Virus record (IMG/VR): IMGVR_UViG_3300025071_000006 | Location: 51,479 to 115,478 of that record | Length of the DNA: 64,000 nucleotides | Source: a virus | Strand: one strand, 5' to 3' | Shown here: positions 1 through 64,000 of the stretch, piece after piece | How positions within the stretch are numbered: position 1 is the stretch's first letter | Layout: every line of letters starts with the position of its first letter | Translations under genes and position numbers: made by a program | Notes under the pieces: model-generated | What the model was told of the DNA's origin: nothing | The model's database searches: none | Seen by the model: the letters and a program-made list of their open reading frames with translations, nothing else

Positions 1-1119
1 ACTATATATGGTAATGCACCAACTGGTGGACCATTGTTTTTAGGATGTCGTCCTTTAAATTGCGATAATATGGTATACGTAAGATTTGGAGGATTGACTT
101 GTTCTGATCCTGAAGAAGCAGGACGTTGTGTAGCTCCACCAAATGTTCCAGTAGCACAGACTTCTTATCAACCAATTAAGGTATGGAATAAAACGACAGG
201 TGTAATTACAGAAGTAGGACCTCCACCAGGTGAAGGTTTTGCTTCTGGCGATATTGGTATGTCTAATAATATAATTGTAGTATCAGCTAACTTTAACTAT
301 CAAAATGCAGCAGCACCTCCTACAGATCAGTGTTTTATAAAATATACTTATGATAGTGTAGCTGAGGTTCCTACCAATTTAGAATGGGATGGGGTGAGAT
401 ATGTATTACCTCCTGTCTGGGACCAGTTCAATAACGGTTTTATTCCAAACATTGAAGTAATAAATGATAACACAATAGGTTTAACTGTAAGTACAACAAG
501 TGGTGGTTTTGATCCTTTATATGATACTAGATTTCTAGAGTGTACATTCCCTCAAACTGGTACAGAAATGATTACTGTAGAAAAGTTTGCACTTGCTGGA
601 GCAGGTGTTAACAATGCTGGTAATGCAGGAGATTTACTAATTACATATAAAGAAGATGGTGTAACACCAAATAAAGTAATAGTTTTAGGAACTGTAGATC
701 CCTACGTTGATAATAATTTTATAACTGCTCATCTTGCAGTTCAACAATATGATTATGAAACAGGAGCTTTAGAGGTAACTACAAGAGCTGAAGACTTTGG
801 GGTTGATCCTATAGGTGGAGCAGCTATTGCTCTATTTGACGGAAAACTTTATGTAGGTGGTAGTAGATGGGCTACAATAGATCTAGAGTCTCCATATGGA
901 TGGACTGAATTAGTGCCTAATGCTCCTGGTACACCTGATCCAGCTGGTGGAGCAAGTCAAATACCTGGATGTAGAATAAGTAATGGGTTTATTATAGATC
1001 CTAATGTAACAACTACTACAACTACAACAGATCCTAATACAACAACAACCACCACTACAGTACCACCTGGTGTAAGAACTATATTTACTAGATTTGGAAT
1101 TAATAATAATCCAACATAA
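1..1119 (+). CDS. Propeller-like virion protein with Thr tracts, 5' end outside window
   Basis: The reading frame is open from base 1 with no stop upstream, so the true start lies before the window. The TTG at 34 is not a convincing start. The visible 372 residues are rich in beta-strand-like stretches with scattered Cys, and the pattern of short strand repeats (for example QQYDYETGAL) resembles the propeller-like domain near the C-terminus of the 2216-residue muzzle-type protein at 10038-16688. Near the C-terminus are two runs of seven Thr separated by DPN, then a short terminal segment. A mucin-like Thr linker before a small end module recurs in several proteins here. The next gene starts 2 bp after the stop. 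A virion surface or fibre-associated role is inferred from context; the family is not identified. Confidence 0.7.
   Translation, partial: TIYGNAPTGGPLFLGCRPLNCDNMVYVRFGGLTCSDPEEAGRCVAPPNVPVAQTSYQPIKVWNKTTGVITEVGPPPGEGFASGDIGMSNNIIVVSANFNYQNAAAPPTDQCFIKYTYDSVAEVPTNLEWDGVRYVLPPVWDQFNNGFIPNIEVINDNTIGLTVSTTSGGFDPLYDTRFLECTFPQTGTEMITVEKFALAGAGVNNAGNAGDLLITYKEDGVTPNKVIVLGTVDPYVDNNFITAHLAVQQYDYETGALEVTTRAEDFGVDPIGGAAIALFDGKLYVGGSRWATIDLESPYGWTELVPNAPGTPDPAGGASQIPGCRISNGFIIDPNVTTTTTTTDPNTTTTTTTVPPGVRTIFTRFGINNNPT
1009..1059 (+). repeat. Thr-coding ACN tract
   Basis: Two blocks of seven Thr codons (ACA, ACT and ACC mixed) flank a DPN spacer. Codon mixing means this is not a perfect microsatellite. 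It is the first of several mucin-like linkers in the window. Confidence 0.85.
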
Positions 1120-1121
1120 TT

Positions 1122-2453
1122 ATGGAAGCAACTCAAGACATACATAATAAGATTTTAGAACTACACAAACAGTATCCTCATGCTACTGGTATTGGATGGG
1201 GCAAGAAGATTGTAGATGGAGTAGATACTGGAGAATTTGCTTTTCAAATAGCAGTTAAAAAAAAGAAACCACTTTCTGAAGTCTTAGCAAATGAACTAAT
1301 CAGTTCTGAGGTTGATCTAAATGGTGTAAAAATAAAAACTGATATAATAGAAATAGCTATAAATCAACGCATGACTTGTAGTCAGACTTGTGGTAATATA
1401 AATGCTGGTCCAAACAATGCCGCAAATAGAGCGTACACAAGACCTTTAAAAGGTGGAATAGCTGTATCAAGTAGAAACAATGATTCAACTGTAGGAACCC
1501 TAGGAGGTTTTGTAATACACAGTGATACTAATGGTGTGGTTGGTTTAACAAACAATCATGTTTCAATCAATGATGCTTTCTTTACATCCGATAGAGATAT
1601 TAATGGTCCTTATTTAAATGACTCATATGCAGTAAATAGAGTTTACAATAATGTACAAGGTCCTAACACCCCTACGTCTAATAACTTTGGAATAAGTTTA
1701 AGATATGTTCCTATACACTCGATTGCTTCAGGACAAGTAAATCAAGTAGATGCTGCAATATGTTCAGTAGCACAGGAAGACTTCTCAACAACTGCCTCTT
1801 GGTTACAAGTAGGACTAGAATTAATAATGGGATCAGACGCTCCACCTTTTGCTAGTACATCTGAGTTAGATAATATATTAGCTACTAATCCTCCTTTATA
1901 TACAGCTGGAAGAACAACTGGACCAAAAGGATTAGAACCTGATTGTCCTCTTAGAGTGAGTGCAAGTCCTCAGCTTGTAACTCCAATAAGTTATCAAATG
2001 CAAAATCCTACACAAGCTGATTTATCTCTAGGTAATCAGAGTCCTTATGCTGTAGCATGTACATTTACAAGATCTATCCAATTTGTAAAACCAGCACAAG
2101 AAACTCCTAACGCTCAAACTCCAGGATGTCCAAATCCTATATATAGTGGTGATTCCGGATCTATGTTATTAGCAGATTTTAACGGAACTATTAAAATAGT
2201 AGGACTGTGTTATGCTGGTGCTGGTAATCCTGTAGAATATGGTCTGGCATGTAGAATAGATGACATTGCAGCTCAGTTAGGAATAGAACAATATGTAACT
2301 CAAGGTGGAGTAGGAAGTGAAATAATGATAGATCCTGATAGTGTCCAATATAAAACTGTAGAAGGAACAAGTGATCAAAAAACAATAACATGCGATAATT
2401 TAGAATACTGGCAAACAGGATTTACAGATACATTACAAAATAATTGTCCATAA
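1122..2453 (+). CDS. Trypsin-like (chymotrypsin-fold) serine protease
   Basis: 443 residues. The catalytic triad can be read directly: His146 in GLTNNHV, Asp210 in NQVDAAIC and Ser345 in YSGDSGSMLL, in the order and spacing of the chymotrypsin fold. The N-terminal ~80 residues (ATGIGWGKKIVDG, then AVKKKKPLSEV) resemble the leading domain of a bacterial and plant trypsin-like group that includes NAL1-like proteins. No signal peptide is visible, so it acts in the cytoplasm during assembly or as a virion part. The start is the ATG directly after the upstream stop. It sits inside a run of adaptor and fibre genes, which suggests a structural or maturation role. The substrate is unknown; basic motifs such as PKAQGG in the cargo proteins are speculative candidates. 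Confidence is high for the fold and low for the role. Confidence 0.85.
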   Translation: MEATQDIHNKILELHKQYPHATGIGWGKKIVDGVDTGEFAFQIAVKKKKPLSEVLANELISSEVDLNGVKIKTDIIEIAINQRMTCSQTCGNINAGPNNAANRAYTRPLKGGIAVSSRNNDSTVGTLGGFVIHSDTNGVVGLTNNHVSINDAFFTSDRDINGPYLNDSYAVNRVYNNVQGPNTPTSNNFGISLRYVPIHSIASGQVNQVDAAICSVAQEDFSTTASWLQVGLELIMGSDAPPFASTSELDNILATNPPLYTAGRTTGPKGLEPDCPLRVSASPQLVTPISYQMQNPTQADLSLGNQSPYAVACTFTRSIQFVKPAQETPNAQTPGCPNPIYSGDSGSMLLADFNGTIKIVGLCYAGAGNPVEYGLACRIDDIAAQLGIEQYVTQGGVGSEIMIDPDSVQYKTVEGTSDQKTITCDNLEYWQTGFTDTLQNNCP

Positions 2454-2477
2454 ACAAACAAATAAAATAATAAAATT

Positions 2478-3614
2478 ATGTCAACACAAAATTGCTCAAA
2501 TTGTTACAACGGCTGTACTGAAATTACTTCAGACAAGTGCGTTAAATATACAGGAGTAGATGTTCCTATACTAGGAATAAAAACTGGAGACTCTCTATCT
2601 TTTGTAGAGCAAGCTCTTATTACCTTTTTAGGTTCTACTTTAGATGGCACAGGTATACAACCTGTAGTTCCTGCATCAGATATATGTCCTATAGTAGATG
2701 CTAATCTAGATAATTGTAATCCTCTATCTTTAAATAATTATCTTGTAGGTATTATCAAAACTATTTGTGATTTAAACATACAGATAGAAGCTATAGAAGT
2801 TTCTAATCCTAGTACAGTTTACAATGTAGGATGTGTAGAAAATGTTCAAAATACATCTAGCACATCAGAGGTACTACAACAAACCATAGTAAAGTTATGT
2901 GAAGTTGAGCAATCACTGAATACTTTTATTACTGATGTTACAAATAACTACGTACAGATTGTTGACATAAATACATATATAGAGAACTATTTAAATACTA
3001 ATCCTCAACAACAGTTGCTGAATAGTAGAATGGTTCCATTTTCTTCTCAGCCTTATTTTGGATCATTATCACCATTTGATGCATCTGGTGCTGGCATAGG
3101 GATATGGGATAGAATATTCTTATGTAACGGAAATAATGGAACACCAGATCTTAGAGGTAGAGTTCCAGTAGGAGCTACTGATATGCCAGGTCAATCTATG
3201 GATAGTGCTGTCGATCCAGGAAATAGTGGAAACCCTACATATAACCTAACTAGTTTAGTAGGAACAAATCAAGTTGTATTAACAACAGCAGAAATTCCTT
3301 CTCATACCCATATAGGAACAGTAAGTGCTCCTAGTCCAGAAACTCACACACATCAAATGTTAGTTAAACCAGGTGTAATGGGACAAGGTGGAGCTACTGT
3401 TTACCCTGATTATTCTAATCCAGGAGGAGAGAGGAGAGGTGAGAGAAGAACAATGGATTCTGGTGTTTCTGGTGTTGGTAGTTATGATGCAGCATATACA
3501 GAATTAGAAGGAAACCATACACACACTGTTACTATTGATGTAACTGGTGGAGGCTTAGGTCACAATAACTATCAACCTGGAATGGGAGCATATTATATAA
3601 TTTACATACCTTAA
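2478..3614 (+). CDS. Short tail fibre with phage tail-collar domain
   Basis: 378 residues. The N-terminus has the Cys-rich anchor pattern also seen at 3626, 46548 and 46960 (KCVKYTG, then GDSLSFVEQAL). The middle is helical or linker-like. Residues ~180-378 match the phage tail-collar / microcystin-dependent-protein family: IFLCNGNNGTPDLRGRVPVG, then paired His-x-His motifs (SHTH, HTHQ, HTHT) that in T4 short tail fibres bind metal at the trimer axis, and the closing NYQPGMGAYYIIYIP motif. The likely role is a trimeric receptor-binding fibre fixed to the tail by its N-terminal module. A purine-rich stretch near 3423 encodes an Arg/Glu-rich loop (GGERRGERR) within the receptor domain. Confidence 0.85.
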   Translation: MSTQNCSNCYNGCTEITSDKCVKYTGVDVPILGIKTGDSLSFVEQALITFLGSTLDGTGIQPVVPASDICPIVDANLDNCNPLSLNNYLVGIIKTICDLNIQIEAIEVSNPSTVYNVGCVENVQNTSSTSEVLQQTIVKLCEVEQSLNTFITDVTNNYVQIVDINTYIENYLNTNPQQQLLNSRMVPFSSQPYFGSLSPFDASGAGIGIWDRIFLCNGNNGTPDLRGRVPVGATDMPGQSMDSAVDPGNSGNPTYNLTSLVGTNQVVLTTAEIPSHTHIGTVSAPSPETHTHQMLVKPGVMGQGGATVYPDYSNPGGERRGERRTMDSGVSGVGSYDAAYTELEGNHTHTVTIDVTGGGLGHNNYQPGMGAYYIIYIP

Positions 3615-3625
3615 TACTAAAAACT

Positions 3626-3937
3626 ATGGCATACTTAGCTACAAATCCTTGTTGTACCGATATAACATTAAACTCTACTTGTGGATGCTCAAGCACTACA
3701 ACTGCTGACCCATGTAATACTGCAGTACACTATTCAAAATCTATTATATATAATGGACCCACATTACCTTGTTCAAATGTAGAGCCTTGTGACGATTTAA
3801 ACGTTGCTTTGTCTAAAATTGATGAACTTCTTTGTATATTGAAGACTCAACAAGTAACCAATACATCAGATATTGCTACTATTAAAGAACAAGTTATACT
3901 GATAAATCAAACATTAAATACCTGTTGTGCATCATAA
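3626..3937 (+). CDS. Small Cys-rich anchor-type virion protein
   Basis: 103 residues with nine Cys in the first ~75. It contains the motif IIYNGPTLPC, then DDLNVALSKIDELLC, matching the N-terminal anchor modules of the collar fibre (2478) and giant fibre (46960) and the small protein at 46548. The C-terminal ~35 residues are predicted helical, perhaps a trimerising coiled coil. No separate receptor domain follows, so it may be a stand-alone adaptor, a cap or the stub of a lost fibre. Its stop overlaps the next start (TAATG at 3935-3939), which suggests translational coupling. The function is inferred only from shared sequence and neighbours. Confidence 0.75.
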   Translation: MAYLATNPCCTDITLNSTCGCSSTTTADPCNTAVHYSKSIIYNGPTLPCSNVEPCDDLNVALSKIDELLCILKTQQVTNTSDIATIKEQVILINQTLNTCCAS

Positions 3938-4182
3938 TGGAAGCATTTATAAAACTAACTACTGCAGGAAATAACACTGGACCTTTCAATCTGTTCTCAG
4001 ATATAGATGGGTTCACTACTGCTTTTGAAACTGGAATAACTAAAACTCAGTTATTAGCTGGATACACAACATCAGCTGTTGCTGATTTTACCACTACAAT
4101 TAGAGTGGCATCAGATTCATTATGTGAGAATAGTTTTGATATTATATTACAGCAAACAACTACCACTACAACAACAATATAA
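3937..4182 (+). CDS. GPFD-module protein 1 with Thr tail
   Basis: 81 residues from the ATG overlapping the previous stop (TAATG); the TTG at 3925 inside the upstream gene is less likely. It is one domain of the family seen five times in this window: an N-terminal strand, GPFNLFSDIDGF, an F-x-TGIT-x-x-x-L-x-x-GY segment, then a strand rich in Thr/Arg/Val and a Cys near the end. It ends with seven Thr and Ile, so the small beta domain carries a mucin-like tail. A decoration or adaptor role is inferred from its place in a structural operon. I do not recognise a named Pfam family. Confidence 0.75.
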   Translation: MEAFIKLTTAGNNTGPFNLFSDIDGFTTAFETGITKTQLLAGYTTSAVADFTTTIRVASDSLCENSFDIILQQTTTTTTTI

Positions 4183-4184
4183 TT

Positions 4185-5315
4185 ATGGCCTTAATAGAGA
4201 TAACATTAACAATAGACGGACAAGCAGGACCATTTGATTTATTTTCAAATGTAGACAGCTTTGGATCACCTTTTGCTACACAAGTGCCTGCTGCAAGTTT
4301 AACTGCTGGTTATTCAGTAGTAGCCCCTCCAGGAACCTCTACTGTTAAAGTTTGCTCTACTGGTGTTTGTACTAACTGTATAGACATTCTTACTAACTGT
4401 CCTACAACTACCACTACAACTAGTTCTAGTACATCTACTACTACAAGTACTTCAACTTCAACATCCACAACTACTACAGAAGTTCCACCAAATAAACTTA
4501 ATTGGGAACTTATAACAAATACCCCAGGTTCTCTACTTGCTGCTGACCCTCAACTATCAAATCTAGGAATAAAAGTTAATGGAATACCAGTAGTAGATGT
4601 AGAAATTACAGGCAATGCTTCTTCACAAAGTGGAGTAATAGACATATATCCAGGTGATACTGTAAATGCTTTTTTAAGAACTGATAGAACAGGAGTATAT
4701 AACTTTGTTAACAGTATTATAAAAGATGGTATATTCTATCAAGCACAAGATACATGTGACGAATGTAGTAATTTTTACCAAACAGATCTTAGCCCACAAT
4801 ATGTAGGAGCAGGAGTTGATGTTGATTTCTCTTTTGTAGGTGATACTATTAAAGAAGAAGTTACTACAACAACTACCACAACTATAGCAGCAACTACAAC
4901 AACAACTACAAGTAGTAGTTCTTCAACCACTACAACAACTACAACATGTGATTGTTCTTTAAATGGTGCAACAGCAATTGTTACTGCAGGAACAACAACA
5001 ACACAAGTTCCAGCTACAACTACCACTACAACAACACAAGCTGGAGGAACTAGACTATTAGCTGTAAGATCTACTCTGTTTGATGTAGCTTTATCAATAG
5101 GTATTTGTGATTATGCTTTAAATCAATTTACTTTTAAAAGTGGACAACCTGTTCCACAAATTGGAGATATTCTTTATGATCAATCAACTGGTGGTTCAAC
5201 ATTTAATGGAGGTAATAACTACTGGCATTATCAAACAAGTGGAGCATCCACAACCTACACTATAAGAGTAGGAGCAACCGGAATAATTTCATATGTAGAC
5301 ACATGCTTTGCTTAA
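4185..5315 (+). CDS. GPFD-module protein 2, multidomain with Thr/Ser linkers
   Basis: 376 residues in a beads-on-a-string layout. Residues 1-~70 form the GPFD module (GPFDLFSNVDSFGSPF, ending CIDI). A ~25-residue Thr/Ser linker follows. Residues ~100-225 form a second beta-rich domain with a CDEC motif. Two more Thr/Ser linkers flank a short Cys-containing segment, and residues ~285-376 form a final small domain (IGDILYDQSTGG, ending YVDTCFA). Linker codons are mixed ACN, AGT and TCN. This resembles a mucin-like stalk carrying compact domains, such as a head or tail appendage. It lies 2 bp after GPFD protein 1. The function is unknown. Confidence 0.75.
   Translation: MALIEITLTIDGQAGPFDLFSNVDSFGSPFATQVPAASLTAGYSVVAPPGTSTVKVCSTGVCTNCIDILTNCPTTTTTTSSSTSTTTSTSTSTSTTTTEVPPNKLNWELITNTPGSLLAADPQLSNLGIKVNGIPVVDVEITGNASSQSGVIDIYPGDTVNAFLRTDRTGVYNFVNSIIKDGIFYQAQDTCDECSNFYQTDLSPQYVGAGVDVDFSFVGDTIKEEVTTTTTTTIAATTTTTTSSSSSTTTTTTTCDCSLNGATAIVTAGTTTTQVPATTTTTTTQAGGTRLLAVRSTLFDVALSIGICDYALNQFTFKSGQPVPQIGDILYDQSTGGSTFNGGNNYWHYQTSGASTTYTIRVGATGIISYVDTCFA
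4404..4478 (+). repeat. Thr/Ser linker tract
   Basis: 25 consecutive Thr or Ser codons (ACN, AGT, TCN) separate the GPFD module from the next domain of the same protein. Confidence 0.85.
4863..5036 (+). repeat. Clustered Thr/Ser linker tracts
   Basis: Three Thr/Ser-rich runs at about 4863-4946, 4992-5003 and 5016-5036 surround a short CDCSLNGATAIV segment before the last domain of the protein. The antisense strand shows Val-rich open frames that are only shadows. Confidence 0.8.
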
Positions 5316-5326
5316 ACTAATTATCT

Positions 5327-5572
5327 ATGGCACAACAAATTAAAATACAACTAACTTCTGCAGGGGCATGTTCTGGTCCTGTAGATTTATATTCAGATGC
5401 AGATAACTATGTTAATGCTTTTGCTAGTAATATATCTATTACAGTACTAACTAGTGCTTTAGGATATAATACATCTGCTGCACCAATTGGAACTACTACT
5501 ATAAGAATACAAAATTCTCTTACTAATCATGATTGCAATGATAACTTTGTAGATGTAATTATAATAACATAA
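5327..5572 (+). CDS. GPFD-module protein 3
   Basis: 81 residues consisting of one copy of the GPFD-type module in the variant form GPVDLYSDADNYVNAF, followed by LGYNTSAAP, a GTTTIRI strand and a Cys-Asn-Asp segment near the end. There is no Thr tail. It sits 11 bp after protein 2 and 2 bp before protein 4, so all four are probably co-transcribed tandem duplicates. The function is unknown; a small virion adaptor or decoration protein is inferred. Confidence 0.75.
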   Translation: MAQQIKIQLTSAGACSGPVDLYSDADNYVNAFASNISITVLTSALGYNTSAAPIGTTTIRIQNSLTNHDCNDNFVDVIIIT

Positions 5573-5574
5573 TA

Positions 5575-6240
5575 ATGACAGTATTAATACAAGCTAATAA
5601 TATAGGAAGTGATGCAGGACCATTTGATATATTCTCTCAAGTTAATGGGTATACAGAAGCTTTTGAAACTGGAATAACTGCAGCACAGCTTATTGTAGGT
5701 TTTGTATCTTACAATGTTCCTGATGGAACTACAGTAGTAAGATTACTGTCGGTTAATTCTAATTGTAATAATCATGAAGATATAGTTATTAATATTCCAC
5801 CTGTTTGTACAAATCAAACAATAGTTTTTCAACTATGTAATACTAGTGCTACTGTACAAGATGACTTTGATATATTTTTAAATGGTATAAAAATAGGAGA
5901 TGTAAGTTTAAATCAAAGTGCACAAGTAGGATCAGTAATGGTAGGAAGTAATGTTACTCAAATTATAACACAACCAGACTTTGCTTGTCCTTTAGGTAAT
6001 ATGCAGTTATTCTTTTTTGATCCTGATCTTATATCATATAGAAATAGTATAACAATGACAAACACTCAGAACAATGGAAATGGTAATGTAGGAACACTCT
6101 CAATAAGAAACTACAATGTAGTAAATACCTCATTAGAAACACCTTGTGTAGTTCAAGATTTTAATTTTAGTGGAAGCTCTGGAGATAGCTTTAATTTTAC
6201 ATGGATACACAGTCAATGTTGTAATGACTTCAACCCATAA
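5575..6240 (+). CDS. GPFD-module protein 4 with C-terminal beta domain
   Basis: 221 residues. Residues 1-~75 are the GPFD module (GPFDIFSQVNGYTEAFETGIT, GTTVVRLLSV, an NCNNHEDI end). Residues ~80-221 form an unrelated beta-rich domain with several Cys (VFQLCNTSA near its start, SQCCNDF at its end) and no Thr-rich linker. It is the last gene before the terminator hairpins at 6242-6306, so it closes the adaptor/fibre transcription unit. The function is unknown. Confidence 0.75.
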   Translation: MTVLIQANNIGSDAGPFDIFSQVNGYTEAFETGITAAQLIVGFVSYNVPDGTTVVRLLSVNSNCNNHEDIVINIPPVCTNQTIVFQLCNTSATVQDDFDIFLNGIKIGDVSLNQSAQVGSVMVGSNVTQIITQPDFACPLGNMQLFFFDPDLISYRNSITMTNTQNNGNGNVGTLSIRNYNVVNTSLETPCVVQDFNFSGSSGDSFNFTWIHSQCCNDFNP

Positions 6241-6241
6241 A

Positions 6242-6271
6242 AAGTTCTCTTTTGTTGGTTTTAGAGAACTT
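6242..6271 (+). other. Hairpin immediately after the stop codon
   Basis: AAGTTCTC (6242-6249) pairs perfectly with GAGAACTT (6264-6271) around a 14-nt T/G-rich loop. It directly precedes the main terminator stem and may protect the 3' end or assist termination. Confidence 0.6.
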
Positions 6272-6306
6272 CTCCTAGGGGCTAAATAGCCCTTGGGAGT
6301 TTTTAT
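6272..6306 (+). terminator. Intrinsic terminator of the fibre/adaptor unit
   Basis: CTCCTAGGGGCT (6272-6283) pairs with AGCCCTTGGGAG (6288-6299) through 12 pairs, two of them wobble, around an AAAT loop, and is followed by a T run (TTTTTATTTAT). This is a textbook rho-independent terminator and the clearest one in the window. Confidence 0.9.
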
Positions 6307-6412
6307 TTATAATCAAATTAATTATAAAGAATAACCCTCACGATTAAATTTTTTATGTTTAGTCAAATAATTTATCTATCTTTACCATATTTACTAATTA
6401 AATACAGGACAA
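6307..6412 (+). promoter_or_regulatory. AT-rich leader, probable start of the next transcription unit
   Basis: This 106-bp gap follows the terminator and precedes the metallophosphoesterase gene, so a promoter is expected. Only weak matches to the Bacteroidota consensus are seen: TATCTTTA at 6377-6384 (final G replaced by A) with TTTA about 21 nt upstream. The signal could instead be one read by a phage polymerase or a modified host polymerase. Confidence 0.3.
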
Positions 6413-7657
6413 ATGGCTGAAAATCAAGGGCTTCTTAATGAGTTAAAATCATTACTAAAGCGAAAAAGAAGCAAACAGTGGTATGCAGAACAACTGAAAA
6501 TAACACTGTCTGAAGTAAATGAATTATTAAAAGAGATGAGGGGTAAGAATGTAGATGAAGGAGAAGAGTTTTTAAATGAACCAACTCACAGTAAAGAATT
6601 TGAACAGGCACTGCGGAAGGTAAGTAACGATAAGGGAACAATAGAAAGTACAATAACTCTTGACTTTGAACCAAAGAGTGATATAGAATTAGCACAATTA
6701 CACAAGATAGATTTAGAAAAGTATATAATTACTAACTATTGGTCTAAAGTACTTCCAACTGGTAAGTTTACATCTTCGATCTTTTCAAAAAGAAAAGGTC
6801 CACAAGATTATACAGCTGATGATTTCAGCAAGTTCCTAGAGAACTACAAATCAAACTACATTCCTATTTCTTCTCCTAAACTAGATAATGATAAATCTCT
6901 TGTAGATATTGAATTATCTTTATCTGATTACCATTTAGGTAAAAGATATGTTGATGGAGATAATGATCCAGAGACTAGAGCTACAAGGTTTGTACATATA
7001 GCAGAAGCTTTAACACATAAAGTTAGATCTGTTTATGATATAAATAAAGTAGTGTTTCCTATATCTAATGATTTCTTTCATACTGATAATTATCAAAACA
7101 CTACAACCAATGGTACTCCACAGGATATAATCTTAGACTATGCTTCAGAGTATGAAATGGGATTTAATATTCTAGTAGATACTATTAAGATGCTTAAGAC
7201 TAACTCCAAGCATGTTGAGGTTATTCTAGTACAAGGTAATCATGATAGAACTAAATCCTATTATTTAGCTCATGCGTTAGATATATTCTTTAAGAATGAT
7301 AAAAACATATCATTTGTTAGAGAGGAAGGATTAATCAAAGCTACCGTAGTTGGTAGTACATTTATTGGTTTTCATCATGGTAACTGTAAAATTGATGCGT
7401 TACCTTTATTGTTTGCAACACATCCAGTTTATAGTAAATGGTTTGGAGATGCTACATATAGAGAAGTTCACACAGGTGATAAACATCACTATATGGCAAA
7501 GGAAATAAAGGGAGTAAGAATACAACAAATGCCTAGTTTATCTGGAACAGATAGATGGCATAAAGATAATAATTTTGTACATAGTGTACGAGCTGCCTTA
7601 GCGTTAGTCTATGACTTTAAAGTAGGAAAGGTAGCTGAATTTGAAGAAAGAATATAG
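6413..7657 (+). CDS. Calcineurin-like metallophosphoesterase
   Basis: 414 residues. The N-terminal ~60 residues are helical and charged with a helix-turn-helix look (KQWYAEQLKITLSEVNELL). The catalytic part carries the metallophosphoesterase signatures in order: SLSDYHLGK (D-x-H), ISNDFFHTDN (G/N-D motif), GNHD at 275-278, FHHGN, and HTGDKHH (paired His). This superfamily includes phage and SbcD/Mre11-type nucleases, so a two-metal nuclease or phosphodiesterase is likely; the substrate is unknown. It opens the transcription unit after the terminator and leads into ring and tail genes, an odd place for a DNA-metabolism enzyme. It may process DNA at packaging or act as a moonlighting virion part. 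TAG is the stop. Confidence 0.85.
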   Translation: MAENQGLLNELKSLLKRKRSKQWYAEQLKITLSEVNELLKEMRGKNVDEGEEFLNEPTHSKEFEQALRKVSNDKGTIESTITLDFEPKSDIELAQLHKIDLEKYIITNYWSKVLPTGKFTSSIFSKRKGPQDYTADDFSKFLENYKSNYIPISSPKLDNDKSLVDIELSLSDYHLGKRYVDGDNDPETRATRFVHIAEALTHKVRSVYDINKVVFPISNDFFHTDNYQNTTTNGTPQDIILDYASEYEMGFNILVDTIKMLKTNSKHVEVILVQGNHDRTKSYYLAHALDIFFKNDKNISFVREEGLIKATVVGSTFIGFHHGNCKIDALPLLFATHPVYSKWFGDATYREVHTGDKHHYMAKEIKGVRIQQMPSLSGTDRWHKDNNFVHSVRAALALVYDFKVGKVAEFEERI

Positions 7658-7659
7658 AT

Positions 7660-7806
7660 ATGGCAACAAAGTATGGAAAGCCTACACCAGGCAAAAATGT
7701 AAAAGCTCCTAAGATTCGTCCTTATAATATGAAGCGTAATTATATGAGAGAAGCTGATCAAATGGGAGGCATACAAGGATTCGGTAATTACAGAAAGAAA
7801 ATATAA
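7660..7806 (+). CDS. Small basic protein, 48 residues
   Basis: An ATG 3 bp after the previous stop opens a 48-codon frame ending in TAA, with the next gene's ATG 1 bp later. The product is strongly basic (Lys/Arg-rich, MATKYGKPTPGKN at the start, NYRKKI at the end) with a Gly-rich patch. The exact fit between two genes and the Lys-rich composition support a real gene. Nucleic-acid binding or a small virion subunit is possible; I do not recognise the family. Confidence 0.65.
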   Translation: MATKYGKPTPGKNVKAPKIRPYNMKRNYMREADQMGGIQGFGNYRKKI

Positions 7807-7807
7807 A

Positions 7808-8536
7808 ATGGCAACATTAAGAAAATTAGTTTCAGACGTGCGATCAATGCACAAGATTTTATCAACGGATGCACTTATAACAGATCGAGCAATCGCTTCT
7901 GAGGTTAAGAATACTGCTCAATTGTTAATTAAAAGAGAAACTAACTTAAGAAAGCTATGGGCAAGTGATACATTGTTTACTACAATACCTTGTTTAGAGA
8001 TGAAGGAAGTACCTATCTCTGAATGTTGTGAGTATGCAGACGAGTGTAGTGTGTCACGAACAGTATTTAAGTTGCCTAGGATCTCCGAAGGTAACTATCA
8101 GTATGTAATTCAAGGTGTATATTCTATAGATGCCATGGGTGGAAGAGGTACTAAATTAAAAGAAATAACAATCAATAGATATATTAATCTATTAAAACTA
8201 CCTATAATAAAAAATGATTATTACTTCTGGATATCTAGTGGGTATCTTTATGTAAATAATCCTTTATTAAAAGCAATAAGGTTAACAGCATTCTTTGAAG
8301 AAGATGTACCTAACGAGATCATGTATCCAGAATGTGGATGTGGAAGTCCTGAATATACAGATGAAGAGTATTGTAAAAATCCTTTAGACAAGGAATATGC
8401 ATTACCTGGTTATTTAGAACAACAAGCATTATCATTAACTTCTCAAAAGTTATTGTCAACATATTTCCAAATTAAGGATGATATGAGTAATGAAGGCATA
8501 GATGGACAAGCTCCAAATGCTCAACCTACAAACTAG
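7808..8536 (+). CDS. Crassvirales-type conserved structural (ring) protein
   Basis: 242 residues. The segments LSTDALITDRAIASEVKN, IKRETNLRKLWASDTLFTT, PCLEMKEVP, LPRISEGNYQYVIQGVYSI and ITINRYINLLKLPIIK match, from memory, a family highly conserved across crAss-like phages and assigned to the ring or adaptor assembly below the portal. An acidic FFEEDVPNEI motif and a Cys-rich CGCGSP loop follow. The C-terminal ~20 residues are low-complexity Asn/Gln/Pro. It is the first of four consecutive head-tail-junction genes. The role is inferred from family and synteny; the stop is TAG. Confidence 0.75.
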   Translation: MATLRKLVSDVRSMHKILSTDALITDRAIASEVKNTAQLLIKRETNLRKLWASDTLFTTIPCLEMKEVPISECCEYADECSVSRTVFKLPRISEGNYQYVIQGVYSIDAMGGRGTKLKEITINRYINLLKLPIIKNDYYFWISSGYLYVNNPLLKAIRLTAFFEEDVPNEIMYPECGCGSPEYTDEEYCKNPLDKEYALPGYLEQQALSLTSQKLLSTYFQIKDDMSNEGIDGQAPNAQPTN

Positions 8537-8544
8537 AACTATAT

Positions 8545-9024
8545 ATGTCAAGAGTAGCAGTTGACTGGAGAAGTGCAAGTAAAAATAATTACGAAGACTT
8601 CTGTAAAAAGAACCCTTTGATATCTCTTACTTTTGATGAGTGGAGAAATATTCTGTATGCATTTAATGAATCATTCAAATACTACATTTTAGAGACAGGA
8701 GAGAAAGAAAAATTACCTACTGGGTTTGGAGAGTTTTCTATTAACAAAAAGAAAAGAAGAAGAACTAAAGGAATTGACGGTAAGGAATTTGTAAATCTTC
8801 CTATTGATTGGCAGAAAACTAAACAGAAAGGAAAGGTTATATATAACTTTAACTATCACACAGAAGGATACTTCTTTGGTTGGATGTGGTTTAAACAAAG
8901 TGCTAGATTTAGAAATTCTGATCTATGGTACTTTAAACCTTCTAGAAGAACTTCAAGAGATCTTTCTCACTACTTAAAAGCAGACAATAAATACCAACAC
9001 ATATACCATGAATGGAAAAAATAA
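8545..9024 (+). CDS. Crassvirales-type small structural (ring/adaptor) protein
   Basis: 159 residues, basic. Recognisable features are a YILETGEKEKLPTGFGEFSI segment, a KKKRRR cluster, and NYHTEGYFFGWMWFKQSARF followed by WYFKPSRRTSRDLS. This His-Thr-Glu-Gly-Tyr-Phe core recurs in small head-tail-junction proteins of crAss-like phages next to the ring protein upstream. Many aromatic and Arg residues suggest tight protein-protein packing. It sits 8 bp after the ring protein and 3 bp before the tail-tube-type gene. The role is inferred from synteny. Confidence 0.7.
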   Translation: MSRVAVDWRSASKNNYEDFCKKNPLISLTFDEWRNILYAFNESFKYYILETGEKEKLPTGFGEFSINKKKRRRTKGIDGKEFVNLPIDWQKTKQKGKVIYNFNYHTEGYFFGWMWFKQSARFRNSDLWYFKPSRRTSRDLSHYLKADNKYQHIYHEWKK

Positions 9025-9027
9025 CTT

Positions 9028-10032
9028 ATGTCATACTATTATAAATACGATTTTGTATCCCCAGAACCATTATATGCAACAGTAAAAGAAGAACTTAAAA
9101 GTTATTTTGATACTGGAGCTGTAGATGATTTATTATTCCCTACCTACCTAGATAAGTGTCTTAGGAAGATGGGTAGGACTACATTTCAAATTACTACTGA
9201 GATTTTATTTGTGGACGACTTTCAAGCAAGACTTCCTGATAACTTTTATGCAGTAAGAGAAGCATGGATGTGTGCAGTAGTGCAAGGAAATCCTTATCCT
9301 GCAGCATCTTCTTTATATACTCAAGCAGTTAACGCTACTACTATTCAAGTAGCTCCTCTAACAATAGGAGGAACTCCTTGTGATAATCCATCATGTCAAC
9401 ATCCTAGTTGTGATGGTACATGTATGCCTACAGTAGTACAAGCTGTATATAAAACAAATAGTGAAATTCCTAGATCCTGGAGACGTTCTTATTTATTAAA
9501 GCCAGGAAATATATCTGCACGTAAAAGTTGTAATTTATCCTATACTAATTCTTGGTCACAATTTAACCAATTAACTTTAGCAGGTCGTGAGTTTACACCT
9601 GGTGCTTCTTCTTTTGACTCTTTTGATATCAGAGATAATAACTTCGTAACAAATTTTAGATCAGGAACAGTACATCTAGTATTTTATGCAACAGACTATG
9701 ATAAAATAGGCAATCAATTAATACCTGATAACTTTCGTGTTAGAGAATACATTGAAGCATTTATTAAATTTAAAGTATTTGAAACTCTTACAAATCAAAC
9801 AGTAGACGAAACATTCAATCAACTACAGACTAAACTTATGTATCATAAACAAGTAATGGATGAAGCCTGGGTAATGGCAGAAACAGAACTTAAAAAAGAA
9901 ACAGTTTATCAAAAGCAAAGAAAAATTATTACTGACTTAAATCGTTTTAACCAATATGAACTTCCAGATGCAAAATCTCAAGTATCAGGTAGATATTCAA
10001 ATAGACGTTGGAGACGTAATGGTTTTAATTAA
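9028..10032 (+). CDS. Tail-tube / head-tail adaptor protein (P22 gp4-like type)
   Basis: 334 residues. The N-terminal half holds helices (VKEELKSYFDTGAVDDLLFPTYLDKCLRKMG, read across two helices) then a DDFQARLPDNFYAVREAWMC segment, the layout of P22 gp4/T7 gp11-type tubular adaptors described in crAss-like phages. A Cys-rich loop (CDNPSCQHPSCDGTC, with four Cys and His that could bind a metal) is inserted at ~115-130. A long helical stretch follows (PDNFRVREYIEAFIKFKVFE), and the C-terminus is basic (RYSNRRWRRNGFN). It lies directly upstream of the muzzle-type protein, as expected for tail assembly. Confidence is moderate on family and high on structural context. Confidence 0.7.
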   Translation: MSYYYKYDFVSPEPLYATVKEELKSYFDTGAVDDLLFPTYLDKCLRKMGRTTFQITTEILFVDDFQARLPDNFYAVREAWMCAVVQGNPYPAASSLYTQAVNATTIQVAPLTIGGTPCDNPSCQHPSCDGTCMPTVVQAVYKTNSEIPRSWRRSYLLKPGNISARKSCNLSYTNSWSQFNQLTLAGREFTPGASSFDSFDIRDNNFVTNFRSGTVHLVFYATDYDKIGNQLIPDNFRVREYIEAFIKFKVFETLTNQTVDETFNQLQTKLMYHKQVMDEAWVMAETELKKETVYQKQRKIITDLNRFNQYELPDAKSQVSGRYSNRRWRRNGFN

Positions 10033-10037
10033 TATAT

Positions 10038-13000
10038 ATGGCTACTAGAAAAGAAATGGATGACTCTGCTTCAGGCTTAACTGCAGCTAAGAAGAAAGCT
10101 GCAGAAGCTAAGAAGATGGAATCTGCTCAGAAAGGTCAAGTGAGAATGGAGTTTAATCAAGCTCAGTCTGGACTTAATATGGACAGTACAATTAACCAGG
10201 TGAAAACAGGGAACCTTACCTATGCTTTAAATGCAACGGTTGAGAACTTTGATTCTAGTTCTATTAATTATCAAAATGAACCTGGTAATGAGCCTTGTCT
10301 TAGTTTTCCTGATGGTTATGAACTTATAGGAAAGCATACTATTCCTGAGAAAAAGAAAAACATATTCTTTTTAGTAAACCCTTTAACTGGTGGAAGTGAA
10401 ATTGGCTTCATGTTTAATAATGATTGTCAGTATCGCACGCTAATCAATGCTCCATGTTTAAACTTTAGTGTTGATCACCCTATACCAAAGGTAGTACATA
10501 AAATAACAAACTGTACCACAGAGATATATTGGACTGATGGATTTAATGCTAGAAGATATTTAAATGTAGAAACAGACGAGAACTTAGAACCAATTGGTCT
10601 TCCTTATACATTAATTTCTGGAAGTCCTAATTGTGATCCTGTATATAGTGATATATTAGACTGTAATCAACTAAAGATACAGCCTAACTTTGACATACCT
10701 TTTTTAGATGTTAATGAAGTAACTAATGTAGGATCATTAGAAGCTGGAATGTATCAGTTTGCTATTCAATACTCTGATGCTACAGGTAATGATTTAACAT
10801 CTTATTATTCAGTAACCAACCCTTGTCCTATTGCTGATCCTCTTATAACAACAGTAAACTTTAACTATCCAGTAGGTAAATCTATTATAGTAAAAGTATC
10901 TAATTTAGATATATCAGGACAATTTAATTACTTCAACTTAGCAGTAATTAAAACTATAAATAATATTACTTCAGTAGAACTAGTAGGTGTTTATAACATT
11001 ACAGAAACTACAGAAGATATAACCTATACAGGAGCAGATCAGACAGCTATAAGATTATCAATAAATGATATATTTGAAAAGTATCCTTATTATGATATTG
11101 CTAAAGATTTAACATCAGTTCAAGATGTATTAGTATGGGATAATTTAACATCTATAGATAGAATCAACTATCAACAGATTGCTAATGATATAACCTTACA
11201 ATGGGAAACTCATAGATTACCTGCTGATGAAAATTATGCTGATGAAGAGAATGCTACAAACTTACGTGGATATATGCGTGATGAAGTGTATGCTTTTGAA
11301 ATAGTATTTCTTCTTAAGAATGGAAAACAAACAGATTCTTTTCATATCCCAGGTCCTAACAATCTTAATGTACAACCTGACATACCCAACACTAATGATG
11401 ATTTTATAGGTGAGCCAGATTACTTTCAAAACGGTATAGGATATAGTCCATATTGGAAGATATATAACAATGCTATAAATCTAGGTTTCTCACCTGGCTA
11501 TCTTTCTACTGAAAGCTACAAAGGACCTTATGAGTTTGGAGAGTTTGCATACTGGGAGTCTACTGAAAAGTATCCTTGTAATAAAGATGTATGGGGTAAT
11601 TTAGCAGATCAACCTATTAGACATCATAAATTTCCAGATGTATTAATTAGTCCCATTATAGAAAGTCCTGTTATTACTTATGACGGAAACAATATGGTTC
11701 CTGTTATGCAAGATAGTAATCCAGTATTCCCTATGGGAGTAAAGATTAATGACAATCAAATTTCAAACTTAATATTAACTTCTGATTTAACACAAGATCA
11801 AAAAGATGATATTGTAGGATTTAAAATAGTTAGAGGAGATCGTGGTACAAATCGTTCAATTATAGCTAAAGGTATACTTAGAAATGTAAACTCTTATATA
11901 AGACAAGATCAAGAGTACTACTATCCTAACTATCCATACAATCAAATTTCTGGAGAAGACTCATTTCTACAAGAGAATAACAATGCTTGGAATTATAAAT
12001 CTAAAGCATGGCTTGTATATATGCCAGATTCTGCATCAACTGCTCTTCCAGGAGTAGATCTTAACATAGTAGTAAATAGTGAGGATGGTGTATTTTCATA
12101 TACCAGTGTCACTAATGGAAGACCTACAGAGGCAGTTATTAAACCTAATTGTATTATAGAAGTATGTTCTATTACAAGACCTGTAGCTCTTAAAGGAGTA
12201 ATGACTATAGGTCCTGGAGATTATGATATATGGAAATGCTTTCATGATAGTGGTGCATATTGTGGTTGGAGATCAGTAACTCAAAATCCTTTTAATAATA
12301 TAAACTTTGATGGAACTCTTGTTGGAAAAAAATGGTGGGCTGCATATTTCTTACCATTTCTTACTGATAAAACAGGTACTGTAATAACTGATTTTGATCC
12401 TGACTTTGATTATGATGGTCAATTTAATGAAGATGCTGGAGGTCATGCTTTTAGACCAGGTATTGAAACTAAACAGTGTGTATCAATTAATGGAAGTAAT
12501 GGTCGTAGACCTATGTTAAAACTAGCACCTCTTGGTAATAATGGAGTTTGTGTAAATGAAGATGGAACTAATGCTGCTAATGGTAATTATTCTCCAGGTT
12601 GTTTTTCAAACCAATGTACTGAAGGTCCTAATGGAGAGGCATGTCAATGTTGTATTGATACAGTTAATGGTGAACCCTCTGGTTTTGGAGAACCTACTAA
12701 TCCTCTTCCTGCAGTAGTACCTAATCCTGATGATTCGACAAATACTTTTACTCCTCAAACAGCTTTGGAAGATGGTGGAAGTGCTTCTCTTAGTGGTACA
12801 AATAGTCGTCAAGGAAGAAGGTCTTGTTTAAATTGTGATAAAGATACACCTATTACACCTTTGGATGGTCCTGATGCTGAAAGAGCAAAAGATATTTTAG
12901 ATAAATTAATATTTAATTCTCCTGACACATCCTTTGGGCAGCCATTTTTAGGTGGTGTACTAAAATTAGAAAGTGTCATGGCTGGAGCTGGGAAGGCTCA

Positions 13001-16000
13001 TTTTGTAGAAGTTAAAGACAACGCTAAGTATAAACTTCTAACTAAAGAGGCTCAACAAGATGCTTTAGATAGTTCAGAAAGAGTAGCTAACATGGGAGCT
13101 GAATGGAATGCTGGTGTAATGTTTACAGTATACCAATCCTATCTTACTATATACATAAATGGTATAACAAGAAAGAACTATGCAATGTCTTTCAACTCAA
13201 GAGCAAATTATGATTATTCTTTTCCTATTGACAATAATGTTAGCAGTGGTATCAAACAAAGAGAGATAGAGCTTGCAAGGTATTTAATACCAGGAGTTCA
13301 ATCATTTAATAATAATGATGCCCCTATAAATAACTGGAATAGAGAATCATCAGTATATATTAAAACTAAAACTAATGACAATTTATTAGCATTACCTATT
13401 CCACAAGATACAAATAGTTTAGCGGCTTCAGATGGAACTTCTAGTATGGTAGAGTATTCAAGATTTGCTATAGGAGATAGTGGTGCTTGTAGTACTCCTG
13501 AAAGAGAACAAGACATAAAGGTGGTTTCCTATTATGCTTCTATGAAAAATATTATACCTAATCAGTGGGGTCAAATAAATTCATTTAAAAGAATAGATAC
13601 AGGATATCAAAAACTATTAAATTCATCTGATAGTGATACTATATTTGGTGGTGATGTATTTATATCTAGATTTACATTTAAAACTAAACTACCATTCTTT
13701 ATAGATAATAGAGTAGAAGCACCTGATGATTCAGACATATTCTTTGATGAGTTAGGTAATGTAGCTTATCCTAAATATTGGCATTCTGCTAGATCTATAC
13801 TGAGTAATTACACAGTAACTAAAGGTGAGGATGCTCCTCAAAATATGTTTAACCTTATTTCTACTAAGGCTAATAATTTTGATTGTCCTAGCGATCCTTC
13901 TTTATATGATGCAAATACAGATAATCCTATTGCAGGTACATACAGAACATTTTATAATGGTTACATGTATTTATGGGCTTATGGTGTTCCTAACTTCTAT
14001 TGTGAAAGTGTATATAATACAGATTTAAGACAGGCTTTTAATACTAAAGAAGGAGACTTTTGGCCTCATGTAAGTAGTGGTATTCCAGACGAGTGGTTTC
14101 AAGAAGTAAATGTTCCAATTGCTCAAGATAATACTTATTACTATAATGTAACTTACTCTAAACAAAACAAAGAGAATTCATTTAGTCAACTTCCTCCAGA
14201 TTGGAGAGAGGAATTATGTTTTACATTTTTCCCATTTAGAGCAATTTACTCTGACTCACAATCAGATACTCCTGATAATAGAGTAAACAATTGGCTAGTG
14301 TATAGGGCTCTTAATTTATTTGACTTTCCACAAAACTATGGTGATCTTATATCATTAGATGGTATTCAAGATAAGGCAGTATTAGCACGATTTGAAAACA
14401 AAGCTTTATTATATAATAAGCTTTTAACTATTGACACTAGTAATCCACAAGCAGCTTACATAGGTAATCCTAAAATGTTTTCTAGTTCTCCTCCGATAGA
14501 TTTTGCAGAAACAGATCTTGGGTATGTAGGATCTCAACACAAGTTTTTACTTAAACTACCATACGGTCAGATTACTGCAGATGCAAAAAGAGGACAGTTA
14601 TTTCTTATTAGTGGAAATAAAGCTGTAGATATAACAGGATTTGGATCAGGAGTAAACAGATTTATGACAAACAGTTTACCTTTTGAGATATTAGAATACT
14701 TCCCAGAAGTAAACATAGATAATAACTTTACAGGATTTGGACTACACGGAGTATATGATAGTAAGTTTGATAGAATTATTATTACAAAACTAGATTATAT
14801 TCCTATAAACTCTTTGATTTATTTTGATATAGTTACACAAAACTTTTATCTGCCATCTTTATTAAATAATGGAATAGATCAACAAATATTCTTAAGTGAT
14901 ACGAAATACTTTTGTAATAAGTCTTGGACTATGTCATTTGATTTTAGTACAAAAAGCTGGATATCGTTTCATAGTTATTTACCAAACTTTTATATAGGAG
15001 AAAATAACTTCTACTATTCAGGAATTAATGGATGCTGTACAAACTTTACTGCTATTCTTGATACTCCAGATAGAAGTAGAATTGATAAAGAAGAACCTAA
15101 TTTGGAAATGATGGTAGGAGTACTAGATGCAGTTGTTCTTATAACAACAAGTACAACAACTACTACTTCTCCTTTATTTACAACTACCACTACAATATAT
15201 ACACCGGATTGTAATTTTAATATATCATTAACAGAAGAGTTGAGTTGTGATATAGATGGTGTAGGATACATAACAGTACCTACTCCTACTACTACAACTT
15301 TGTGTGTAAGACCTACTCCTTTAACTACTTCAACCTTTGTAGAAGGATATCAAATAAAAGGTACAACTTCACCAGTAGTAGGAACAGCTACTGCACAAGA
15401 AGCATGTAGTGTAGCTGCATTTTCATTTAATGATACAAGTACAGAAATTGTACCTATCACTTTTAATTATCAATATCGTGTACTAGATAATTCTACTAGT
15501 ATACTTAACTCTCAAGTCTATTTAGGAATAAGTCAAGACTGTACTATAGTTCCTGATGGTTGGTATAGTGTTCAATATGAGACTGGAACAGTATTCTATG
15601 TAGAAAATGGATTTGTAAAAATAGAACAACCATGTAATTGTAATACTCTTACAACTACTACAACTGTATATGCAGGAGCATTTGATCAATGTTGCACATG
15701 GTTAATGAATGATGACAATGGAACTGTTAATATATATAAAGAAAATATACCAGATATGAATGGTATTCCAGTTACAATTCCTAACTATACTTCTGGTAAG
15801 TTAGCAATTGGACCGAGTACTTTATATGGAGTTTCACCAGGTTTTAATACTACATTTAAGAAATGGAAGATTACAACAAACCCATGGACTGTAGAGGTAG
15901 CTTCAGATTTAACAATAGCTGATAATTCCTTTGGTACAACGGCTGGGATAGTAGTTAAAGATGACAATACACTAATTGCAATAGATACATCTCAAGGATA

Positions 16001-16688
16001 TATAGTAGAAATAGACGCATCAACTGGAATCCCTTCACAGAAAATTCTAGTGGGAGGTAATTATACATACTCAACTAACTTATTATATACTAAAACAGGT
16101 AAATTAATAACAATAGGAAAAAATACTGCGTCAGGAAACTTTCATTATTTCCAGTGGGATTATGATAATGAAGTTGCAAATCCAGAAATAAATACTGAGA
16201 TAATTAATTCAGAATTTGTAAGTTGTAGAGCGATTATGTCATGTGATTGTGAGATCACTATTGTGGCAGAAGGTTCTACTTGTGAGAATTATTTATTCCA
16301 AGTAGAAACAGCCTCTCCTTTTAGAGTGGTAGGAATAGGATGTTTAGACTATGTAGCAAACCCACCTACCTTAGATGATGTCACACCTATATGGAGTAAA
16401 CTTAATATTACAAATGTAACTCAGCAAGCATCTTGTGTTACTAAAGGCACAGATCAATTTGGAACAACAACTACTACAACCACTGCACCTGCAACTACTA
16501 CTACCACAACATCAATATATCCATGTTACGGATATGAAGTAGTAGGACCTCAAGTAGTGTGGTATCCTAACTGTGTAGGAGATGATCAATCAATATCTGT
16601 ACCTACAGGAGAAACTTTACAGTTCTGTTCTTCAGATAATACTATAACTGGTACAGGTATAACTTTATTAGGAGCATGTCCTTTATAA
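10038..16688 (+). CDS. Giant muzzle / tail-stabilisation type protein with Thr-linked C-terminal modules
   Basis: 2216 residues. The N-terminal ~30 residues are Lys/Ala-rich, then KGQVRMEFNQAQSGLNMDST and GNLTYALNATVENFDSSSI begin a beta-rich body of ~1650 residues resembling the crAss-like stabilisation or muzzle protein, described as P22 gp10-like. Hydrolase motifs are not seen. From ~1700 on, four Thr tracts separate small modules: a Cys-containing beta module, a ~110-residue module, a propeller-like domain (~1875-2060) and a ~50-residue Cys module (CYGYEVV to LLGACPL). The same short Cys module occurs in the giant fibre near 48504. It lies 5 bp after the tail-tube gene. The C-terminal part probably projects from the tail tip and may be a host-contact or glycan-bearing stalk. 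Confidence 0.75.
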   Translation: MATRKEMDDSASGLTAAKKKAAEAKKMESAQKGQVRMEFNQAQSGLNMDSTINQVKTGNLTYALNATVENFDSSSINYQNEPGNEPCLSFPDGYELIGKHTIPEKKKNIFFLVNPLTGGSEIGFMFNNDCQYRTLINAPCLNFSVDHPIPKVVHKITNCTTEIYWTDGFNARRYLNVETDENLEPIGLPYTLISGSPNCDPVYSDILDCNQLKIQPNFDIPFLDVNEVTNVGSLEAGMYQFAIQYSDATGNDLTSYYSVTNPCPIADPLITTVNFNYPVGKSIIVKVSNLDISGQFNYFNLAVIKTINNITSVELVGVYNITETTEDITYTGADQTAIRLSINDIFEKYPYYDIAKDLTSVQDVLVWDNLTSIDRINYQQIANDITLQWETHRLPADENYADEENATNLRGYMRDEVYAFEIVFLLKNGKQTDSFHIPGPNNLNVQPDIPNTNDDFIGEPDYFQNGIGYSPYWKIYNNAINLGFSPGYLSTESYKGPYEFGEFAYWESTEKYPCNKDVWGNLADQPIRHHKFPDVLISPIIESPVITYDGNNMVPVMQDSNPVFPMGVKINDNQISNLILTSDLTQDQKDDIVGFKIVRGDRGTNRSIIAKGILRNVNSYIRQDQEYYYPNYPYNQISGEDSFLQENNNAWNYKSKAWLVYMPDSASTALPGVDLNIVVNSEDGVFSYTSVTNGRPTEAVIKPNCIIEVCSITRPVALKGVMTIGPGDYDIWKCFHDSGAYCGWRSVTQNPFNNINFDGTLVGKKWWAAYFLPFLTDKTGTVITDFDPDFDYDGQFNEDAGGHAFRPGIETKQCVSINGSNGRRPMLKLAPLGNNGVCVNEDGTNAANGNYSPGCFSNQCTEGPNGEACQCCIDTVNGEPSGFGEPTNPLPAVVPNPDDSTNTFTPQTALEDGGSASLSGTNSRQGRRSCLNCDKDTPITPLDGPDAERAKDILDKLIFNSPDTSFGQPFLGGVLKLESVMAGAGKAHFVEVKDNAKYKLLTKEAQQDALDSSERVANMGAEWNAGVMFTVYQSYLTIYINGITRKNYAMSFNSRANYDYSFPIDNNVSSGIKQREIELARYLIPGVQSFNNNDAPINNWNRESSVYIKTKTNDNLLALPIPQDTNSLAASDGTSSMVEYSRFAIGDSGACSTPEREQDIKVVSYYASMKNIIPNQWGQINSFKRIDTGYQKLLNSSDSDTIFGGDVFISRFTFKTKLPFFIDNRVEAPDDSDIFFDELGNVAYPKYWHSARSILSNYTVTKGEDAPQNMFNLISTKANNFDCPSDPSLYDANTDNPIAGTYRTFYNGYMYLWAYGVPNFYCESVYNTDLRQAFNTKEGDFWPHVSSGIPDEWFQEVNVPIAQDNTYYYNVTYSKQNKENSFSQLPPDWREELCFTFFPFRAIYSDSQSDTPDNRVNNWLVYRALNLFDFPQNYGDLISLDGIQDKAVLARFENKALLYNKLLTIDTSNPQAAYIGNPKMFSSSPPIDFAETDLGYVGSQHKFLLKLPYGQITADAKRGQLFLISGNKAVDITGFGSGVNRFMTNSLPFEILEYFPEVNIDNNFTGFGLHGVYDSKFDRIIITKLDYIPINSLIYFDIVTQNFYLPSLLNNGIDQQIFLSDTKYFCNKSWTMSFDFSTKSWISFHSYLPNFYIGENNFYYSGINGCCTNFTAILDTPDRSRIDKEEPNLEMMVGVLDAVVLITTSTTTTTSPLFTTTTTIYTPDCNFNISLTEELSCDIDGVGYITVPTPTTTTLCVRPTPLTTSTFVEGYQIKGTTSPVVGTATAQEACSVAAFSFNDTSTEIVPITFNYQYRVLDNSTSILNSQVYLGISQDCTIVPDGWYSVQYETGTVFYVENGFVKIEQPCNCNTLTTTTTVYAGAFDQCCTWLMNDDNGTVNIYKENIPDMNGIPVTIPNYTSGKLAIGPSTLYGVSPGFNTTFKKWKITTNPWTVEVASDLTIADNSFGTTAGIVVKDDNTLIAIDTSQGYIVEIDASTGIPSQKILVGGNYTYSTNLLYTKTGKLITIGKNTASGNFHYFQWDYDNEVANPEINTEIINSEFVSCRAIMSCDCEITIVAEGSTCENYLFQVETASPFRVVGIGCLDYVANPPTLDDVTPIWSKLNITNVTQQASCVTKGTDQFGTTTTTTTAPATTTTTTSIYPCYGYEVVGPQVVWYPNCVGDDQSISVPTGETLQFCSSDNTITGTGITLLGACPL
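15144..15194 (+). repeat. Thr linker tract in muzzle-type protein
   Basis: ACN/AGT codons give a Thr run broken by SPLF, at the boundary between the large body and the C-terminal modules. Confidence 0.8.
16464..16511 (+). repeat. Thr linker tract before the C-terminal Cys module
   Basis: Seven Thr, an APA break, then six Thr, encoded by mixed ACN codons. The tract links the propeller-like region to the last small Cys module. Confidence 0.85.
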
Positions 16689-16694
16689 TTAACT

Positions 16695-17564
16695 ATGGCA
16701 ACAAAAATAATAAATTTAAAAATAACGAGCTCTAGTCCTAATGTAGGACCTTTTGATGTCATTACTGATAACGGAGTTACTGTGGGAACTAATGTTTCAC
16801 TAAGTGATTTTATTTCTGGTATAAGTTATATAGTAGATTCATCTGTAGAAGTGGTAACAATTAAGTCTAATGGTAATTGTGAATTTACAAAGAATTTTAG
16901 TGTTAAAAATATACCTAATCAAACATATATAAATGCTAAATATACTCCAACAAGAACTGGATGTTTATGGACTCATTTAAGAAATGATACTTTATATAAT
17001 TATTACTATGGAGATATAGCTCCTTATATAATTGAGTATCCTTTTGCATATAAATATTACGATGAGATACTACAGAATGTAAAAGATTATAGTAAAGTGT
17101 ATGTATACCTACCTTCTACGTTAGGATCATTTGATTCTAATAGTAAGGTGCAAGTTGATGATAAGTATTTTAATAAAGCTGTTCTTTATAATGGTCAGCA
17201 ATCTACAGGTATAATAGAACTTGTGCCTAAACCTATGAATGACTTAAGTTCATACTTACAGTATCCTATATTAAATAGTGACAGTAAGACTATTACATAT
17301 GCAAAGACAGATAGTTTTTATCAATACAATACTTTCTGGGCACTACAGAAAGATGATCAAGTACCTTTGTTTAAGACATCATGTGAATCGAAATCAATAG
17401 ATAAAGTAGTTAATCAGGACAACATGAATTATGGTGACCTATCATTTAAGAAGTCACAACTAAGAGCTAAGAATTTAAAGGTGAGACACATATTAGATAA
17501 CTCTTCTATAACACATATAGTAAGTCAGTTTATTGTAACACCAGCACAAATATCATATCATTAA
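16695..17564 (+). CDS. GPFD-module protein 5 with C-terminal domain
   Basis: 289 residues. Residues 1-~75 are a divergent copy of the module found at 3937-6240 (VGPFDVITDNGVTVGTNVSLSDF, Cys in NGNCEF). The remaining ~210 residues are Tyr-rich and beta-rich (YYYGDIAPYIIEYPFAYKYY, KVYVYLPSTLG) and end in a basic, helix-prone segment. It lies between the muzzle-type and first cargo-type genes, and its stop overlaps the next start (TAATG). An adaptor or muzzle-associated part is the inference; no family was recognised for the C-terminal domain. Confidence 0.7.
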   Translation: MATKIINLKITSSSPNVGPFDVITDNGVTVGTNVSLSDFISGISYIVDSSVEVVTIKSNGNCEFTKNFSVKNIPNQTYINAKYTPTRTGCLWTHLRNDTLYNYYYGDIAPYIIEYPFAYKYYDEILQNVKDYSKVYVYLPSTLGSFDSNSKVQVDDKYFNKAVLYNGQQSTGIIELVPKPMNDLSSYLQYPILNSDSKTITYAKTDSFYQYNTFWALQKDDQVPLFKTSCESKSIDKVVNQDNMNYGDLSFKKSQLRAKNLKVRHILDNSSITHIVSQFIVTPAQISYH

Positions 17565-20500
17565 TGGCACTAACACCAGGTAAAGCAAAAAAGATGTTAA
17601 GCGATGGAACTGTCCATGGTCAATCTTTGTCAGATAAACAGAAGAGATACTTCGGTGCTATAGCTGGAGGGGCAACACCTATGAAAGCAATCAATGGTGG
17701 TTGGTTAGATAAGTATGCAATGGGAGGAAGTCTTCCAGGTGCATCAGGTATGATGTATTCACGTAACTCTGGTTCTTCTGCAATGTCTCCTCCTAACCTT
17801 ACTAAAGCTCAATATGGTGACAAGTATACAATAGTACCAGAAGATGGTATACAGTTAGATGAGGTTGTTATAACTGGAAGGTCAAACGAGAGAAAAAAGA
17901 AAGATGAAATAAGAGAGGAGTTATTTAAGGATATGCCTGATTATTTAAGATATGGAGATGATGATCGTGTTCTTTCATTGGAACAACAACAACAACTTAA
18001 AGATCTAGGTATTACAGACGTAGCTAGTTACAATGAATATTTTGGAACATCTTATAGTAAGGACAATGCAGGAAATGAGTTTAATTATTTAAACTCCTAT
18101 AAGCCTGAACGTGAAGAGTTGATTAGGAGAATTCATGGTGCTACTAACACAGCAGCAAAAAACGTTGCTCTGTTTGCATCCTTAATACCTAGTCCAATAA
18201 GTGGTGCTAGTTTATTGTCCAGAACACCACAAGCATATAAAGCTCTTGCTGGTCCTGTTAGACAAGCTTACAACTTTACTGCTAATAGTCCTGTTGGAAA
18301 AGCTGCTTTTAAGTATATAGGAGAACCCTTTAAAAGGTTTACGAACTATAAACCAGGAGGTGGACCATTTAGTATAGGGAACTATGCTGATGCTGCTAGT
18401 GTAGGTTATGGTGGTTATAACATTGCTCCAGATGTAAAAGAACTATATAATAATCCTAGTTGGTCTGCTGCAGGAAATGTAGGTTTAGATGCTTTATCAC
18501 TTACTCCTTTATTAAATAAAAGGTTTACTGATGCAGTCCTTCCAAAGAGGGTCAGAAATATTACTAAGTACTATACAAAACCTTTAGGAGATGCTTATAA
18601 AATAGGGATGGATAATCCTGATATACCAACCTTTCTTACTAGAGGTAAGACTCCACCAAACCCACTTATAGGTAATTCTAAGATAGATGCAGATCGTTTT
18701 ATGCAAATATATACAAATCCTAAGAATTCAGCTTTTATGTCTAGATTTGATGATCAGATAATGAAGCCTTTTCCTGGTGGAACGATGAATGAAAATTATC
18801 TTAGAGTTCAGACAAGAGAACTAAATGTGTTACAACAAGAATTAGATGAATTCATAAAAACTCCAGGTGCTCATGTTCTTCCTAAAGCCAAAGCTTTACA
18901 AAAGTCAATTACTCAATTAGAAAATAACATTAATGGTTTTTGGAAAACGCAATATCCTACTATAGCAAGAAAGAACATGGAAGCAATACAGGCTGGTACG
19001 TTTAAGACTACCTTCAGTAGTGCAGATCTTGGTCCTGGAGTAGGAGGGACATACTGGCCTCCTACTGCTAATCAACCCCTGAACACTTGGAAATATATGT
19101 TTCCAAATCAACCAAACACAGTGGGTATAGGTAACAATAGTGCTGTTAAGCTAAGAGAAGTGCCTGTAGGAGCTACTGAAGCTGTTAAAAATGCAGAAAG
19201 AACAAAGGAAATGCTAACTGGTATACATGAAACCCTTGGTCATGCTAGTAATGCAGGAGGATATGCTTTAACTAAACAAACTAATGATTTAATTAGAGGT
19301 GCACTTAAACCCAATCCCAAAATAAAAGACGGAACGTCTGAGTGGGTTCAAAAGTTTTTTAAGGATCCTAAAGCAACTTTTAAAGACTGGACAAAATATT
19401 TACAAGATGAGACAGAGATGGTTGCAAGGGTGATGGAGCTTAGAAGACAATACATTGACCCAAAATACTGGGGAACTGGTAAACAATATGATATACCAGA
19501 TAAGTTAATTGACAGAATATTTAGAGATGGACTCTCTGGTAAGAGTAAAATACATGCAGACTTTTTTAGAGTGATAGATAAAAAAGGACTTCAGAAATTA
19601 ATGAAGGGATTATATGCCACTATACCAATGGCTATAGGAGCTGATGGATTATTAGAATATAAACATGGTGGTAATGTACCTAAAGCTCAAGGTGGTATTC
19701 TGAGAAACAACCTGGAGAAAGAATCTGTCAAAGGAATAGGTCAAAAGGTTGCTGATATAGCAAGTTCTATGGAAGCTAATGAAGAAGATGGAGGAAGACC
19801 GCCTTTAAGTATACCAGATTATGCCAGGGCATTTTTTGATAAAGAAGGTTTGTGTAGAGATAATACATGTGTTCAAACAGTAAAAGATTTTTATAGTAAA
19901 GTTGGTGTAAAGGCTATGCCTGACGATGTTTATGATAATAGAACGTTTTTAGAGAACTTTAAAGAGTATGGGTTTGAAGAAATATTAGATCAGAAAAATC
20001 TTCAACCAGGAGATGTGTTACAATACTACTATGGTCCGGATGGTGAAGATGTAAAAGAAGACCCATCATATTTAAACTTTCCATATCACATGGGTGTTTA
20101 TGTAAATCCTGGAGAGTATATTGGAGATGGTGATAGTGAAGCTCCTATTCAAAGAAAAAATATGTATACATATGGAGATGGTGACAAGAAGGATCCATTC
20201 AGAGCATTTAGGTATATTAAAGAAAACAAAAATGGTGGGTGGTTAGATAAGTTTCAAGAAGGTGGTGTGATAGAAGATGACAGAGGGCAATGGGCACACC
20301 CAGGAAAAATAACTAAAATCAACTCCAACAAAATAACAATGAAGGGTGTTAACTACCCTGTACTTGGAATATCTGATACTGGTGACAAGAAGATGATGCA
20401 ACCAGGTAAAGATTACAAGTTTGGTGGTAACTCTGTAACAGAGTATCCAATGGCTCAAGAAGGACTTAAACTTAAAAAAGCAACACCAAGTTTTCCATAT

Positions 20501-22261
20501 ATAAACAGAGTGCCTGACACTTCACCTCAAGTAGAGTTTTTAAAGAACTGGACAAATTCTCCAAGAGGTCAAGAATTATTAAGTAATAGTTTTGATGGAG
20601 ATGAAAAAGATATAGAGAGAGTAACTAATAAAAGAATAAACAATTTAGATAATATTGATATTAGTATGGATGATCATGCTAGTGATTTCTTAGGTAGATA
20701 TAATCGTAACAGGCATGACATTAAATTAAACTCTAGTCTTCTAGATACATCAGAACCTAAACTAATAGGTAATCAAGATGAAGATGTAATACTTCATGAA
20801 CTCTCACACGCTCAAGACTTTTCACCAGGTGCTGAGTTTAACAGATTAACTATGCCATTTAGTGATCAAAAGCTCATTAAAAACTATAGAAAGAAAGCTC
20901 TTAAAGAGACAAAGAATCTAGATGTGGAGAGAAAGACTAAGAAGGATATTAAGAATAGAGTTAACTATATAGGTGACCCAACAGAAACTAGAGCAAGACT
21001 TAATTCTATTAGATATTTCTATGAAACTAGTCCAATTGGAAAAGAGGAAGGAATGCCTAGTATCATGGATTCAGAGGTAACTCCTGAGATGATGGAAGTA
21101 ATGAAAGACAATGCTCAGTTTAAAGAATTAAGAGAAGTATATGATGATGATGAGATACTAGAACTTTTAAATACTGTATCAGATAACAGTAAGTCCTCTG
21201 GTCCTTCTAATATGGCATATGCACAAGAAGGTGATAACATACCTCTTAAAACAGTTAATGAGTTTGGTGAATTAAAAAGTCTGACTTATCCAAGTAGTGT
21301 GTTCCAAACTAATGAAGGTGAGCCTCAACAATTGGTTATGTTAGATCCAGCAGTTGTTACTGCAAAAGGTCCTATAACATCAGCTAAAGAACAAATGGAA
21401 AAGTATGGAATAACCAATGAATTAGCAAAAGGTTATGTACCTAATCTATCTGAAAGAGCATTAAACAATATAATCCCTCAAGATTATGGAGACATAACAA
21501 AAAATCTTGATAGATACAGAAGATTTAAGGGAAATCTAGGACGTCCTGAAGACGCTTTGTGGTATGACGACCCAAAAAGTGATAATCCAAGAAAATATAC
21601 TATACCTAACCGAGAAGATGCATTTAGACTATATCTAGGAATGCCACAAGTTAATAATAGTTTTTCTGTAAGTAATCACAGACCTGGTGATTCAGAAGAT
21701 AAAAGTATGGTTTATTTAAAACCTACTTATTTTAAAAATCCAGAAATTAGACAAGAATTACTAGATAATTATTTTAGTCTCCTTGATACTAGGCTTTTTA
21801 ACGGTAAAAGAGGAAGAGGTAATGAAAGATCATTATCAAGAGGAGAATATGAAGGGGATGGTAAACCATGGCCTACTGCAGATAACGCTTTAGGAGATTT
21901 TACATTTGATATGGGAGAGGATGAAAATGGAAGCTATATATCTATATATGATATATGGGACTTGAACCCATTCAATACCACAGGCGAAGGATCGTCTATA
22001 AATAGAACTGGTAAAGCATTACTAAAGCTTTTTAATACAAAAAGTGGTAAGAACGCTACTGAAAATTCAGAAGTGTCCGAAATATTTGGAGCAGGAAAAC
22101 CATTTGAAATATATGAAAGAATATATTTTGACCCAAAAACTAAGAAAATACTAGATATGAAACAGATGAAACAGGGAGGATCCTTGGAGAAGAAGGCTCA
22201 ATTTACTAACTTTACAAATTATAACACCCCACAACCAGTAGGCTGGTTAGATAAATACTAA
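17564..22261 (+). CDS. Multidomain cargo-type protein: NlpC/P60 peptidase plus two zincin-like domains
   Basis: 1565 residues; the start overlaps the previous stop (TAATG). Order: an N-terminal segment (HGQSLSDKQKRYFGAIAGG) and GGWLDKYAMGG (45-55); a TonB-box-like LDEVVITG (98-105); a helical region; a zincin-like domain with HETLGH (His555) and DETEMVARVMELR; PKAQGG at ~705; an NlpC/P60-type domain with Cys769 (NTCVQTV), LQPGDVLQYYY and His842 (YHMGVYV); GGWLDKFQEGG at ~890; a small QWAHPGKI module; a second zincin-like domain with HELSH (His1078-His1082) and DPTETRARLNSIR; VVTAKG at ~1265; and a C-terminal GWLDKY. The likely role is a virion-carried protein ejected to open peptidoglycan and process proteins during entry. 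The domain calls are good; packaging is inferred from crAss-like synteny. Confidence 0.75.
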   Translation: MALTPGKAKKMLSDGTVHGQSLSDKQKRYFGAIAGGATPMKAINGGWLDKYAMGGSLPGASGMMYSRNSGSSAMSPPNLTKAQYGDKYTIVPEDGIQLDEVVITGRSNERKKKDEIREELFKDMPDYLRYGDDDRVLSLEQQQQLKDLGITDVASYNEYFGTSYSKDNAGNEFNYLNSYKPEREELIRRIHGATNTAAKNVALFASLIPSPISGASLLSRTPQAYKALAGPVRQAYNFTANSPVGKAAFKYIGEPFKRFTNYKPGGGPFSIGNYADAASVGYGGYNIAPDVKELYNNPSWSAAGNVGLDALSLTPLLNKRFTDAVLPKRVRNITKYYTKPLGDAYKIGMDNPDIPTFLTRGKTPPNPLIGNSKIDADRFMQIYTNPKNSAFMSRFDDQIMKPFPGGTMNENYLRVQTRELNVLQQELDEFIKTPGAHVLPKAKALQKSITQLENNINGFWKTQYPTIARKNMEAIQAGTFKTTFSSADLGPGVGGTYWPPTANQPLNTWKYMFPNQPNTVGIGNNSAVKLREVPVGATEAVKNAERTKEMLTGIHETLGHASNAGGYALTKQTNDLIRGALKPNPKIKDGTSEWVQKFFKDPKATFKDWTKYLQDETEMVARVMELRRQYIDPKYWGTGKQYDIPDKLIDRIFRDGLSGKSKIHADFFRVIDKKGLQKLMKGLYATIPMAIGADGLLEYKHGGNVPKAQGGILRNNLEKESVKGIGQKVADIASSMEANEEDGGRPPLSIPDYARAFFDKEGLCRDNTCVQTVKDFYSKVGVKAMPDDVYDNRTFLENFKEYGFEEILDQKNLQPGDVLQYYYGPDGEDVKEDPSYLNFPYHMGVYVNPGEYIGDGDSEAPIQRKNMYTYGDGDKKDPFRAFRYIKENKNGGWLDKFQEGGVIEDDRGQWAHPGKITKINSNKITMKGVNYPVLGISDTGDKKMMQPGKDYKFGGNSVTEYPMAQEGLKLKKATPSFPYINRVPDTSPQVEFLKNWTNSPRGQELLSNSFDGDEKDIERVTNKRINNLDNIDISMDDHASDFLGRYNRNRHDIKLNSSLLDTSEPKLIGNQDEDVILHELSHAQDFSPGAEFNRLTMPFSDQKLIKNYRKKALKETKNLDVERKTKKDIKNRVNYIGDPTETRARLNSIRYFYETSPIGKEEGMPSIMDSEVTPEMMEVMKDNAQFKELREVYDDDEILELLNTVSDNSKSSGPSNMAYAQEGDNIPLKTVNEFGELKSLTYPSSVFQTNEGEPQQLVMLDPAVVTAKGPITSAKEQMEKYGITNELAKGYVPNLSERALNNIIPQDYGDITKNLDRYRRFKGNLGRPEDALWYDDPKSDNPRKYTIPNREDAFRLYLGMPQVNNSFSVSNHRPGDSEDKSMVYLKPTYFKNPEIRQELLDNYFSLLDTRLFNGKRGRGNERSLSRGEYEGDGKPWPTADNALGDFTFDMGEDENGSYISIYDIWDLNPFNTTGEGSSINRTGKALLKLFNTKSGKNATENSEVSEIFGAGKPFEIYERIYFDPKTKKILDMKQMKQGGSLEKKAQFTNFTNYNTPQPVGWLDKY

Positions 22262-22265
22262 CAAT

Positions 22266-25200
22266 ATGAAAGCTCAAATATTAAAAATAGCAGGCGTTAA
22301 GTCTGAAAAAGAATTCTACAAGAAGTTTCCTACAGAAGAAGCTTTTATGAAGAAGCATGGAAAAGAACTAGCTAAGCTTAAGAAGGCTGAGGTAGGTGAT
22401 GTTATAGAATACACTGATGTAGAAGCTGGTAATAATCGTAAAGTTATTGATGGTACTGAACTTATACAAAGTACTAATAAAGATGTTCTTGGTAATTTTG
22501 ATCAGTTAAAGGATAGAGCTTATGAGCTTGGTGTTAATTCTATGACCACTAAAGATGAAAAAGAAGACTATGAGTATAAAGCAAAGGTGGATGCTCTGTA
22601 TGCTAATCAAAATTCTGGTGGTGGTTTAATGGACTTCTTAGGTAGTGAACAAGGTATGGCAGATATTACTTCTATCTTTGGTGAAGGTGGTGGTGAAGGT
22701 ATGAGTAGCATGATTAGTGGAATGGCAAAAAAAGGTGGTAAGGTTAAAAAGGGTTATCATAAAATGCCTGATGGATCACTTATGAAAAATTCAGATCATA
22801 TGAAGAAAGGTGGTAAGGTTGAAAAGTTTACACCTCATATGATGTATGACCCTAAGACTAAGAAGGGTAAGAAAGCTATGACTTATAAAGAGCACTTAGC
22901 TCTTAAGAAAAAAGGTTGGGGTCATGATGCACCTAAAGCTCAAGGTGGTAAAAATGTAACAGAAAAAGTTTCAGACGAGGAGCTGAATAACATGTTTGCT
23001 AAACTTAAACAAAGAAAAACTTTTAATGATCTTGAAACTAGACAGTTAAAAAACAAAATTGATTCTTTAAAACTAAAACAAAAACAAAAAAAGAAAACAC
23101 CTAAAGCTCAAAATATGGGAAGTTACTTTGAGGACCAAGGTATAACTGTACCTGAGCAATCTCAATATGGTAATGCTGATGGAGCTGGTATGTTTGGAAA
23201 AGCATTTAGTACAGGACAATACAATGAAGATGGAAGTGCTATGAACTTTGGTCAAAAAATAGGTAATGTTTTTAACTCTGATGCTATGCAGAACTTTGGT
23301 ATTCCTATACTAGGTGATGCTATTAAAATTGCTGGTCAATTTAAGCAACAGAGAAATGCTGAAAAGGATTTAAAACAAATGAGAGAGGTTAGTGGTATTG
23401 CAAGAGCTGCTGCTATGACTAAACCAGAACAGATAGAAAGAGATTACGTACGTCCGGAGGATATACAAAATACAGGAGAAGAGTTCTTTCCAATTTATGG
23501 TGTAGGTACAAACGTACTTGCAAAGAACGGAGCTACACTATTTAACAATCCAGACTATGCACCAATACATAATGTAAATAAAGCTAAGACTTTTATGCAT
23601 GGAGGTTATTTACCTAAAGGACAAGGTGGATTTAATGCTGGTAATATTTCATATGGTGGAGGTACAGGATCAGGTATTGGAATGGAGCTTGGTGATGCGG
23701 TAGGTTTTAACAACGATGCTGGATCTAATGTTGGTGGTACCATAGGTGGAACTATTGGTTCTGCATTTGGTCCTATAGGATCTGCAGTAGGAAGTTTTAT
23801 TGGAAGTGGTATTGGAGATTTACTAGATAAAAGTGACAGTAGACAGAAAATGTACAGAAAAGATATAGATAGAAATGTTCGAGATATGTCTAATATGCAA
23901 GTAGGTCCTCAGATCCATGCAGGTTATGCATCTCATGTGAGAAAAGGTGGAAGAGTTCCTAGTCCTAATAATGACTATGGTATGATAGGAGCACCAGGTC
24001 CACAAGTATTAAACTCTTTTGATGGTAAGAACTTAAACAACATGTTGCAAAAAGCTTCTAGAATGCCAGATACACTTAAACAAGGTGGATCAGTATCAGG
24101 TAATGGAGATGTTAAAACTCTATGGGGTGGAGATGTAAATGCTGTATCATATAATCCTTATGCTGGAGGTCAGAGTATGTACTTCTCTGGAAACTCTCAT
24201 GACTACAGAGATCCTGAAACAGGAGAGACTGGTATTGGTGTAGCCTATGGACCTCAGTCTGTAGCTAACAATGAGCCTGTAGTAGAAGTTGAGAATGAAC
24301 CAGCACAGATATTAGAAGAGAACGGAAAAGAAAATCTAGTTATATATGGAGATTTAAAAATACCAAAAGGTTATGCAAGTGAAATTGGTGATGAGAAAGC
24401 TGGAGGTCAGAAGTTTAAAAACTATGTAAATAACCTTAATGATGAAGAAGCAAGAATTAATAAACAAATGGTAACAGCTGTAGATAATGCTGCTGATATT
24501 GATAATACTAAATGGGGAGAACTTTTAAGATCTACGTCAGATGCTATTATTAATGGTGGTGATATGAAACTAAAAAATATTGCTAATAAGAAAAAAGTAT
24601 TATCTGATCTTCAGAGTGCATTGAATGACACGTTTGAAGAGAATGGTATAGAGGGTAATAAGTTTATAACCAAGGGAGTACTTGAAGATATTAAAGATAC
24701 AGAGGACTATGCTAAGAATGGTAAAAAGGAAACCTACACTGACTATGCTGAGGATGGTAGAAAGATACCTAAAGCTCAAAATGACGGTAGACCAGGTCCA
24801 GATGAAGGTCTTACTTTAAATGAGTTACCTTTTAAATCAGCTGAAGAAGCAATCGCTGCTGGTTATACTTTAGACGAAGATAAAAACTCAGAAAACTTTG
24901 GTAAATATTATATAGATGAGGAGTCATCAGAAATGTTGAAAGACTTTGAACTTAGCTTTATGACAGATATTCCTGAAAATCAAGAGTTTGGAGGTTCCGA
25001 TATAGGAAAAATGGTTAATAAAAAAATAACTTCTGAAGAATATAATAAGTGGAAAAAGGATAACAAATGGTTTTTTGATAAGAACCCTGATTGGAGAGCT
25101 GATACAAAAGAAGATGTAAAGTTATTCCAAAGAGAATTTAATAAGGTAAATCCTAGTAAAGCCAAAACTTTAAATAGTATAAAAGTTGATGGATTATTTG

Positions 25201-26174
25201 GTGATCAAACAATATCAGCTAGATTTAAAAGTGAAAATAGTGAGACACCTAAAACAGTAAGACGTTACAGAGATGTTGAGGTAGGAGAAGAAGAAGAAGA
25301 AATTACTACTGAAGAAACTACTACTGTTAAAGGTAAAATACCATTTGATCCAAGCCTACTTAAACCATTGTTTGAGAGAGAAGTAGAAAATGACTTAGAT
25401 TATAATCAAATATTGCCTGAGATGAATGCAGCTGCAAACAATCAACTTGATCCTGTTTATGCACAATCCTTTCAACCTAGGTTAAGAGTACCTTATGATA
25501 TTAGTATGCAAGATCAAATGAATGAGATCACTGCAGCTACAAGAGCAGCTACACAAAACCCAATGGTTCAAAATAACCCTGCATTATTGGCAGCACTGCA
25601 AGCTCCACAGTATGAAGCTATTAACAAAGTTAAAGCAGAAGAATTTAGAGCTAATCAACAAATGAAAGATACAGTGTACTCTGGTAACATTGAAACACTT
25701 AATCAAGCAAGAATGACTAATCTAGGTATTTATGATCAACAACAAACAAGACAAGCACAAGCTGTAGCTAATACAAAAGCAACACAGCAAGAGATTGTTA
25801 AGTCTATATCTGATAAGTATCAAAGAAATAAACTAGAAAATAGAACAGAAAAAGTTCTTAGTAACTTATTTCCTAACTATGACTTTAATGAGAGTTTGGA
25901 TTTAAATAACCAAGGGTCAACTAACTTTTCTATACCTAACCTATTAGGAGGTCAGGCTGGTAATACAGGAGGTGGCTTAAATAGTATTATTAATGCTATT
26001 GGAATGCAAGGATTTCAACAGTTAATGAGAACTGCTGGTTTTAATCCAAACCCAAATCAAACTACCACTGATACTACAACAGCACGACATGGAGCTAAGC
26101 TCACACCGATAAAAAGAAAAGTAAAAAAGAATCAGAGAAATAGTAATATTCTAAGAGAATATAAAAATCTATAA
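22266..26174 (+). CDS. Cargo-type protein with glycine zipper and peptidoglycan-binding module
   Basis: 1302 residues. The N-terminal ~120 residues are acidic/basic helices. Next comes a Lys/Gly-rich segment with KKGYHKMPDGSLMKNSDHM, a motif I associate with marine phage virion proteins, and repeated KKGGK and PKAQGG elements. At ~485-522 is a glycine zipper (GGTIGGTIGSAFGPIGSAVG, continuing GSFIGSGIG), typical of membrane-inserting pore or ejection proteins. Around 930-990 is a peptidoglycan-binding-1-like module (VKLFQREFN, VDGLFGDQTISARF). Then come an acidic stretch (VGEEEEEIT), a Gln/Ala-rich helical region (~1080-1200) and a basic C-terminal tail. It probably forms part of the ejected cargo that crosses the envelope. 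No enzymatic motif was identified. Confidence 0.7.
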   Translation: MKAQILKIAGVKSEKEFYKKFPTEEAFMKKHGKELAKLKKAEVGDVIEYTDVEAGNNRKVIDGTELIQSTNKDVLGNFDQLKDRAYELGVNSMTTKDEKEDYEYKAKVDALYANQNSGGGLMDFLGSEQGMADITSIFGEGGGEGMSSMISGMAKKGGKVKKGYHKMPDGSLMKNSDHMKKGGKVEKFTPHMMYDPKTKKGKKAMTYKEHLALKKKGWGHDAPKAQGGKNVTEKVSDEELNNMFAKLKQRKTFNDLETRQLKNKIDSLKLKQKQKKKTPKAQNMGSYFEDQGITVPEQSQYGNADGAGMFGKAFSTGQYNEDGSAMNFGQKIGNVFNSDAMQNFGIPILGDAIKIAGQFKQQRNAEKDLKQMREVSGIARAAAMTKPEQIERDYVRPEDIQNTGEEFFPIYGVGTNVLAKNGATLFNNPDYAPIHNVNKAKTFMHGGYLPKGQGGFNAGNISYGGGTGSGIGMELGDAVGFNNDAGSNVGGTIGGTIGSAFGPIGSAVGSFIGSGIGDLLDKSDSRQKMYRKDIDRNVRDMSNMQVGPQIHAGYASHVRKGGRVPSPNNDYGMIGAPGPQVLNSFDGKNLNNMLQKASRMPDTLKQGGSVSGNGDVKTLWGGDVNAVSYNPYAGGQSMYFSGNSHDYRDPETGETGIGVAYGPQSVANNEPVVEVENEPAQILEENGKENLVIYGDLKIPKGYASEIGDEKAGGQKFKNYVNNLNDEEARINKQMVTAVDNAADIDNTKWGELLRSTSDAIINGGDMKLKNIANKKKVLSDLQSALNDTFEENGIEGNKFITKGVLEDIKDTEDYAKNGKKETYTDYAEDGRKIPKAQNDGRPGPDEGLTLNELPFKSAEEAIAAGYTLDEDKNSENFGKYYIDEESSEMLKDFELSFMTDIPENQEFGGSDIGKMVNKKITSEEYNKWKKDNKWFFDKNPDWRADTKEDVKLFQREFNKVNPSKAKTLNSIKVDGLFGDQTISARFKSENSETPKTVRRYRDVEVGEEEEEITTEETTTVKGKIPFDPSLLKPLFEREVENDLDYNQILPEMNAAANNQLDPVYAQSFQPRLRVPYDISMQDQMNEITAATRAATQNPMVQNNPALLAALQAPQYEAINKVKAEEFRANQQMKDTVYSGNIETLNQARMTNLGIYDQQQTRQAQAVANTKATQQEIVKSISDKYQRNKLENRTEKVLSNLFPNYDFNESLDLNNQGSTNFSIPNLLGGQAGNTGGGLNSIINAIGMQGFQQLMRTAGFNPNPNQTTTDTTTARHGAKLTPIKRKVKKNQRNSNILREYKNL

Positions 26175-26189
26175 CAAATCTGATGAGAA

Positions 26190-26228
26190 AGAATTACCAG
26201 AATAGGTTATCCTACCTTGGAAAGTTCT
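26190..26228 (+). other. Intergenic imperfect hairpin
   Basis: This 39-nt element lies in the 80-bp gap before the next gene. AGAATT (26190) pairs with AGTTCT (to 26228, one wobble), then CCA with TGG and TAGG with CCTA around a TTAT loop, with two internal mismatched bulges. There is no T run, so it is not a standard terminator; RNA processing or attenuation is possible. Confidence 0.4.
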
Positions 26229-26254
26229 ATAAATAATAATACATTTGTTAAATT

Positions 26255-28939
26255 ATGGCATCATATCTAGATAACATACCCAGCTTCAATGAATACGTAG
26301 AGCAACGTCCACAGGATGAAATGCTTAAGGTTGGTCTGTTCAAACAACAACGTTATGAAGAGGGCGTTCAAAGAATTCAAAAGAGCATTGATAATATTGC
26401 TGGATTGGATGTAGTTAGAGATGTAGATAAACAATATCTACAGTCTAAATTAAATTCTTTAGGATCACAACTTTCTGGTGTGGCAGGAGGAGACTTCTCA
26501 AACTTTCAACTTGTCAATACTGTAGATGGTATGACAAATCAATTAGTTAAAGATCCTAATATATTAAACGCTGTAGGGTCTGCAGCTAAATATAGAAAGC
26601 AACTAGAGAATCAAGAAAAGATTAATGTAGATGGCAAAGGTTCTCAATCCAACGATTGGGACTTTAATAGAAGGGTACAACAATGGTATGATGGAGGTCT
26701 TGATGCTTCCTTCAATGCACAATTTAAACCTTATGTTGATTACAATGAACAAGCTATGAAAATAGTTAAAGCTCTTGCTTCTGATAGTGTTGAGAATGAT
26801 GTCTACATGGGTAAAGATAAAAATGGAAGAACAGTAATATATGATGCAGTTACAAAAACTAAGGTAGAAGGTATAACTGCAGATAAAATACAAACTGCTT
26901 TAAGTGCTGGTCTTACATCAGATGCTTTTGCACAAATGGGTATAGATGGAGAGTTTCAGTATTCAAATCAAGATGATGAAATGTTTTCACAGAACGTTAA
27001 TGAAAGTTATAGTTCTACTTTTAATGCACTCTTGGAAGAAAGAACTAGTCTAGAAGGTTTAATGACTTCAGCATCTACTGCTCAAAAAAAGATACAGATT
27101 CAAAATCAAATAGATGCTTTAGATGCTCAAACTAATTTACTAAAAGAAGAATACGATAATGTATCTAGTACATTTACTAATGGAGATGTAGACAGTGCAA
27201 AAGCTAGACTATTTTCTACTAACTGGATGAGAGACTTTTCTAACTCTATGTCTAGTCAGAATGTTTCTCAAACTATACACACCAATCCTTATAAGACAGT
27301 ACAATTAAAACAGATGCAGATGCAGCAAACAGCTGCAATTGCTAATGCTAAATATCTACAGACAGAAAAATATAACAAATCAAGACTAGAAATAGAAAAC
27401 GCTAAACTAAAGTTACTAAAGGATCCTTATGGAGGAGTTTCTCAAAGCAATCCAGGAGAATTAAGTTCTGCAGAGATTATAGCCACAGCAGAAGTAAGTA
27501 TTTCCGATGATGGTCAACTAGTAAAAAGATTAAAATCAGATCTACTTACTAAATATAATTATACTGAGGCTCAGCTATTAGAGATGCAGAACAAGTTAAA
27601 TACTACCCCTGCTGGATTAGCACCAGATATTAGACAAGATCTAATTGAAATTCAAAAAATAGAAAGAAGAAAGGAAAGCAATGATAATCTACTTACGCAA
27701 ATACGTAATGAGGCTGAATTGTTGAATCCAGATCTAACAGGTGATGGTGGGACGTTTACATTATCTAAATATAATTACACAAACGCTGAGGCTTCAGATC
27801 TTTATAAACAATTTGCATTAGACTATGTAGACAATATATATCAAGACAGTTTATTGTTGTTTTTTATGGTTCCTGGTTCGACTAATGAGATTACTGATGA
27901 GTCATACGCAAAAGCAAAAAAAGATTTAACACCTAAAGAATTTAACTTGTTTAAATTGTTTTATACTGATGAGCAAGATGCAAATAATCCACTTGAATGG
28001 AATGATCCTTATGATACAAATTATTTTAATCCTCAAGAGAAGAGAGATATAGATTCTAACATTCGAAGTTTTTATCTTAAGACTAGAGATGTTCTGGAAG
28101 AATTAGATGAAAAAAGAAATGAATATATAAGTGATGAGCTTGCAAAAACTACTCTTGTTCCTCAAGCTGTATCTTATCAAATTCCTTTAACTAATACTGC
28201 AGAGAAGGCATCCTTTGCTTCAGCGTTGTTAGGAATAGCAAATGATAGAGAAAGTCTTGATGAAGACCTTGCAGACGAGATACGTACAATAGCAAATGAT
28301 ATTACTATTGCTAATCTTATTACACAAAGTCAAGAGGGTGGAGATTATCAACTTACTATAGTTGGAGATACAGGACTGGGTAGTAATCCTAATACAAAAA
28401 CTATTTCTCTTAGTGAAGCACAATACGAAGAATTATTTCAAGGTAGGTTTGATAAAAGTCCTCAGATACAATTCTTTGATGATAACTATCTTGGCCCTAT
28501 GTTAAATACTATACCGCCATTAATAAGAGACGATAGTTCACCAAGTGGGTGGAGGAAAAATTCTCAAAGATTTTGGACTACTGCTAAAGATGGTCAGTAT
28601 ACAACAACTTTAGAAAATGCTGGACTATCAGGACAAGCTGACTTTCCTAACACTCAATACTATAACGTTAGTGGAAATCTTGTAAGTGAGACTAATCCTA
28701 AGTCATTAGAAACTACATATAGATTAATATTAAATATATATGATCCAGTTATTGATGAGTATATCGTCAACTTGATGCCAAATATGATAATAAGAAAAGA
28801 GCAAGTAGGTCCTACTTTACAAACCATAACTGATGAAGTAATATATCAAATTCTTAATGGAGCTGACGCACAGTTTACTAATGAAAAATTCAACGAATTA
28901 AAAAAAGCAGCAGAAGGTAATCAGAACGGAACTAACTAA
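26255..28939 (+). CDS. Crassvirales-type helical cargo protein
   Basis: 894 residues, largely helical and Gln/Asn/Asp-rich with no enzymatic motif. The opening (YLDNIPSFNEYVEQRPQDEM, then FKQQRYEEGVQRIQKSIDNI and YLQSKLNSLGSQLSG) has the look of the conserved long helical cargo protein encoded beside the RNA polymerase in crAss-like phages. Coiled-coil-like stretches occur around 270-310 and 360-400. It follows an 80-bp gap with a hairpin and precedes the polymerase gene by 7 bp, so the two products are probably made and packaged together. The role (packaged, ejected, structural scaffold for the polymerase) is inferred from synteny. Confidence 0.65.
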   Translation: MASYLDNIPSFNEYVEQRPQDEMLKVGLFKQQRYEEGVQRIQKSIDNIAGLDVVRDVDKQYLQSKLNSLGSQLSGVAGGDFSNFQLVNTVDGMTNQLVKDPNILNAVGSAAKYRKQLENQEKINVDGKGSQSNDWDFNRRVQQWYDGGLDASFNAQFKPYVDYNEQAMKIVKALASDSVENDVYMGKDKNGRTVIYDAVTKTKVEGITADKIQTALSAGLTSDAFAQMGIDGEFQYSNQDDEMFSQNVNESYSSTFNALLEERTSLEGLMTSASTAQKKIQIQNQIDALDAQTNLLKEEYDNVSSTFTNGDVDSAKARLFSTNWMRDFSNSMSSQNVSQTIHTNPYKTVQLKQMQMQQTAAIANAKYLQTEKYNKSRLEIENAKLKLLKDPYGGVSQSNPGELSSAEIIATAEVSISDDGQLVKRLKSDLLTKYNYTEAQLLEMQNKLNTTPAGLAPDIRQDLIEIQKIERRKESNDNLLTQIRNEAELLNPDLTGDGGTFTLSKYNYTNAEASDLYKQFALDYVDNIYQDSLLLFFMVPGSTNEITDESYAKAKKDLTPKEFNLFKLFYTDEQDANNPLEWNDPYDTNYFNPQEKRDIDSNIRSFYLKTRDVLEELDEKRNEYISDELAKTTLVPQAVSYQIPLTNTAEKASFASALLGIANDRESLDEDLADEIRTIANDITIANLITQSQEGGDYQLTIVGDTGLGSNPNTKTISLSEAQYEELFQGRFDKSPQIQFFDDNYLGPMLNTIPPLIRDDSSPSGWRKNSQRFWTTAKDGQYTTTLENAGLSGQADFPNTQYYNVSGNLVSETNPKSLETTYRLILNIYDPVIDEYIVNLMPNMIIRKEQVGPTLQTITDEVIYQILNGADAQFTNEKFNELKKAAEGNQNGTN

Positions 28940-28946
28940 GAATAGT

Positions 28947-31900
28947 ATGTCAAAAGAAATAAAGAAAGCACAAACAGGTATAACTCTACCACCTATGGCA
29001 ACTGTTCCTAACAGTCCTTCAGGTAGACCTTTGTCTAGTGGGTATACACCACCAGGACTTCCTGGCCCTATGCCCAATATAGCTACACGACCTAACCTAG
29101 GAGTAGCTAGTTCCAATAGAAATAAACCTACTGCTCTACAGTCTTTAATAAGAAATGCTGGAACTCCTGGAAATATAGGAAAGGGATCTAGAAACACAAC
29201 AGCAGATGAGTACGAAGGATCTGATAGATATGATTATTTTCAACCAACATCAATGGGAGTTGATAATGAGAATCTAGCTGGACTATATCAATCATTTGGA
29301 AGTAAAGCGGTGAATGGTGTGGGTAAAGGTCTTATCCTTACAGGTACAACATTCTTACAAGGTACTGTAGGATTAGTAAATGGTGTATATCAAGCAGTCA
29401 ATGATGGTAAGTTTTCGTCTTTCTATGATAATGAATTTAATAGAGGATTAGATGAAATCAATAAGTGGTCTGAAGATGCTATGCCAAACTATTATACTAC
29501 AGCAGAAAGTAATGCTAGTTGGTATTCTCCTAAATATTGGGCTACAGGAAATTTTGTATTTGATGGTGTAATTAAGAATCTTGGATTTGCAGCTGGTGCT
29601 TATCTTACAGGTGGTGCATACACTAGTGCGTTAAAAGCACTTCCAGGAACCTCTAGATTATTTTCTATGGGTAAGGCAGCAGAAACTTTAGCTGCTACAG
29701 AAAAAGGATTAAGTGCAGCAAATAAAGGAGCTGGTGTATATGGTGAAGTGAAAGCTTTATCAGATAGTTTCTTAACACAATATAACTTACTTAACCCAGC
29801 AGGAAGAGCTGTGGTAGCAGGATTATCTACAACTGGTGAAGCAGGAATTGAAGCTCTTCATAACAGTAATGAGTTTAGACAAGAACTTATAGATGAATTT
29901 AAAGCAGAGTTTGGAGTGATACCTTCAGGTGCTGCTATGGAAAATATAAACGCAGCTGTAGAAGGAGCAGGTAATTCTTCTTTCTATGCTAATGTAGGAA
30001 TACTAGCTGCAAGTAACTATATTATGTTTCCACGTATTGCACGTTCTGGATACAAAGCAAGTAAACGAAACATTAATGGATTAGTAAGAGAGATAGATGA
30101 TCTTGCATATGAGGGAGGAAAGTATGCAGGAAAGACATCTAAGTTACATCCTATACTACGTACTCTAAACAATATTAGACCTTACACATTTACTGTTTCA
30201 GAAGCAGTAGAGGAAGTTTCACAGTATGGAACTAGTGTAGGAACACAAGATTATTATAATAAGCAATATAATAACGAAGCAACTAGTTGGTTAACATCTA
30301 TAGGTGTAGGTTTAACTAAAGGTGTCTTTAGTGATGAAGGTGCAAAGAATGCAATGATTGGTGGATTCTCTGGTGGTATAATGACTGGACGAGGTAGATA
30401 TAGAAGAAATAAACAAAGAGCAGCAGATACAGCACAAGCTATAGAGCTACTAAATGATTTTCAACTCTCTGATTTTACAAAAGAAAGTATATATTCTAAC
30501 AATAGAGCTGGTGTTCTAGGAGAAGAATTAGAACAAGCTGCTGAAAGAGGTGATGCTCTATCATATAAAAACTTAGAAAGCCAATACATAATTAATTACC
30601 TTACTCCTAGAGTAAAGTATGGTAGGTTTGATTTAGTTCTGCAAGATATAGCAGACATGAAAAAGCTTGCTTCTACTGAACAAGGTTTTGCTCAATTACA
30701 AGCAGAAGGAAAGGTACAAGATGGAGATACTAAAGAGGCTTTTATTGCAAGATTAGAAAACTTCAAACAAACAGGTAAAGATGTACAGAGTCTGTACCAA
30801 TCTTTAGAACTTAGATATGGAGGAATTACTGAAAAGGGACCTGATGGAAAACAATACCGTGTTTATGGTCCAGATGTAATAAACAAAATGATATATGCAG
30901 CTTCTACAATTGCAGATGCAGATAATCGTATACCTCAATTAACATCTGATATACAAGCAGCTGTTCCTACTTTAGATATACAACAAATATTACAAGATAT
31001 ACTACGTGGAGAAACTGAAAGTTTTAATAATGCTGTAGACACTATATCAAATCTAGACGTACTGTCTGACATAAAAGATGAGTTAGGAGAAAAGCTAAAT
31101 GATGCAGCTGCCCTAATTAAGATTAGAGAGCTAATGCTACAGGAGTATGAGCTTATAAAAACTAAACCTAAAAACTTTCAAGAGAAGCCATTAAGTCAAC
31201 AAGATGGTTTTAAAACCTACGAGGAACTATTAGAAGATGATGCCAATACTTTTGTAGTTAAAACTAAGAAGGGAGAACAGTCATTACAAATAGGACAAGA
31301 GTATTTTGTAGGACAAGGTGTAAACTTTGAAGGGGAAACACCTCTTGGTGAACCAGTAGTAATAAGTAGTTTTGTTCCAGTAGGACAGAATGAAGATGGA
31401 ACTATTCAGATCAAAGATCAGTCTGGTCAGGTAAGGGATATATCACCAGATGTTTTATTAGATTATAATGTAGGTAGAAAATCTACATTAGTTAATAACA
31501 ACACAGCTAACTTCTATTACAAAAATAGAGATAAAATATTTGAATTTAACTTTGGTAAAAACAAAGGAGGCAAAAGAAAAGGAAGACTTATGTATGATAA
31601 TGGGAAACTGTTTTTTGTATATAAAGATTCTAATGGTACAATTGTTAAAAAATACGTACCTAATAAGTTGTTTACAGCACAGCGTGGATTCGATCAAGCA
31701 ATAATTGAACCAGTAGGAACAGTTACTGCTGAACAACAAGATGCTGCAAATCAGTTTCTTAGTCCAGAGGAGTTAGCAAAGAATGAACAAACTCTTCAGT
31801 CAAATAGAGAGGATAGACTTAAGGTAATGAATGACTTAGGCGTAGAGTCTAAGAGAAGATTAGAGGAGATAAATAAACAGTTAGAGAAGGACAGAAAGAA

Positions 31901-34900
31901 ACTAGCTATCATTAAGAAAGATCTTGAGTCTATCTATACAATGAAAGAGGGAGGTTCTAGAATAAAACTAACATATTCTAAGGCACAAAAGAATTTTACT
32001 AGAGCTATAAATAACTATACTTCTATGCAGCAGGATACGCAAGATCGTATCACAGAGTTAGAAAGAGAACAAGAAGAGCTTGATTTAAACATTTCATACT
32101 TTGAAGCATTTGAAGTAGATCTATTAGACATACCAGGAAACACTGGGGAGTTTTTAAAAGAATTAAAGGATCAACTATCTTTACTAGAACAAAATGGTAA
32201 AGCTGTAAACAACGAAATAAAAGCTAACAACAAATTACTAGACTCTATTACGAAAGCTGCTAAGAAAGCAGCTAAACTACTTAAGAGTGCTTTAGAAACT
32301 ACATATGTATATGATGAAGACTATGGTGATTACTTAAGAGATCTTTTAGAAAAAGCTGCTACTGGTGAAGACTTACTAACTACATGGCCTTTATTAAAAC
32401 AAGAACTAGCTAACTTTAATCTTACTAATGACATACAAAAGGAAACTAATATTTCTGAGAGAGGTGTGTTTGATGCATTGGAAAGTCTTAAAGAATTAGA
32501 AGCTACATTAGAGAGCTTAAGAGGAGAGTATAAAGCTAAGAAAGCTATTGTAGATAGATTCCAAAGAGTAATGGATGAGTATGCTGCAGAACAACAAGCT
32601 CAAGATAAGATTGCTAATGACACTAAGTTGATAGCAGACTTAAATCAAACTGCAAGTACTAGTCCTGTAACAGATGCAGAACCAAAAACATTTGATCCTA
32701 TTTCTAAAAAGTCTAATGCAATAGTACCAAGAGCTAGTATAGGTGAACCTCTAGGTCCAATACAGGATCATCATATTAGAGCTAATAGGTTTGGAGTAAA
32801 CTTAAATAGGTTTGCGAATAGAAAGAATATTCGTGCTGTATATGTAACACTTAAGACCCAAGATCAAAAGCTGGATGGTGTTGTACAAAGAATACTTGAC
32901 AATGGTAGTCCAGAACTTATGGAAAAGTTTGGAGATTCTATTATTATTATGGTGATGGTAGATACAGCTGGTAACTTAGTAGGAGTTGATGGTCAACCTA
33001 TACCCAACACTAAGAATCAACTAGACAATGCTATCTATCAAACTATACCTGAAGCATCTCTTGCAAACAGTGAAGGTAGTATGTTTAGAGTAGAGGATAG
33101 CGAAACAGCTGCAATTAAAAAACAGTTTGGTATCTTTAGAAAAGGTATTCTAGACAGAACTACGATAGATGCACCTTTTCAAATAGAAGCATCTTTTGGT
33201 ATACCTCAATATGAAAAAGACTCTAAAGAAAATAAGGTCTTAGGAAATACATCTGTAGTAGAAGCAGACTTAATTAGTGAAACAGATTTATCTAAAACTA
33301 ATGTAATATTTATTCCTACAACCAACCAGAATATATTTAAAGGTACAGTTGCATACTCTCAACCTTTTGGTAGTGTGTTTTTAGATCTACCTAATGGATA
33401 TGTTAAACTAAGAAATAGAAAACATACTACACAAGAAGCAGAAGCTATATATGATGCTTTATATGCAGTGTCTAAAGAATTAGTAGATGAAGATAAAGGA
33501 GCAACTAGTGATGAATCTGTAAGACTGTTTAACTTTTTACAAGGTGTAACTTACTGGGGTATACCAAAAGATGCTAATGGTAATACAAAAACAGCAGGAC
33601 AAAACAGTGTATTCTTTAAAAGAGAAGTTTCCGAATCAATACAAGGATTAGATTTTACTAGACTTATGTTAACGTTAGGAACCTCTGTAAATAATATAGA
33701 ATTTAACCCTGCGTCTATATCAAAGAATAAAGAATTTATTATTGAGACCTTAGGTCAAATGTATAATAACATTGACAATTCTAAGCTACAAAATATAGAT
33801 CAATCCTTTGAGCAAATAACAAAGGTACTTGATGATGGTACTGTAGAGTCAATAGTATGGCCTAACTACCAAACTTATCTACTATCTAAGAATATACCAG
33901 GAGGAGGTACAAGACAGGACTTCCAACTTCCTTTACATACTACAATGAAACCTGTAGTAGAGGGTAGTGATGAAGTTAATAGAAAGGGTGTATACTTTGT
34001 AAATGAAGATAGTGCTGAAGATTTTATATCTGAAGTAGTGCCAACAAGAGTTGAAGTTATAAGAAAAAGTAAAGCACCAGCTGCACCAGAACCACAAACT
34101 AGTGAGGTTAAAGTTGTATTTGATAATAAAACAAACAATACCTTTACCAGTGTTGAAGGTAACAAGATTTTGTTTAAAGTTTCTCCAAATGTTACTCGTG
34201 AAAACTATGAGGAAGAGGGGCAGATAACTGTTATAAAGAATGATGACTTAGAACAATTAATTGCAGAAATATCCAAAGCATATCCAAATAAAACGGAGAG
34301 AGAAATACAAGAAAAAAAGCTAAAGCTAAATATAAAGAATAGCATCTTTAATTTTATAGGAGCTGAGTTAGCTAGATTAAATGCACAAAACGCACAGACA
34401 GAAATATCTGTAACTCCTGAGATGCTAGCTAAGATTAAAGCTAAAAGAGAAGAAACAGGTAAACCTCCTGTAAGTGATTCAGTTAAGGAAGCATTAGAGC
34501 GTGGTCAGAACAACATGAACAATGAAGTTCTACGTGAGGTTATTACTAAGAGTGTAGAGAAAATGGGTCCTGAGAATTGGAAAGATCTTCGTATCTGGAT
34601 GGACAAAAACTTACCTCAAGTACCTTTAGTTAGAGTTAGAAATATAATTAGAGCAGGGGGAAAAACTGCATGGGGTATGTTTGATGATAATGCTATGTTT
34701 GTTTATAAGAATGCAGAAGTTGGTACAGCATACCACGAAGCATTTGAAGCTGTTTATGCAATGTATTTAGACAGTAATGAGATAGCTCAACTTAATGAAG
34801 AGTTTAAAGCTCGTAGAGGAAGCTTTGTTGATAGACCAACAGGTACAACAGTTGAGTATAAAAATGCTACAGCAGATCAGATAAGAGAACAGTTAGCAGA

Positions 34901-37900
34901 AGAGTTTAGAGATTATATACAAGACCAGAAGAAGCCAAAAGGTAACTTCTTCACTAGACTGTTTAATGGATTAAAAAAGTTTATTGAAGGTTGGTTTGTA
35001 ACTAATAGAACAGAAGAGTTATTTAAAAGAATTGACACTGGTGCCTTTGCTAAAGCACCTCTTGGTTATGTTGCAAAAAATTATGTTGCAAATTCTATAG
35101 TTCCTAATTCGGATGCTGTATTTAGAGTAGCAACAGGTCTTACTGATGTGCAATCACATGATACGATTGAGCACATGACATATCTTACATTAAGAAATAT
35201 AATTGCAAATAATGAAAGTTTATTCTCAGTACCAGAACTTAATCAAACAGAGTTATATAATAGATTAAAAGGTGAGGTTCTTGCTTCTGTAGGGCAGGTG
35301 GCCCAACAGTATAAAAACATTCGTCCTCAGTTTGAAGAGTCAACTGGAGGTCAATTACAAGAAATAGATAATGCAATAGATAATACTGTAGACTTAATGC
35401 AAAAGATAGATGACTCATGGGTTGAGTTAACTAAAAAGCATAAAGAATATATACGATCTTTTGGAATTACTTTTGATGAAGCTGATCAATTACAAATAGA
35501 AGAAGATAGATCTAACAAAGGGTATAATTCTGATGCTACAAAAATAGATAACTTTAAAAAGACTGGAGCAGCAGTAAGATTATTACTAGGTACTGTTCCA
35601 ATAGTTACAGTTAATGAAAATGCAGATGTAAGATTTAGCCCTAGCACTATAAACGGTGTTAAGCTTCTTCCTATTACACAAACATATATTACTGTTTTAG
35701 AAAATGTTTCTAATGCTACTAGTATAGAGAACATGTTAGAGAAGCTAAGGAATGTAGCTCTTAGTGATCCTAACTACCTATCTTTATATAAACGTCTGAG
35801 TGGAAGAAGTGCTACTGAAGGTGCAGTTAGTCTTGATAATATTACTGAAAGACATCAGTTGACATTACTAGCAGCATTGTTTAAAACATTTAAGAAACAA
35901 GATCCTATTGTTAAATTAGTAACTGTATTAGAGAATGGAGAAACTTTAGTAACTGATGCTAACTTATCTACAGCATCTCGTCAGATGTCTCAACAGTATC
36001 TAAACTCTATTGTTACTACATCTAAAAAAGGTAGTGGAATATTTAAGCAAGTAGGTGAAGTGTTTAACCCAGACACTAGAAAACTATCTAAGTATCCTTT
36101 AAATACTTTGCAGAACATGTTTAATTTCTTAGGAGAATTAGGTATACCTTTTAATACAAAAGAGTATAATAACTTTGACTCAAGCCAAAAGAAAAGATTT
36201 GCATCAGCGGTTAATGGAATAAAGAAAAGTATTGAACAATCAAGAGATATTAAATTCTTTTCTACTAAAACATTAAACTTTGCTGGACAGATATTAAATT
36301 TAGCTACACTAAAAGTTCTAGCTACTAACCCAGAAGCAAGCAGTACATACTTTAATATAGAGGGTGAGAGAGTTCAAACTTATATTGGAACTAATGCTGC
36401 ATCTGAAGTACATAACTTTATGACATCTGTAGGAAATAAACAAGAACTAGGAGACACTCCTTATTCTTATTTATTAACTGATGTATTTGCACAAAACTCT
36501 ACTATAATAGAAAGAGTATATGATGCAGAAGGTAACCTAAGAACAGATAAAGTAAATTTATTTAAGCCAGGTTATGCTGGAGGAGTTCTTAATGGAACAA
36601 AAGGTACTGCAAAGAAATCATCTCAGTTACAATTTGCTGATAGACTAAGACAAGAATTAAATCTAAACATAAATGGTCAATACTTAAACCTTGTTCCTGG
36701 AGATTCTTCTTTAGAACATATGTTAGAAATGGGTAATCCTATTACTGAACAGGACATAGTAAGTGGAAGTACAGTGTTTAATAGTGTGATGAGGGGTTAT
36801 TTTATTTCTGAAGTAGAACTAGCTAGAGAAAAACGTGATATAGTTGAGATAGATAATAGACAAACATCTGATTTAAGATTCTTTAAAGAAATATTAGGAG
36901 AAGAATTACATGAAGAGATAAGACAAAATGTTTTAGATCCTGCTTTAACATCAGAACAAGTATATGAAATTAGTGTAAATAAAATTATAGATGCTACTTC
37001 TTCTTATATGCAAAGAAATAAAAATCAATATGCTACTTTTTTATTAAAGTATTCAGTTGTAAAGCAAGCTGAAAATGAGCAATCAGGAGAACTTACAGAT
37101 AGGTATACTGCACCAGGCGTAGAAGGTATGACAAATATGACTATACAAGAAATGGACAGAAAGCTTATTGCACTACAGGCTAATTATGTCATTGCTAATA
37201 TAGAAATGCATAAAATACTATATGGAGATCCTTATGGATATAAAGATGAGCTTAAACGTACTAAAAGTTTCTTATCTCCTAGACAAGCTATGGTTAACAA
37301 CTCTCCACAATGGAACAATAGAGCAAATGAAATATGGAATAGAGGATTAGAAATAGATACTGTAGGTCATACTGAGTTTACTAGAGATTACTTTCGAACT
37401 GTAACAGGAGGAGATGTAACAGGAGTAATAGATATACCTAATTATAAAGCATATACAGAGACTGATGGTGGAGGAATAATTTCTATAAAAGCTTATCGTA
37501 ACTTTAGAATTAGAACTGCAGACTGGAATGATGCACAAGAGAATCAATATAGATATGATATAGCTTGGTACAAGCGTCATAAAAAATTAGAAGATGAACT
37601 ATCAGAAGAAGAGAAAGCAATTTTAAAACAAGGTAACCCTCAAGTACAGAGTACATACGTAACTCTTAAACCTATTGTTTCTGGTGCTAAACTAGATAAA
37701 GACGGTAGTGTATCTGCTAATAATAATGTAGTGCTAGATAAATATGCATTATATCCTCTTTCATACAGAGTGATGCATGAAATAAATCCTACATCTAATG
37801 CTCTTAAGTTATATGATAAGATGCAAAAAGAAGACATAGATTATCTGGTCTTTCAGTCTGGTAGAAAAGTAGGAGCAGAAGGTACACATAATACATATAA

Positions 37901-40900
37901 TGATGATGGTGAGTTTAATAATGCAGAATATGAAAGTGTTATAAATATACCGTTTAATATTATGAGCCTGCAATCAGAAGTACCTTCTAAGGAAGATGGA
38001 AGAGTAACACGTGCAAGTCAAATTACTAAACTTATAACTCTAGATTACTTAGAGAATGGTATGCCTATAGATTACAAAGGTACACTTGATCAGTGGTTAA
38101 CTTTAACTGAAGAACAAAAACAAAAAGCATCAACTATATATGCAGAGATTCAGAATAACACAAAGCTCTTAGATGAGATGACCAAGGAAGGTCTTAATGT
38201 TATGATGAAAAAACTTGGTATTACCAAAGTAGGTAATGCATATAAAGTTACTGATTTGACTCCAGCTGCTAAAACATTACGTGAGGAGTTATTTAAAAGA
38301 GAGACTAATGATAATATAAGTGATGCTCTAGATGGATTCTTAATAGGAGACGCAGTTCTAGAAGCTACTCCTGCATATAATCAGATTAGAAATATATTAT
38401 ATTCTATAGTACAGAAAAGTATTGTACGTCCTAAGATAAACGGTGGACAGAAAGTGCAGATACCTTCAGCATTATTTGAGTCTACTCGTACAGAAAAAAC
38501 CACTATTAATGGTAAGAAAGGATATACATCTGATGTATTAGGTTTTTATAGTTTAACAAAAGATGGAAAAGAAGTTAAGTTTTTAAAAGATAATAAAAAC
38601 GGAACTTTTAAAGTGCTAACAGAAGAAGGAAAAGAAGTTAATATTCCTGCTAGTGATTTGAAAACAACCACAATGGAAGTTATGGTGGGTCGTTGGTTTG
38701 GTAGTAGCTTATCTGATGAGGCACTTCTAGAATACCTAAACAACACTGAGGAAGGTCAAAAGATATTACGTGGTGTAGCTTTCCGTATACCTACACAGAA
38801 ACAAAACTCTATAGATGCTATAAGAATAAAACAATTCTTACCTAAAGAGTTTGGAGATAATGTTGTAGTTCCTGCAGCAATAGTTGAGAAGGTGGGATCG
38901 GATTTTGATATTGATAAACTTTTCATGTATCTTAAAAATGTAACATACATTAATAATGAGTTACAGTTAATTCCATTTTATGGATATGGTGAACAATCCA
39001 AGAAAAGATTTGGAGAGTTATTTGATGCAGGTTCACTTCTTAATAAAGCTCAGCAAAAAGAATTACAAGCTCAAATAGATTTGTTTGAATCTGGGCAATT
39101 AGAAACATTGGGAGAAACTTTTTTAGATACTGAAAGAAAAAAGAAAGAACAAGATGAAGGTAGTTTGATAGAAGCTATATTCGGACAAACCTTTGACAAT
39201 CAGGATGTTATTGATGATTACATATTAGAACTTAAAGACAAAGGTATACGTCAGACTGTAATAGATAGAATGTATATGAGATCTTTAGAGAATGAATTTA
39301 TTCAGTCTACAGAGAATCTTATAACCTTTCCAGAAAACTATGAAAGATTAACTGTTCCAAATGACGCTAGTCAATTAGAAGAATTATCTAAAGAGATTGT
39401 AGACAAGACAAAAGAATCAGCATTTAACTATCGTAATGTTGGTAACCTGCTAAATAGAAGATTTATGGCTAGGTTACGTAATGCTTTTGTACAAGGTAAA
39501 AGAGGTATTAGTATTGCTGCAGTGAATCAAACTAACTTGGCACTTAACCAGCATTCTCCAGTATTTGTAGAACTAGATAGTATAAAGTTTAGAAGAAAAA
39601 ATACTGTAAACATACCTGATAACGGTGAGATGATAAGTCTTTCTGGTATCAAAAATAAAGCTGGAGATTATATATCAGACATACTTGGACAAGTGATAGA
39701 TGGTATGGTAGATATAGCAGCAGGTCCATGGGTTATAGAGTTAGGAATTACACCTACTACAGCTTCTACATGGTTGTACTTAGTTAAGGCTGGTGTACCA
39801 ATAGATTCTGTAGCATACTTTATGAACCAACCTATCATTGTTGACTATTTAAACAAGATAGAAGAGAGTGGTTACACATGGTTATTTATAGAGGACTTTG
39901 CTAATGAACTTAAAGAAAATAAATATGGCAGTCCAACCAACTTAACATCTGCTGAAAAAGAACTTCTTCCTGGTGTAGATGTATTACGTTCACAACTTGG
40001 TAAGACTAACTTTAGTAATAGAGATGCAGCATATCAAAGATTTATATTAGATGAGTTTGTAAACTATGCAAGGCAAGCTCAAGATTTATTTGAAGTAACA
40101 CAAGGTACAAATTGGGATACCTCTACATTTAATGATCCTTATCTTATATTTAAAAAAGATCAGCAATATCAAAATGCATTAACTAAACCTATATCTAGTT
40201 ATGTAGATGGAAGAGTAATACCAGCTGCTGAAGCTTTGATAGAAACCACTTTCTTAAAAGAAACTATATCATCTCTTCAAGAAGCAAGAGATGGTGTAGC
40301 TGAACTTCTTACATCAGACCAAGACACAAGTAGAACAGTGTTACAAAAAGTTTTACTTCCATATATTAATAGACCAGATAGAGAATTTATTAAAATCTCT
40401 AGAGCTGCAGTAAATAGTTTCTTTGATTATGCAGTTCAGACAGATCAAGATCTGAACATGTTTCTTAAAGCATTGTTAGTAGACAAGAATGGAACAGCTT
40501 CTAAAATAGACAGCTTTGTTGAAAACGTACTAGGGAATCCTAATCATCCTTTATATGAAAACCAAGTAGTACGACTATTGGAAAGTGACCCTAACAAACG
40601 TGTTGGAGATGTTGCTAATAATATAAAGCTAAGAAACAATGATAGAAAAGTTTATGAACAAAACTCTATCATATATAGTTTCCGTCAACTTAAAGATTAT
40701 CTATCTGCTGATAGTAAACTATATGATCAAATTGTAATAACTTCTGTACTACAGTCAGGTTTAAATAATTCTCCTATATCATTTACATCTTTATTACCCT
40801 ATGAAGACTTCCAAAAAATATACAATCAAACGTTGTCTACCTTAGAAAAAAACCCTAACTTGAACGACTTCTATGAACTAGGTATGTTCGAGAGAAATAA

Positions 40901-41606
40901 TTGGTCTCCTGGAAGTGGAATTGTTCCATCAAAGAAGGCTCCTTGGGTAGAGACAACTCAAGGTAAAAGATATAATCCAGGAATGTTATACCTTCCTAAA
41001 AACATTAAGGCAAGTACAGCTACAAGAGCTATACCTCAACTAGTAACAATTGGTACAGGAACTAGAGAAGGGCAATCAGACTACATAACATACAATTGGA
41101 ATAATGGAGACTTTACTGCAAAGCAAAGAAAAGAAATGGCCTCTAAAGGAGACTTCTCATTTATTAATAAAGGCTTATTTAAGAAAGTAAAGGGTTTTAA
41201 TGAAGATTTTATTCATACCTACGAGCAGAAAAAAACTGGTAGACTCATGAAATATTTTGTATACAAACATATAAATGCATTAGGGGATTCGTACAGAGCT
41301 CAAGAGTATTACATGACATCTAGACCTTCTGTGTTTGATAATGGTTTATTAAAAGCAGAAGAGAAACAAGACAGTACTATAATAGCTGCATGGAAAGGTC
41401 AATCTAATGTTGCTGTAAGACCAGTAGCTAATAAAAATAATACATCAGATAGTAATGAACTAGTTACTAAAAAAGGTAAATCATTTAAACTAAGTTTATC
41501 AAATGCTACGTATAGTCAAGGAGCTATTAACCCAATACTCTTAACAGACCTAGGTTATACACAAGAACAAGCAGGTGAGATACTTGAACAAATTTGTAAA
41601 TCATAA
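28947..41606 (+). CDS. Giant crAss-like virion RNA polymerase protein
   Basis: 4219 residues. The C-terminal half carries an RNA polymerase active-site signature: FRIPTQKQNS (Arg3280 onward) then, 36 residues later, GSDFDIDKLFMY with Asp3319, Asp3321 and Asp3323. This matches the bacterial beta-prime pattern (R-x-PT ... NADFDGD) and the DFDID of the single-chain polymerase of crAss-like phage phi14:2, which is packaged and transcribes early genes. N-terminal features are KKAQTG at 6-11, hydrophobic stretches (~120-150, ~205-230) that could cross a membrane, and coiled coils (~955-1180). A zincin-like HEAFE (His1930) lies mid-protein. GGQKVQIPSALFE (~3170) probably belongs to the polymerase. 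The protein is about twice phi14:2 gp66, as if fused with its neighbour cargo domains. Unlike multi-subunit enzymes it is one chain. Confidence 0.85.
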   Translation: MSKEIKKAQTGITLPPMATVPNSPSGRPLSSGYTPPGLPGPMPNIATRPNLGVASSNRNKPTALQSLIRNAGTPGNIGKGSRNTTADEYEGSDRYDYFQPTSMGVDNENLAGLYQSFGSKAVNGVGKGLILTGTTFLQGTVGLVNGVYQAVNDGKFSSFYDNEFNRGLDEINKWSEDAMPNYYTTAESNASWYSPKYWATGNFVFDGVIKNLGFAAGAYLTGGAYTSALKALPGTSRLFSMGKAAETLAATEKGLSAANKGAGVYGEVKALSDSFLTQYNLLNPAGRAVVAGLSTTGEAGIEALHNSNEFRQELIDEFKAEFGVIPSGAAMENINAAVEGAGNSSFYANVGILAASNYIMFPRIARSGYKASKRNINGLVREIDDLAYEGGKYAGKTSKLHPILRTLNNIRPYTFTVSEAVEEVSQYGTSVGTQDYYNKQYNNEATSWLTSIGVGLTKGVFSDEGAKNAMIGGFSGGIMTGRGRYRRNKQRAADTAQAIELLNDFQLSDFTKESIYSNNRAGVLGEELEQAAERGDALSYKNLESQYIINYLTPRVKYGRFDLVLQDIADMKKLASTEQGFAQLQAEGKVQDGDTKEAFIARLENFKQTGKDVQSLYQSLELRYGGITEKGPDGKQYRVYGPDVINKMIYAASTIADADNRIPQLTSDIQAAVPTLDIQQILQDILRGETESFNNAVDTISNLDVLSDIKDELGEKLNDAAALIKIRELMLQEYELIKTKPKNFQEKPLSQQDGFKTYEELLEDDANTFVVKTKKGEQSLQIGQEYFVGQGVNFEGETPLGEPVVISSFVPVGQNEDGTIQIKDQSGQVRDISPDVLLDYNVGRKSTLVNNNTANFYYKNRDKIFEFNFGKNKGGKRKGRLMYDNGKLFFVYKDSNGTIVKKYVPNKLFTAQRGFDQAIIEPVGTVTAEQQDAANQFLSPEELAKNEQTLQSNREDRLKVMNDLGVESKRRLEEINKQLEKDRKKLAIIKKDLESIYTMKEGGSRIKLTYSKAQKNFTRAINNYTSMQQDTQDRITELEREQEELDLNISYFEAFEVDLLDIPGNTGEFLKELKDQLSLLEQNGKAVNNEIKANNKLLDSITKAAKKAAKLLKSALETTYVYDEDYGDYLRDLLEKAATGEDLLTTWPLLKQELANFNLTNDIQKETNISERGVFDALESLKELEATLESLRGEYKAKKAIVDRFQRVMDEYAAEQQAQDKIANDTKLIADLNQTASTSPVTDAEPKTFDPISKKSNAIVPRASIGEPLGPIQDHHIRANRFGVNLNRFANRKNIRAVYVTLKTQDQKLDGVVQRILDNGSPELMEKFGDSIIIMVMVDTAGNLVGVDGQPIPNTKNQLDNAIYQTIPEASLANSEGSMFRVEDSETAAIKKQFGIFRKGILDRTTIDAPFQIEASFGIPQYEKDSKENKVLGNTSVVEADLISETDLSKTNVIFIPTTNQNIFKGTVAYSQPFGSVFLDLPNGYVKLRNRKHTTQEAEAIYDALYAVSKELVDEDKGATSDESVRLFNFLQGVTYWGIPKDANGNTKTAGQNSVFFKREVSESIQGLDFTRLMLTLGTSVNNIEFNPASISKNKEFIIETLGQMYNNIDNSKLQNIDQSFEQITKVLDDGTVESIVWPNYQTYLLSKNIPGGGTRQDFQLPLHTTMKPVVEGSDEVNRKGVYFVNEDSAEDFISEVVPTRVEVIRKSKAPAAPEPQTSEVKVVFDNKTNNTFTSVEGNKILFKVSPNVTRENYEEEGQITVIKNDDLEQLIAEISKAYPNKTEREIQEKKLKLNIKNSIFNFIGAELARLNAQNAQTEISVTPEMLAKIKAKREETGKPPVSDSVKEALERGQNNMNNEVLREVITKSVEKMGPENWKDLRIWMDKNLPQVPLVRVRNIIRAGGKTAWGMFDDNAMFVYKNAEVGTAYHEAFEAVYAMYLDSNEIAQLNEEFKARRGSFVDRPTGTTVEYKNATADQIREQLAEEFRDYIQDQKKPKGNFFTRLFNGLKKFIEGWFVTNRTEELFKRIDTGAFAKAPLGYVAKNYVANSIVPNSDAVFRVATGLTDVQSHDTIEHMTYLTLRNIIANNESLFSVPELNQTELYNRLKGEVLASVGQVAQQYKNIRPQFEESTGGQLQEIDNAIDNTVDLMQKIDDSWVELTKKHKEYIRSFGITFDEADQLQIEEDRSNKGYNSDATKIDNFKKTGAAVRLLLGTVPIVTVNENADVRFSPSTINGVKLLPITQTYITVLENVSNATSIENMLEKLRNVALSDPNYLSLYKRLSGRSATEGAVSLDNITERHQLTLLAALFKTFKKQDPIVKLVTVLENGETLVTDANLSTASRQMSQQYLNSIVTTSKKGSGIFKQVGEVFNPDTRKLSKYPLNTLQNMFNFLGELGIPFNTKEYNNFDSSQKKRFASAVNGIKKSIEQSRDIKFFSTKTLNFAGQILNLATLKVLATNPEASSTYFNIEGERVQTYIGTNAASEVHNFMTSVGNKQELGDTPYSYLLTDVFAQNSTIIERVYDAEGNLRTDKVNLFKPGYAGGVLNGTKGTAKKSSQLQFADRLRQELNLNINGQYLNLVPGDSSLEHMLEMGNPITEQDIVSGSTVFNSVMRGYFISEVELAREKRDIVEIDNRQTSDLRFFKEILGEELHEEIRQNVLDPALTSEQVYEISVNKIIDATSSYMQRNKNQYATFLLKYSVVKQAENEQSGELTDRYTAPGVEGMTNMTIQEMDRKLIALQANYVIANIEMHKILYGDPYGYKDELKRTKSFLSPRQAMVNNSPQWNNRANEIWNRGLEIDTVGHTEFTRDYFRTVTGGDVTGVIDIPNYKAYTETDGGGIISIKAYRNFRIRTADWNDAQENQYRYDIAWYKRHKKLEDELSEEEKAILKQGNPQVQSTYVTLKPIVSGAKLDKDGSVSANNNVVLDKYALYPLSYRVMHEINPTSNALKLYDKMQKEDIDYLVFQSGRKVGAEGTHNTYNDDGEFNNAEYESVINIPFNIMSLQSEVPSKEDGRVTRASQITKLITLDYLENGMPIDYKGTLDQWLTLTEEQKQKASTIYAEIQNNTKLLDEMTKEGLNVMMKKLGITKVGNAYKVTDLTPAAKTLREELFKRETNDNISDALDGFLIGDAVLEATPAYNQIRNILYSIVQKSIVRPKINGGQKVQIPSALFESTRTEKTTINGKKGYTSDVLGFYSLTKDGKEVKFLKDNKNGTFKVLTEEGKEVNIPASDLKTTTMEVMVGRWFGSSLSDEALLEYLNNTEEGQKILRGVAFRIPTQKQNSIDAIRIKQFLPKEFGDNVVVPAAIVEKVGSDFDIDKLFMYLKNVTYINNELQLIPFYGYGEQSKKRFGELFDAGSLLNKAQQKELQAQIDLFESGQLETLGETFLDTERKKKEQDEGSLIEAIFGQTFDNQDVIDDYILELKDKGIRQTVIDRMYMRSLENEFIQSTENLITFPENYERLTVPNDASQLEELSKEIVDKTKESAFNYRNVGNLLNRRFMARLRNAFVQGKRGISIAAVNQTNLALNQHSPVFVELDSIKFRRKNTVNIPDNGEMISLSGIKNKAGDYISDILGQVIDGMVDIAAGPWVIELGITPTTASTWLYLVKAGVPIDSVAYFMNQPIIVDYLNKIEESGYTWLFIEDFANELKENKYGSPTNLTSAEKELLPGVDVLRSQLGKTNFSNRDAAYQRFILDEFVNYARQAQDLFEVTQGTNWDTSTFNDPYLIFKKDQQYQNALTKPISSYVDGRVIPAAEALIETTFLKETISSLQEARDGVAELLTSDQDTSRTVLQKVLLPYINRPDREFIKISRAAVNSFFDYAVQTDQDLNMFLKALLVDKNGTASKIDSFVENVLGNPNHPLYENQVVRLLESDPNKRVGDVANNIKLRNNDRKVYEQNSIIYSFRQLKDYLSADSKLYDQIVITSVLQSGLNNSPISFTSLLPYEDFQKIYNQTLSTLEKNPNLNDFYELGMFERNNWSPGSGIVPSKKAPWVETTQGKRYNPGMLYLPKNIKASTATRAIPQLVTIGTGTREGQSDYITYNWNNGDFTAKQRKEMASKGDFSFINKGLFKKVKGFNEDFIHTYEQKKTGRLMKYFVYKHINALGDSYRAQEYYMTSRPSVFDNGLLKAEEKQDSTIIAAWKGQSNVAVRPVANKNNTSDSNELVTKKGKSFKLSLSNATYSQGAINPILLTDLGYTQEQAGEILEQICKS

Positions 41607-41609
41607 AGA

Positions 41610-44600
41610 ATGGCACTATGTCCTAACATAAACTCTCCTGAATGGAAACAACTTGTTGCTGCACAAGGTAAAGCAAAAGCATATTTTCTGTGGAATGAAT
41701 ACAGTGGTGATGTTCCTGGACAGGAGTATACTGGTGTGTTAAAAGTTGAGTCTCTTGCTCCTAAGGTTAAAGAACTAATAGCTAAGATGGGTGTAAGTAT
41801 TGTAGACTTGCAAGCATATGCAAAGTCCAACCCTGAGATTGATTTAACAGGAGCTGAATCTCTTGCTGACGCTGTTGGAAAGATTATCGCTATAAGTAAA
41901 GGAGCTACTGAAATAGTAATAACAGAAGAGTTAGTTCACATTGCTACTGAAATAATAAATCAAAAGAACCCTACGTTAATCACAGAGATGATATCTAAGA
42001 TAGGTAGGTTTAAAATATATAAAGATACTCTAGAACAATATAGAATAATACCGGCTTATCAACTTCCTGATGGAAGACCAAACATAAGAAAGATAAAGAA
42101 AGAAGCAGTAGATAAATTAATTACTCAACTAGTTTCTACTGAAATAAATGGGGAAACAGTAAAGAATACAGAAGAATTATTAGAAGAAGAAAATGCTTCT
42201 ATAATTAGAAGAATTTGGAATTCTATAACTGATTGGTTTAATGGACAATATGCAGCATCTAATTTAGATATATTTCAAACAGCAGCTAGTCAAGTTACTG
42301 AAGGAGTAGAGGGAGATCTAATTGATGGTACACCTACAGAGTTATACTATTCTGTAACTAATGTTCAAAAGATTATACAGAAAGAGTTATTGGAAACTCA
42401 GAAAACCCTTAGAAGTGTTCCTGTAATAAAAAAGAACTCTAACCCTTTACTAGAAGATGAAGTAAGTAATGAATATGAAGTGCTTATAAACGGTGAGTGG
42501 GTAAAGAATCCAAAGAGAGTAACAGATAGAACAAAGGCTTGGTATAACTCAAAGTTTAGAGATAAAAAACCATTTACTAAAGAACAGGAGAGAGATAATG
42601 AGCTTAAGAAACAACTTGGTATAGAGTTTCATAACTACTTTGAAGAAATACATTCTAGATATTTTAATGAAGATGGAACAAGAAGAGAGTTTCCTTCACC
42701 TCGTCCTGTAATACAAGATGCTAAAAAAGCTGTAGTATATGCAAAGTTAGAAACATACTATACAGATCTTATTGCAGAGTTTTCTAGAGATGGAAAAACT
42801 CCTCTTGTGTTTTCTGAAATGATGATCTATGATCCAAAAGCAAAAGAAGCTGGTACTATTGACCTTCTTATTGTAGATGAAGATGGAAAGTCTCATATAT
42901 ATGATTGGAAGTTTATGAATATAGCTAAGTCAGCTAAGGACGTAGCGTGGTATAAACAAGGAGCTTTTGATATTCAACTTGGTACATATAAAAAGATATT
43001 AAAAAATAACTATGGGGTTAAGGAAGTTGGAAAGAATAGAGCTATTCCTATATCCATGGAGTTACAAAGAGAAAACTTTCAAAACCCTAAATCTCCATTA
43101 AGGTTTACTGGTATAGCTATAGGTAGTGTAAATCCTACTGAAATAGAACCACTCACTATTACTCCAGTATCTGAAAAGACGGAGTCTACTGGTGATGAAA
43201 AACTAGATGAACTAATAATAAAGTTAAATGCTGTATATTCTCAAATAGAAAAAACAACGCCTACTAAAGAAGAAGAAAGAGTTAGTAAAAGAGAACGACT
43301 TAATATTCTTAAACTTGCTATACGTCAAGCACAAGCTAATGAAAACGTTAGGTATGTTATAGATGCTTTAGCAGTAATACAAACAGAAGGAGAGAATATT
43401 ATATCTGAGTATAAAACTTTATATGAAGGAAGACCTGCACAATCAACAGACTTTGAAAATGCACAACTCTCAGATTTTTCTAGTAGAATGGTTGAGTACA
43501 TGAACTCTTCTTCTGCGTTTATTAAAATTAATGTGGAGCTAGAACCTATACTTGCAGGATCAGATATATCTGATGAACAGAAGTTAGCAATTCAAACTGA
43601 CCTTGATAAAAAAATACGTTTGTTAAATACAAACATTTCTAACATAGCAAAGATAAGTGGTGAGTTTACAGATAAATTTGTAGGACTTAGAAACAATGTA
43701 ACAGGACTATTAGATCCTCAAGCTTTATTAAGAGGTTTAAAATCTACTTTCCGAAGTTTATCAGAGTTACCTCTTCCTTCTTTAAGAATACTATCTAGAT
43801 TGGCTAGAATAGCACAATCAAAAGGTCAAGCTGAATCATTAACTGATGTTAATAAACTTCTAGAAATTAGAGATAAATTAAAAACTACTGGTCGTAACCT
43901 TCTAGATGTTGTAAAACCTTTATATCAAAAAGATGAAAAAGGAAGTATAGTAAATAGACTTATATATAAATTCTCTAAAGATTTTTATGATTCAGTTGAG
44001 GATAATGCTCAAGAAGGAAATAGAAGTAGAAAATGGTTATATGATAACATAGATATAGAAGCTTATAAAAAAGAAGCTAACGAAATTCTTCGTAAAACAT
44101 TAGCTGGATATAATAGTCTTTACGATGATGTGGAACTAAGAGATAAATATATTAAAGAAGCTAAACAGAAGTGGGATATAACTAGAACTGACTTTAATGG
44201 ATTTAGTAACTACGTAATAAAAAGACATCCATTAGCTAAATGGGAATCAGCTGAATTTGTTAAGATTAAAAAAGATCAAGACCTTCTAGACCTTTACAAT
44301 TTTATAGAAGAGATGAATACAAAAGCTAAGGATATGGGCTATCTACAAAATAGAATAGCATCTACATTCTTACCATATGTACGTAAAGGAACTGCAGAAA
44401 GTCTAGCATGGGACTCTGGATTAAGTGTTATCACAAATTGGACAAACTCGTTAACTAGAAGAACAGATGATTTAGGCTATGGATCTGTAAATGAGATTAC
44501 AGGAGAAACAGAAAGTGCTATACCTAAATATTACACTAGTGATTTTAGTAGAACTGAAGACCCTCAAGTAAATGATATGACTGATGTATCATTAGAATTC

Positions 44601-46466
44601 TTTAAGAATCAAATACTTTATATTCAACAAATGAATAAATATAAGTATATGCAAGAGATCGAAGGGCAAATTAATCTAGTTAGAACAATAGTAAAAACAA
44701 AAGGTCACTTTAAAACTGGAGCGTTTTCTAAGGTGGTTACTAAAGGGGGAGAACCTATTGTAGAAAAAAATAATGAAACTAATTCTAAGATTTTTGATCT
44801 ATTCATGGAACAAATTATGTATGATAATTCATTCCCTGCAGACAGTGAAGATTTTGGAGTACCTACAGGTAGAATAAGATCAGGAATAAATTCTGTTTGG
44901 AAGCAGATGACAGGTAAACCTTTGTTTGATGTAAATGATAAAGGAACTAACTATTCTATTATCAAAAGTATGCAAGCTTTAAATAATGCTTTTCAAATGA
45001 AAACATTAGGACTAGAACCTATCTCTGGTGCTGTAAATATATTTGGTGCAAACATTCAAATAGCAACACAAGCAGGTACCTACTTTAATTTTAGAGAGTA
45101 CGTTAAAAATGAATTAAAAGTTTTAGGAAATTGGAGTAGAAAGAAAGGTGGTGTAGAAACAAAACAAATGAAAGCTTTCGATCAATTGACTGATTTGTTT
45201 ATGCCCCTTAAGGATAGTCCTACATACGAGAAGTTAAAGAAGGCCGGTATAAATCTAGGTGCAAGGTTAGACTCTGAGTTAGGTGATACTTTGTTTGCAT
45301 TTTTTAGACAACCAGAATTAGTTTTAGAAAGAGGATTGTTTATGACTCTTCTAGATAACTCAATGATTGTAGATGGAAAGATAGTAAATATACCTGAGTT
45401 TGTAAGAAATAAATATAAAGGTAGGTATGATAGTGCTGCATCTTTTAGTGCAGTTAAAGGTAATATACAATCTGAAATAGAAGATCTTAAAAAGAACAAG
45501 TCTATAACTAGTACTGCTAAAATAGGAGAGAATGGTAAGGTAGAAGTACCAGGTTTAGATCTAAATAATAGAAAAGAACTACAACGTCTTACAGACCTTA
45601 CAAGAACTTTAGCTAGAAATGCTACAGGTGGTTTTACAGAATTTGATAGTATTAAAATGAACATGAACATTTGGACTAAGTCTATGATGGTGTTCAAAGG
45701 TTGGATACCTAAACTTGTTGATACACGTTTTAGTGAATTCAGAAAAGTAGGAGATGACTTTAATGTAAGAGTTGATGAAAATGGATTAATTACTGGAGAG
45801 AAATATGATATAGGTAGAGTAAGATTACTTTATGGTTTTTTAGCTAGTGAAGGAATTAAGTCTGTAAAAGCTATAACTGATGTACTAATGGTGAATGATG
45901 CTGGTTTAGATACATTAGATAAAAAGTTTGAATATTATTCTAACTATTATAAAGAAACAACCGGTGAAGATTTAAACATGTCTAAAGAAGATTTTATAGA
46001 TATGGTAAGAGTTAACCTTAGAAAACAATTACAAGAACTTCTATTGGTAATAGGATTAAACTTAATGTTGTTTGCAGTAGGGTTTATGGAACCAGATGAT
46101 GATGATGATAGAGCTGCAAGAAACTGGTTCTACTTTAAAGAAAAAACTCTTAGAAGATTTCAACAAGAACTTATGTTCTTTTATAATCCATCAGAATGGA
46201 GTGCTACCCTTGAAGGTGGAATATTCCCTTCTATCTCATTACTAGGAGAGATCGGTAGATTCTTTACACAATCAACTAAAGAGATTACTGGACTTGATTA
46301 TAGTAATCCAAATAAATCTGCTGAGGATGTAAGAAGAGATGCATCACCTGTAAAATATGGTATGAAGTTACTACCTGTAACTAAATCTTTAGTACAATGG
46401 TTGTCAATATTTGACATTGGTTTCGCTGAAGAATTTGATGTAACCATTAATGCACGTCCAAGATAA
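41610..46466 (+). CDS. Giant cargo-type protein with PD-(D/E)XK nuclease domain
   Basis: 1618 residues, 3 bp after the polymerase gene. The N-terminal ~150 residues are helical with an EELVHIATE motif. Residues ~370-475 carry a PD-(D/E)XK nuclease core of the RecB/Cas4 type: Glu403 (SEMMIY), Asp418 (AGTIDLLIVD), Asp432-Lys434 (YDWKF) and a QxxxY motif (Gln456-Tyr460, QLGTYKKIL). The rest is mostly long helices. A hydrophobic stretch (~1473-1495, LQELLLVIGLNLMLFAVGF) followed by a DDDDD run lies near the C-terminus and could insert in a membrane. crAss-like phages are known to encode a PD-(D/E)XK protein near the polymerase. Degradation of host DNA on entry or DNA processing is possible; the substrate is unknown. 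Confidence 0.75.
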   Translation: MALCPNINSPEWKQLVAAQGKAKAYFLWNEYSGDVPGQEYTGVLKVESLAPKVKELIAKMGVSIVDLQAYAKSNPEIDLTGAESLADAVGKIIAISKGATEIVITEELVHIATEIINQKNPTLITEMISKIGRFKIYKDTLEQYRIIPAYQLPDGRPNIRKIKKEAVDKLITQLVSTEINGETVKNTEELLEEENASIIRRIWNSITDWFNGQYAASNLDIFQTAASQVTEGVEGDLIDGTPTELYYSVTNVQKIIQKELLETQKTLRSVPVIKKNSNPLLEDEVSNEYEVLINGEWVKNPKRVTDRTKAWYNSKFRDKKPFTKEQERDNELKKQLGIEFHNYFEEIHSRYFNEDGTRREFPSPRPVIQDAKKAVVYAKLETYYTDLIAEFSRDGKTPLVFSEMMIYDPKAKEAGTIDLLIVDEDGKSHIYDWKFMNIAKSAKDVAWYKQGAFDIQLGTYKKILKNNYGVKEVGKNRAIPISMELQRENFQNPKSPLRFTGIAIGSVNPTEIEPLTITPVSEKTESTGDEKLDELIIKLNAVYSQIEKTTPTKEEERVSKRERLNILKLAIRQAQANENVRYVIDALAVIQTEGENIISEYKTLYEGRPAQSTDFENAQLSDFSSRMVEYMNSSSAFIKINVELEPILAGSDISDEQKLAIQTDLDKKIRLLNTNISNIAKISGEFTDKFVGLRNNVTGLLDPQALLRGLKSTFRSLSELPLPSLRILSRLARIAQSKGQAESLTDVNKLLEIRDKLKTTGRNLLDVVKPLYQKDEKGSIVNRLIYKFSKDFYDSVEDNAQEGNRSRKWLYDNIDIEAYKKEANEILRKTLAGYNSLYDDVELRDKYIKEAKQKWDITRTDFNGFSNYVIKRHPLAKWESAEFVKIKKDQDLLDLYNFIEEMNTKAKDMGYLQNRIASTFLPYVRKGTAESLAWDSGLSVITNWTNSLTRRTDDLGYGSVNEITGETESAIPKYYTSDFSRTEDPQVNDMTDVSLEFFKNQILYIQQMNKYKYMQEIEGQINLVRTIVKTKGHFKTGAFSKVVTKGGEPIVEKNNETNSKIFDLFMEQIMYDNSFPADSEDFGVPTGRIRSGINSVWKQMTGKPLFDVNDKGTNYSIIKSMQALNNAFQMKTLGLEPISGAVNIFGANIQIATQAGTYFNFREYVKNELKVLGNWSRKKGGVETKQMKAFDQLTDLFMPLKDSPTYEKLKKAGINLGARLDSELGDTLFAFFRQPELVLERGLFMTLLDNSMIVDGKIVNIPEFVRNKYKGRYDSAASFSAVKGNIQSEIEDLKKNKSITSTAKIGENGKVEVPGLDLNNRKELQRLTDLTRTLARNATGGFTEFDSIKMNMNIWTKSMMVFKGWIPKLVDTRFSEFRKVGDDFNVRVDENGLITGEKYDIGRVRLLYGFLASEGIKSVKAITDVLMVNDAGLDTLDKKFEYYSNYYKETTGEDLNMSKEDFIDMVRVNLRKQLQELLLVIGLNLMLFAVGFMEPDDDDDRAARNWFYFKEKTLRRFQQELMFFYNPSEWSATLEGGIFPSISLLGEIGRFFTQSTKEITGLDYSNPNKSAEDVRRDASPVKYGMKLLPVTKSLVQWLSIFDIGFAEEFDVTINARPR

Positions 46467-46547
46467 CAATACGATTGCTATATTATACTAAGGTATTTTA
46501 CTAGCAATGATTAAAAATATAAAATAATAACATAAATTCGTAATAAT
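46467..46547 (+). other. Intergenic inverted repeat ahead of the fibre genes
   Basis: ATTGCTA (46474-46480) is matched by TAGCAAT (46502-46508), with an inner ATAC/GTAT pair. No T run follows, so it is a weak terminator at best. The gap also holds the leader of the next gene; no consensus host promoter is seen. Confidence 0.4.
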
Positions 46548-46943
46548 ATGAGAACCGCTGAAATTTGCCCCACATGTGCTGTACTGCAAAATGCAGAATG
46601 CATTATATATAATGGTATTTACTTAGCTAACGCAGTAATAAATCCTGGAGATAATCTAGAAAATATACTAGGAAGTATTAATGTACATTTAGTACCTTCT
46701 TTTAACACTTCTACACCTGTTAGTCCTGCACCTTATGTAGGAAAGATACATGTAGATCAGACTGCTACAAGTGGTCAGGTTTACATAGCTAATTTATCAG
46801 GATCAGCTTCAGATTGGGAAGTAGTTTTAACTGTACCTATAACAGGACCACCAGAACATGCTAATAATGCAGCAGCTTTATTTGCCGGTATGACCATTGG
46901 AGGATTATACAGAACAGGAGACTTCCTAAAAATAGTACATTAA
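46548..46943 (+). CDS. Small anchor-module virion protein
   Basis: 131 residues. It opens with AEICPTCAVLQNAECIIYNG and PGDNLENILGSINVHL, the same Cys/Tyr/Gly-Asp pattern as the N-termini of the collar fibre at 2478 and the giant fibre immediately downstream. Residues ~55-131 form a short beta-rich segment (GKIHVDQTATSGQVYIANL). It may cap or join the giant fibre to the tail. It is 16 bp from the giant fibre start, so the two are almost certainly co-expressed. The function is inferred. Confidence 0.7.
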   Translation: MRTAEICPTCAVLQNAECIIYNGIYLANAVINPGDNLENILGSINVHLVPSFNTSTPVSPAPYVGKIHVDQTATSGQVYIANLSGSASDWEVVLTVPITGPPEHANNAAALFAGMTIGGLYRTGDFLKIVH

Positions 46944-46959
46944 ATATATCTAAAATAAG

Positions 46960-49900
46960 ATGAGCAACAATAGTAACAAATTAGTTTGTGCAGCTGATCC
47001 TTGTCCCATAAAACTTAGCAGTAAGTGTGTGTTTTATGAGGGTGGAGATCTGATATGTGCTAAAGTGACCACAAATATGACTGTAGAGGAAGCTCTACAA
47101 AGGATCAATGATCAGTTATGTATTGGAAGAGGATTAGATGGAACTAGTGGAACTTCTGGTTCATCTGGTACTTCTGGTACTACTGGTACATCTGGTACAA
47201 GTGGCACATCAGGAACTTCTGGTACTTCTGGTACTAGTGGAAGTGCTGGAACTAGTGGCTCATCTGCTACATCTGGTACTACAGGAACTTCAGGAACTTC
47301 TGGCTCTAGTGGTACTGCTGGTTCATCTGGAATACAAGGAGATAAATATAAGACATGTATTACAGGAACATCATTTACATTAGGTAATACTGTAAATGAA
47401 TGTTTAACTGTTGACACTGGTTTAGCTTATACTCCAGGTCAATCTATTGTTATTGCTCATGATGTAAACAACTATCAAGAGTGTGATGTTGTATCTTATA
47501 ATTTAACAACAGGAGAATTATGTTTTACCATACCCTTTAATGTCGTAGGATCAGGTACTTACACTACATGGTGTATTAACTTAGATGGTGCTACAGGTGG
47601 TGACGGATCAAGTGGTTCAAGTGGTACCTCTGGTACTGCAGGATCTTCAGGTACTACTGGAACAAGTGGTAGTAGTGGAAGTACAGGAACTTCTGGGACA
47701 TCAGGTACAAGTGCAACTTCTGGAACTAGTGGAACGACTGGTACATCAGGTTCCTCTGGGACATCTGGTAGTGCAGGAACTACTGGAACTTCAGGTAGTG
47801 CAGGAACTAGTGGTGCAGATGGATCATCAGGTGCTGCTATAGCAAACTGGTATGCTTCATTTTCTTCTAATCAAGATCATGTTCTTCCTGGTGCAAACGT
47901 TCCTACTGCTGCAACTTATAATAGTACAGATCTTGATAATGGTATAGTGTTAGATGCTTTACAACAAATTAGATTTGTACATAGTGGTATATATAAAGTT
48001 TCTTATTCTGCTCAAGTCCGAAATGGAGGATCATCTAGTGCAGCAGTTGACATATGGTTAATGAAGAATGGGACAGATATTATACGTAAAGATAGAATAA
48101 AAGATCTATCACCTTCTGAGGTTAAGTACATGCCTTCTGCAGATTACATCTTAACGATAGATGTAGGAGACTATATAGAGATTTTCTTTGCATCTAGTAA
48201 TGTAAATGTAGAACTTTTTGCTACAGCTTCTCAAACCCTACCTTTTCAAAAACCTGCAGCTCCATCTATTGTAGTTAATGTACATCAAATAGGAGTATCA
48301 GTAGGAAGTACTTCAGGTACAACAGGAACATCAGGTACGACTGGAACTTCTGGAACCTCTGGAACAAAAGGAACAAGTGGAACTAGTGGTAGTTCAGGTA
48401 TAGATGGAACATCTGGAACTTCTGGTACATCAGGTACATCAGGGACTTCTGGTTCTAGTGGTACAGGAGGAACCTCTGGTACTTCTGGATCTTCTGGTGC
48501 ATCGTGTTTAAGTTATAACTTATCTTGCCCTAGCGGTGGTGGAGATTGTGATGTAGACTACTTAGACTGTGCTAACATATCTAAAACTATTACGGTCCCA
48601 GAAGGAACTGCAATAGATGAGTGTGCTAAATCAATTCCTACAAGTAGTACAGCTAACATAGGAATAAACGGAATATGTTCTGGCTCTAGTGGTACAAGTG
48701 GTTCTTCTGGAACTGCAGGTAGCAGTGGTACATCAGGTACATCTGGAACATCTGCAGCAGATGGATCAAGTGGTAGTTCTGGTACTTCAGGAAGTAGTGG
48801 CACTAGTGGTACATCAGCAGAAGATGGAACATCAGGAACTAGCGGTACCTCTGGTACATCTGGAGAGGATGGTACATCTGGTAGTAGTGGATCGTCAGGT
48901 ACAGCAGGTACTTCAGGGTCTAGTGCAACAAGTGGTACAGCTGGAACATCCGGTACAAGTGGTAGTTCTGGTCTTACTGGATCAGACGGAAGTAGTGGAA
49001 CTAGTGGATCATCAGGTACATCTGGTACAACAGGTATTGATGGAACAAGTGGTACAACTGGGACCTCTGGTACATCAGGTTCTAGTGGTGATGATGGAAC
49101 AAGTGGTACATCTGGAACAAGTGGTTCGAGTGGAGAAGATGGTACTTCTGGATCTAGTGGCACTGCAGGGTCTAGTGGCTCTAGTGGTGAAACAGGTAGC
49201 TCTGGAACAGCTGGAACAAGTGGTACTAGTGGTACAACCGGTATAGACGGTACAAGTGGATCTAGTGGATCTAGTGGAGACAGTGGAAGCTCAGGTACAA
49301 GTGGTACGTCAGGGAGTAGTGGATCTTCAGGAGACTCTGGCAGTTCAGGAAGCAGTGGTACATCTGGCACGAGTGGTTCTAGTGGTAATACTGGTTCTAG
49401 TGGAACTAGTGGTACGTCTGGAAGTTCTGGTACAGCAGGTACATCTGGAGCTGATGGTAGTTTTGGTGGTGCATGTTTCGATTATACATTCTCAACTAAT
49501 GTTCCTAGTCCTGCAGCAGATCCTGGTCAAGGTAAAGTAGAGTTAAATAATGCTACACAAACATCAGCTACTAGCTTATATATAAGTGAGACAGATGATG
49601 ATGGTAACAGTATACAATCTTTCCTAGAAAGTATTGATGCATCTACATCAGCAATAAAAGGACACGTAAGATTAGCAGACAAAGATGATTCATCTGACTT
49701 TATATTATATGCAATAGATGAATTAACTGATAATGGATCTTGGTGGACATTAGTAATAATAAATGAATCTCAAGGTGGTAATCCTCTTACTAACCTAGAA
49801 GATATTACAGCATGTTTTGTATTAACAGGAGATAAAGGAGATCCAGGTGTGGACGGAACATCTGGAAGCTCAGGAACATCTGGTACGTCTGGAAGCTCAG

Positions 49901-52900
49901 GTGATAGTGGAAGTAGTGGTTCAAGTGGAACAGCTGGTACAAGTGGCACAAGTGCAGAAGATGGAACATCTGGTACGGCTGGTACTAGTGGTAGTTCTGG
50001 AACAACTGGTACATCAGGGACTAGTGGAACAACAGGAGTAGATGGTACATCAGGTACAAGTGGTAGTAGTGGAACCTCTGGTAGTAGTGGAGAAACAGGA
50101 ACAAGTGGAACTAGTGGAACTAGTGGAAGCTCTGGTGAGGATGGTACAAGTGGGTCTTCTGGTACAGCTGGAAGTAGTGGTTCATCAGGAACCACAGGTA
50201 CTTCAGGTACTAGTGGTACGTCTGGAGAAGATGGTGGTGATGGGACAAGTGGAACTAGTGGAACAAGTGGTACTAGTGGTACGACAGGTTCAGATGGAAC
50301 ATCTGGTACATCAGGTAGTAGTGGTGATACTGGCACTTCTGGTACTTCTGGAACATCTGGTTCTTCAGGAACTAGTGGTACATCAGGTGATGATGGAACT
50401 AGTGGTACTTCTGGAACAACAGGTACATCAGGTACAAGTGCAACTTCTGGTACAAGTGGTAGTTCTGGAGAAGACGGAACCTCTGGTACTGCTGGTACAA
50501 CAGGAACATCTGGAACTAGTGGTAGTTCAGGATCTAGTGGTAGCTCAGGGTCTAGTGGTGACGATGGTACTTCAGGTACTTCAGGAACCTCTGGTACAAG
50601 TGGTACAACAGGTTTAGATGGAACCTCTGGTACAAGTGGATCTTCAGGAGATGATGGTACAAGTGGTACGGCTGGAACAACAGGTACAAGTGGTACATCT
50701 GGTAGCTCTGGCAGTTCTGGAGATGATGGTACATCTGGTACTTCTGGTAGTACAGGTACGTCAGGTACATCAGGTAGTTCTGGAGATGATGGAACTAGTG
50801 GAACAAGTGGAACAAGTGGGACAACAGGAACAAGTGGAACAACAGGTACGAGTGGAACAACAGGTACATCAGGGAGTTCTGGATCTTCAGGAAACGATGG
50901 AGGAGATGGAACATCAGGTACTTCAGGAACCAGTGGTTCTTCTGGTACAGCTGGTTCAAGTGGACAAGATGGTTCCTTTGGTGGAGCATGTTTTGATTAC
51001 ACATTTGATATTTCAACAGCAGCATCGGATCCAGGAACAGGTAAAGTAAGATTAAATAATGCTAACGATCAAGCTAATGCATCTAAATCTTACATAGATA
51101 TAAATGATGATAATGGTGACTCTATTAATTCATTTTTACAATCAATAGATGCATCTTCAAATGCAGTAAAAGGTCATATTAGAATTTCTGATAAATTTGA
51201 TGCAAGTGATTTTATATTATTTGCTATATCAGATTTAACTAACAATAGTGGGTGGTGGACATTAGATATAGATGTTGTAGCTTCTTCCACAGGTACAGGA
51301 GTAATTTTCCCTAACGCTGAAGATGTACTTGTATGTTTTGTAACTACTGGTGATAAAGGTGATCCTGGAACTTCAGGAACAACTGGAACCTCAGGAACTT
51401 CAGGAACCTCAGGTGGTGATGGAGGAGATGGAACTTCAGGTACCTCAGGATCAAGTGGAGATGATGGAACAAGTGGTTCTAGTGGTAGTAGTGGAACTTC
51501 ACCAGCAAGTCAAGTTACAGGCTCTGGAACAACTAATAAGGTTGCAAGATGGTCAACTGCCAGTTCTTTAGGTAATGGTCCAATAACATTTGCTGATGCT
51601 ACAGCTACAGCTGGATCAACTTTTGGAGGAGATGTAACAATTAATGGTGCTGAGTATGTTAATCAAATACAAGCTAGAACCTCAGCAGGTCTTAAATTAG
51701 GAAACGATAATAATAGTGGTTTTGTATTTGTAAAAGATTCAGGAGAAGTTTGTGTTGGAACTGAAACACCATCTTATAACAACAATTATGGAACAGGAGA
51801 TTTAAATGTAGAAAACAACACCTTTGCATCTGCTCAAGTTTTTTCGCATAGTAGTACTGTAGGAAACTACTCATTTTTAGGATTAGGTAAAAGTAGTGGA
51901 ACAGGAGCAAGTCCAACAATAGTTGTTGCACAAGAAACTGTAGGTGCAATAGGATATTATGGTTACGATGGTTCTGATTACAGAAGATTAGCAACTATTT
52001 CTGCTGCTGTTGATGGAACACCTGGAGCAGGAGATATGCCAGGAAGATTAGAATTCTGGACAACTGCTGATGGAGCTACATCTCCTACAAAAAGATTAAC
52101 TATAGGTCAAGCTGGAAACGCAATTTTTACAGGAAAAGTAACAGCACAATCAACAGCATCAAATACAGTAGGAGCTTTTGCTTTTGTTACTGGTGGAAAT
52201 GATGTAGGAATTAGAGAAGATACTTCTGGTGGATTTAATATAGATGTATATAAACCAGGAACTGGGTATATTAACCCCTTAACTATAGACAGTTCAGGAA
52301 ACTCAACTTTTACAGGTAGAGTTACTGCTGTTGGTTTTACATCTACGTCAAGTAATGCATATACTGGCGGAATGTCTTCTTTTGAAACAACTCTTACAAA
52401 TGGAAATGACTGGGCAAACTCACCTATAAGCATATTAGAAAGAGGGAATATTGGTTCTGGTTCTACAGATGATAAATACTCACCTAATTTAAACTTTCAC
52501 TGGAGTGGTAGAGTATCTAACTCACTTTGGATGAGCGACAATGGGCATTTAAACTGGGGTTCGTATACAAGTTTAGGAGTACCAGCTACTGATGGAGTTT
52601 TTAGAACTAAAGAAATTAACTTAATAGGTACAGGTAGAATTACAGGCGTTGATACAGTATCAGCAAGTACTGATGCGGCAAACAAAGCTTATGTAGATGC
52701 TCACGTTTCACCCCCTGGAACATACTTACCACTAGCTGGTGGGACAATGACTGGAACTACTGGTGTTACAATGCCAGATAGTTTTCCATTATTTCTTGGT
52801 ACTAGTGGAATTAATGATTCACAAATATTCTGGGATGGTGATAATATAGAAATACAAGCAAGAAAAGCTAACGCAGATATTGTTTTTAGAGCAGCTAACA

Positions 52901-55900
52901 GTTCAAGTGTTTTAGGAGAGTTTTTAGCTATAGATGGTGGCATTGGAAAAACTAGAGCATATAAAGATATTCATTTTCAAGATAATGTAAAAGCTAGTTT
53001 TGGAGACACTACAACACCAGACCTTCAAATATACCACAGTAGTAGTAATGATAGAGGTTATATTTATAACGCAACAGGAGATTTATATATAGAAAATGAT
53101 GCTGATGGAAAAGATATTAAATTTTGGAGTGATGATGGTAGTGGTGGAACAACTGAATTTTTTAAAGTTGACTCAGCATCACAAGCAGTTACATTTGTCA
53201 AACCTGCATATTTGCCTGATAATGTAAAAGCACAATTTGGTAATTCTTCTGACCTTAAAATATATCACGACGTTACTACAAATGCAAATATAATAGAATC
53301 AGTTAATAGTAGGCAATTACAAATAACACAAGATAACCTTTTTATAGGTTCTCAAGGTGCTACTGAATCATTTATAACTGCTGTAGCTAATGGAGCAGTA
53401 AGTTTATATTACGACAATGTTAAAAAGTTTGAAACTACAAGTACAGGGGCTAGTGTATCAGGTAGTCTAGTTGTTGGAGACAATGCATTTGTCAAAGCTG
53501 GGCAACTTTATTTTAATACTGACAATAGCACCACGAATGACACCTATAGAATGTACTCAGCTAGTGGTGAGTTCTATTTACAATCAAGAGAAGCAGGAAC
53601 ATGGAAGAATTTTATATCAACTGACACTGGTGGAGATACAACTTTTGCTCAACAAGCATTCAGTGGAGCTACATCTACTTCAGATCCATCATCCACTCTA
53701 ACAACAAAAGGTTATGTAGATGGTTTAATCACTGGAGCTACAATATATAGAGGAACTTGGGATCCAAGTGGTGGTGGATATGGTTCACCTGATTTAAGTG
53801 GTGTAACACAGACTTCTGGTTATTATTATATATGTAGTGCTGATGGTACGGCAGAGCCAAATGGAACAGGTACAGAACCTGATTCTTGGAGTGTAGGCGA
53901 TTGGGTTATATGGAATGACGATGTTGGAGCTGGTGAATGGCAAAAAATAGATAACTCATCTGTATTATCAGGTGTTGGTACAGGTCAAACTGTAGCTTTA
54001 TGGCAAGGTGCTGGTTCTGTTACAGATTCAGAAACTTTAGGTAACGCACCAATAACAGTTAGTGGTAATAACGCAACTTTTGCAGGAAATGTTTTAATTG
54101 GCACAGGCAAAGAATTAATTATTGGAAGTCAAACTACAGCAGAAAGTCCATTAGGAATTACAATTAGAGATAATCAGGGAGATGCTCCTGTTGGAATAGT
54201 TATACATAATGAAAATACAGGTACTTTAGCAGATGCACAAATAGCATTTGAAACTCAGGGTGCTCTGGATTTTTCAATAGGAATTGATAGAAGTGATTCT
54301 AACAAATTTGTAATGTCTAGAGCAGGTACTTTAGGAACAAATAATGTATTTACTATTGATGCAACAAGTGCAACTTTTGCAGGAGATATAATTGTTCCAA
54401 ATGGTAAAATTTCTACAATAGGTGGTAACAATTTAACTCTCTCAGGAAGTGTAGCTGACCACGCAGGAATAAGTTTTGCAACAAAGTCTATTTTACCTTG
54501 TGTTGTTTCAGCAACAAACGATAATGTCGTAGATTTAGGGCAAAATGGAAATGTATTTAAAAACCTTTATTTAGGTAGTGAAATAATATCAGGAGGAGGA
54601 GCAACTTTTGCAGGTAGCGTTGATATAAGAGGTTCTGGGTATAATCAAATAAGAATAGCAAACCAAATTGCAGCATCTACAAACAAGCAATCAGGGATTA
54701 CAACTTTAAATTACGAAGGAAACAGCGTAAGTATCTTTCAAACGTTTCAGCAACCCAATAACAATACTATTTATTTTGGTAGTGCTGACGCTTCTCACTC
54801 AGGAATACAAAATTATAGATTTTATGTAAACGCTGATTCTAATACTCCAGGAAGTGGGCATACGCAAGCTTTACTTATTCAGAGTAACACAAACGCAACT
54901 TTTGCAGGAGATGTAGGTTTAGGTGGAACAGGACTATATACAAATTCACATTCTTTAAATATTGATGGAACTGGATTAGCAATTAAAAATGATACAAATG
55001 GCTCAAATAATAATTGGAGTACAATTAAAAACACAGCTACCAGTAGTGGGTCAAACTTTGTATTTAATACATCCACGGGTATTATGGTTATGGATAGTTT
55101 TGGTAATCTTGGTGTCGGTGATGCTTTACCAACTTCTATATCAGCAAACACGTTTAGCCTATCTGTAAATTCATCAAGAAATGATTTGACGGGTGCATTA
55201 ATAAGTAAAGCTAATGGAACTGTAAAACATCAGCAATATTGGGATTCAAGTGGATATAGTTTTAACTTGACAGCTGGTCAAGGAAATTTTCAATTCAACG
55301 TTAATGCAGCAGGAAATAATGTAATATCAACTTTTAAAAATGCAAATACTACATCTGGAAATAGAAGTGCAATAAAAGTTGTACAACAAGTTAATTCTAC
55401 TGGTAGTTTTTCAGCGTTTTTAGGTTCTACAATAGATGGAAAATTATTCTTATCAAATGATAGTATTACTGCTAATCATTTATTAATAGATACATCAGGA
55501 AACGCAACTTTTGCAGGTTCAGTAACTGCCACTTCTTTTTCTTCTTCAGGAGGTGCAACTTTTAATCCTATGGCTACTATAGAATATAGTGATATTAGCA
55601 CAGGAGAAAATAGAGGTTTAAGAATAATTAATACATCAGGAACTGATCAACAATGGAATATTACAGCAGGAGTTACAGGATCAGAGAATGAATCTTTTTG
55701 TATTAGAGATGCAACAGGCAATGTGAATGCACTTACTATGGCTATATCAAGTGGTAACGCAATTTTTTCAGGAAGTGTAACAGCCGAAGGTATAAGTTCT
55801 ACTATTAGTTCTGCTACATCAGGATACTTTGCAACAAGTACAGCTATACCTAGCAATCAAATTGTTCATGTTAGAGATAATGTAGCAACTACATCAGTAA

Positions 55901-57795
55901 ATAGTGCAGGTGGAATTAAAATTAGTTCATCACCTGGAAATGATGTTTTTTTAGTAAAAAGAAATGAAACTACTTCAAGTTTTTTTGGTTTACGAAATAG
56001 TTCTGGTACAGAATTTATTACAACTGAAATGGCAGGAGGAAGAACAACTTTTACAAGTGATGCAGGTGTATTAATAAAAGGAGCAAGTGGTTCAACAAGT
56101 GCTAAACTTTCTTTTTTACCAGCAAGTGGTGGAAGGCAATATGACTTAGGTAATGTAGGTGCAGACTTTAGAATATTTGATTCATCTGCCAATATTACTA
56201 GAATGTATTTTGATAATGATAGAAATACAGGAATAAACACAATAACTCCTCGTGGTAGATTAGAAGTTTTTAGAGAAGCAGGAGCATCAAGCATTCCTCA
56301 ATTAGTTTTAGGAACAGGAGAATCAGGAAGTGAAGATTATTCTTTAAGTACAGATGTAACAGCAGCAGGAGATTTTTGTATTGTAAAAGGTGCATCAAAT
56401 ACTGCAGCGAATGTTAGAATGAAAATTGTTAGTTCTGGCAACGTTACAATTGGTGTACCAACAAATGAACCTGGAATATTAAACACTGCTGGACAAGTTT
56501 ATATAGAACATCAAGGTACAGACTGGAATGAAATAACACCAGGAACTACTAGAGGTGCAATACATCTGGATCCAGTAGGAAATGCAGGAGACAATACTGG
56601 TAATGCTATAACTTTTGGATCATCAGATCATAGTGCAGGTACGGTTGCAGACGCTGGTATTTACGTAAGATCAGATGGTGCTTATGGTACTAAAATGTAT
56701 CTTGCTACCACAGATTCTTATGCGGTAGGTTCTAAAACTCGTATGATAATTGACAATACTGGTAAAGTAGGAATTAATAATCCACTAAACTTAACTGTTG
56801 TGGCACCAGATGCTTTATTAACTGTCGATGGTACAGCAAGAGTGAAGGATCAATTATTTTTTGGTGATACTGTTAATACAACATACGGACCTTTTATAGA
56901 AAGCTATGATGATAAAAGTTTAAAGTTTGATTATAATGGTAATAATGGTGGAATATTTGTAGTTTGGAATCACGATCAAAATGGAGGTGGTGCAACACAG
57001 ACCTTTACTATAGATCAAGACAATGACATTAAAACAGCTGGTTATATTGAAGCATCAGGACAAGTTAGAGCTACAACAGATAAAGCAACACCAGACTTTG
57101 CTTTTAAAGGTGATACAGATACTGGAGTAATACAATATGGAGGTACTGCTAATCATATAGGTTTTATGAATGGAGGTATTGATACTCTTAACGTAGCTTC
57201 AACTGGTAAACTGCAACTTAATAAGTACACCGCGACAGCAGTATCATCATCAGGTAATTCTTTAAATCCTATTCAAAATTTTCAAGCTGCATCTCAAGAT
57301 ACATTAGCAACTTTAGCTGTTGCACCGAATGGTCAGGTTGTAAGAGGATCACAAGAAGGAACTTGGACATTTACTAAAGCTCAATTAGATGCACTTACAA
57401 CAACTGTAACTGCTGGTGCTACTCTTATACAAGCTCCTGGAGCAGACAACGTTGTTATTGTAGAAGAATCTAACTGGATGATAAAATATAGTGGCACAGG
57501 TACTATGTCTTCTAATGGTTTTGAAATAAGACAAGCTAATAACGCTTCTACTAGTGCAGGTATATCAAGAATACCTTCTGGTAAGATAAACGAAATAATG
57601 AATTCTGCACCTACAAATCCAAGTTATGGATTTTATTCAAGAGATTTACCTCAGTACAATAATGATGGAAGGTCATTTGTTTGTAATAAAATAACATATT
57701 TAAATAGAATAAATACAAACGCATTACCAAGTAATTTAATTAGCATTACTATAAAGCTAAAATACAGAGTATTTAACACTACTACTTTTGACTAA
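46960..57795 (+). CDS. Giant collagen-like tail fibre
   Basis: 3611 residues. Order: Cys-rich anchor module (1-60; KCVFYEGGDLIC); six collagen-like segments with Gly at every third place and mostly Ser/Thr between (about 900 residues in all); between them a short beta module, a C1q/TNF-like jelly roll (~292-448; NGIVLDALQQIRFVHSGIY, VGDYIEIFF), a ~58-residue Cys module, and two copies of a ~125-residue domain starting FGGACFDYTF. The last ~2100 residues form a repetitive shaft with about ten NATFAG/NAIFTG-V repeats and two NVKA-FG ... LKIYH motifs common in marine phage fibres. There is no S74 intramolecular chaperone. The end (LPSNLISITIKLKYRVFNTT) overlaps the minus-strand gene by 14 bp. 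It is probably a long trimeric receptor-binding fibre. Confidence 0.85.
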   Translation: MSNNSNKLVCAADPCPIKLSSKCVFYEGGDLICAKVTTNMTVEEALQRINDQLCIGRGLDGTSGTSGSSGTSGTTGTSGTSGTSGTSGTSGTSGSAGTSGSSATSGTTGTSGTSGSSGTAGSSGIQGDKYKTCITGTSFTLGNTVNECLTVDTGLAYTPGQSIVIAHDVNNYQECDVVSYNLTTGELCFTIPFNVVGSGTYTTWCINLDGATGGDGSSGSSGTSGTAGSSGTTGTSGSSGSTGTSGTSGTSATSGTSGTTGTSGSSGTSGSAGTTGTSGSAGTSGADGSSGAAIANWYASFSSNQDHVLPGANVPTAATYNSTDLDNGIVLDALQQIRFVHSGIYKVSYSAQVRNGGSSSAAVDIWLMKNGTDIIRKDRIKDLSPSEVKYMPSADYILTIDVGDYIEIFFASSNVNVELFATASQTLPFQKPAAPSIVVNVHQIGVSVGSTSGTTGTSGTTGTSGTSGTKGTSGTSGSSGIDGTSGTSGTSGTSGTSGSSGTGGTSGTSGSSGASCLSYNLSCPSGGGDCDVDYLDCANISKTITVPEGTAIDECAKSIPTSSTANIGINGICSGSSGTSGSSGTAGSSGTSGTSGTSAADGSSGSSGTSGSSGTSGTSAEDGTSGTSGTSGTSGEDGTSGSSGSSGTAGTSGSSATSGTAGTSGTSGSSGLTGSDGSSGTSGSSGTSGTTGIDGTSGTTGTSGTSGSSGDDGTSGTSGTSGSSGEDGTSGSSGTAGSSGSSGETGSSGTAGTSGTSGTTGIDGTSGSSGSSGDSGSSGTSGTSGSSGSSGDSGSSGSSGTSGTSGSSGNTGSSGTSGTSGSSGTAGTSGADGSFGGACFDYTFSTNVPSPAADPGQGKVELNNATQTSATSLYISETDDDGNSIQSFLESIDASTSAIKGHVRLADKDDSSDFILYAIDELTDNGSWWTLVIINESQGGNPLTNLEDITACFVLTGDKGDPGVDGTSGSSGTSGTSGSSGDSGSSGSSGTAGTSGTSAEDGTSGTAGTSGSSGTTGTSGTSGTTGVDGTSGTSGSSGTSGSSGETGTSGTSGTSGSSGEDGTSGSSGTAGSSGSSGTTGTSGTSGTSGEDGGDGTSGTSGTSGTSGTTGSDGTSGTSGSSGDTGTSGTSGTSGSSGTSGTSGDDGTSGTSGTTGTSGTSATSGTSGSSGEDGTSGTAGTTGTSGTSGSSGSSGSSGSSGDDGTSGTSGTSGTSGTTGLDGTSGTSGSSGDDGTSGTAGTTGTSGTSGSSGSSGDDGTSGTSGSTGTSGTSGSSGDDGTSGTSGTSGTTGTSGTTGTSGTTGTSGSSGSSGNDGGDGTSGTSGTSGSSGTAGSSGQDGSFGGACFDYTFDISTAASDPGTGKVRLNNANDQANASKSYIDINDDNGDSINSFLQSIDASSNAVKGHIRISDKFDASDFILFAISDLTNNSGWWTLDIDVVASSTGTGVIFPNAEDVLVCFVTTGDKGDPGTSGTTGTSGTSGTSGGDGGDGTSGTSGSSGDDGTSGSSGSSGTSPASQVTGSGTTNKVARWSTASSLGNGPITFADATATAGSTFGGDVTINGAEYVNQIQARTSAGLKLGNDNNSGFVFVKDSGEVCVGTETPSYNNNYGTGDLNVENNTFASAQVFSHSSTVGNYSFLGLGKSSGTGASPTIVVAQETVGAIGYYGYDGSDYRRLATISAAVDGTPGAGDMPGRLEFWTTADGATSPTKRLTIGQAGNAIFTGKVTAQSTASNTVGAFAFVTGGNDVGIREDTSGGFNIDVYKPGTGYINPLTIDSSGNSTFTGRVTAVGFTSTSSNAYTGGMSSFETTLTNGNDWANSPISILERGNIGSGSTDDKYSPNLNFHWSGRVSNSLWMSDNGHLNWGSYTSLGVPATDGVFRTKEINLIGTGRITGVDTVSASTDAANKAYVDAHVSPPGTYLPLAGGTMTGTTGVTMPDSFPLFLGTSGINDSQIFWDGDNIEIQARKANADIVFRAANSSSVLGEFLAIDGGIGKTRAYKDIHFQDNVKASFGDTTTPDLQIYHSSSNDRGYIYNATGDLYIENDADGKDIKFWSDDGSGGTTEFFKVDSASQAVTFVKPAYLPDNVKAQFGNSSDLKIYHDVTTNANIIESVNSRQLQITQDNLFIGSQGATESFITAVANGAVSLYYDNVKKFETTSTGASVSGSLVVGDNAFVKAGQLYFNTDNSTTNDTYRMYSASGEFYLQSREAGTWKNFISTDTGGDTTFAQQAFSGATSTSDPSSTLTTKGYVDGLITGATIYRGTWDPSGGGYGSPDLSGVTQTSGYYYICSADGTAEPNGTGTEPDSWSVGDWVIWNDDVGAGEWQKIDNSSVLSGVGTGQTVALWQGAGSVTDSETLGNAPITVSGNNATFAGNVLIGTGKELIIGSQTTAESPLGITIRDNQGDAPVGIVIHNENTGTLADAQIAFETQGALDFSIGIDRSDSNKFVMSRAGTLGTNNVFTIDATSATFAGDIIVPNGKISTIGGNNLTLSGSVADHAGISFATKSILPCVVSATNDNVVDLGQNGNVFKNLYLGSEIISGGGATFAGSVDIRGSGYNQIRIANQIAASTNKQSGITTLNYEGNSVSIFQTFQQPNNNTIYFGSADASHSGIQNYRFYVNADSNTPGSGHTQALLIQSNTNATFAGDVGLGGTGLYTNSHSLNIDGTGLAIKNDTNGSNNNWSTIKNTATSSGSNFVFNTSTGIMVMDSFGNLGVGDALPTSISANTFSLSVNSSRNDLTGALISKANGTVKHQQYWDSSGYSFNLTAGQGNFQFNVNAAGNNVISTFKNANTTSGNRSAIKVVQQVNSTGSFSAFLGSTIDGKLFLSNDSITANHLLIDTSGNATFAGSVTATSFSSSGGATFNPMATIEYSDISTGENRGLRIINTSGTDQQWNITAGVTGSENESFCIRDATGNVNALTMAISSGNAIFSGSVTAEGISSTISSATSGYFATSTAIPSNQIVHVRDNVATTSVNSAGGIKISSSPGNDVFLVKRNETTSSFFGLRNSSGTEFITTEMAGGRTTFTSDAGVLIKGASGSTSAKLSFLPASGGRQYDLGNVGADFRIFDSSANITRMYFDNDRNTGINTITPRGRLEVFREAGASSIPQLVLGTGESGSEDYSLSTDVTAAGDFCIVKGASNTAANVRMKIVSSGNVTIGVPTNEPGILNTAGQVYIEHQGTDWNEITPGTTRGAIHLDPVGNAGDNTGNAITFGSSDHSAGTVADAGIYVRSDGAYGTKMYLATTDSYAVGSKTRMIIDNTGKVGINNPLNLTVVAPDALLTVDGTARVKDQLFFGDTVNTTYGPFIESYDDKSLKFDYNGNNGGIFVVWNHDQNGGGATQTFTIDQDNDIKTAGYIEASGQVRATTDKATPDFAFKGDTDTGVIQYGGTANHIGFMNGGIDTLNVASTGKLQLNKYTATAVSSSGNSLNPIQNFQAASQDTLATLAVAPNGQVVRGSQEGTWTFTKAQLDALTTTVTAGATLIQAPGADNVVIVEESNWMIKYSGTGTMSSNGFEIRQANNASTSAGISRIPSGKINEIMNSAPTNPSYGFYSRDLPQYNNDGRSFVCNKITYLNRINTNALPSNLISITIKLKYRVFNTTTFD
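47140..47331 (+). repeat. Collagen-like segment 1
   Basis: About 64 residues of GTS/GSS/GTT triplets. Synonymous codons (GGT/GGA, ACN, TCN/AGT) are mixed, so the repeat is a protein-level pattern rather than a perfect DNA repeat. Confidence 0.9.
47590..47832 (+). repeat. Collagen-like segment 2
   Basis: About 80 residues of Gly-Ser/Thr-Ser triplets ending GADGSSG, just before the C1q-like domain. Confidence 0.9.
48304..48503 (+). repeat. Collagen-like segment 3
   Basis: About 66 residues after the C1q-like domain, including GTKGTSG and GIDGTSG charged breaks. Confidence 0.9.
48679..49467 (+). repeat. Collagen-like segment 4
   Basis: About 263 residues. Acidic triplets (GED, GDD, GAD) recur among Ser/Thr triplets. 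The minus strand shows a long Pro/Leu/Val open frame here that is a shadow. Confidence 0.9.
49840..50982 (+). repeat. Collagen-like segment 5
   Basis: The longest segment, about 380 residues. It opens after GDKGDPG, a classical collagen-like triplet run, and ends at GQDGSFGGACF, the start of the second duplicated domain. Confidence 0.9.
51352..51500 (+). repeat. Collagen-like segment 6
   Basis: About 50 residues from GDKGDPGTSG to SSGTSPAS, leading into the long shaft. Confidence 0.9.
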
Positions 57796-60700
57796 GAGGT
57801 AGAAGAGTTTCTATAACTTTTGAAGCAGATATTTTAGTATGACATTCAAACTGTCTATCTGTCCCCTTATGTTCTGGACACCAATCCCAATCACCTTTAT
57901 CAAAGATGAACTTGGGGTTGTTCCAACACCCATGACAGATTGATGTATCTGATACTCTATAGCAGCTAAACTCGTGGTCAGCTTCTGTAAAGTTTGATAT
58001 CATTACAACAGGTGTACCTATAGCCCAAGCTAACCAACTAAGCCCACTAGAAAGTCCTATAAAGAAATCACTTTGTCTTATACAGTCAATTGTATACTCT
58101 ATATCTGTATCTACTATCTTCTCACAATTATCAAAAGGATTATCTTCTTTAGAAGTATTAACTATCATGTAACCTTCACCGTGTAAGTAGTTTATAACTT
58201 CTTGCCATCCTTCTCTTGTCCAAAACTTACAACCAGCTGTAGAATTAGTAGCTATAGTTACATACTTACCTGGAACATTGTAGTTATCTTTCATACCACA
58301 TTTATTCCCAAAGTTATTTGTTATCCTAGGCTTAATTTCTTTATGCTCTAATCCTAATATATCAGATGCTGTCTGCTGTAATGGTATAGTGTGAGGAGGT
58401 GTAGGATGATAGTCAGACTTAGAAAACCAACCAATTAAATACTTAGCATAAATATCACCAGGATCATTTCCAGGTTTTATAAACTCAAGTTCAGGATAAA
58501 CCTCTTCAAACAAAAAGTTCTTAAAAGTACTAATCACTACATTACATTTGTGTTTCTGCTGAAACTCTAAAGCATAAGGAATCCATGCAATAGAATCTCC
58601 TAGTGCTGCACTATCCAATGCAATATGTACTCTTTTATTTTCTAAGTTAATAACTTCATCTAGTATAAGAAGGTTGTCTTTGTAGATTACAGTTCTCCAA
58701 TCAGTGTAATACTTTTTATCTATCTTGGCGTAGTTTCCACTACTCATAGTAGTATCATAAACTAATTTTTGTTTATCATACATCTCTATCCTAAACAAAC
58801 TCTTACTGGCCCCTGTAATATGTATGTAAGGACCTAAAGCAAAGTCACGATATATATTATAGTCTACAGGTTTTATATGTTTAACCTTTTTAGTATTTAA
58901 TACTTTAGTATATAGGTCAACATGATTAGTAGAAAAGCTTGAAAGAACATTGTCTGTAGGTATAATATAATTACAACCATCTCTGAGTAATGTCTTTAAC
59001 TGATTCTTCATCTTCATAGGATCCAAGTCAGTAATATATGAAGTAAACATATCTTCATATTGAGGTAAGTTTCTAGCAAGTATAGGTAGACCGTATCCAA
59101 TAGCTTCTCTAATTACAAGAGGGTTACACTCCCATGTAGAGTTAAACATAAACACATCAGCTGCTTGTAAGAATGTCGCTGTATCATCTCGCTCTCCCCA
59201 TATAGTTACATTGCTTGGAACATTATCCATCAATGGTCCCCAATAATCTTCAAAGTTTCCTGCTTGATTACCTACAAAGTGAAATTCCACACTAGGAAGT
59301 TTTTTAGCTAAGGATAAACCCTCTCCTTGATTTTTACCTCTAGTCCACAGTCCTATATTAAGAACATGTTTTTTATTTGAGTCTAAACCTAAAGCAGACT
59401 GAGCTTGTAACTTGTTAGATACAGTGGGCTCGATAGGAAACTCTATCACTTCCTTGAGTGAAGTTTTCATATCCTTAAACGTAGTTAGGTGATGAGGTGT
59501 ACAAAATGCATATGCATCAGGATGATATTTCTTTTCTGTATCTGGATTAAATGATATATTGTGACAAGTCTCTATTATTCTATAGCTTCTGCAGTTACAA
59601 TATAAATTATCCATTAGTTCTTTATCTCCTAGACTTTCAGACATCTCATCTATGTGCACTATATCTATACGCTCAGAAGATATAATACTCTGAAGCTCAG
59701 TTTTATCTTCACCTAATGTATAGAAGTTATCTACTAATTCTTTAATCTTATTTTTCTGTACTATAAAATCATCACTAAAGTTTCTATGTTCTACTACAGT
59801 GATTGTGTAGTGATCTTTCAAAGCTTGTATTCTTTTTAAAAGAAAGGCAGGCATTCCACCGGTTGATAGATGAGGAGCTAAAAATAATATTCTTTTCTTA
59901 AATTGATCCATAGTATACTTCATAAAGAGTGCACGTTTCTCTCCATGTAAAGCCATAAGTTCTTCTTCTTTCCTAGGTAACCTAGTCCATTCAGCTAAGT
60001 ATTGATCTTCTCCATTAAAAGGTAGTTCACTTACATCTATAGACTTAGTATAGTTTATGTACATGTAAGGTAATCCATCTTGAATATTATACTTCCACAA
60101 CAATACATTAACAAGAGTTTCCTCATGGTAAGGTGCATAGTACTGAGGGTTAGCTTTTACTTTAGGATGATTACACATCCACTCCCACTCATCTAAGAAG
60201 TCCATACATGAGTTCACTGCTACAAAATACCCCGTTTGATGGTATTTCCATCGATTAGATTGATCTACACCGAATAGTTCACAAGCTGGGTGCTCTAAAC
60301 TCTTATGTAATTCTTCTCTAGTTTCTACACCTCCTCTACCGTTTATAAATAGGTAATCATATATACCTTTTGTAAAGTAGGGATGAGATGAGTCGGTAGG
60401 TATGTAATCAAAGATCTTATCTATGTGTGGTGTAACTACAGTATCTGAGTCAATATATGCAACCTTATTACCATAATTATTCAAGGCATGTTTAATGATA
60501 GATGGTCTTTGAATCAAAAGATCATATACTCTACTGTCATTACGATCTATGTACTCTGTCTGCTTAACATCAAATCCTTTATATCCCCATTTAACTGTTT
60601 CAGCTCCTGGTACTTTTCTGTTATCATTTAATAGATATACTACTACAGGAGTATTGGTAACATTATTAATAGACTTAACTGCTTGACACACGGTATCATA

Positions 60701-61246
60701 ATAGGAAGTATTTGCATATAACACATATAAGTTCTCAGCTTTGTTAAGTAAGTAACAATAATATCCATAGTCATTAATTTCTTTTATACATTTAAGTTCT
60801 GGATATCTTTCTCTCATAACTTGAGGGGTAAGATCTACTTGATGGTGAGTTTCATATATATTACCTTCATGTTCTCCTTGTTCCATTTCAAATGGTACAG
60901 CTACTAATATTTCTTTTCCTTGTTCTATAAAACTACTATATAATTTTATGGCATCATCTTTGGGGATATGTTCTAATACATCTCCTAGTATAATAAAATC
61001 ATAGTCTGTTATATCAAATGTACAGATGTCTCCTATAAATACGTTATCATACTTATTTATAAGATCATATTTCTGAATGTAAGGAGGAAAGATCTCTACT
61101 GCATCAATTCTATAGTTTTCATTAACTAATAAATCTGCATAAGTACCTACTCCAGGTCCTACATCTAGAATGCGTAAGTGGTTAGAAACATTGTTTTTGA
61201 ACCATTGTAATAACTCTTCTTTGTAGTAACTAAAACTATAAGGCAT
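57782..61246 (-). CDS. Four-domain glycosylation protein: methyltransferase, GT8-like, GT4 and TibC-like O-glycosyltransferase
   Basis: 1154 residues. (1) ~1-165: class I SAM methyltransferase, DVGPGVGTY at 28-36, then LGDVLEHIP. (2) ~170-430: GT8-like transferase with a metal-binding DSD (VAYIDSDTVV). (3) ~445-790: GT4-like (GT-B) with GG-x-P at its start and an E-x7-E motif (STWECNPLVIREAIGYG). (4) ~840-1154: resembles the autotransporter O-heptosyltransferase family (TibC type): TVIYKDNLLILDEVINL, ALDSAALGDSIAWIPYALEF, FIGLSSGLSWLAWAIGTP, and a CHGCWN ... DWDWC ... QFEC tail giving C-x2-C-x15-C-x11-C, the iron-site pattern of TibC. It is on the opposite strand and overlaps the fibre gene end by 14 bp. 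The start codon is preceded by a strong host-type promoter. It probably builds and caps an O-glycan on Ser; the target (own fibre or host surface protein) is inferred. Confidence 0.8.
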   Translation of the reverse strand: MPYSFSYYKEELLQWFKNNVSNHLRILDVGPGVGTYADLLVNENYRIDAVEIFPPYIQKYDLINKYDNVFIGDICTFDITDYDFIILGDVLEHIPKDDAIKLYSSFIEQGKEILVAVPFEMEQGEHEGNIYETHHQVDLTPQVMRERYPELKCIKEINDYGYYCYLLNKAENLYVLYANTSYYDTVCQAVKSINNVTNTPVVVYLLNDNRKVPGAETVKWGYKGFDVKQTEYIDRNDSRVYDLLIQRPSIIKHALNNYGNKVAYIDSDTVVTPHIDKIFDYIPTDSSHPYFTKGIYDYLFINGRGGVETREELHKSLEHPACELFGVDQSNRWKYHQTGYFVAVNSCMDFLDEWEWMCNHPKVKANPQYYAPYHEETLVNVLLWKYNIQDGLPYMYINYTKSIDVSELPFNGEDQYLAEWTRLPRKEEELMALHGEKRALFMKYTMDQFKKRILFLAPHLSTGGMPAFLLKRIQALKDHYTITVVEHRNFSDDFIVQKNKIKELVDNFYTLGEDKTELQSIISSERIDIVHIDEMSESLGDKELMDNLYCNCRSYRIIETCHNISFNPDTEKKYHPDAYAFCTPHHLTTFKDMKTSLKEVIEFPIEPTVSNKLQAQSALGLDSNKKHVLNIGLWTRGKNQGEGLSLAKKLPSVEFHFVGNQAGNFEDYWGPLMDNVPSNVTIWGERDDTATFLQAADVFMFNSTWECNPLVIREAIGYGLPILARNLPQYEDMFTSYITDLDPMKMKNQLKTLLRDGCNYIIPTDNVLSSFSTNHVDLYTKVLNTKKVKHIKPVDYNIYRDFALGPYIHITGASKSLFRIEMYDKQKLVYDTTMSSGNYAKIDKKYYTDWRTVIYKDNLLILDEVINLENKRVHIALDSAALGDSIAWIPYALEFQQKHKCNVVISTFKNFLFEEVYPELEFIKPGNDPGDIYAKYLIGWFSKSDYHPTPPHTIPLQQTASDILGLEHKEIKPRITNNFGNKCGMKDNYNVPGKYVTIATNSTAGCKFWTREGWQEVINYLHGEGYMIVNTSKEDNPFDNCEKIVDTDIEYTIDCIRQSDFFIGLSSGLSWLAWAIGTPVVMISNFTEADHEFSCYRVSDTSICHGCWNNPKFIFDKGDWDWCPEHKGTDRQFECHTKISASKVIETLLPLSQK

Positions 61247-61265
61247 ATCTGTTGATTTTATAATA

Positions 61266-61297
61266 CAAAGTTACAGGTTTATGCTATATTAAGCAAA
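61266..61297 (-). promoter_or_regulatory. Bacteroidota-type promoter for the glycosylation gene
   Basis: On the minus strand TTTG (61297-61294), a 20-nt spacer, then TAACTTTG (61273-61266) match the -33/-7 consensus of the Bacteroidota primary sigma factor in every fixed base. The start codon is 20 bp downstream, so the leader would be only about a dozen bases. Confidence 0.75.
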
Positions 61298-61313
61298 AAT
61301 ATTAATACAAATG

Positions 61314-61345
61314 TTTGGTGCTTCAGATTACAACAAGTATATTTG
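61314..61345 (+). promoter_or_regulatory. Bacteroidota-type promoter for the envelope gene cluster
   Basis: TTTG (61314-61317), a 20-nt spacer and TATATTTG (61338-61345) match the -33/-7 consensus perfectly. It diverges from the minus-strand promoter with the same spacing. The leader to the lipoprotein ATG at 61398 is about 45 bases. Confidence 0.75.
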
Positions 61346-61397
61346 TATATACACTTAAGTTCTACAAGTGTTAAAACCAACCTTAAACTTAAATTAT

Positions 61398-62147
61398 ATG
61401 AAACAATGCATTCTTGCGTTGATATGCGTATTGGCATTTAGTTGCTCACCTACATATCAAATAAGTACTTTAAATCATGAGCCGGAAATAAGAATAATAG
61501 ATAATGAATTTCAATTAAATAGACTTCTTAGAAAAGATTTTAAATTTAGATGGGATTTTGCTCAATATGCAATGAGTCAACCTTATGGTTGGTACATGTC
61601 TAACTATAGTTTTAATCGTTGGAGACCTTATAATGCATTTGATATTTATTGGAACAGTACTCAATATTGGACAGATTGGGCATTTAATTATCCATTTCAA
61701 TCTAGCTATTATGGCTGGAATAGACCCTTTAACTGGGGTTACTCACAGTATAGTTGGTACAACGGCCCTTGGGATAACCAAGGTTACAATGCAATATGGA
61801 ATAGAAGTCAAAGATATACTACAGCTTACATTAATGGTAGAAGAGGTAGTACTATGTCTATACAAGATAGAATAGGACAATCATCAATGATTGAGTCAAC
61901 TAAACCAAGAGTTAATGTTAAAGAAACTAAACTAGAAAGAATTGTTACAAATTTACGTGTAAAAATTGATAATAAAAACATTAGAGTTTATAACAACCCT
62001 AATAACCCCAACATAAACAACAACAACAACAACATTAGTAAACCTAGAGTTTACGTTAGACCTAATACTAACCCAAGACCTGTTTATAATAACACGTCTG
62101 TAATAAGATCATCAAAACCCCCTACTATTAAACGTGGTGGAAATTAA
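61398..62147 (+). CDS. Phage-encoded lipoprotein, aromatic/Asn-rich
   Basis: 249 residues from the ATG at 61398; a GTG at 61368 in the same frame is rejected because the signal sequence begins at MKQCILALICVLAFSCS. Cys16 is the probable lipidated residue after LAFS, a relaxed lipobox usual in Bacteroidota. The mature part is rich in Trp, Tyr and Asn (WYMSNYSFNRWRPYN, YYGWNRPFNWGYSQYSWYN), then a basic low-complexity tail with an Asn run (NINNNNNNIS) and Pro/Arg/Asn. It is the first gene after the + strand host-type promoter and sits 3 bp before an outer-membrane barrel-like gene. A surface-exposed or periplasmic role such as receptor masking (superinfection exclusion) or an envelope-stress role is possible; no specific family is recognised. 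Confidence 0.75.
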   Translation: MKQCILALICVLAFSCSPTYQISTLNHEPEIRIIDNEFQLNRLLRKDFKFRWDFAQYAMSQPYGWYMSNYSFNRWRPYNAFDIYWNSTQYWTDWAFNYPFQSSYYGWNRPFNWGYSQYSWYNGPWDNQGYNAIWNRSQRYTTAYINGRRGSTMSIQDRIGQSSMIESTKPRVNVKETKLERIVTNLRVKIDNKNIRVYNNPNNPNINNNNNNISKPRVYVRPNTNPRPVYNNTSVIRSSKPPTIKRGGN

Positions 62148-62150
62148 AAT

Positions 62151-63347
62151 ATGAAAAAAACAATTCTCTTTATAGTAACTGTCCTTATTTCTGTATCTAT
62201 ATCAGGACAAGAAGTAAAAAAGACTTTATTAAAGTCTTTCTATGATGACTTCTTAACGTATGGTACTCTTTATGCTGCTGGAGATGTTTCTAACTCTATT
62301 GAAGCTTCAGAGTCTACTTACTTTGTTAGAACAGGAGAGAACGGAAGCTTATATGATATACCAGTTGTAGTAGATAATACACCTAAATATCTATTCGATT
62401 ATAGAATAGGTATTGGTATAAGAAAACTTGCAAGGTTTAATTATGAAAGAAAACCTAGAAACTATTATGATGGGACAGAAGAGCAACTAGCATTCTCTGC
62501 TCCCACATCTGCTTTTAAAGGATTAGAATATCAAATACATTTTGAGAAAGAAAGATGGAGAGGTGAAGAGTTTCAGAATCATAATTTATTTATAAAACAT
62601 ACTGGAAAAAATCACATTTTTAAAATACAAAGTAGAGAAGTAGATAAGATCGGTTTAAAATTCTTCTCAGTTGAAGCAAGAGCTAGATTACCAATAGGTG
62701 AAAAGTTTTCTGTATCAGCAGGAGTTATAGCAAGAGGTCATGAAAGAGCATATGGTTACAACCCTATTGAAATATGGTTAAACGAGACTGATGAGTTTGA
62801 TAACCCAATTAACCCTTGGTATACTTTAGGATTTCAGTACGGTTACACAGATCATTACACAACTTACACAGATGTTTATAGCGGACAAGAAGTTGGAGAC
62901 TGGATATGGAAAGATGAAAATGGAGAAATAGTAGCTCACACTGATCTTGAGTTTAGAGAGCAAGTATTTACAGAGTTAATGAACAGATACAATCAAGAAA
63001 GATGGAACGGATTAGCTGAGTTTGGTGAGATAGCTCCAATAGTAGGAGCTGACTATTACCACAACAAAGGTAAGTTCTGGCTACATGCTTACGCTAACTA
63101 CATATTACCTTATCATCAGTACATACAAGGTAACAAAAGGATTTCTTACTTAAACAGAAATAATTGGGGTAAAGGTGGTTTACCAAGAGATGCTAAGCCA
63201 GAACAGTGGGAAGATTATTCAGCAGGCTTAAGTGTTGGTTGGAAGTTAAACAAAAGCTTAGGCATATTTGCTGAGGGAGAATATAGTAAAATGTGGGATA
63301 GTGAATTATTTCAAACTACATTTGGCGTAAACTTTACATTTAAATAA
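62151..63347 (+). CDS. Outer-membrane beta-barrel-like protein
   Basis: 398 residues. A clear signal peptide (MKKTILFIVTVLISVSISG, cut before Gln) is followed by alternating amphipathic strands (LFDYRIGIGIRKLARFNYE, FSVEARARLPIG, FSVSAGVIARG, PWYTLGFQYGYT, LSVGWKLNKSLGIFAEGEYS) and a C-terminal strand ending GVNFTFK with an aromatic next to last, as in barrel proteins recognised by BAM. The likely place is the host outer membrane. It is co-directional with the lipoprotein (3 bp gap) and a small membrane protein. I associate similar proteins with uncultured marine Bacteroidota phages, from memory. It may alter permeability or phage receptor access; no enzyme motif is seen. Confidence 0.75.
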   Translation: MKKTILFIVTVLISVSISGQEVKKTLLKSFYDDFLTYGTLYAAGDVSNSIEASESTYFVRTGENGSLYDIPVVVDNTPKYLFDYRIGIGIRKLARFNYERKPRNYYDGTEEQLAFSAPTSAFKGLEYQIHFEKERWRGEEFQNHNLFIKHTGKNHIFKIQSREVDKIGLKFFSVEARARLPIGEKFSVSAGVIARGHERAYGYNPIEIWLNETDEFDNPINPWYTLGFQYGYTDHYTTYTDVYSGQEVGDWIWKDENGEIVAHTDLEFREQVFTELMNRYNQERWNGLAEFGEIAPIVGADYYHNKGKFWLHAYANYILPYHQYIQGNKRISYLNRNNWGKGGLPRDAKPEQWEDYSAGLSVGWKLNKSLGIFAEGEYSKMWDSELFQTTFGVNFTFK

Positions 63348-63350
63348 GAT

Positions 63351-63638
63351 ATGGGTGCACCACAAATAGGAGAGGGAACAAAAGTTACATTAGACTTAAA
63401 AACTTTAGGAATCATAATTGGAGGCGTAATATCGCTATCAAGTATGTACTTTGTTTTACAATCTGATATAGCTTTGGCTATGAAGATGCCAAAACCAACA
63501 ATTGAGAGAATTGAATATGATTTAAAAGATGAATTAATTCGACAAACAATAATGGACACGCAAGAAGATGTAGAATCTATACTAGACAAATTAGATAAGC
63601 TAGAAGAAAGAATTTACGAAATTAAAAAAGGACAATAA
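63351..63638 (+). CDS. Small single-helix membrane protein with coiled coil
   Basis: 95 residues. A short N-terminal stretch is followed by one hydrophobic helix (~18-38, LGIIIGGVISLSSMYFVL) and then a charged coiled-coil-like C-terminus (~50-95, ERIEYDLKDELIRQ, ILDKLDKLEERIYEI). The layout fits small phage membrane proteins such as holin-like or lysis-associated proteins, but nothing specific is recognised. It is 3 bp after the barrel gene, and its TAA overlaps the next ATG (TAATG at 63636-63640), which suggests coupling. The lysis role is a guess. Confidence 0.7.
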   Translation: MGAPQIGEGTKVTLDLKTLGIIIGGVISLSSMYFVLQSDIALAMKMPKPTIERIEYDLKDELIRQTIMDTQEDVESILDKLDKLEERIYEIKKGQ

Positions 63639-64000
63639 TGAAAAATTTTATTTTAATTTTATTTACTACGGTTTGCTTTAGTCAGTCAGATGTTCCTTCG
63701 GAATACTGGTTAGATGACAAAAGTTTTGAAGACACAGTTATTGGTTCTGCTTTTGACGACAGCGAAAGTGAAACTATATTAGTAGAATTTTGGGCTGAGT
63801 TTAACGCTGAGAATTGTTTTGCTGATTGGAACAAGATTGAAAACGCTACTTATTACAGGGTAAATATAGCTGATTCGCCAAAGACTAAGAAACAATACAG
63901 AGTACGTATGGCACCTACTCTTATATTATTTAAAAATGGAGAAAAACAAGTCGTGTTTAAAGCTGGCCTAGACCTTCTTCTACCAACAGATTTAAAAGAA
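63638..64000 (+). CDS. Secreted thioredoxin-fold protein lacking CxxC, 3' end outside window
   Basis: The 121 visible residues start at the ATG overlapping the previous stop and run off the window in frame. A signal peptide (MKNFILILFTTVCFS, cut before Gln) precedes a thioredoxin-like fold: ILVEFWAEFNAENCF occupies the active-site position where WCGPC is expected, YRVNIADSPKT follows, and MAPTLILFKNGEK is the cis-Pro loop. Only one Cys remains at the active site, displaced by one position, so classical disulfide exchange is unlikely; a redox-dead binding role or one-Cys chemistry is possible. The location would be the periplasm. The gene is absent from the late virion cluster and shares the host-type promoter region. 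Confidence 0.7.
   Translation, partial: MKNFILILFTTVCFSQSDVPSEYWLDDKSFEDTVIGSAFDDSESETILVEFWAEFNAENCFADWNKIENATYYRVNIADSPKTKKQYRVRMAPTLILFKNGEKQVVFKAGLDLLLPTDLKE

Follow-up and report, generated by a model that had tools for sequence, protein, structure and literature searches.

The window analysed here takes up the final 64,000 bases of a virus record that is 115,478 bases long. An ORF near its end (62151-63347) recurs, by eye, where the record begins, which makes a complete, circular genome probable. Profile matches in the phage genome include the crAss major capsid (PF23898 Crass_capsid, 9e-31) and the PHROG major head (phrog_11589), portal (phrog_6547) and terminase (phrog_6681) families; because the capsid, portal and terminase families all match, the phage is, by sequence, Crassvirales-like. 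The locus of interest consists of a giant collagen-like fibre gene, P0002 (46960..57795, plus strand; 3611 aa), which is the proposed glycan acceptor, and a gene for a fused four-domain enzyme, P0001 (57782..61246, minus strand; 1154 aa). The two genes share positions 57782-57795, tail to tail, and these ORF coordinates agree with the 14-bp overlap reported in an earlier note on this DNA. Before the fibre gene lie a 1618-aa gene (41610..46466, plus strand), which stands outside the proposed system and serves as the anchor of the co-occurrence test below, and a 131-aa ORF (46548..46943, plus strand), which at its start looks, by eye, like the N-terminus of the fibre.

P0002 matches Pfam Collagen (PF01391) at E=3.7e-103 as well as PHROG tail-fibre families, the latter in part through the Gly-X-Y repeats themselves. 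It begins with a Cys-containing domain (residues 1-57; 46960..47130, plus strand; motif CPVIL..CVFYEG..) that is common to the repeat-less fibres of enzyme-less relatives. There follow a stretch of 13 Gly-X-Y runs with small non-repeat insertions between them (residues 58-1514; 47131..51501, plus strand) and a C-terminal part (residues 1515-3611; 51502..57795, plus strand), which matches the tail-fibre family phrog_8745 at residues 2074-2186 and is probably the distal, receptor part. When runs of at least six triplets are counted, the repeats amount to exactly 300 triplets, or 900 residues, bearing out the earlier figure of about 900 residues of Gly-Ser/Thr triplets in a 3611-residue fibre. 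The commonest triplets are GTS (136), GSS (70) and GTT (22); Ser or Thr occupies 493 of the 600 X and Y positions (Ser 289, Thr 204), and Pro two. Long uninterrupted Gly-X-Y within a fibre gene, the mark of a collagen-like tail fibre, is found here in runs of up to 60 triplets, whereas none of 200 shuffles of the protein that preserve its composition exceeds 7. The repeat codons are mixed (GGA/GGT, AGT/TCT/TCA, ACA/ACT), which argues that the repeat is kept at the protein level rather than stemming from recent DNA expansion, and the shuffles and mixed codons together rule out a composition or repeat artefact as the origin of the Gly-X-Y signal. The Pro-rich ORFs that run antisense to the repeats (48558-49370 and 49770-50336, minus strand) were set aside as repeat by-products. 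Because the repeats are nearly devoid of Pro, it is doubtful that they would form a triple helix unmodified.

The domains of P0001 run in the order methyltransferase, GT-A, GT4 and TibC-type, and residue conservation was assessed in an alignment of 41 sequences. The SAM methyltransferase domain (residues 1-165; 60752..61246, minus strand; LDVGPGVGTY) matches Pfam Methyltransf_23 (PF13489) at residues 11-95 (7.5e-07); it is missing in 16 of the 41 aligned sequences and is therefore a separable module. The GT-A glycosyltransferase domain (residues 166-447; 59906..60751, minus strand) was modelled by AlphaFold2 with a pLDDT of 91.6, and its closest folds by Foldseek are GT6 blood-group transferases, UGGT and LgtC (approximately 1e-7 to 1e-6), so that the predicted fold is near GT6/GT24/GT8 enzymes. 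Its D266-S-D268 aspartates are kept in all 39 sequences having the domain. Profile searches with this domain of P0001 gave no significant family match, GT8 included, and the GT8 profile reached at best E=0.018, in 3 of 24 relatives of the GT-A domain. A separate GT-A-like gene of 339 aa (L076:3565-4584) was excluded as a part of the system, on the ground that genes similar to it are found in enzyme-bearing and enzyme-less phages alike. The GT4 domain (residues 448-790; 58877..59905, minus strand) matches PF13692 above cut-off (residues 617-756, 1.3e-09) and the MshA fold (Foldseek, 3e-11); it combines a GT-B retaining fold with E706-x7-E714, and E706, E714, K638, G463 and G464 are invariant in 41/41 sequences. 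That the fused enzyme came from bacteria was also considered and rejected, a scan of 85,462 genomes with short exact peptides, insensitive by nature, having returned one partial GT4 match.

The C-terminal TibC-type domain (residues 791-1154; 57782..58876, minus strand) overlaps a Pfam Glyco_transf_9 match (residues 960-1112) and scores 265.8 bits against NCBIfam TIGR04414 (E=5.7e-79), for which the equivalog cut-off is 200 bits. It matches TibC itself (PDB 4rap) in sequence (phmmer, E=4.6e-48) and in structure (Foldseek, TMt 0.83, E 2.3e-25), with the N-terminal beta-barrel of TibC, whose strands lie at residues 796-865, and the GT-B core fold. In TibC, Asp-110 serves as the base, the beta-phosphate is gripped by Thr-226 and Lys-230, Trp-305 contacts the heptose and Arg-286 the adenine, and Cys-339, 342, 358 and 370 ligate iron (PMC4358343). 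Mapped through the 4rap sequence alignment rather than a ligand-bound structure, the four cysteines correspond to C1104-x2-C1107-x15-C1123-x11-C1135 (57842..57937, minus strand), and Asp-110, Thr-226, Lys-230 and Trp-305 to D884, T1003, K1007 and W1071, all of them invariant in 41/41 sequences. The Arg-286 position, which in TibC touches the adenine of the ADP donor, differs: it is Thr-1052 in P0001, with Thr in 40/41 sequences and Val in one. The position of Pro-300, which in TibC sets the choice of D,D-heptose, is Ser in 40/41 as it is in AAH, an enzyme that accepts both heptose isomers (PMC4358343). Given that the catalytic and iron residues of TibC are all kept save Arg-286, the domain looks active from its sequence, and the change of Arg-286 to Thr leaves an ADP sugar, ADP-heptose, as a candidate donor only. 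The partner gene at this locus is a collagen-like phage fibre and not the autotransporter that accompanies the BAHT enzymes of TIGR04414; P0001 is therefore termed TibC-like rather than classed as a BAHT. Taken domain by domain, structure prediction and profile searches uphold the earlier reading of P0001 as a SAM methyltransferase, a glycosyltransferase, a GT4 domain with E-x7-E and a TibC-like domain, with two amendments. What had been called a GT8-like domain (DSD) keeps the D-S-D motif and a GT-A fold but loses the assignment to GT8, and the C-x2-C-x15-C iron site, itself confirmed, had been described without its fourth cysteine, C1135.

Relatives of the enzyme were collected by a scan of viral contigs, which yielded 74 sequences in 39 clusters at 90% identity. 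A Ser/Thr Gly-X-Y gene lies in the available flank of 28 of the 39 clusters, and in 26 of these 28 it is downstream, on the opposite strand and 0-6 kb from the enzyme. Among the 11 clusters without such a gene in the flank, the downstream flank is no longer than 3.2 kb in six, and L004 has collagen matches when its record is searched whole. All the enzyme-bearing records of at least 60 kb that were searched have collagen matches. Among phages sampled by the neighbouring gene or the capsid protein (see below), collagen matches are present in each of the 10 records of at least 100 kb that carry the enzyme or its parts, and the 12 such records without it have 0-2, which were Pro-rich in the three inspected. 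No collagen match was found in L067, L069 and L072, fragments of 10-36 kb with separate GT4 and TibC genes.

In an unbiased sample, phages were picked by the 1618-aa neighbour and the capsid protein and then scored for enzyme and collagen; the fibre-to-enzyme direction of the test applies within this phage group (BLAST masks such repeats). A contig was deemed informative if it extended at least 12 kb past the anchor and, where a Ser/Thr fibre was present, also 6 kb past the fibre, thresholds that were fixed once, after apparent exceptions had proved to be contig ends. Of 31 informative contigs, 19 carry both the enzyme and a Ser/Thr fibre, 12 carry neither and none is discordant (Fisher 7e-9, relatedness ignored). 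On a quickly built tree of the anchor protein, which has some long branches, each trait changes eight times and 7/7 independent pairs are concordant (p=0.0156); the closest flip sets L221, with neither, beside L219 and L230, with both. Three enzyme-positive contigs (G097, G103, G112) have GT4 and TibC-type domains as separate genes, still near the fibre. The contigs that appeared to have a Ser/Thr fibre without the enzyme (G052, G054, G055, G061, G071, G078, G080, G084, G087-G089, G098, G106, G111, G119) stop inside the fibre or no more than about 3.5 kb from it and are thus uninformative on the pairing. Enzyme-less phages keep the fibre gene with the same N-terminal motif and no Gly-X-Y (L221, L226, L232, L272), and some have short Pro-rich GPQG collagen genes elsewhere with 2-7% Ser/Thr (L192, L193, L195, L221). 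Judged from these sequences, what the enzyme tracks is therefore the Pro-free Ser/Thr repeat, not the fibre gene or collagen as such. The suggestion of the earlier note that enzyme and Ser/Thr fibre act together thus gains comparative support, and the finding that would have told against it, an enzyme kept with fibres lacking Ser/Thr repeats, occurs in none of the informative relatives with the fused enzyme.

In phages unrelated to this group, a TibC-type domain was found in 4 of 50,697 phage records, from three phages. The 735-kb LR756501 has a Ser/Thr Gly-X-Y gene with two glycosyltransferase genes next to it, of 1140 and 738 aa, the latter containing the TibC-type domain, and a module between the collagen blocks of P0002 recurs there at 46% identity. 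Microcystis phage Mel-JY01 has a 1227-aa gene with a TibC-type domain 1.7 kb from a Ser/Thr Gly-X-Y frame; it is the sole isolate found with an enzyme-fibre pair. The 636-kb LR756504 encodes a lone 389-aa TibC-like protein, and a search of its entire record gave no collagen match; by sequence it is a genuine exception for the TibC-type domain, not for the fused enzyme.

It is proposed, with a probability of about 0.78, that P0001 serves the phage in protein O-glycosylation and that its substrate is the Pro-free collagen-like fibre of that same phage. The enzyme would act in the cytoplasm of the infected cell, presumably ahead of fibre assembly. By analogy with TibC, the TibC-type domain would add the first sugar to Ser, perhaps Thr, of the (Gly-Ser/Thr-Ser/Thr)n repeats; the GT4 and GT-A domains would then extend the glycan, and the methyltransferase, where present, may cap it. 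The outcome would be a densely glycosylated, almost Pro-free fibre shaft. This putative order parallels the starter, extender and cap domains of the earlier note, in which a hexose or heptose is the candidate sugar and shielding, stiffening or receptor tuning of the fibre the candidate benefit. Sulfotransferase, APS-kinase-like and extra GT genes are located between or beside the fibre and enzyme in three relatives (L021, L194, L034), whose sequences suggest that further elaboration of the glycan is possible; genes resembling sulfotransferases by eye also occur without the enzyme (L192).

Co-occurrence does not by itself prove action, because physical linkage permits joint transfer, and fibre and enzyme may have been exchanged together as neighbours without acting on each other. 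Such passenger status is made less likely by the recurrence of the pairing in unrelated phages and by the tie to composition. The same observations weigh against the possibility that the enzyme alters the host surface polysaccharide or LPS, in superinfection exclusion or receptor masking, and adjoins the fibre as part of an exchanged host-interaction module. This is an unlikely explanation, but one with some footing: GT9/TibC domains are kin to LPS heptosyltransferases, as seen in weaker P0001 matches to RfaQ and heptosyltransferase I, joint swapping of fibre and surface-modifying genes is plausible, and some relatives have sulfotransferase and other GT genes nearby. However, the TibC-type domain scores above the cut-off for protein O-heptosyltransferase equivalogs with its iron finger kept, and the association is with the Pro-free Ser/Thr Gly-X-Y composition, the fibre gene itself persisting without the repeats in phages that lack the enzyme.

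Less probable still is that P0001 mainly glycosylates another structural protein, such as the capsid or a Thr-rich stalk, the Ser/Thr fibre being the passenger. Thr-rich tracts do occur elsewhere in the genome (e.g., the ORF at L078:9502), the TibC-bearing LR756504 lacks collagen matches, and the capsid and tail tube of a mycobacteriophage are glycosylated according to Freeman et al. 2023, as cited in PMC12619734; yet the full agreement between enzyme and Gly-Ser/Thr fibre among informative relatives argues for the fibre as target. Phage-encoded glycosyltransferases frequently act on DNA, as reviews point out, and hypermodified bases would serve anti-restriction, but this has very little probability for P0001 in view of its TibC homology and its link to Ser/Thr fibres. 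A profile search of the phage genome for the thymidylate-synthase/hydroxymethylase family (PF00303) found none, and DNA glycosylation by P0001 was rejected on that basis.

If the fibre is glycosylated, the benefit may lie in stability. According to a review (PMC8968730), bacterial collagens mostly depend on Pro and Thr, and glycosylation of BclA is believed to improve the triple helix's hydration network. On this analogy, sugars may be needed to stabilise a (GTS)n rod with hardly any Pro; protease shielding and adsorption tuning are alternative benefits. A tentative and more far-reaching possibility is a viral collagen that depends on its Ser/Thr sugars for a stable helix or rod, the fused enzyme standing in for proline/hydroxyproline as stabiliser and enzyme-less sister phages having either GPQG collagen, which is Pro-rich, or no collagen. 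On this reading, the adjacent phage sulfotransferase and APS-kinase-like genes would, in some lineages, add sulfate to the glycan. Whether O-glycans can substitute for proline in collagen-like rods can be tested directly in this system. If the proposed glycosylation holds, a widespread group of environmental crAss-like phages coats part of its fibre apparatus with glycans of its own making, with consequences for adsorption, host range and the annotation of fibres, and the fused enzyme would provide a single-chain means of glycosylating simple Gly-Ser/Thr repeats.

No report tying TibC-type enzymes, or glycosylation of collagen-like fibres, to bacteriophages was found in the open-access literature, and several known systems offer partial parallels. 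TibC and AAH (BAHT, TIGR04414) share with P0001 the fold, the catalytic Asp, the beta-phosphate Thr/Lys, the Trp and the four-Cys iron finger, and they modify Ser, not Thr, of a repetitive surface protein (PMC4358343). Heptose transfer to Ser and a dodecameric assembly are further traits of these enzymes. Their known acceptors are beta-helical autotransporters in the case of TibC, whereas P0001 is phage-encoded, fused to GT4, GT-A and methyltransferase domains, and proposed to act on collagen-like repeats; it also departs from TibC at the Arg-286 (Thr) and Pro-300 (Ser) positions, the latter as in AAH. In mycobacteriophage, the virion's own proteins carry glycans, as proposed here, but the targets described by Freeman et al. 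2023, via PMC12619734, are the capsid and tail-tube C-termini instead of a Ser/Thr collagen-like fibre with a TibC-type enzyme. Mimivirus likewise encodes a collagen-like protein, along with a collagen glycosyltransferase; as outlined in PMC9546862, this is hydroxylysine chemistry in a eukaryotic virus, with enzymes other than P0001. The C. difficile SgtA-BclA3 pair resembles P0001-P0002 in that a glycosyltransferase gene adjoins a collagen-like Gly-X-Y gene, bclA3, and glycosylates the BclA3 repeats (PMC7157674). As an O-GlcNAc transferase, SgtA modifies Gly-Pro-Thr repeats (PMC7157674), in contrast to the TibC, GT4, GT-A and methyltransferase domains of P0001 and the repeats of P0002, which lack Pro.

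The glycosyltransferase enzyme is longer in several relatives (L061, L063, L064, L066, L074 and L032), with about 1400-1600 aa and extra domains, and Ser/Thr fibres directly adjoin these longer versions wherever the contig runs on, reaching at least 2977 aa in a fibre that is cut by the locus end. Sulfotransferase genes, accompanied by an APS-kinase-like, a nucleotidyltransferase-like, and a GT9-like gene, also adjoin the fibre/enzyme locus in phages of several lineages. These regions were tested with Pfam in L021:13474-15966 and L034:14590-15495 and recognized by eye in L194:11920-14492, L190:17200-17936, and L192:4569-6758, the last from a phage in which the enzyme is absent and sulfotransferase-type genes are still present. 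It is possible that glycans are sulfated in the phages carrying such genes. On other loci, the phage of the window encodes a GT-A-like protein of 339 aa (phrog_4417; L076:3565-4584), similar genes for which occur in phages both with and without the enzyme, as well as two GT2-like proteins and one nucleotide-sugar epimerase (regions L076:7173-8598 and L077:1587-2459).

Near the fibre, a 131-aa gene (window 46548-46943) starts similarly to the fibre N-terminus (CPxxxxLxxxC...YxG) and possibly represents a short paralogue or partner of the fibre. A single ORF of 4219 aa with a DFDIDK motif (window 28947-41606) may encode the giant virion RNA polymerase of the crAss type. The only match in the genome collection is an incomplete GT4 (51% over 184 aa) that lies at the edge of a contig from a Bacteroidetes MAG (L299, RGEC01000037.1); it is consistent, albeit weakly, with a Bacteroidota host.

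When read antisense, Gly-Ser/Thr repeats give an open Pro-rich frame, which may mislead gene callers; such frames lie on the minus strand opposite the fibre repeats at window 48558-49370 and 49770-50336. In Microcystis phage Mel-JY01 (PP395634; L297:1-2298), the deposited annotation places genes on the minus strand opposite a plus-strand frame of 1016 codons that encodes Gly-Ser/Thr collagen. Fibre modules seem to be shared by unrelated phages: residues 125-208 of the crAss-like fibre recur with 46% identity in LR756501 (107772-108029), a 735-kb megaphage with many collagen genes.
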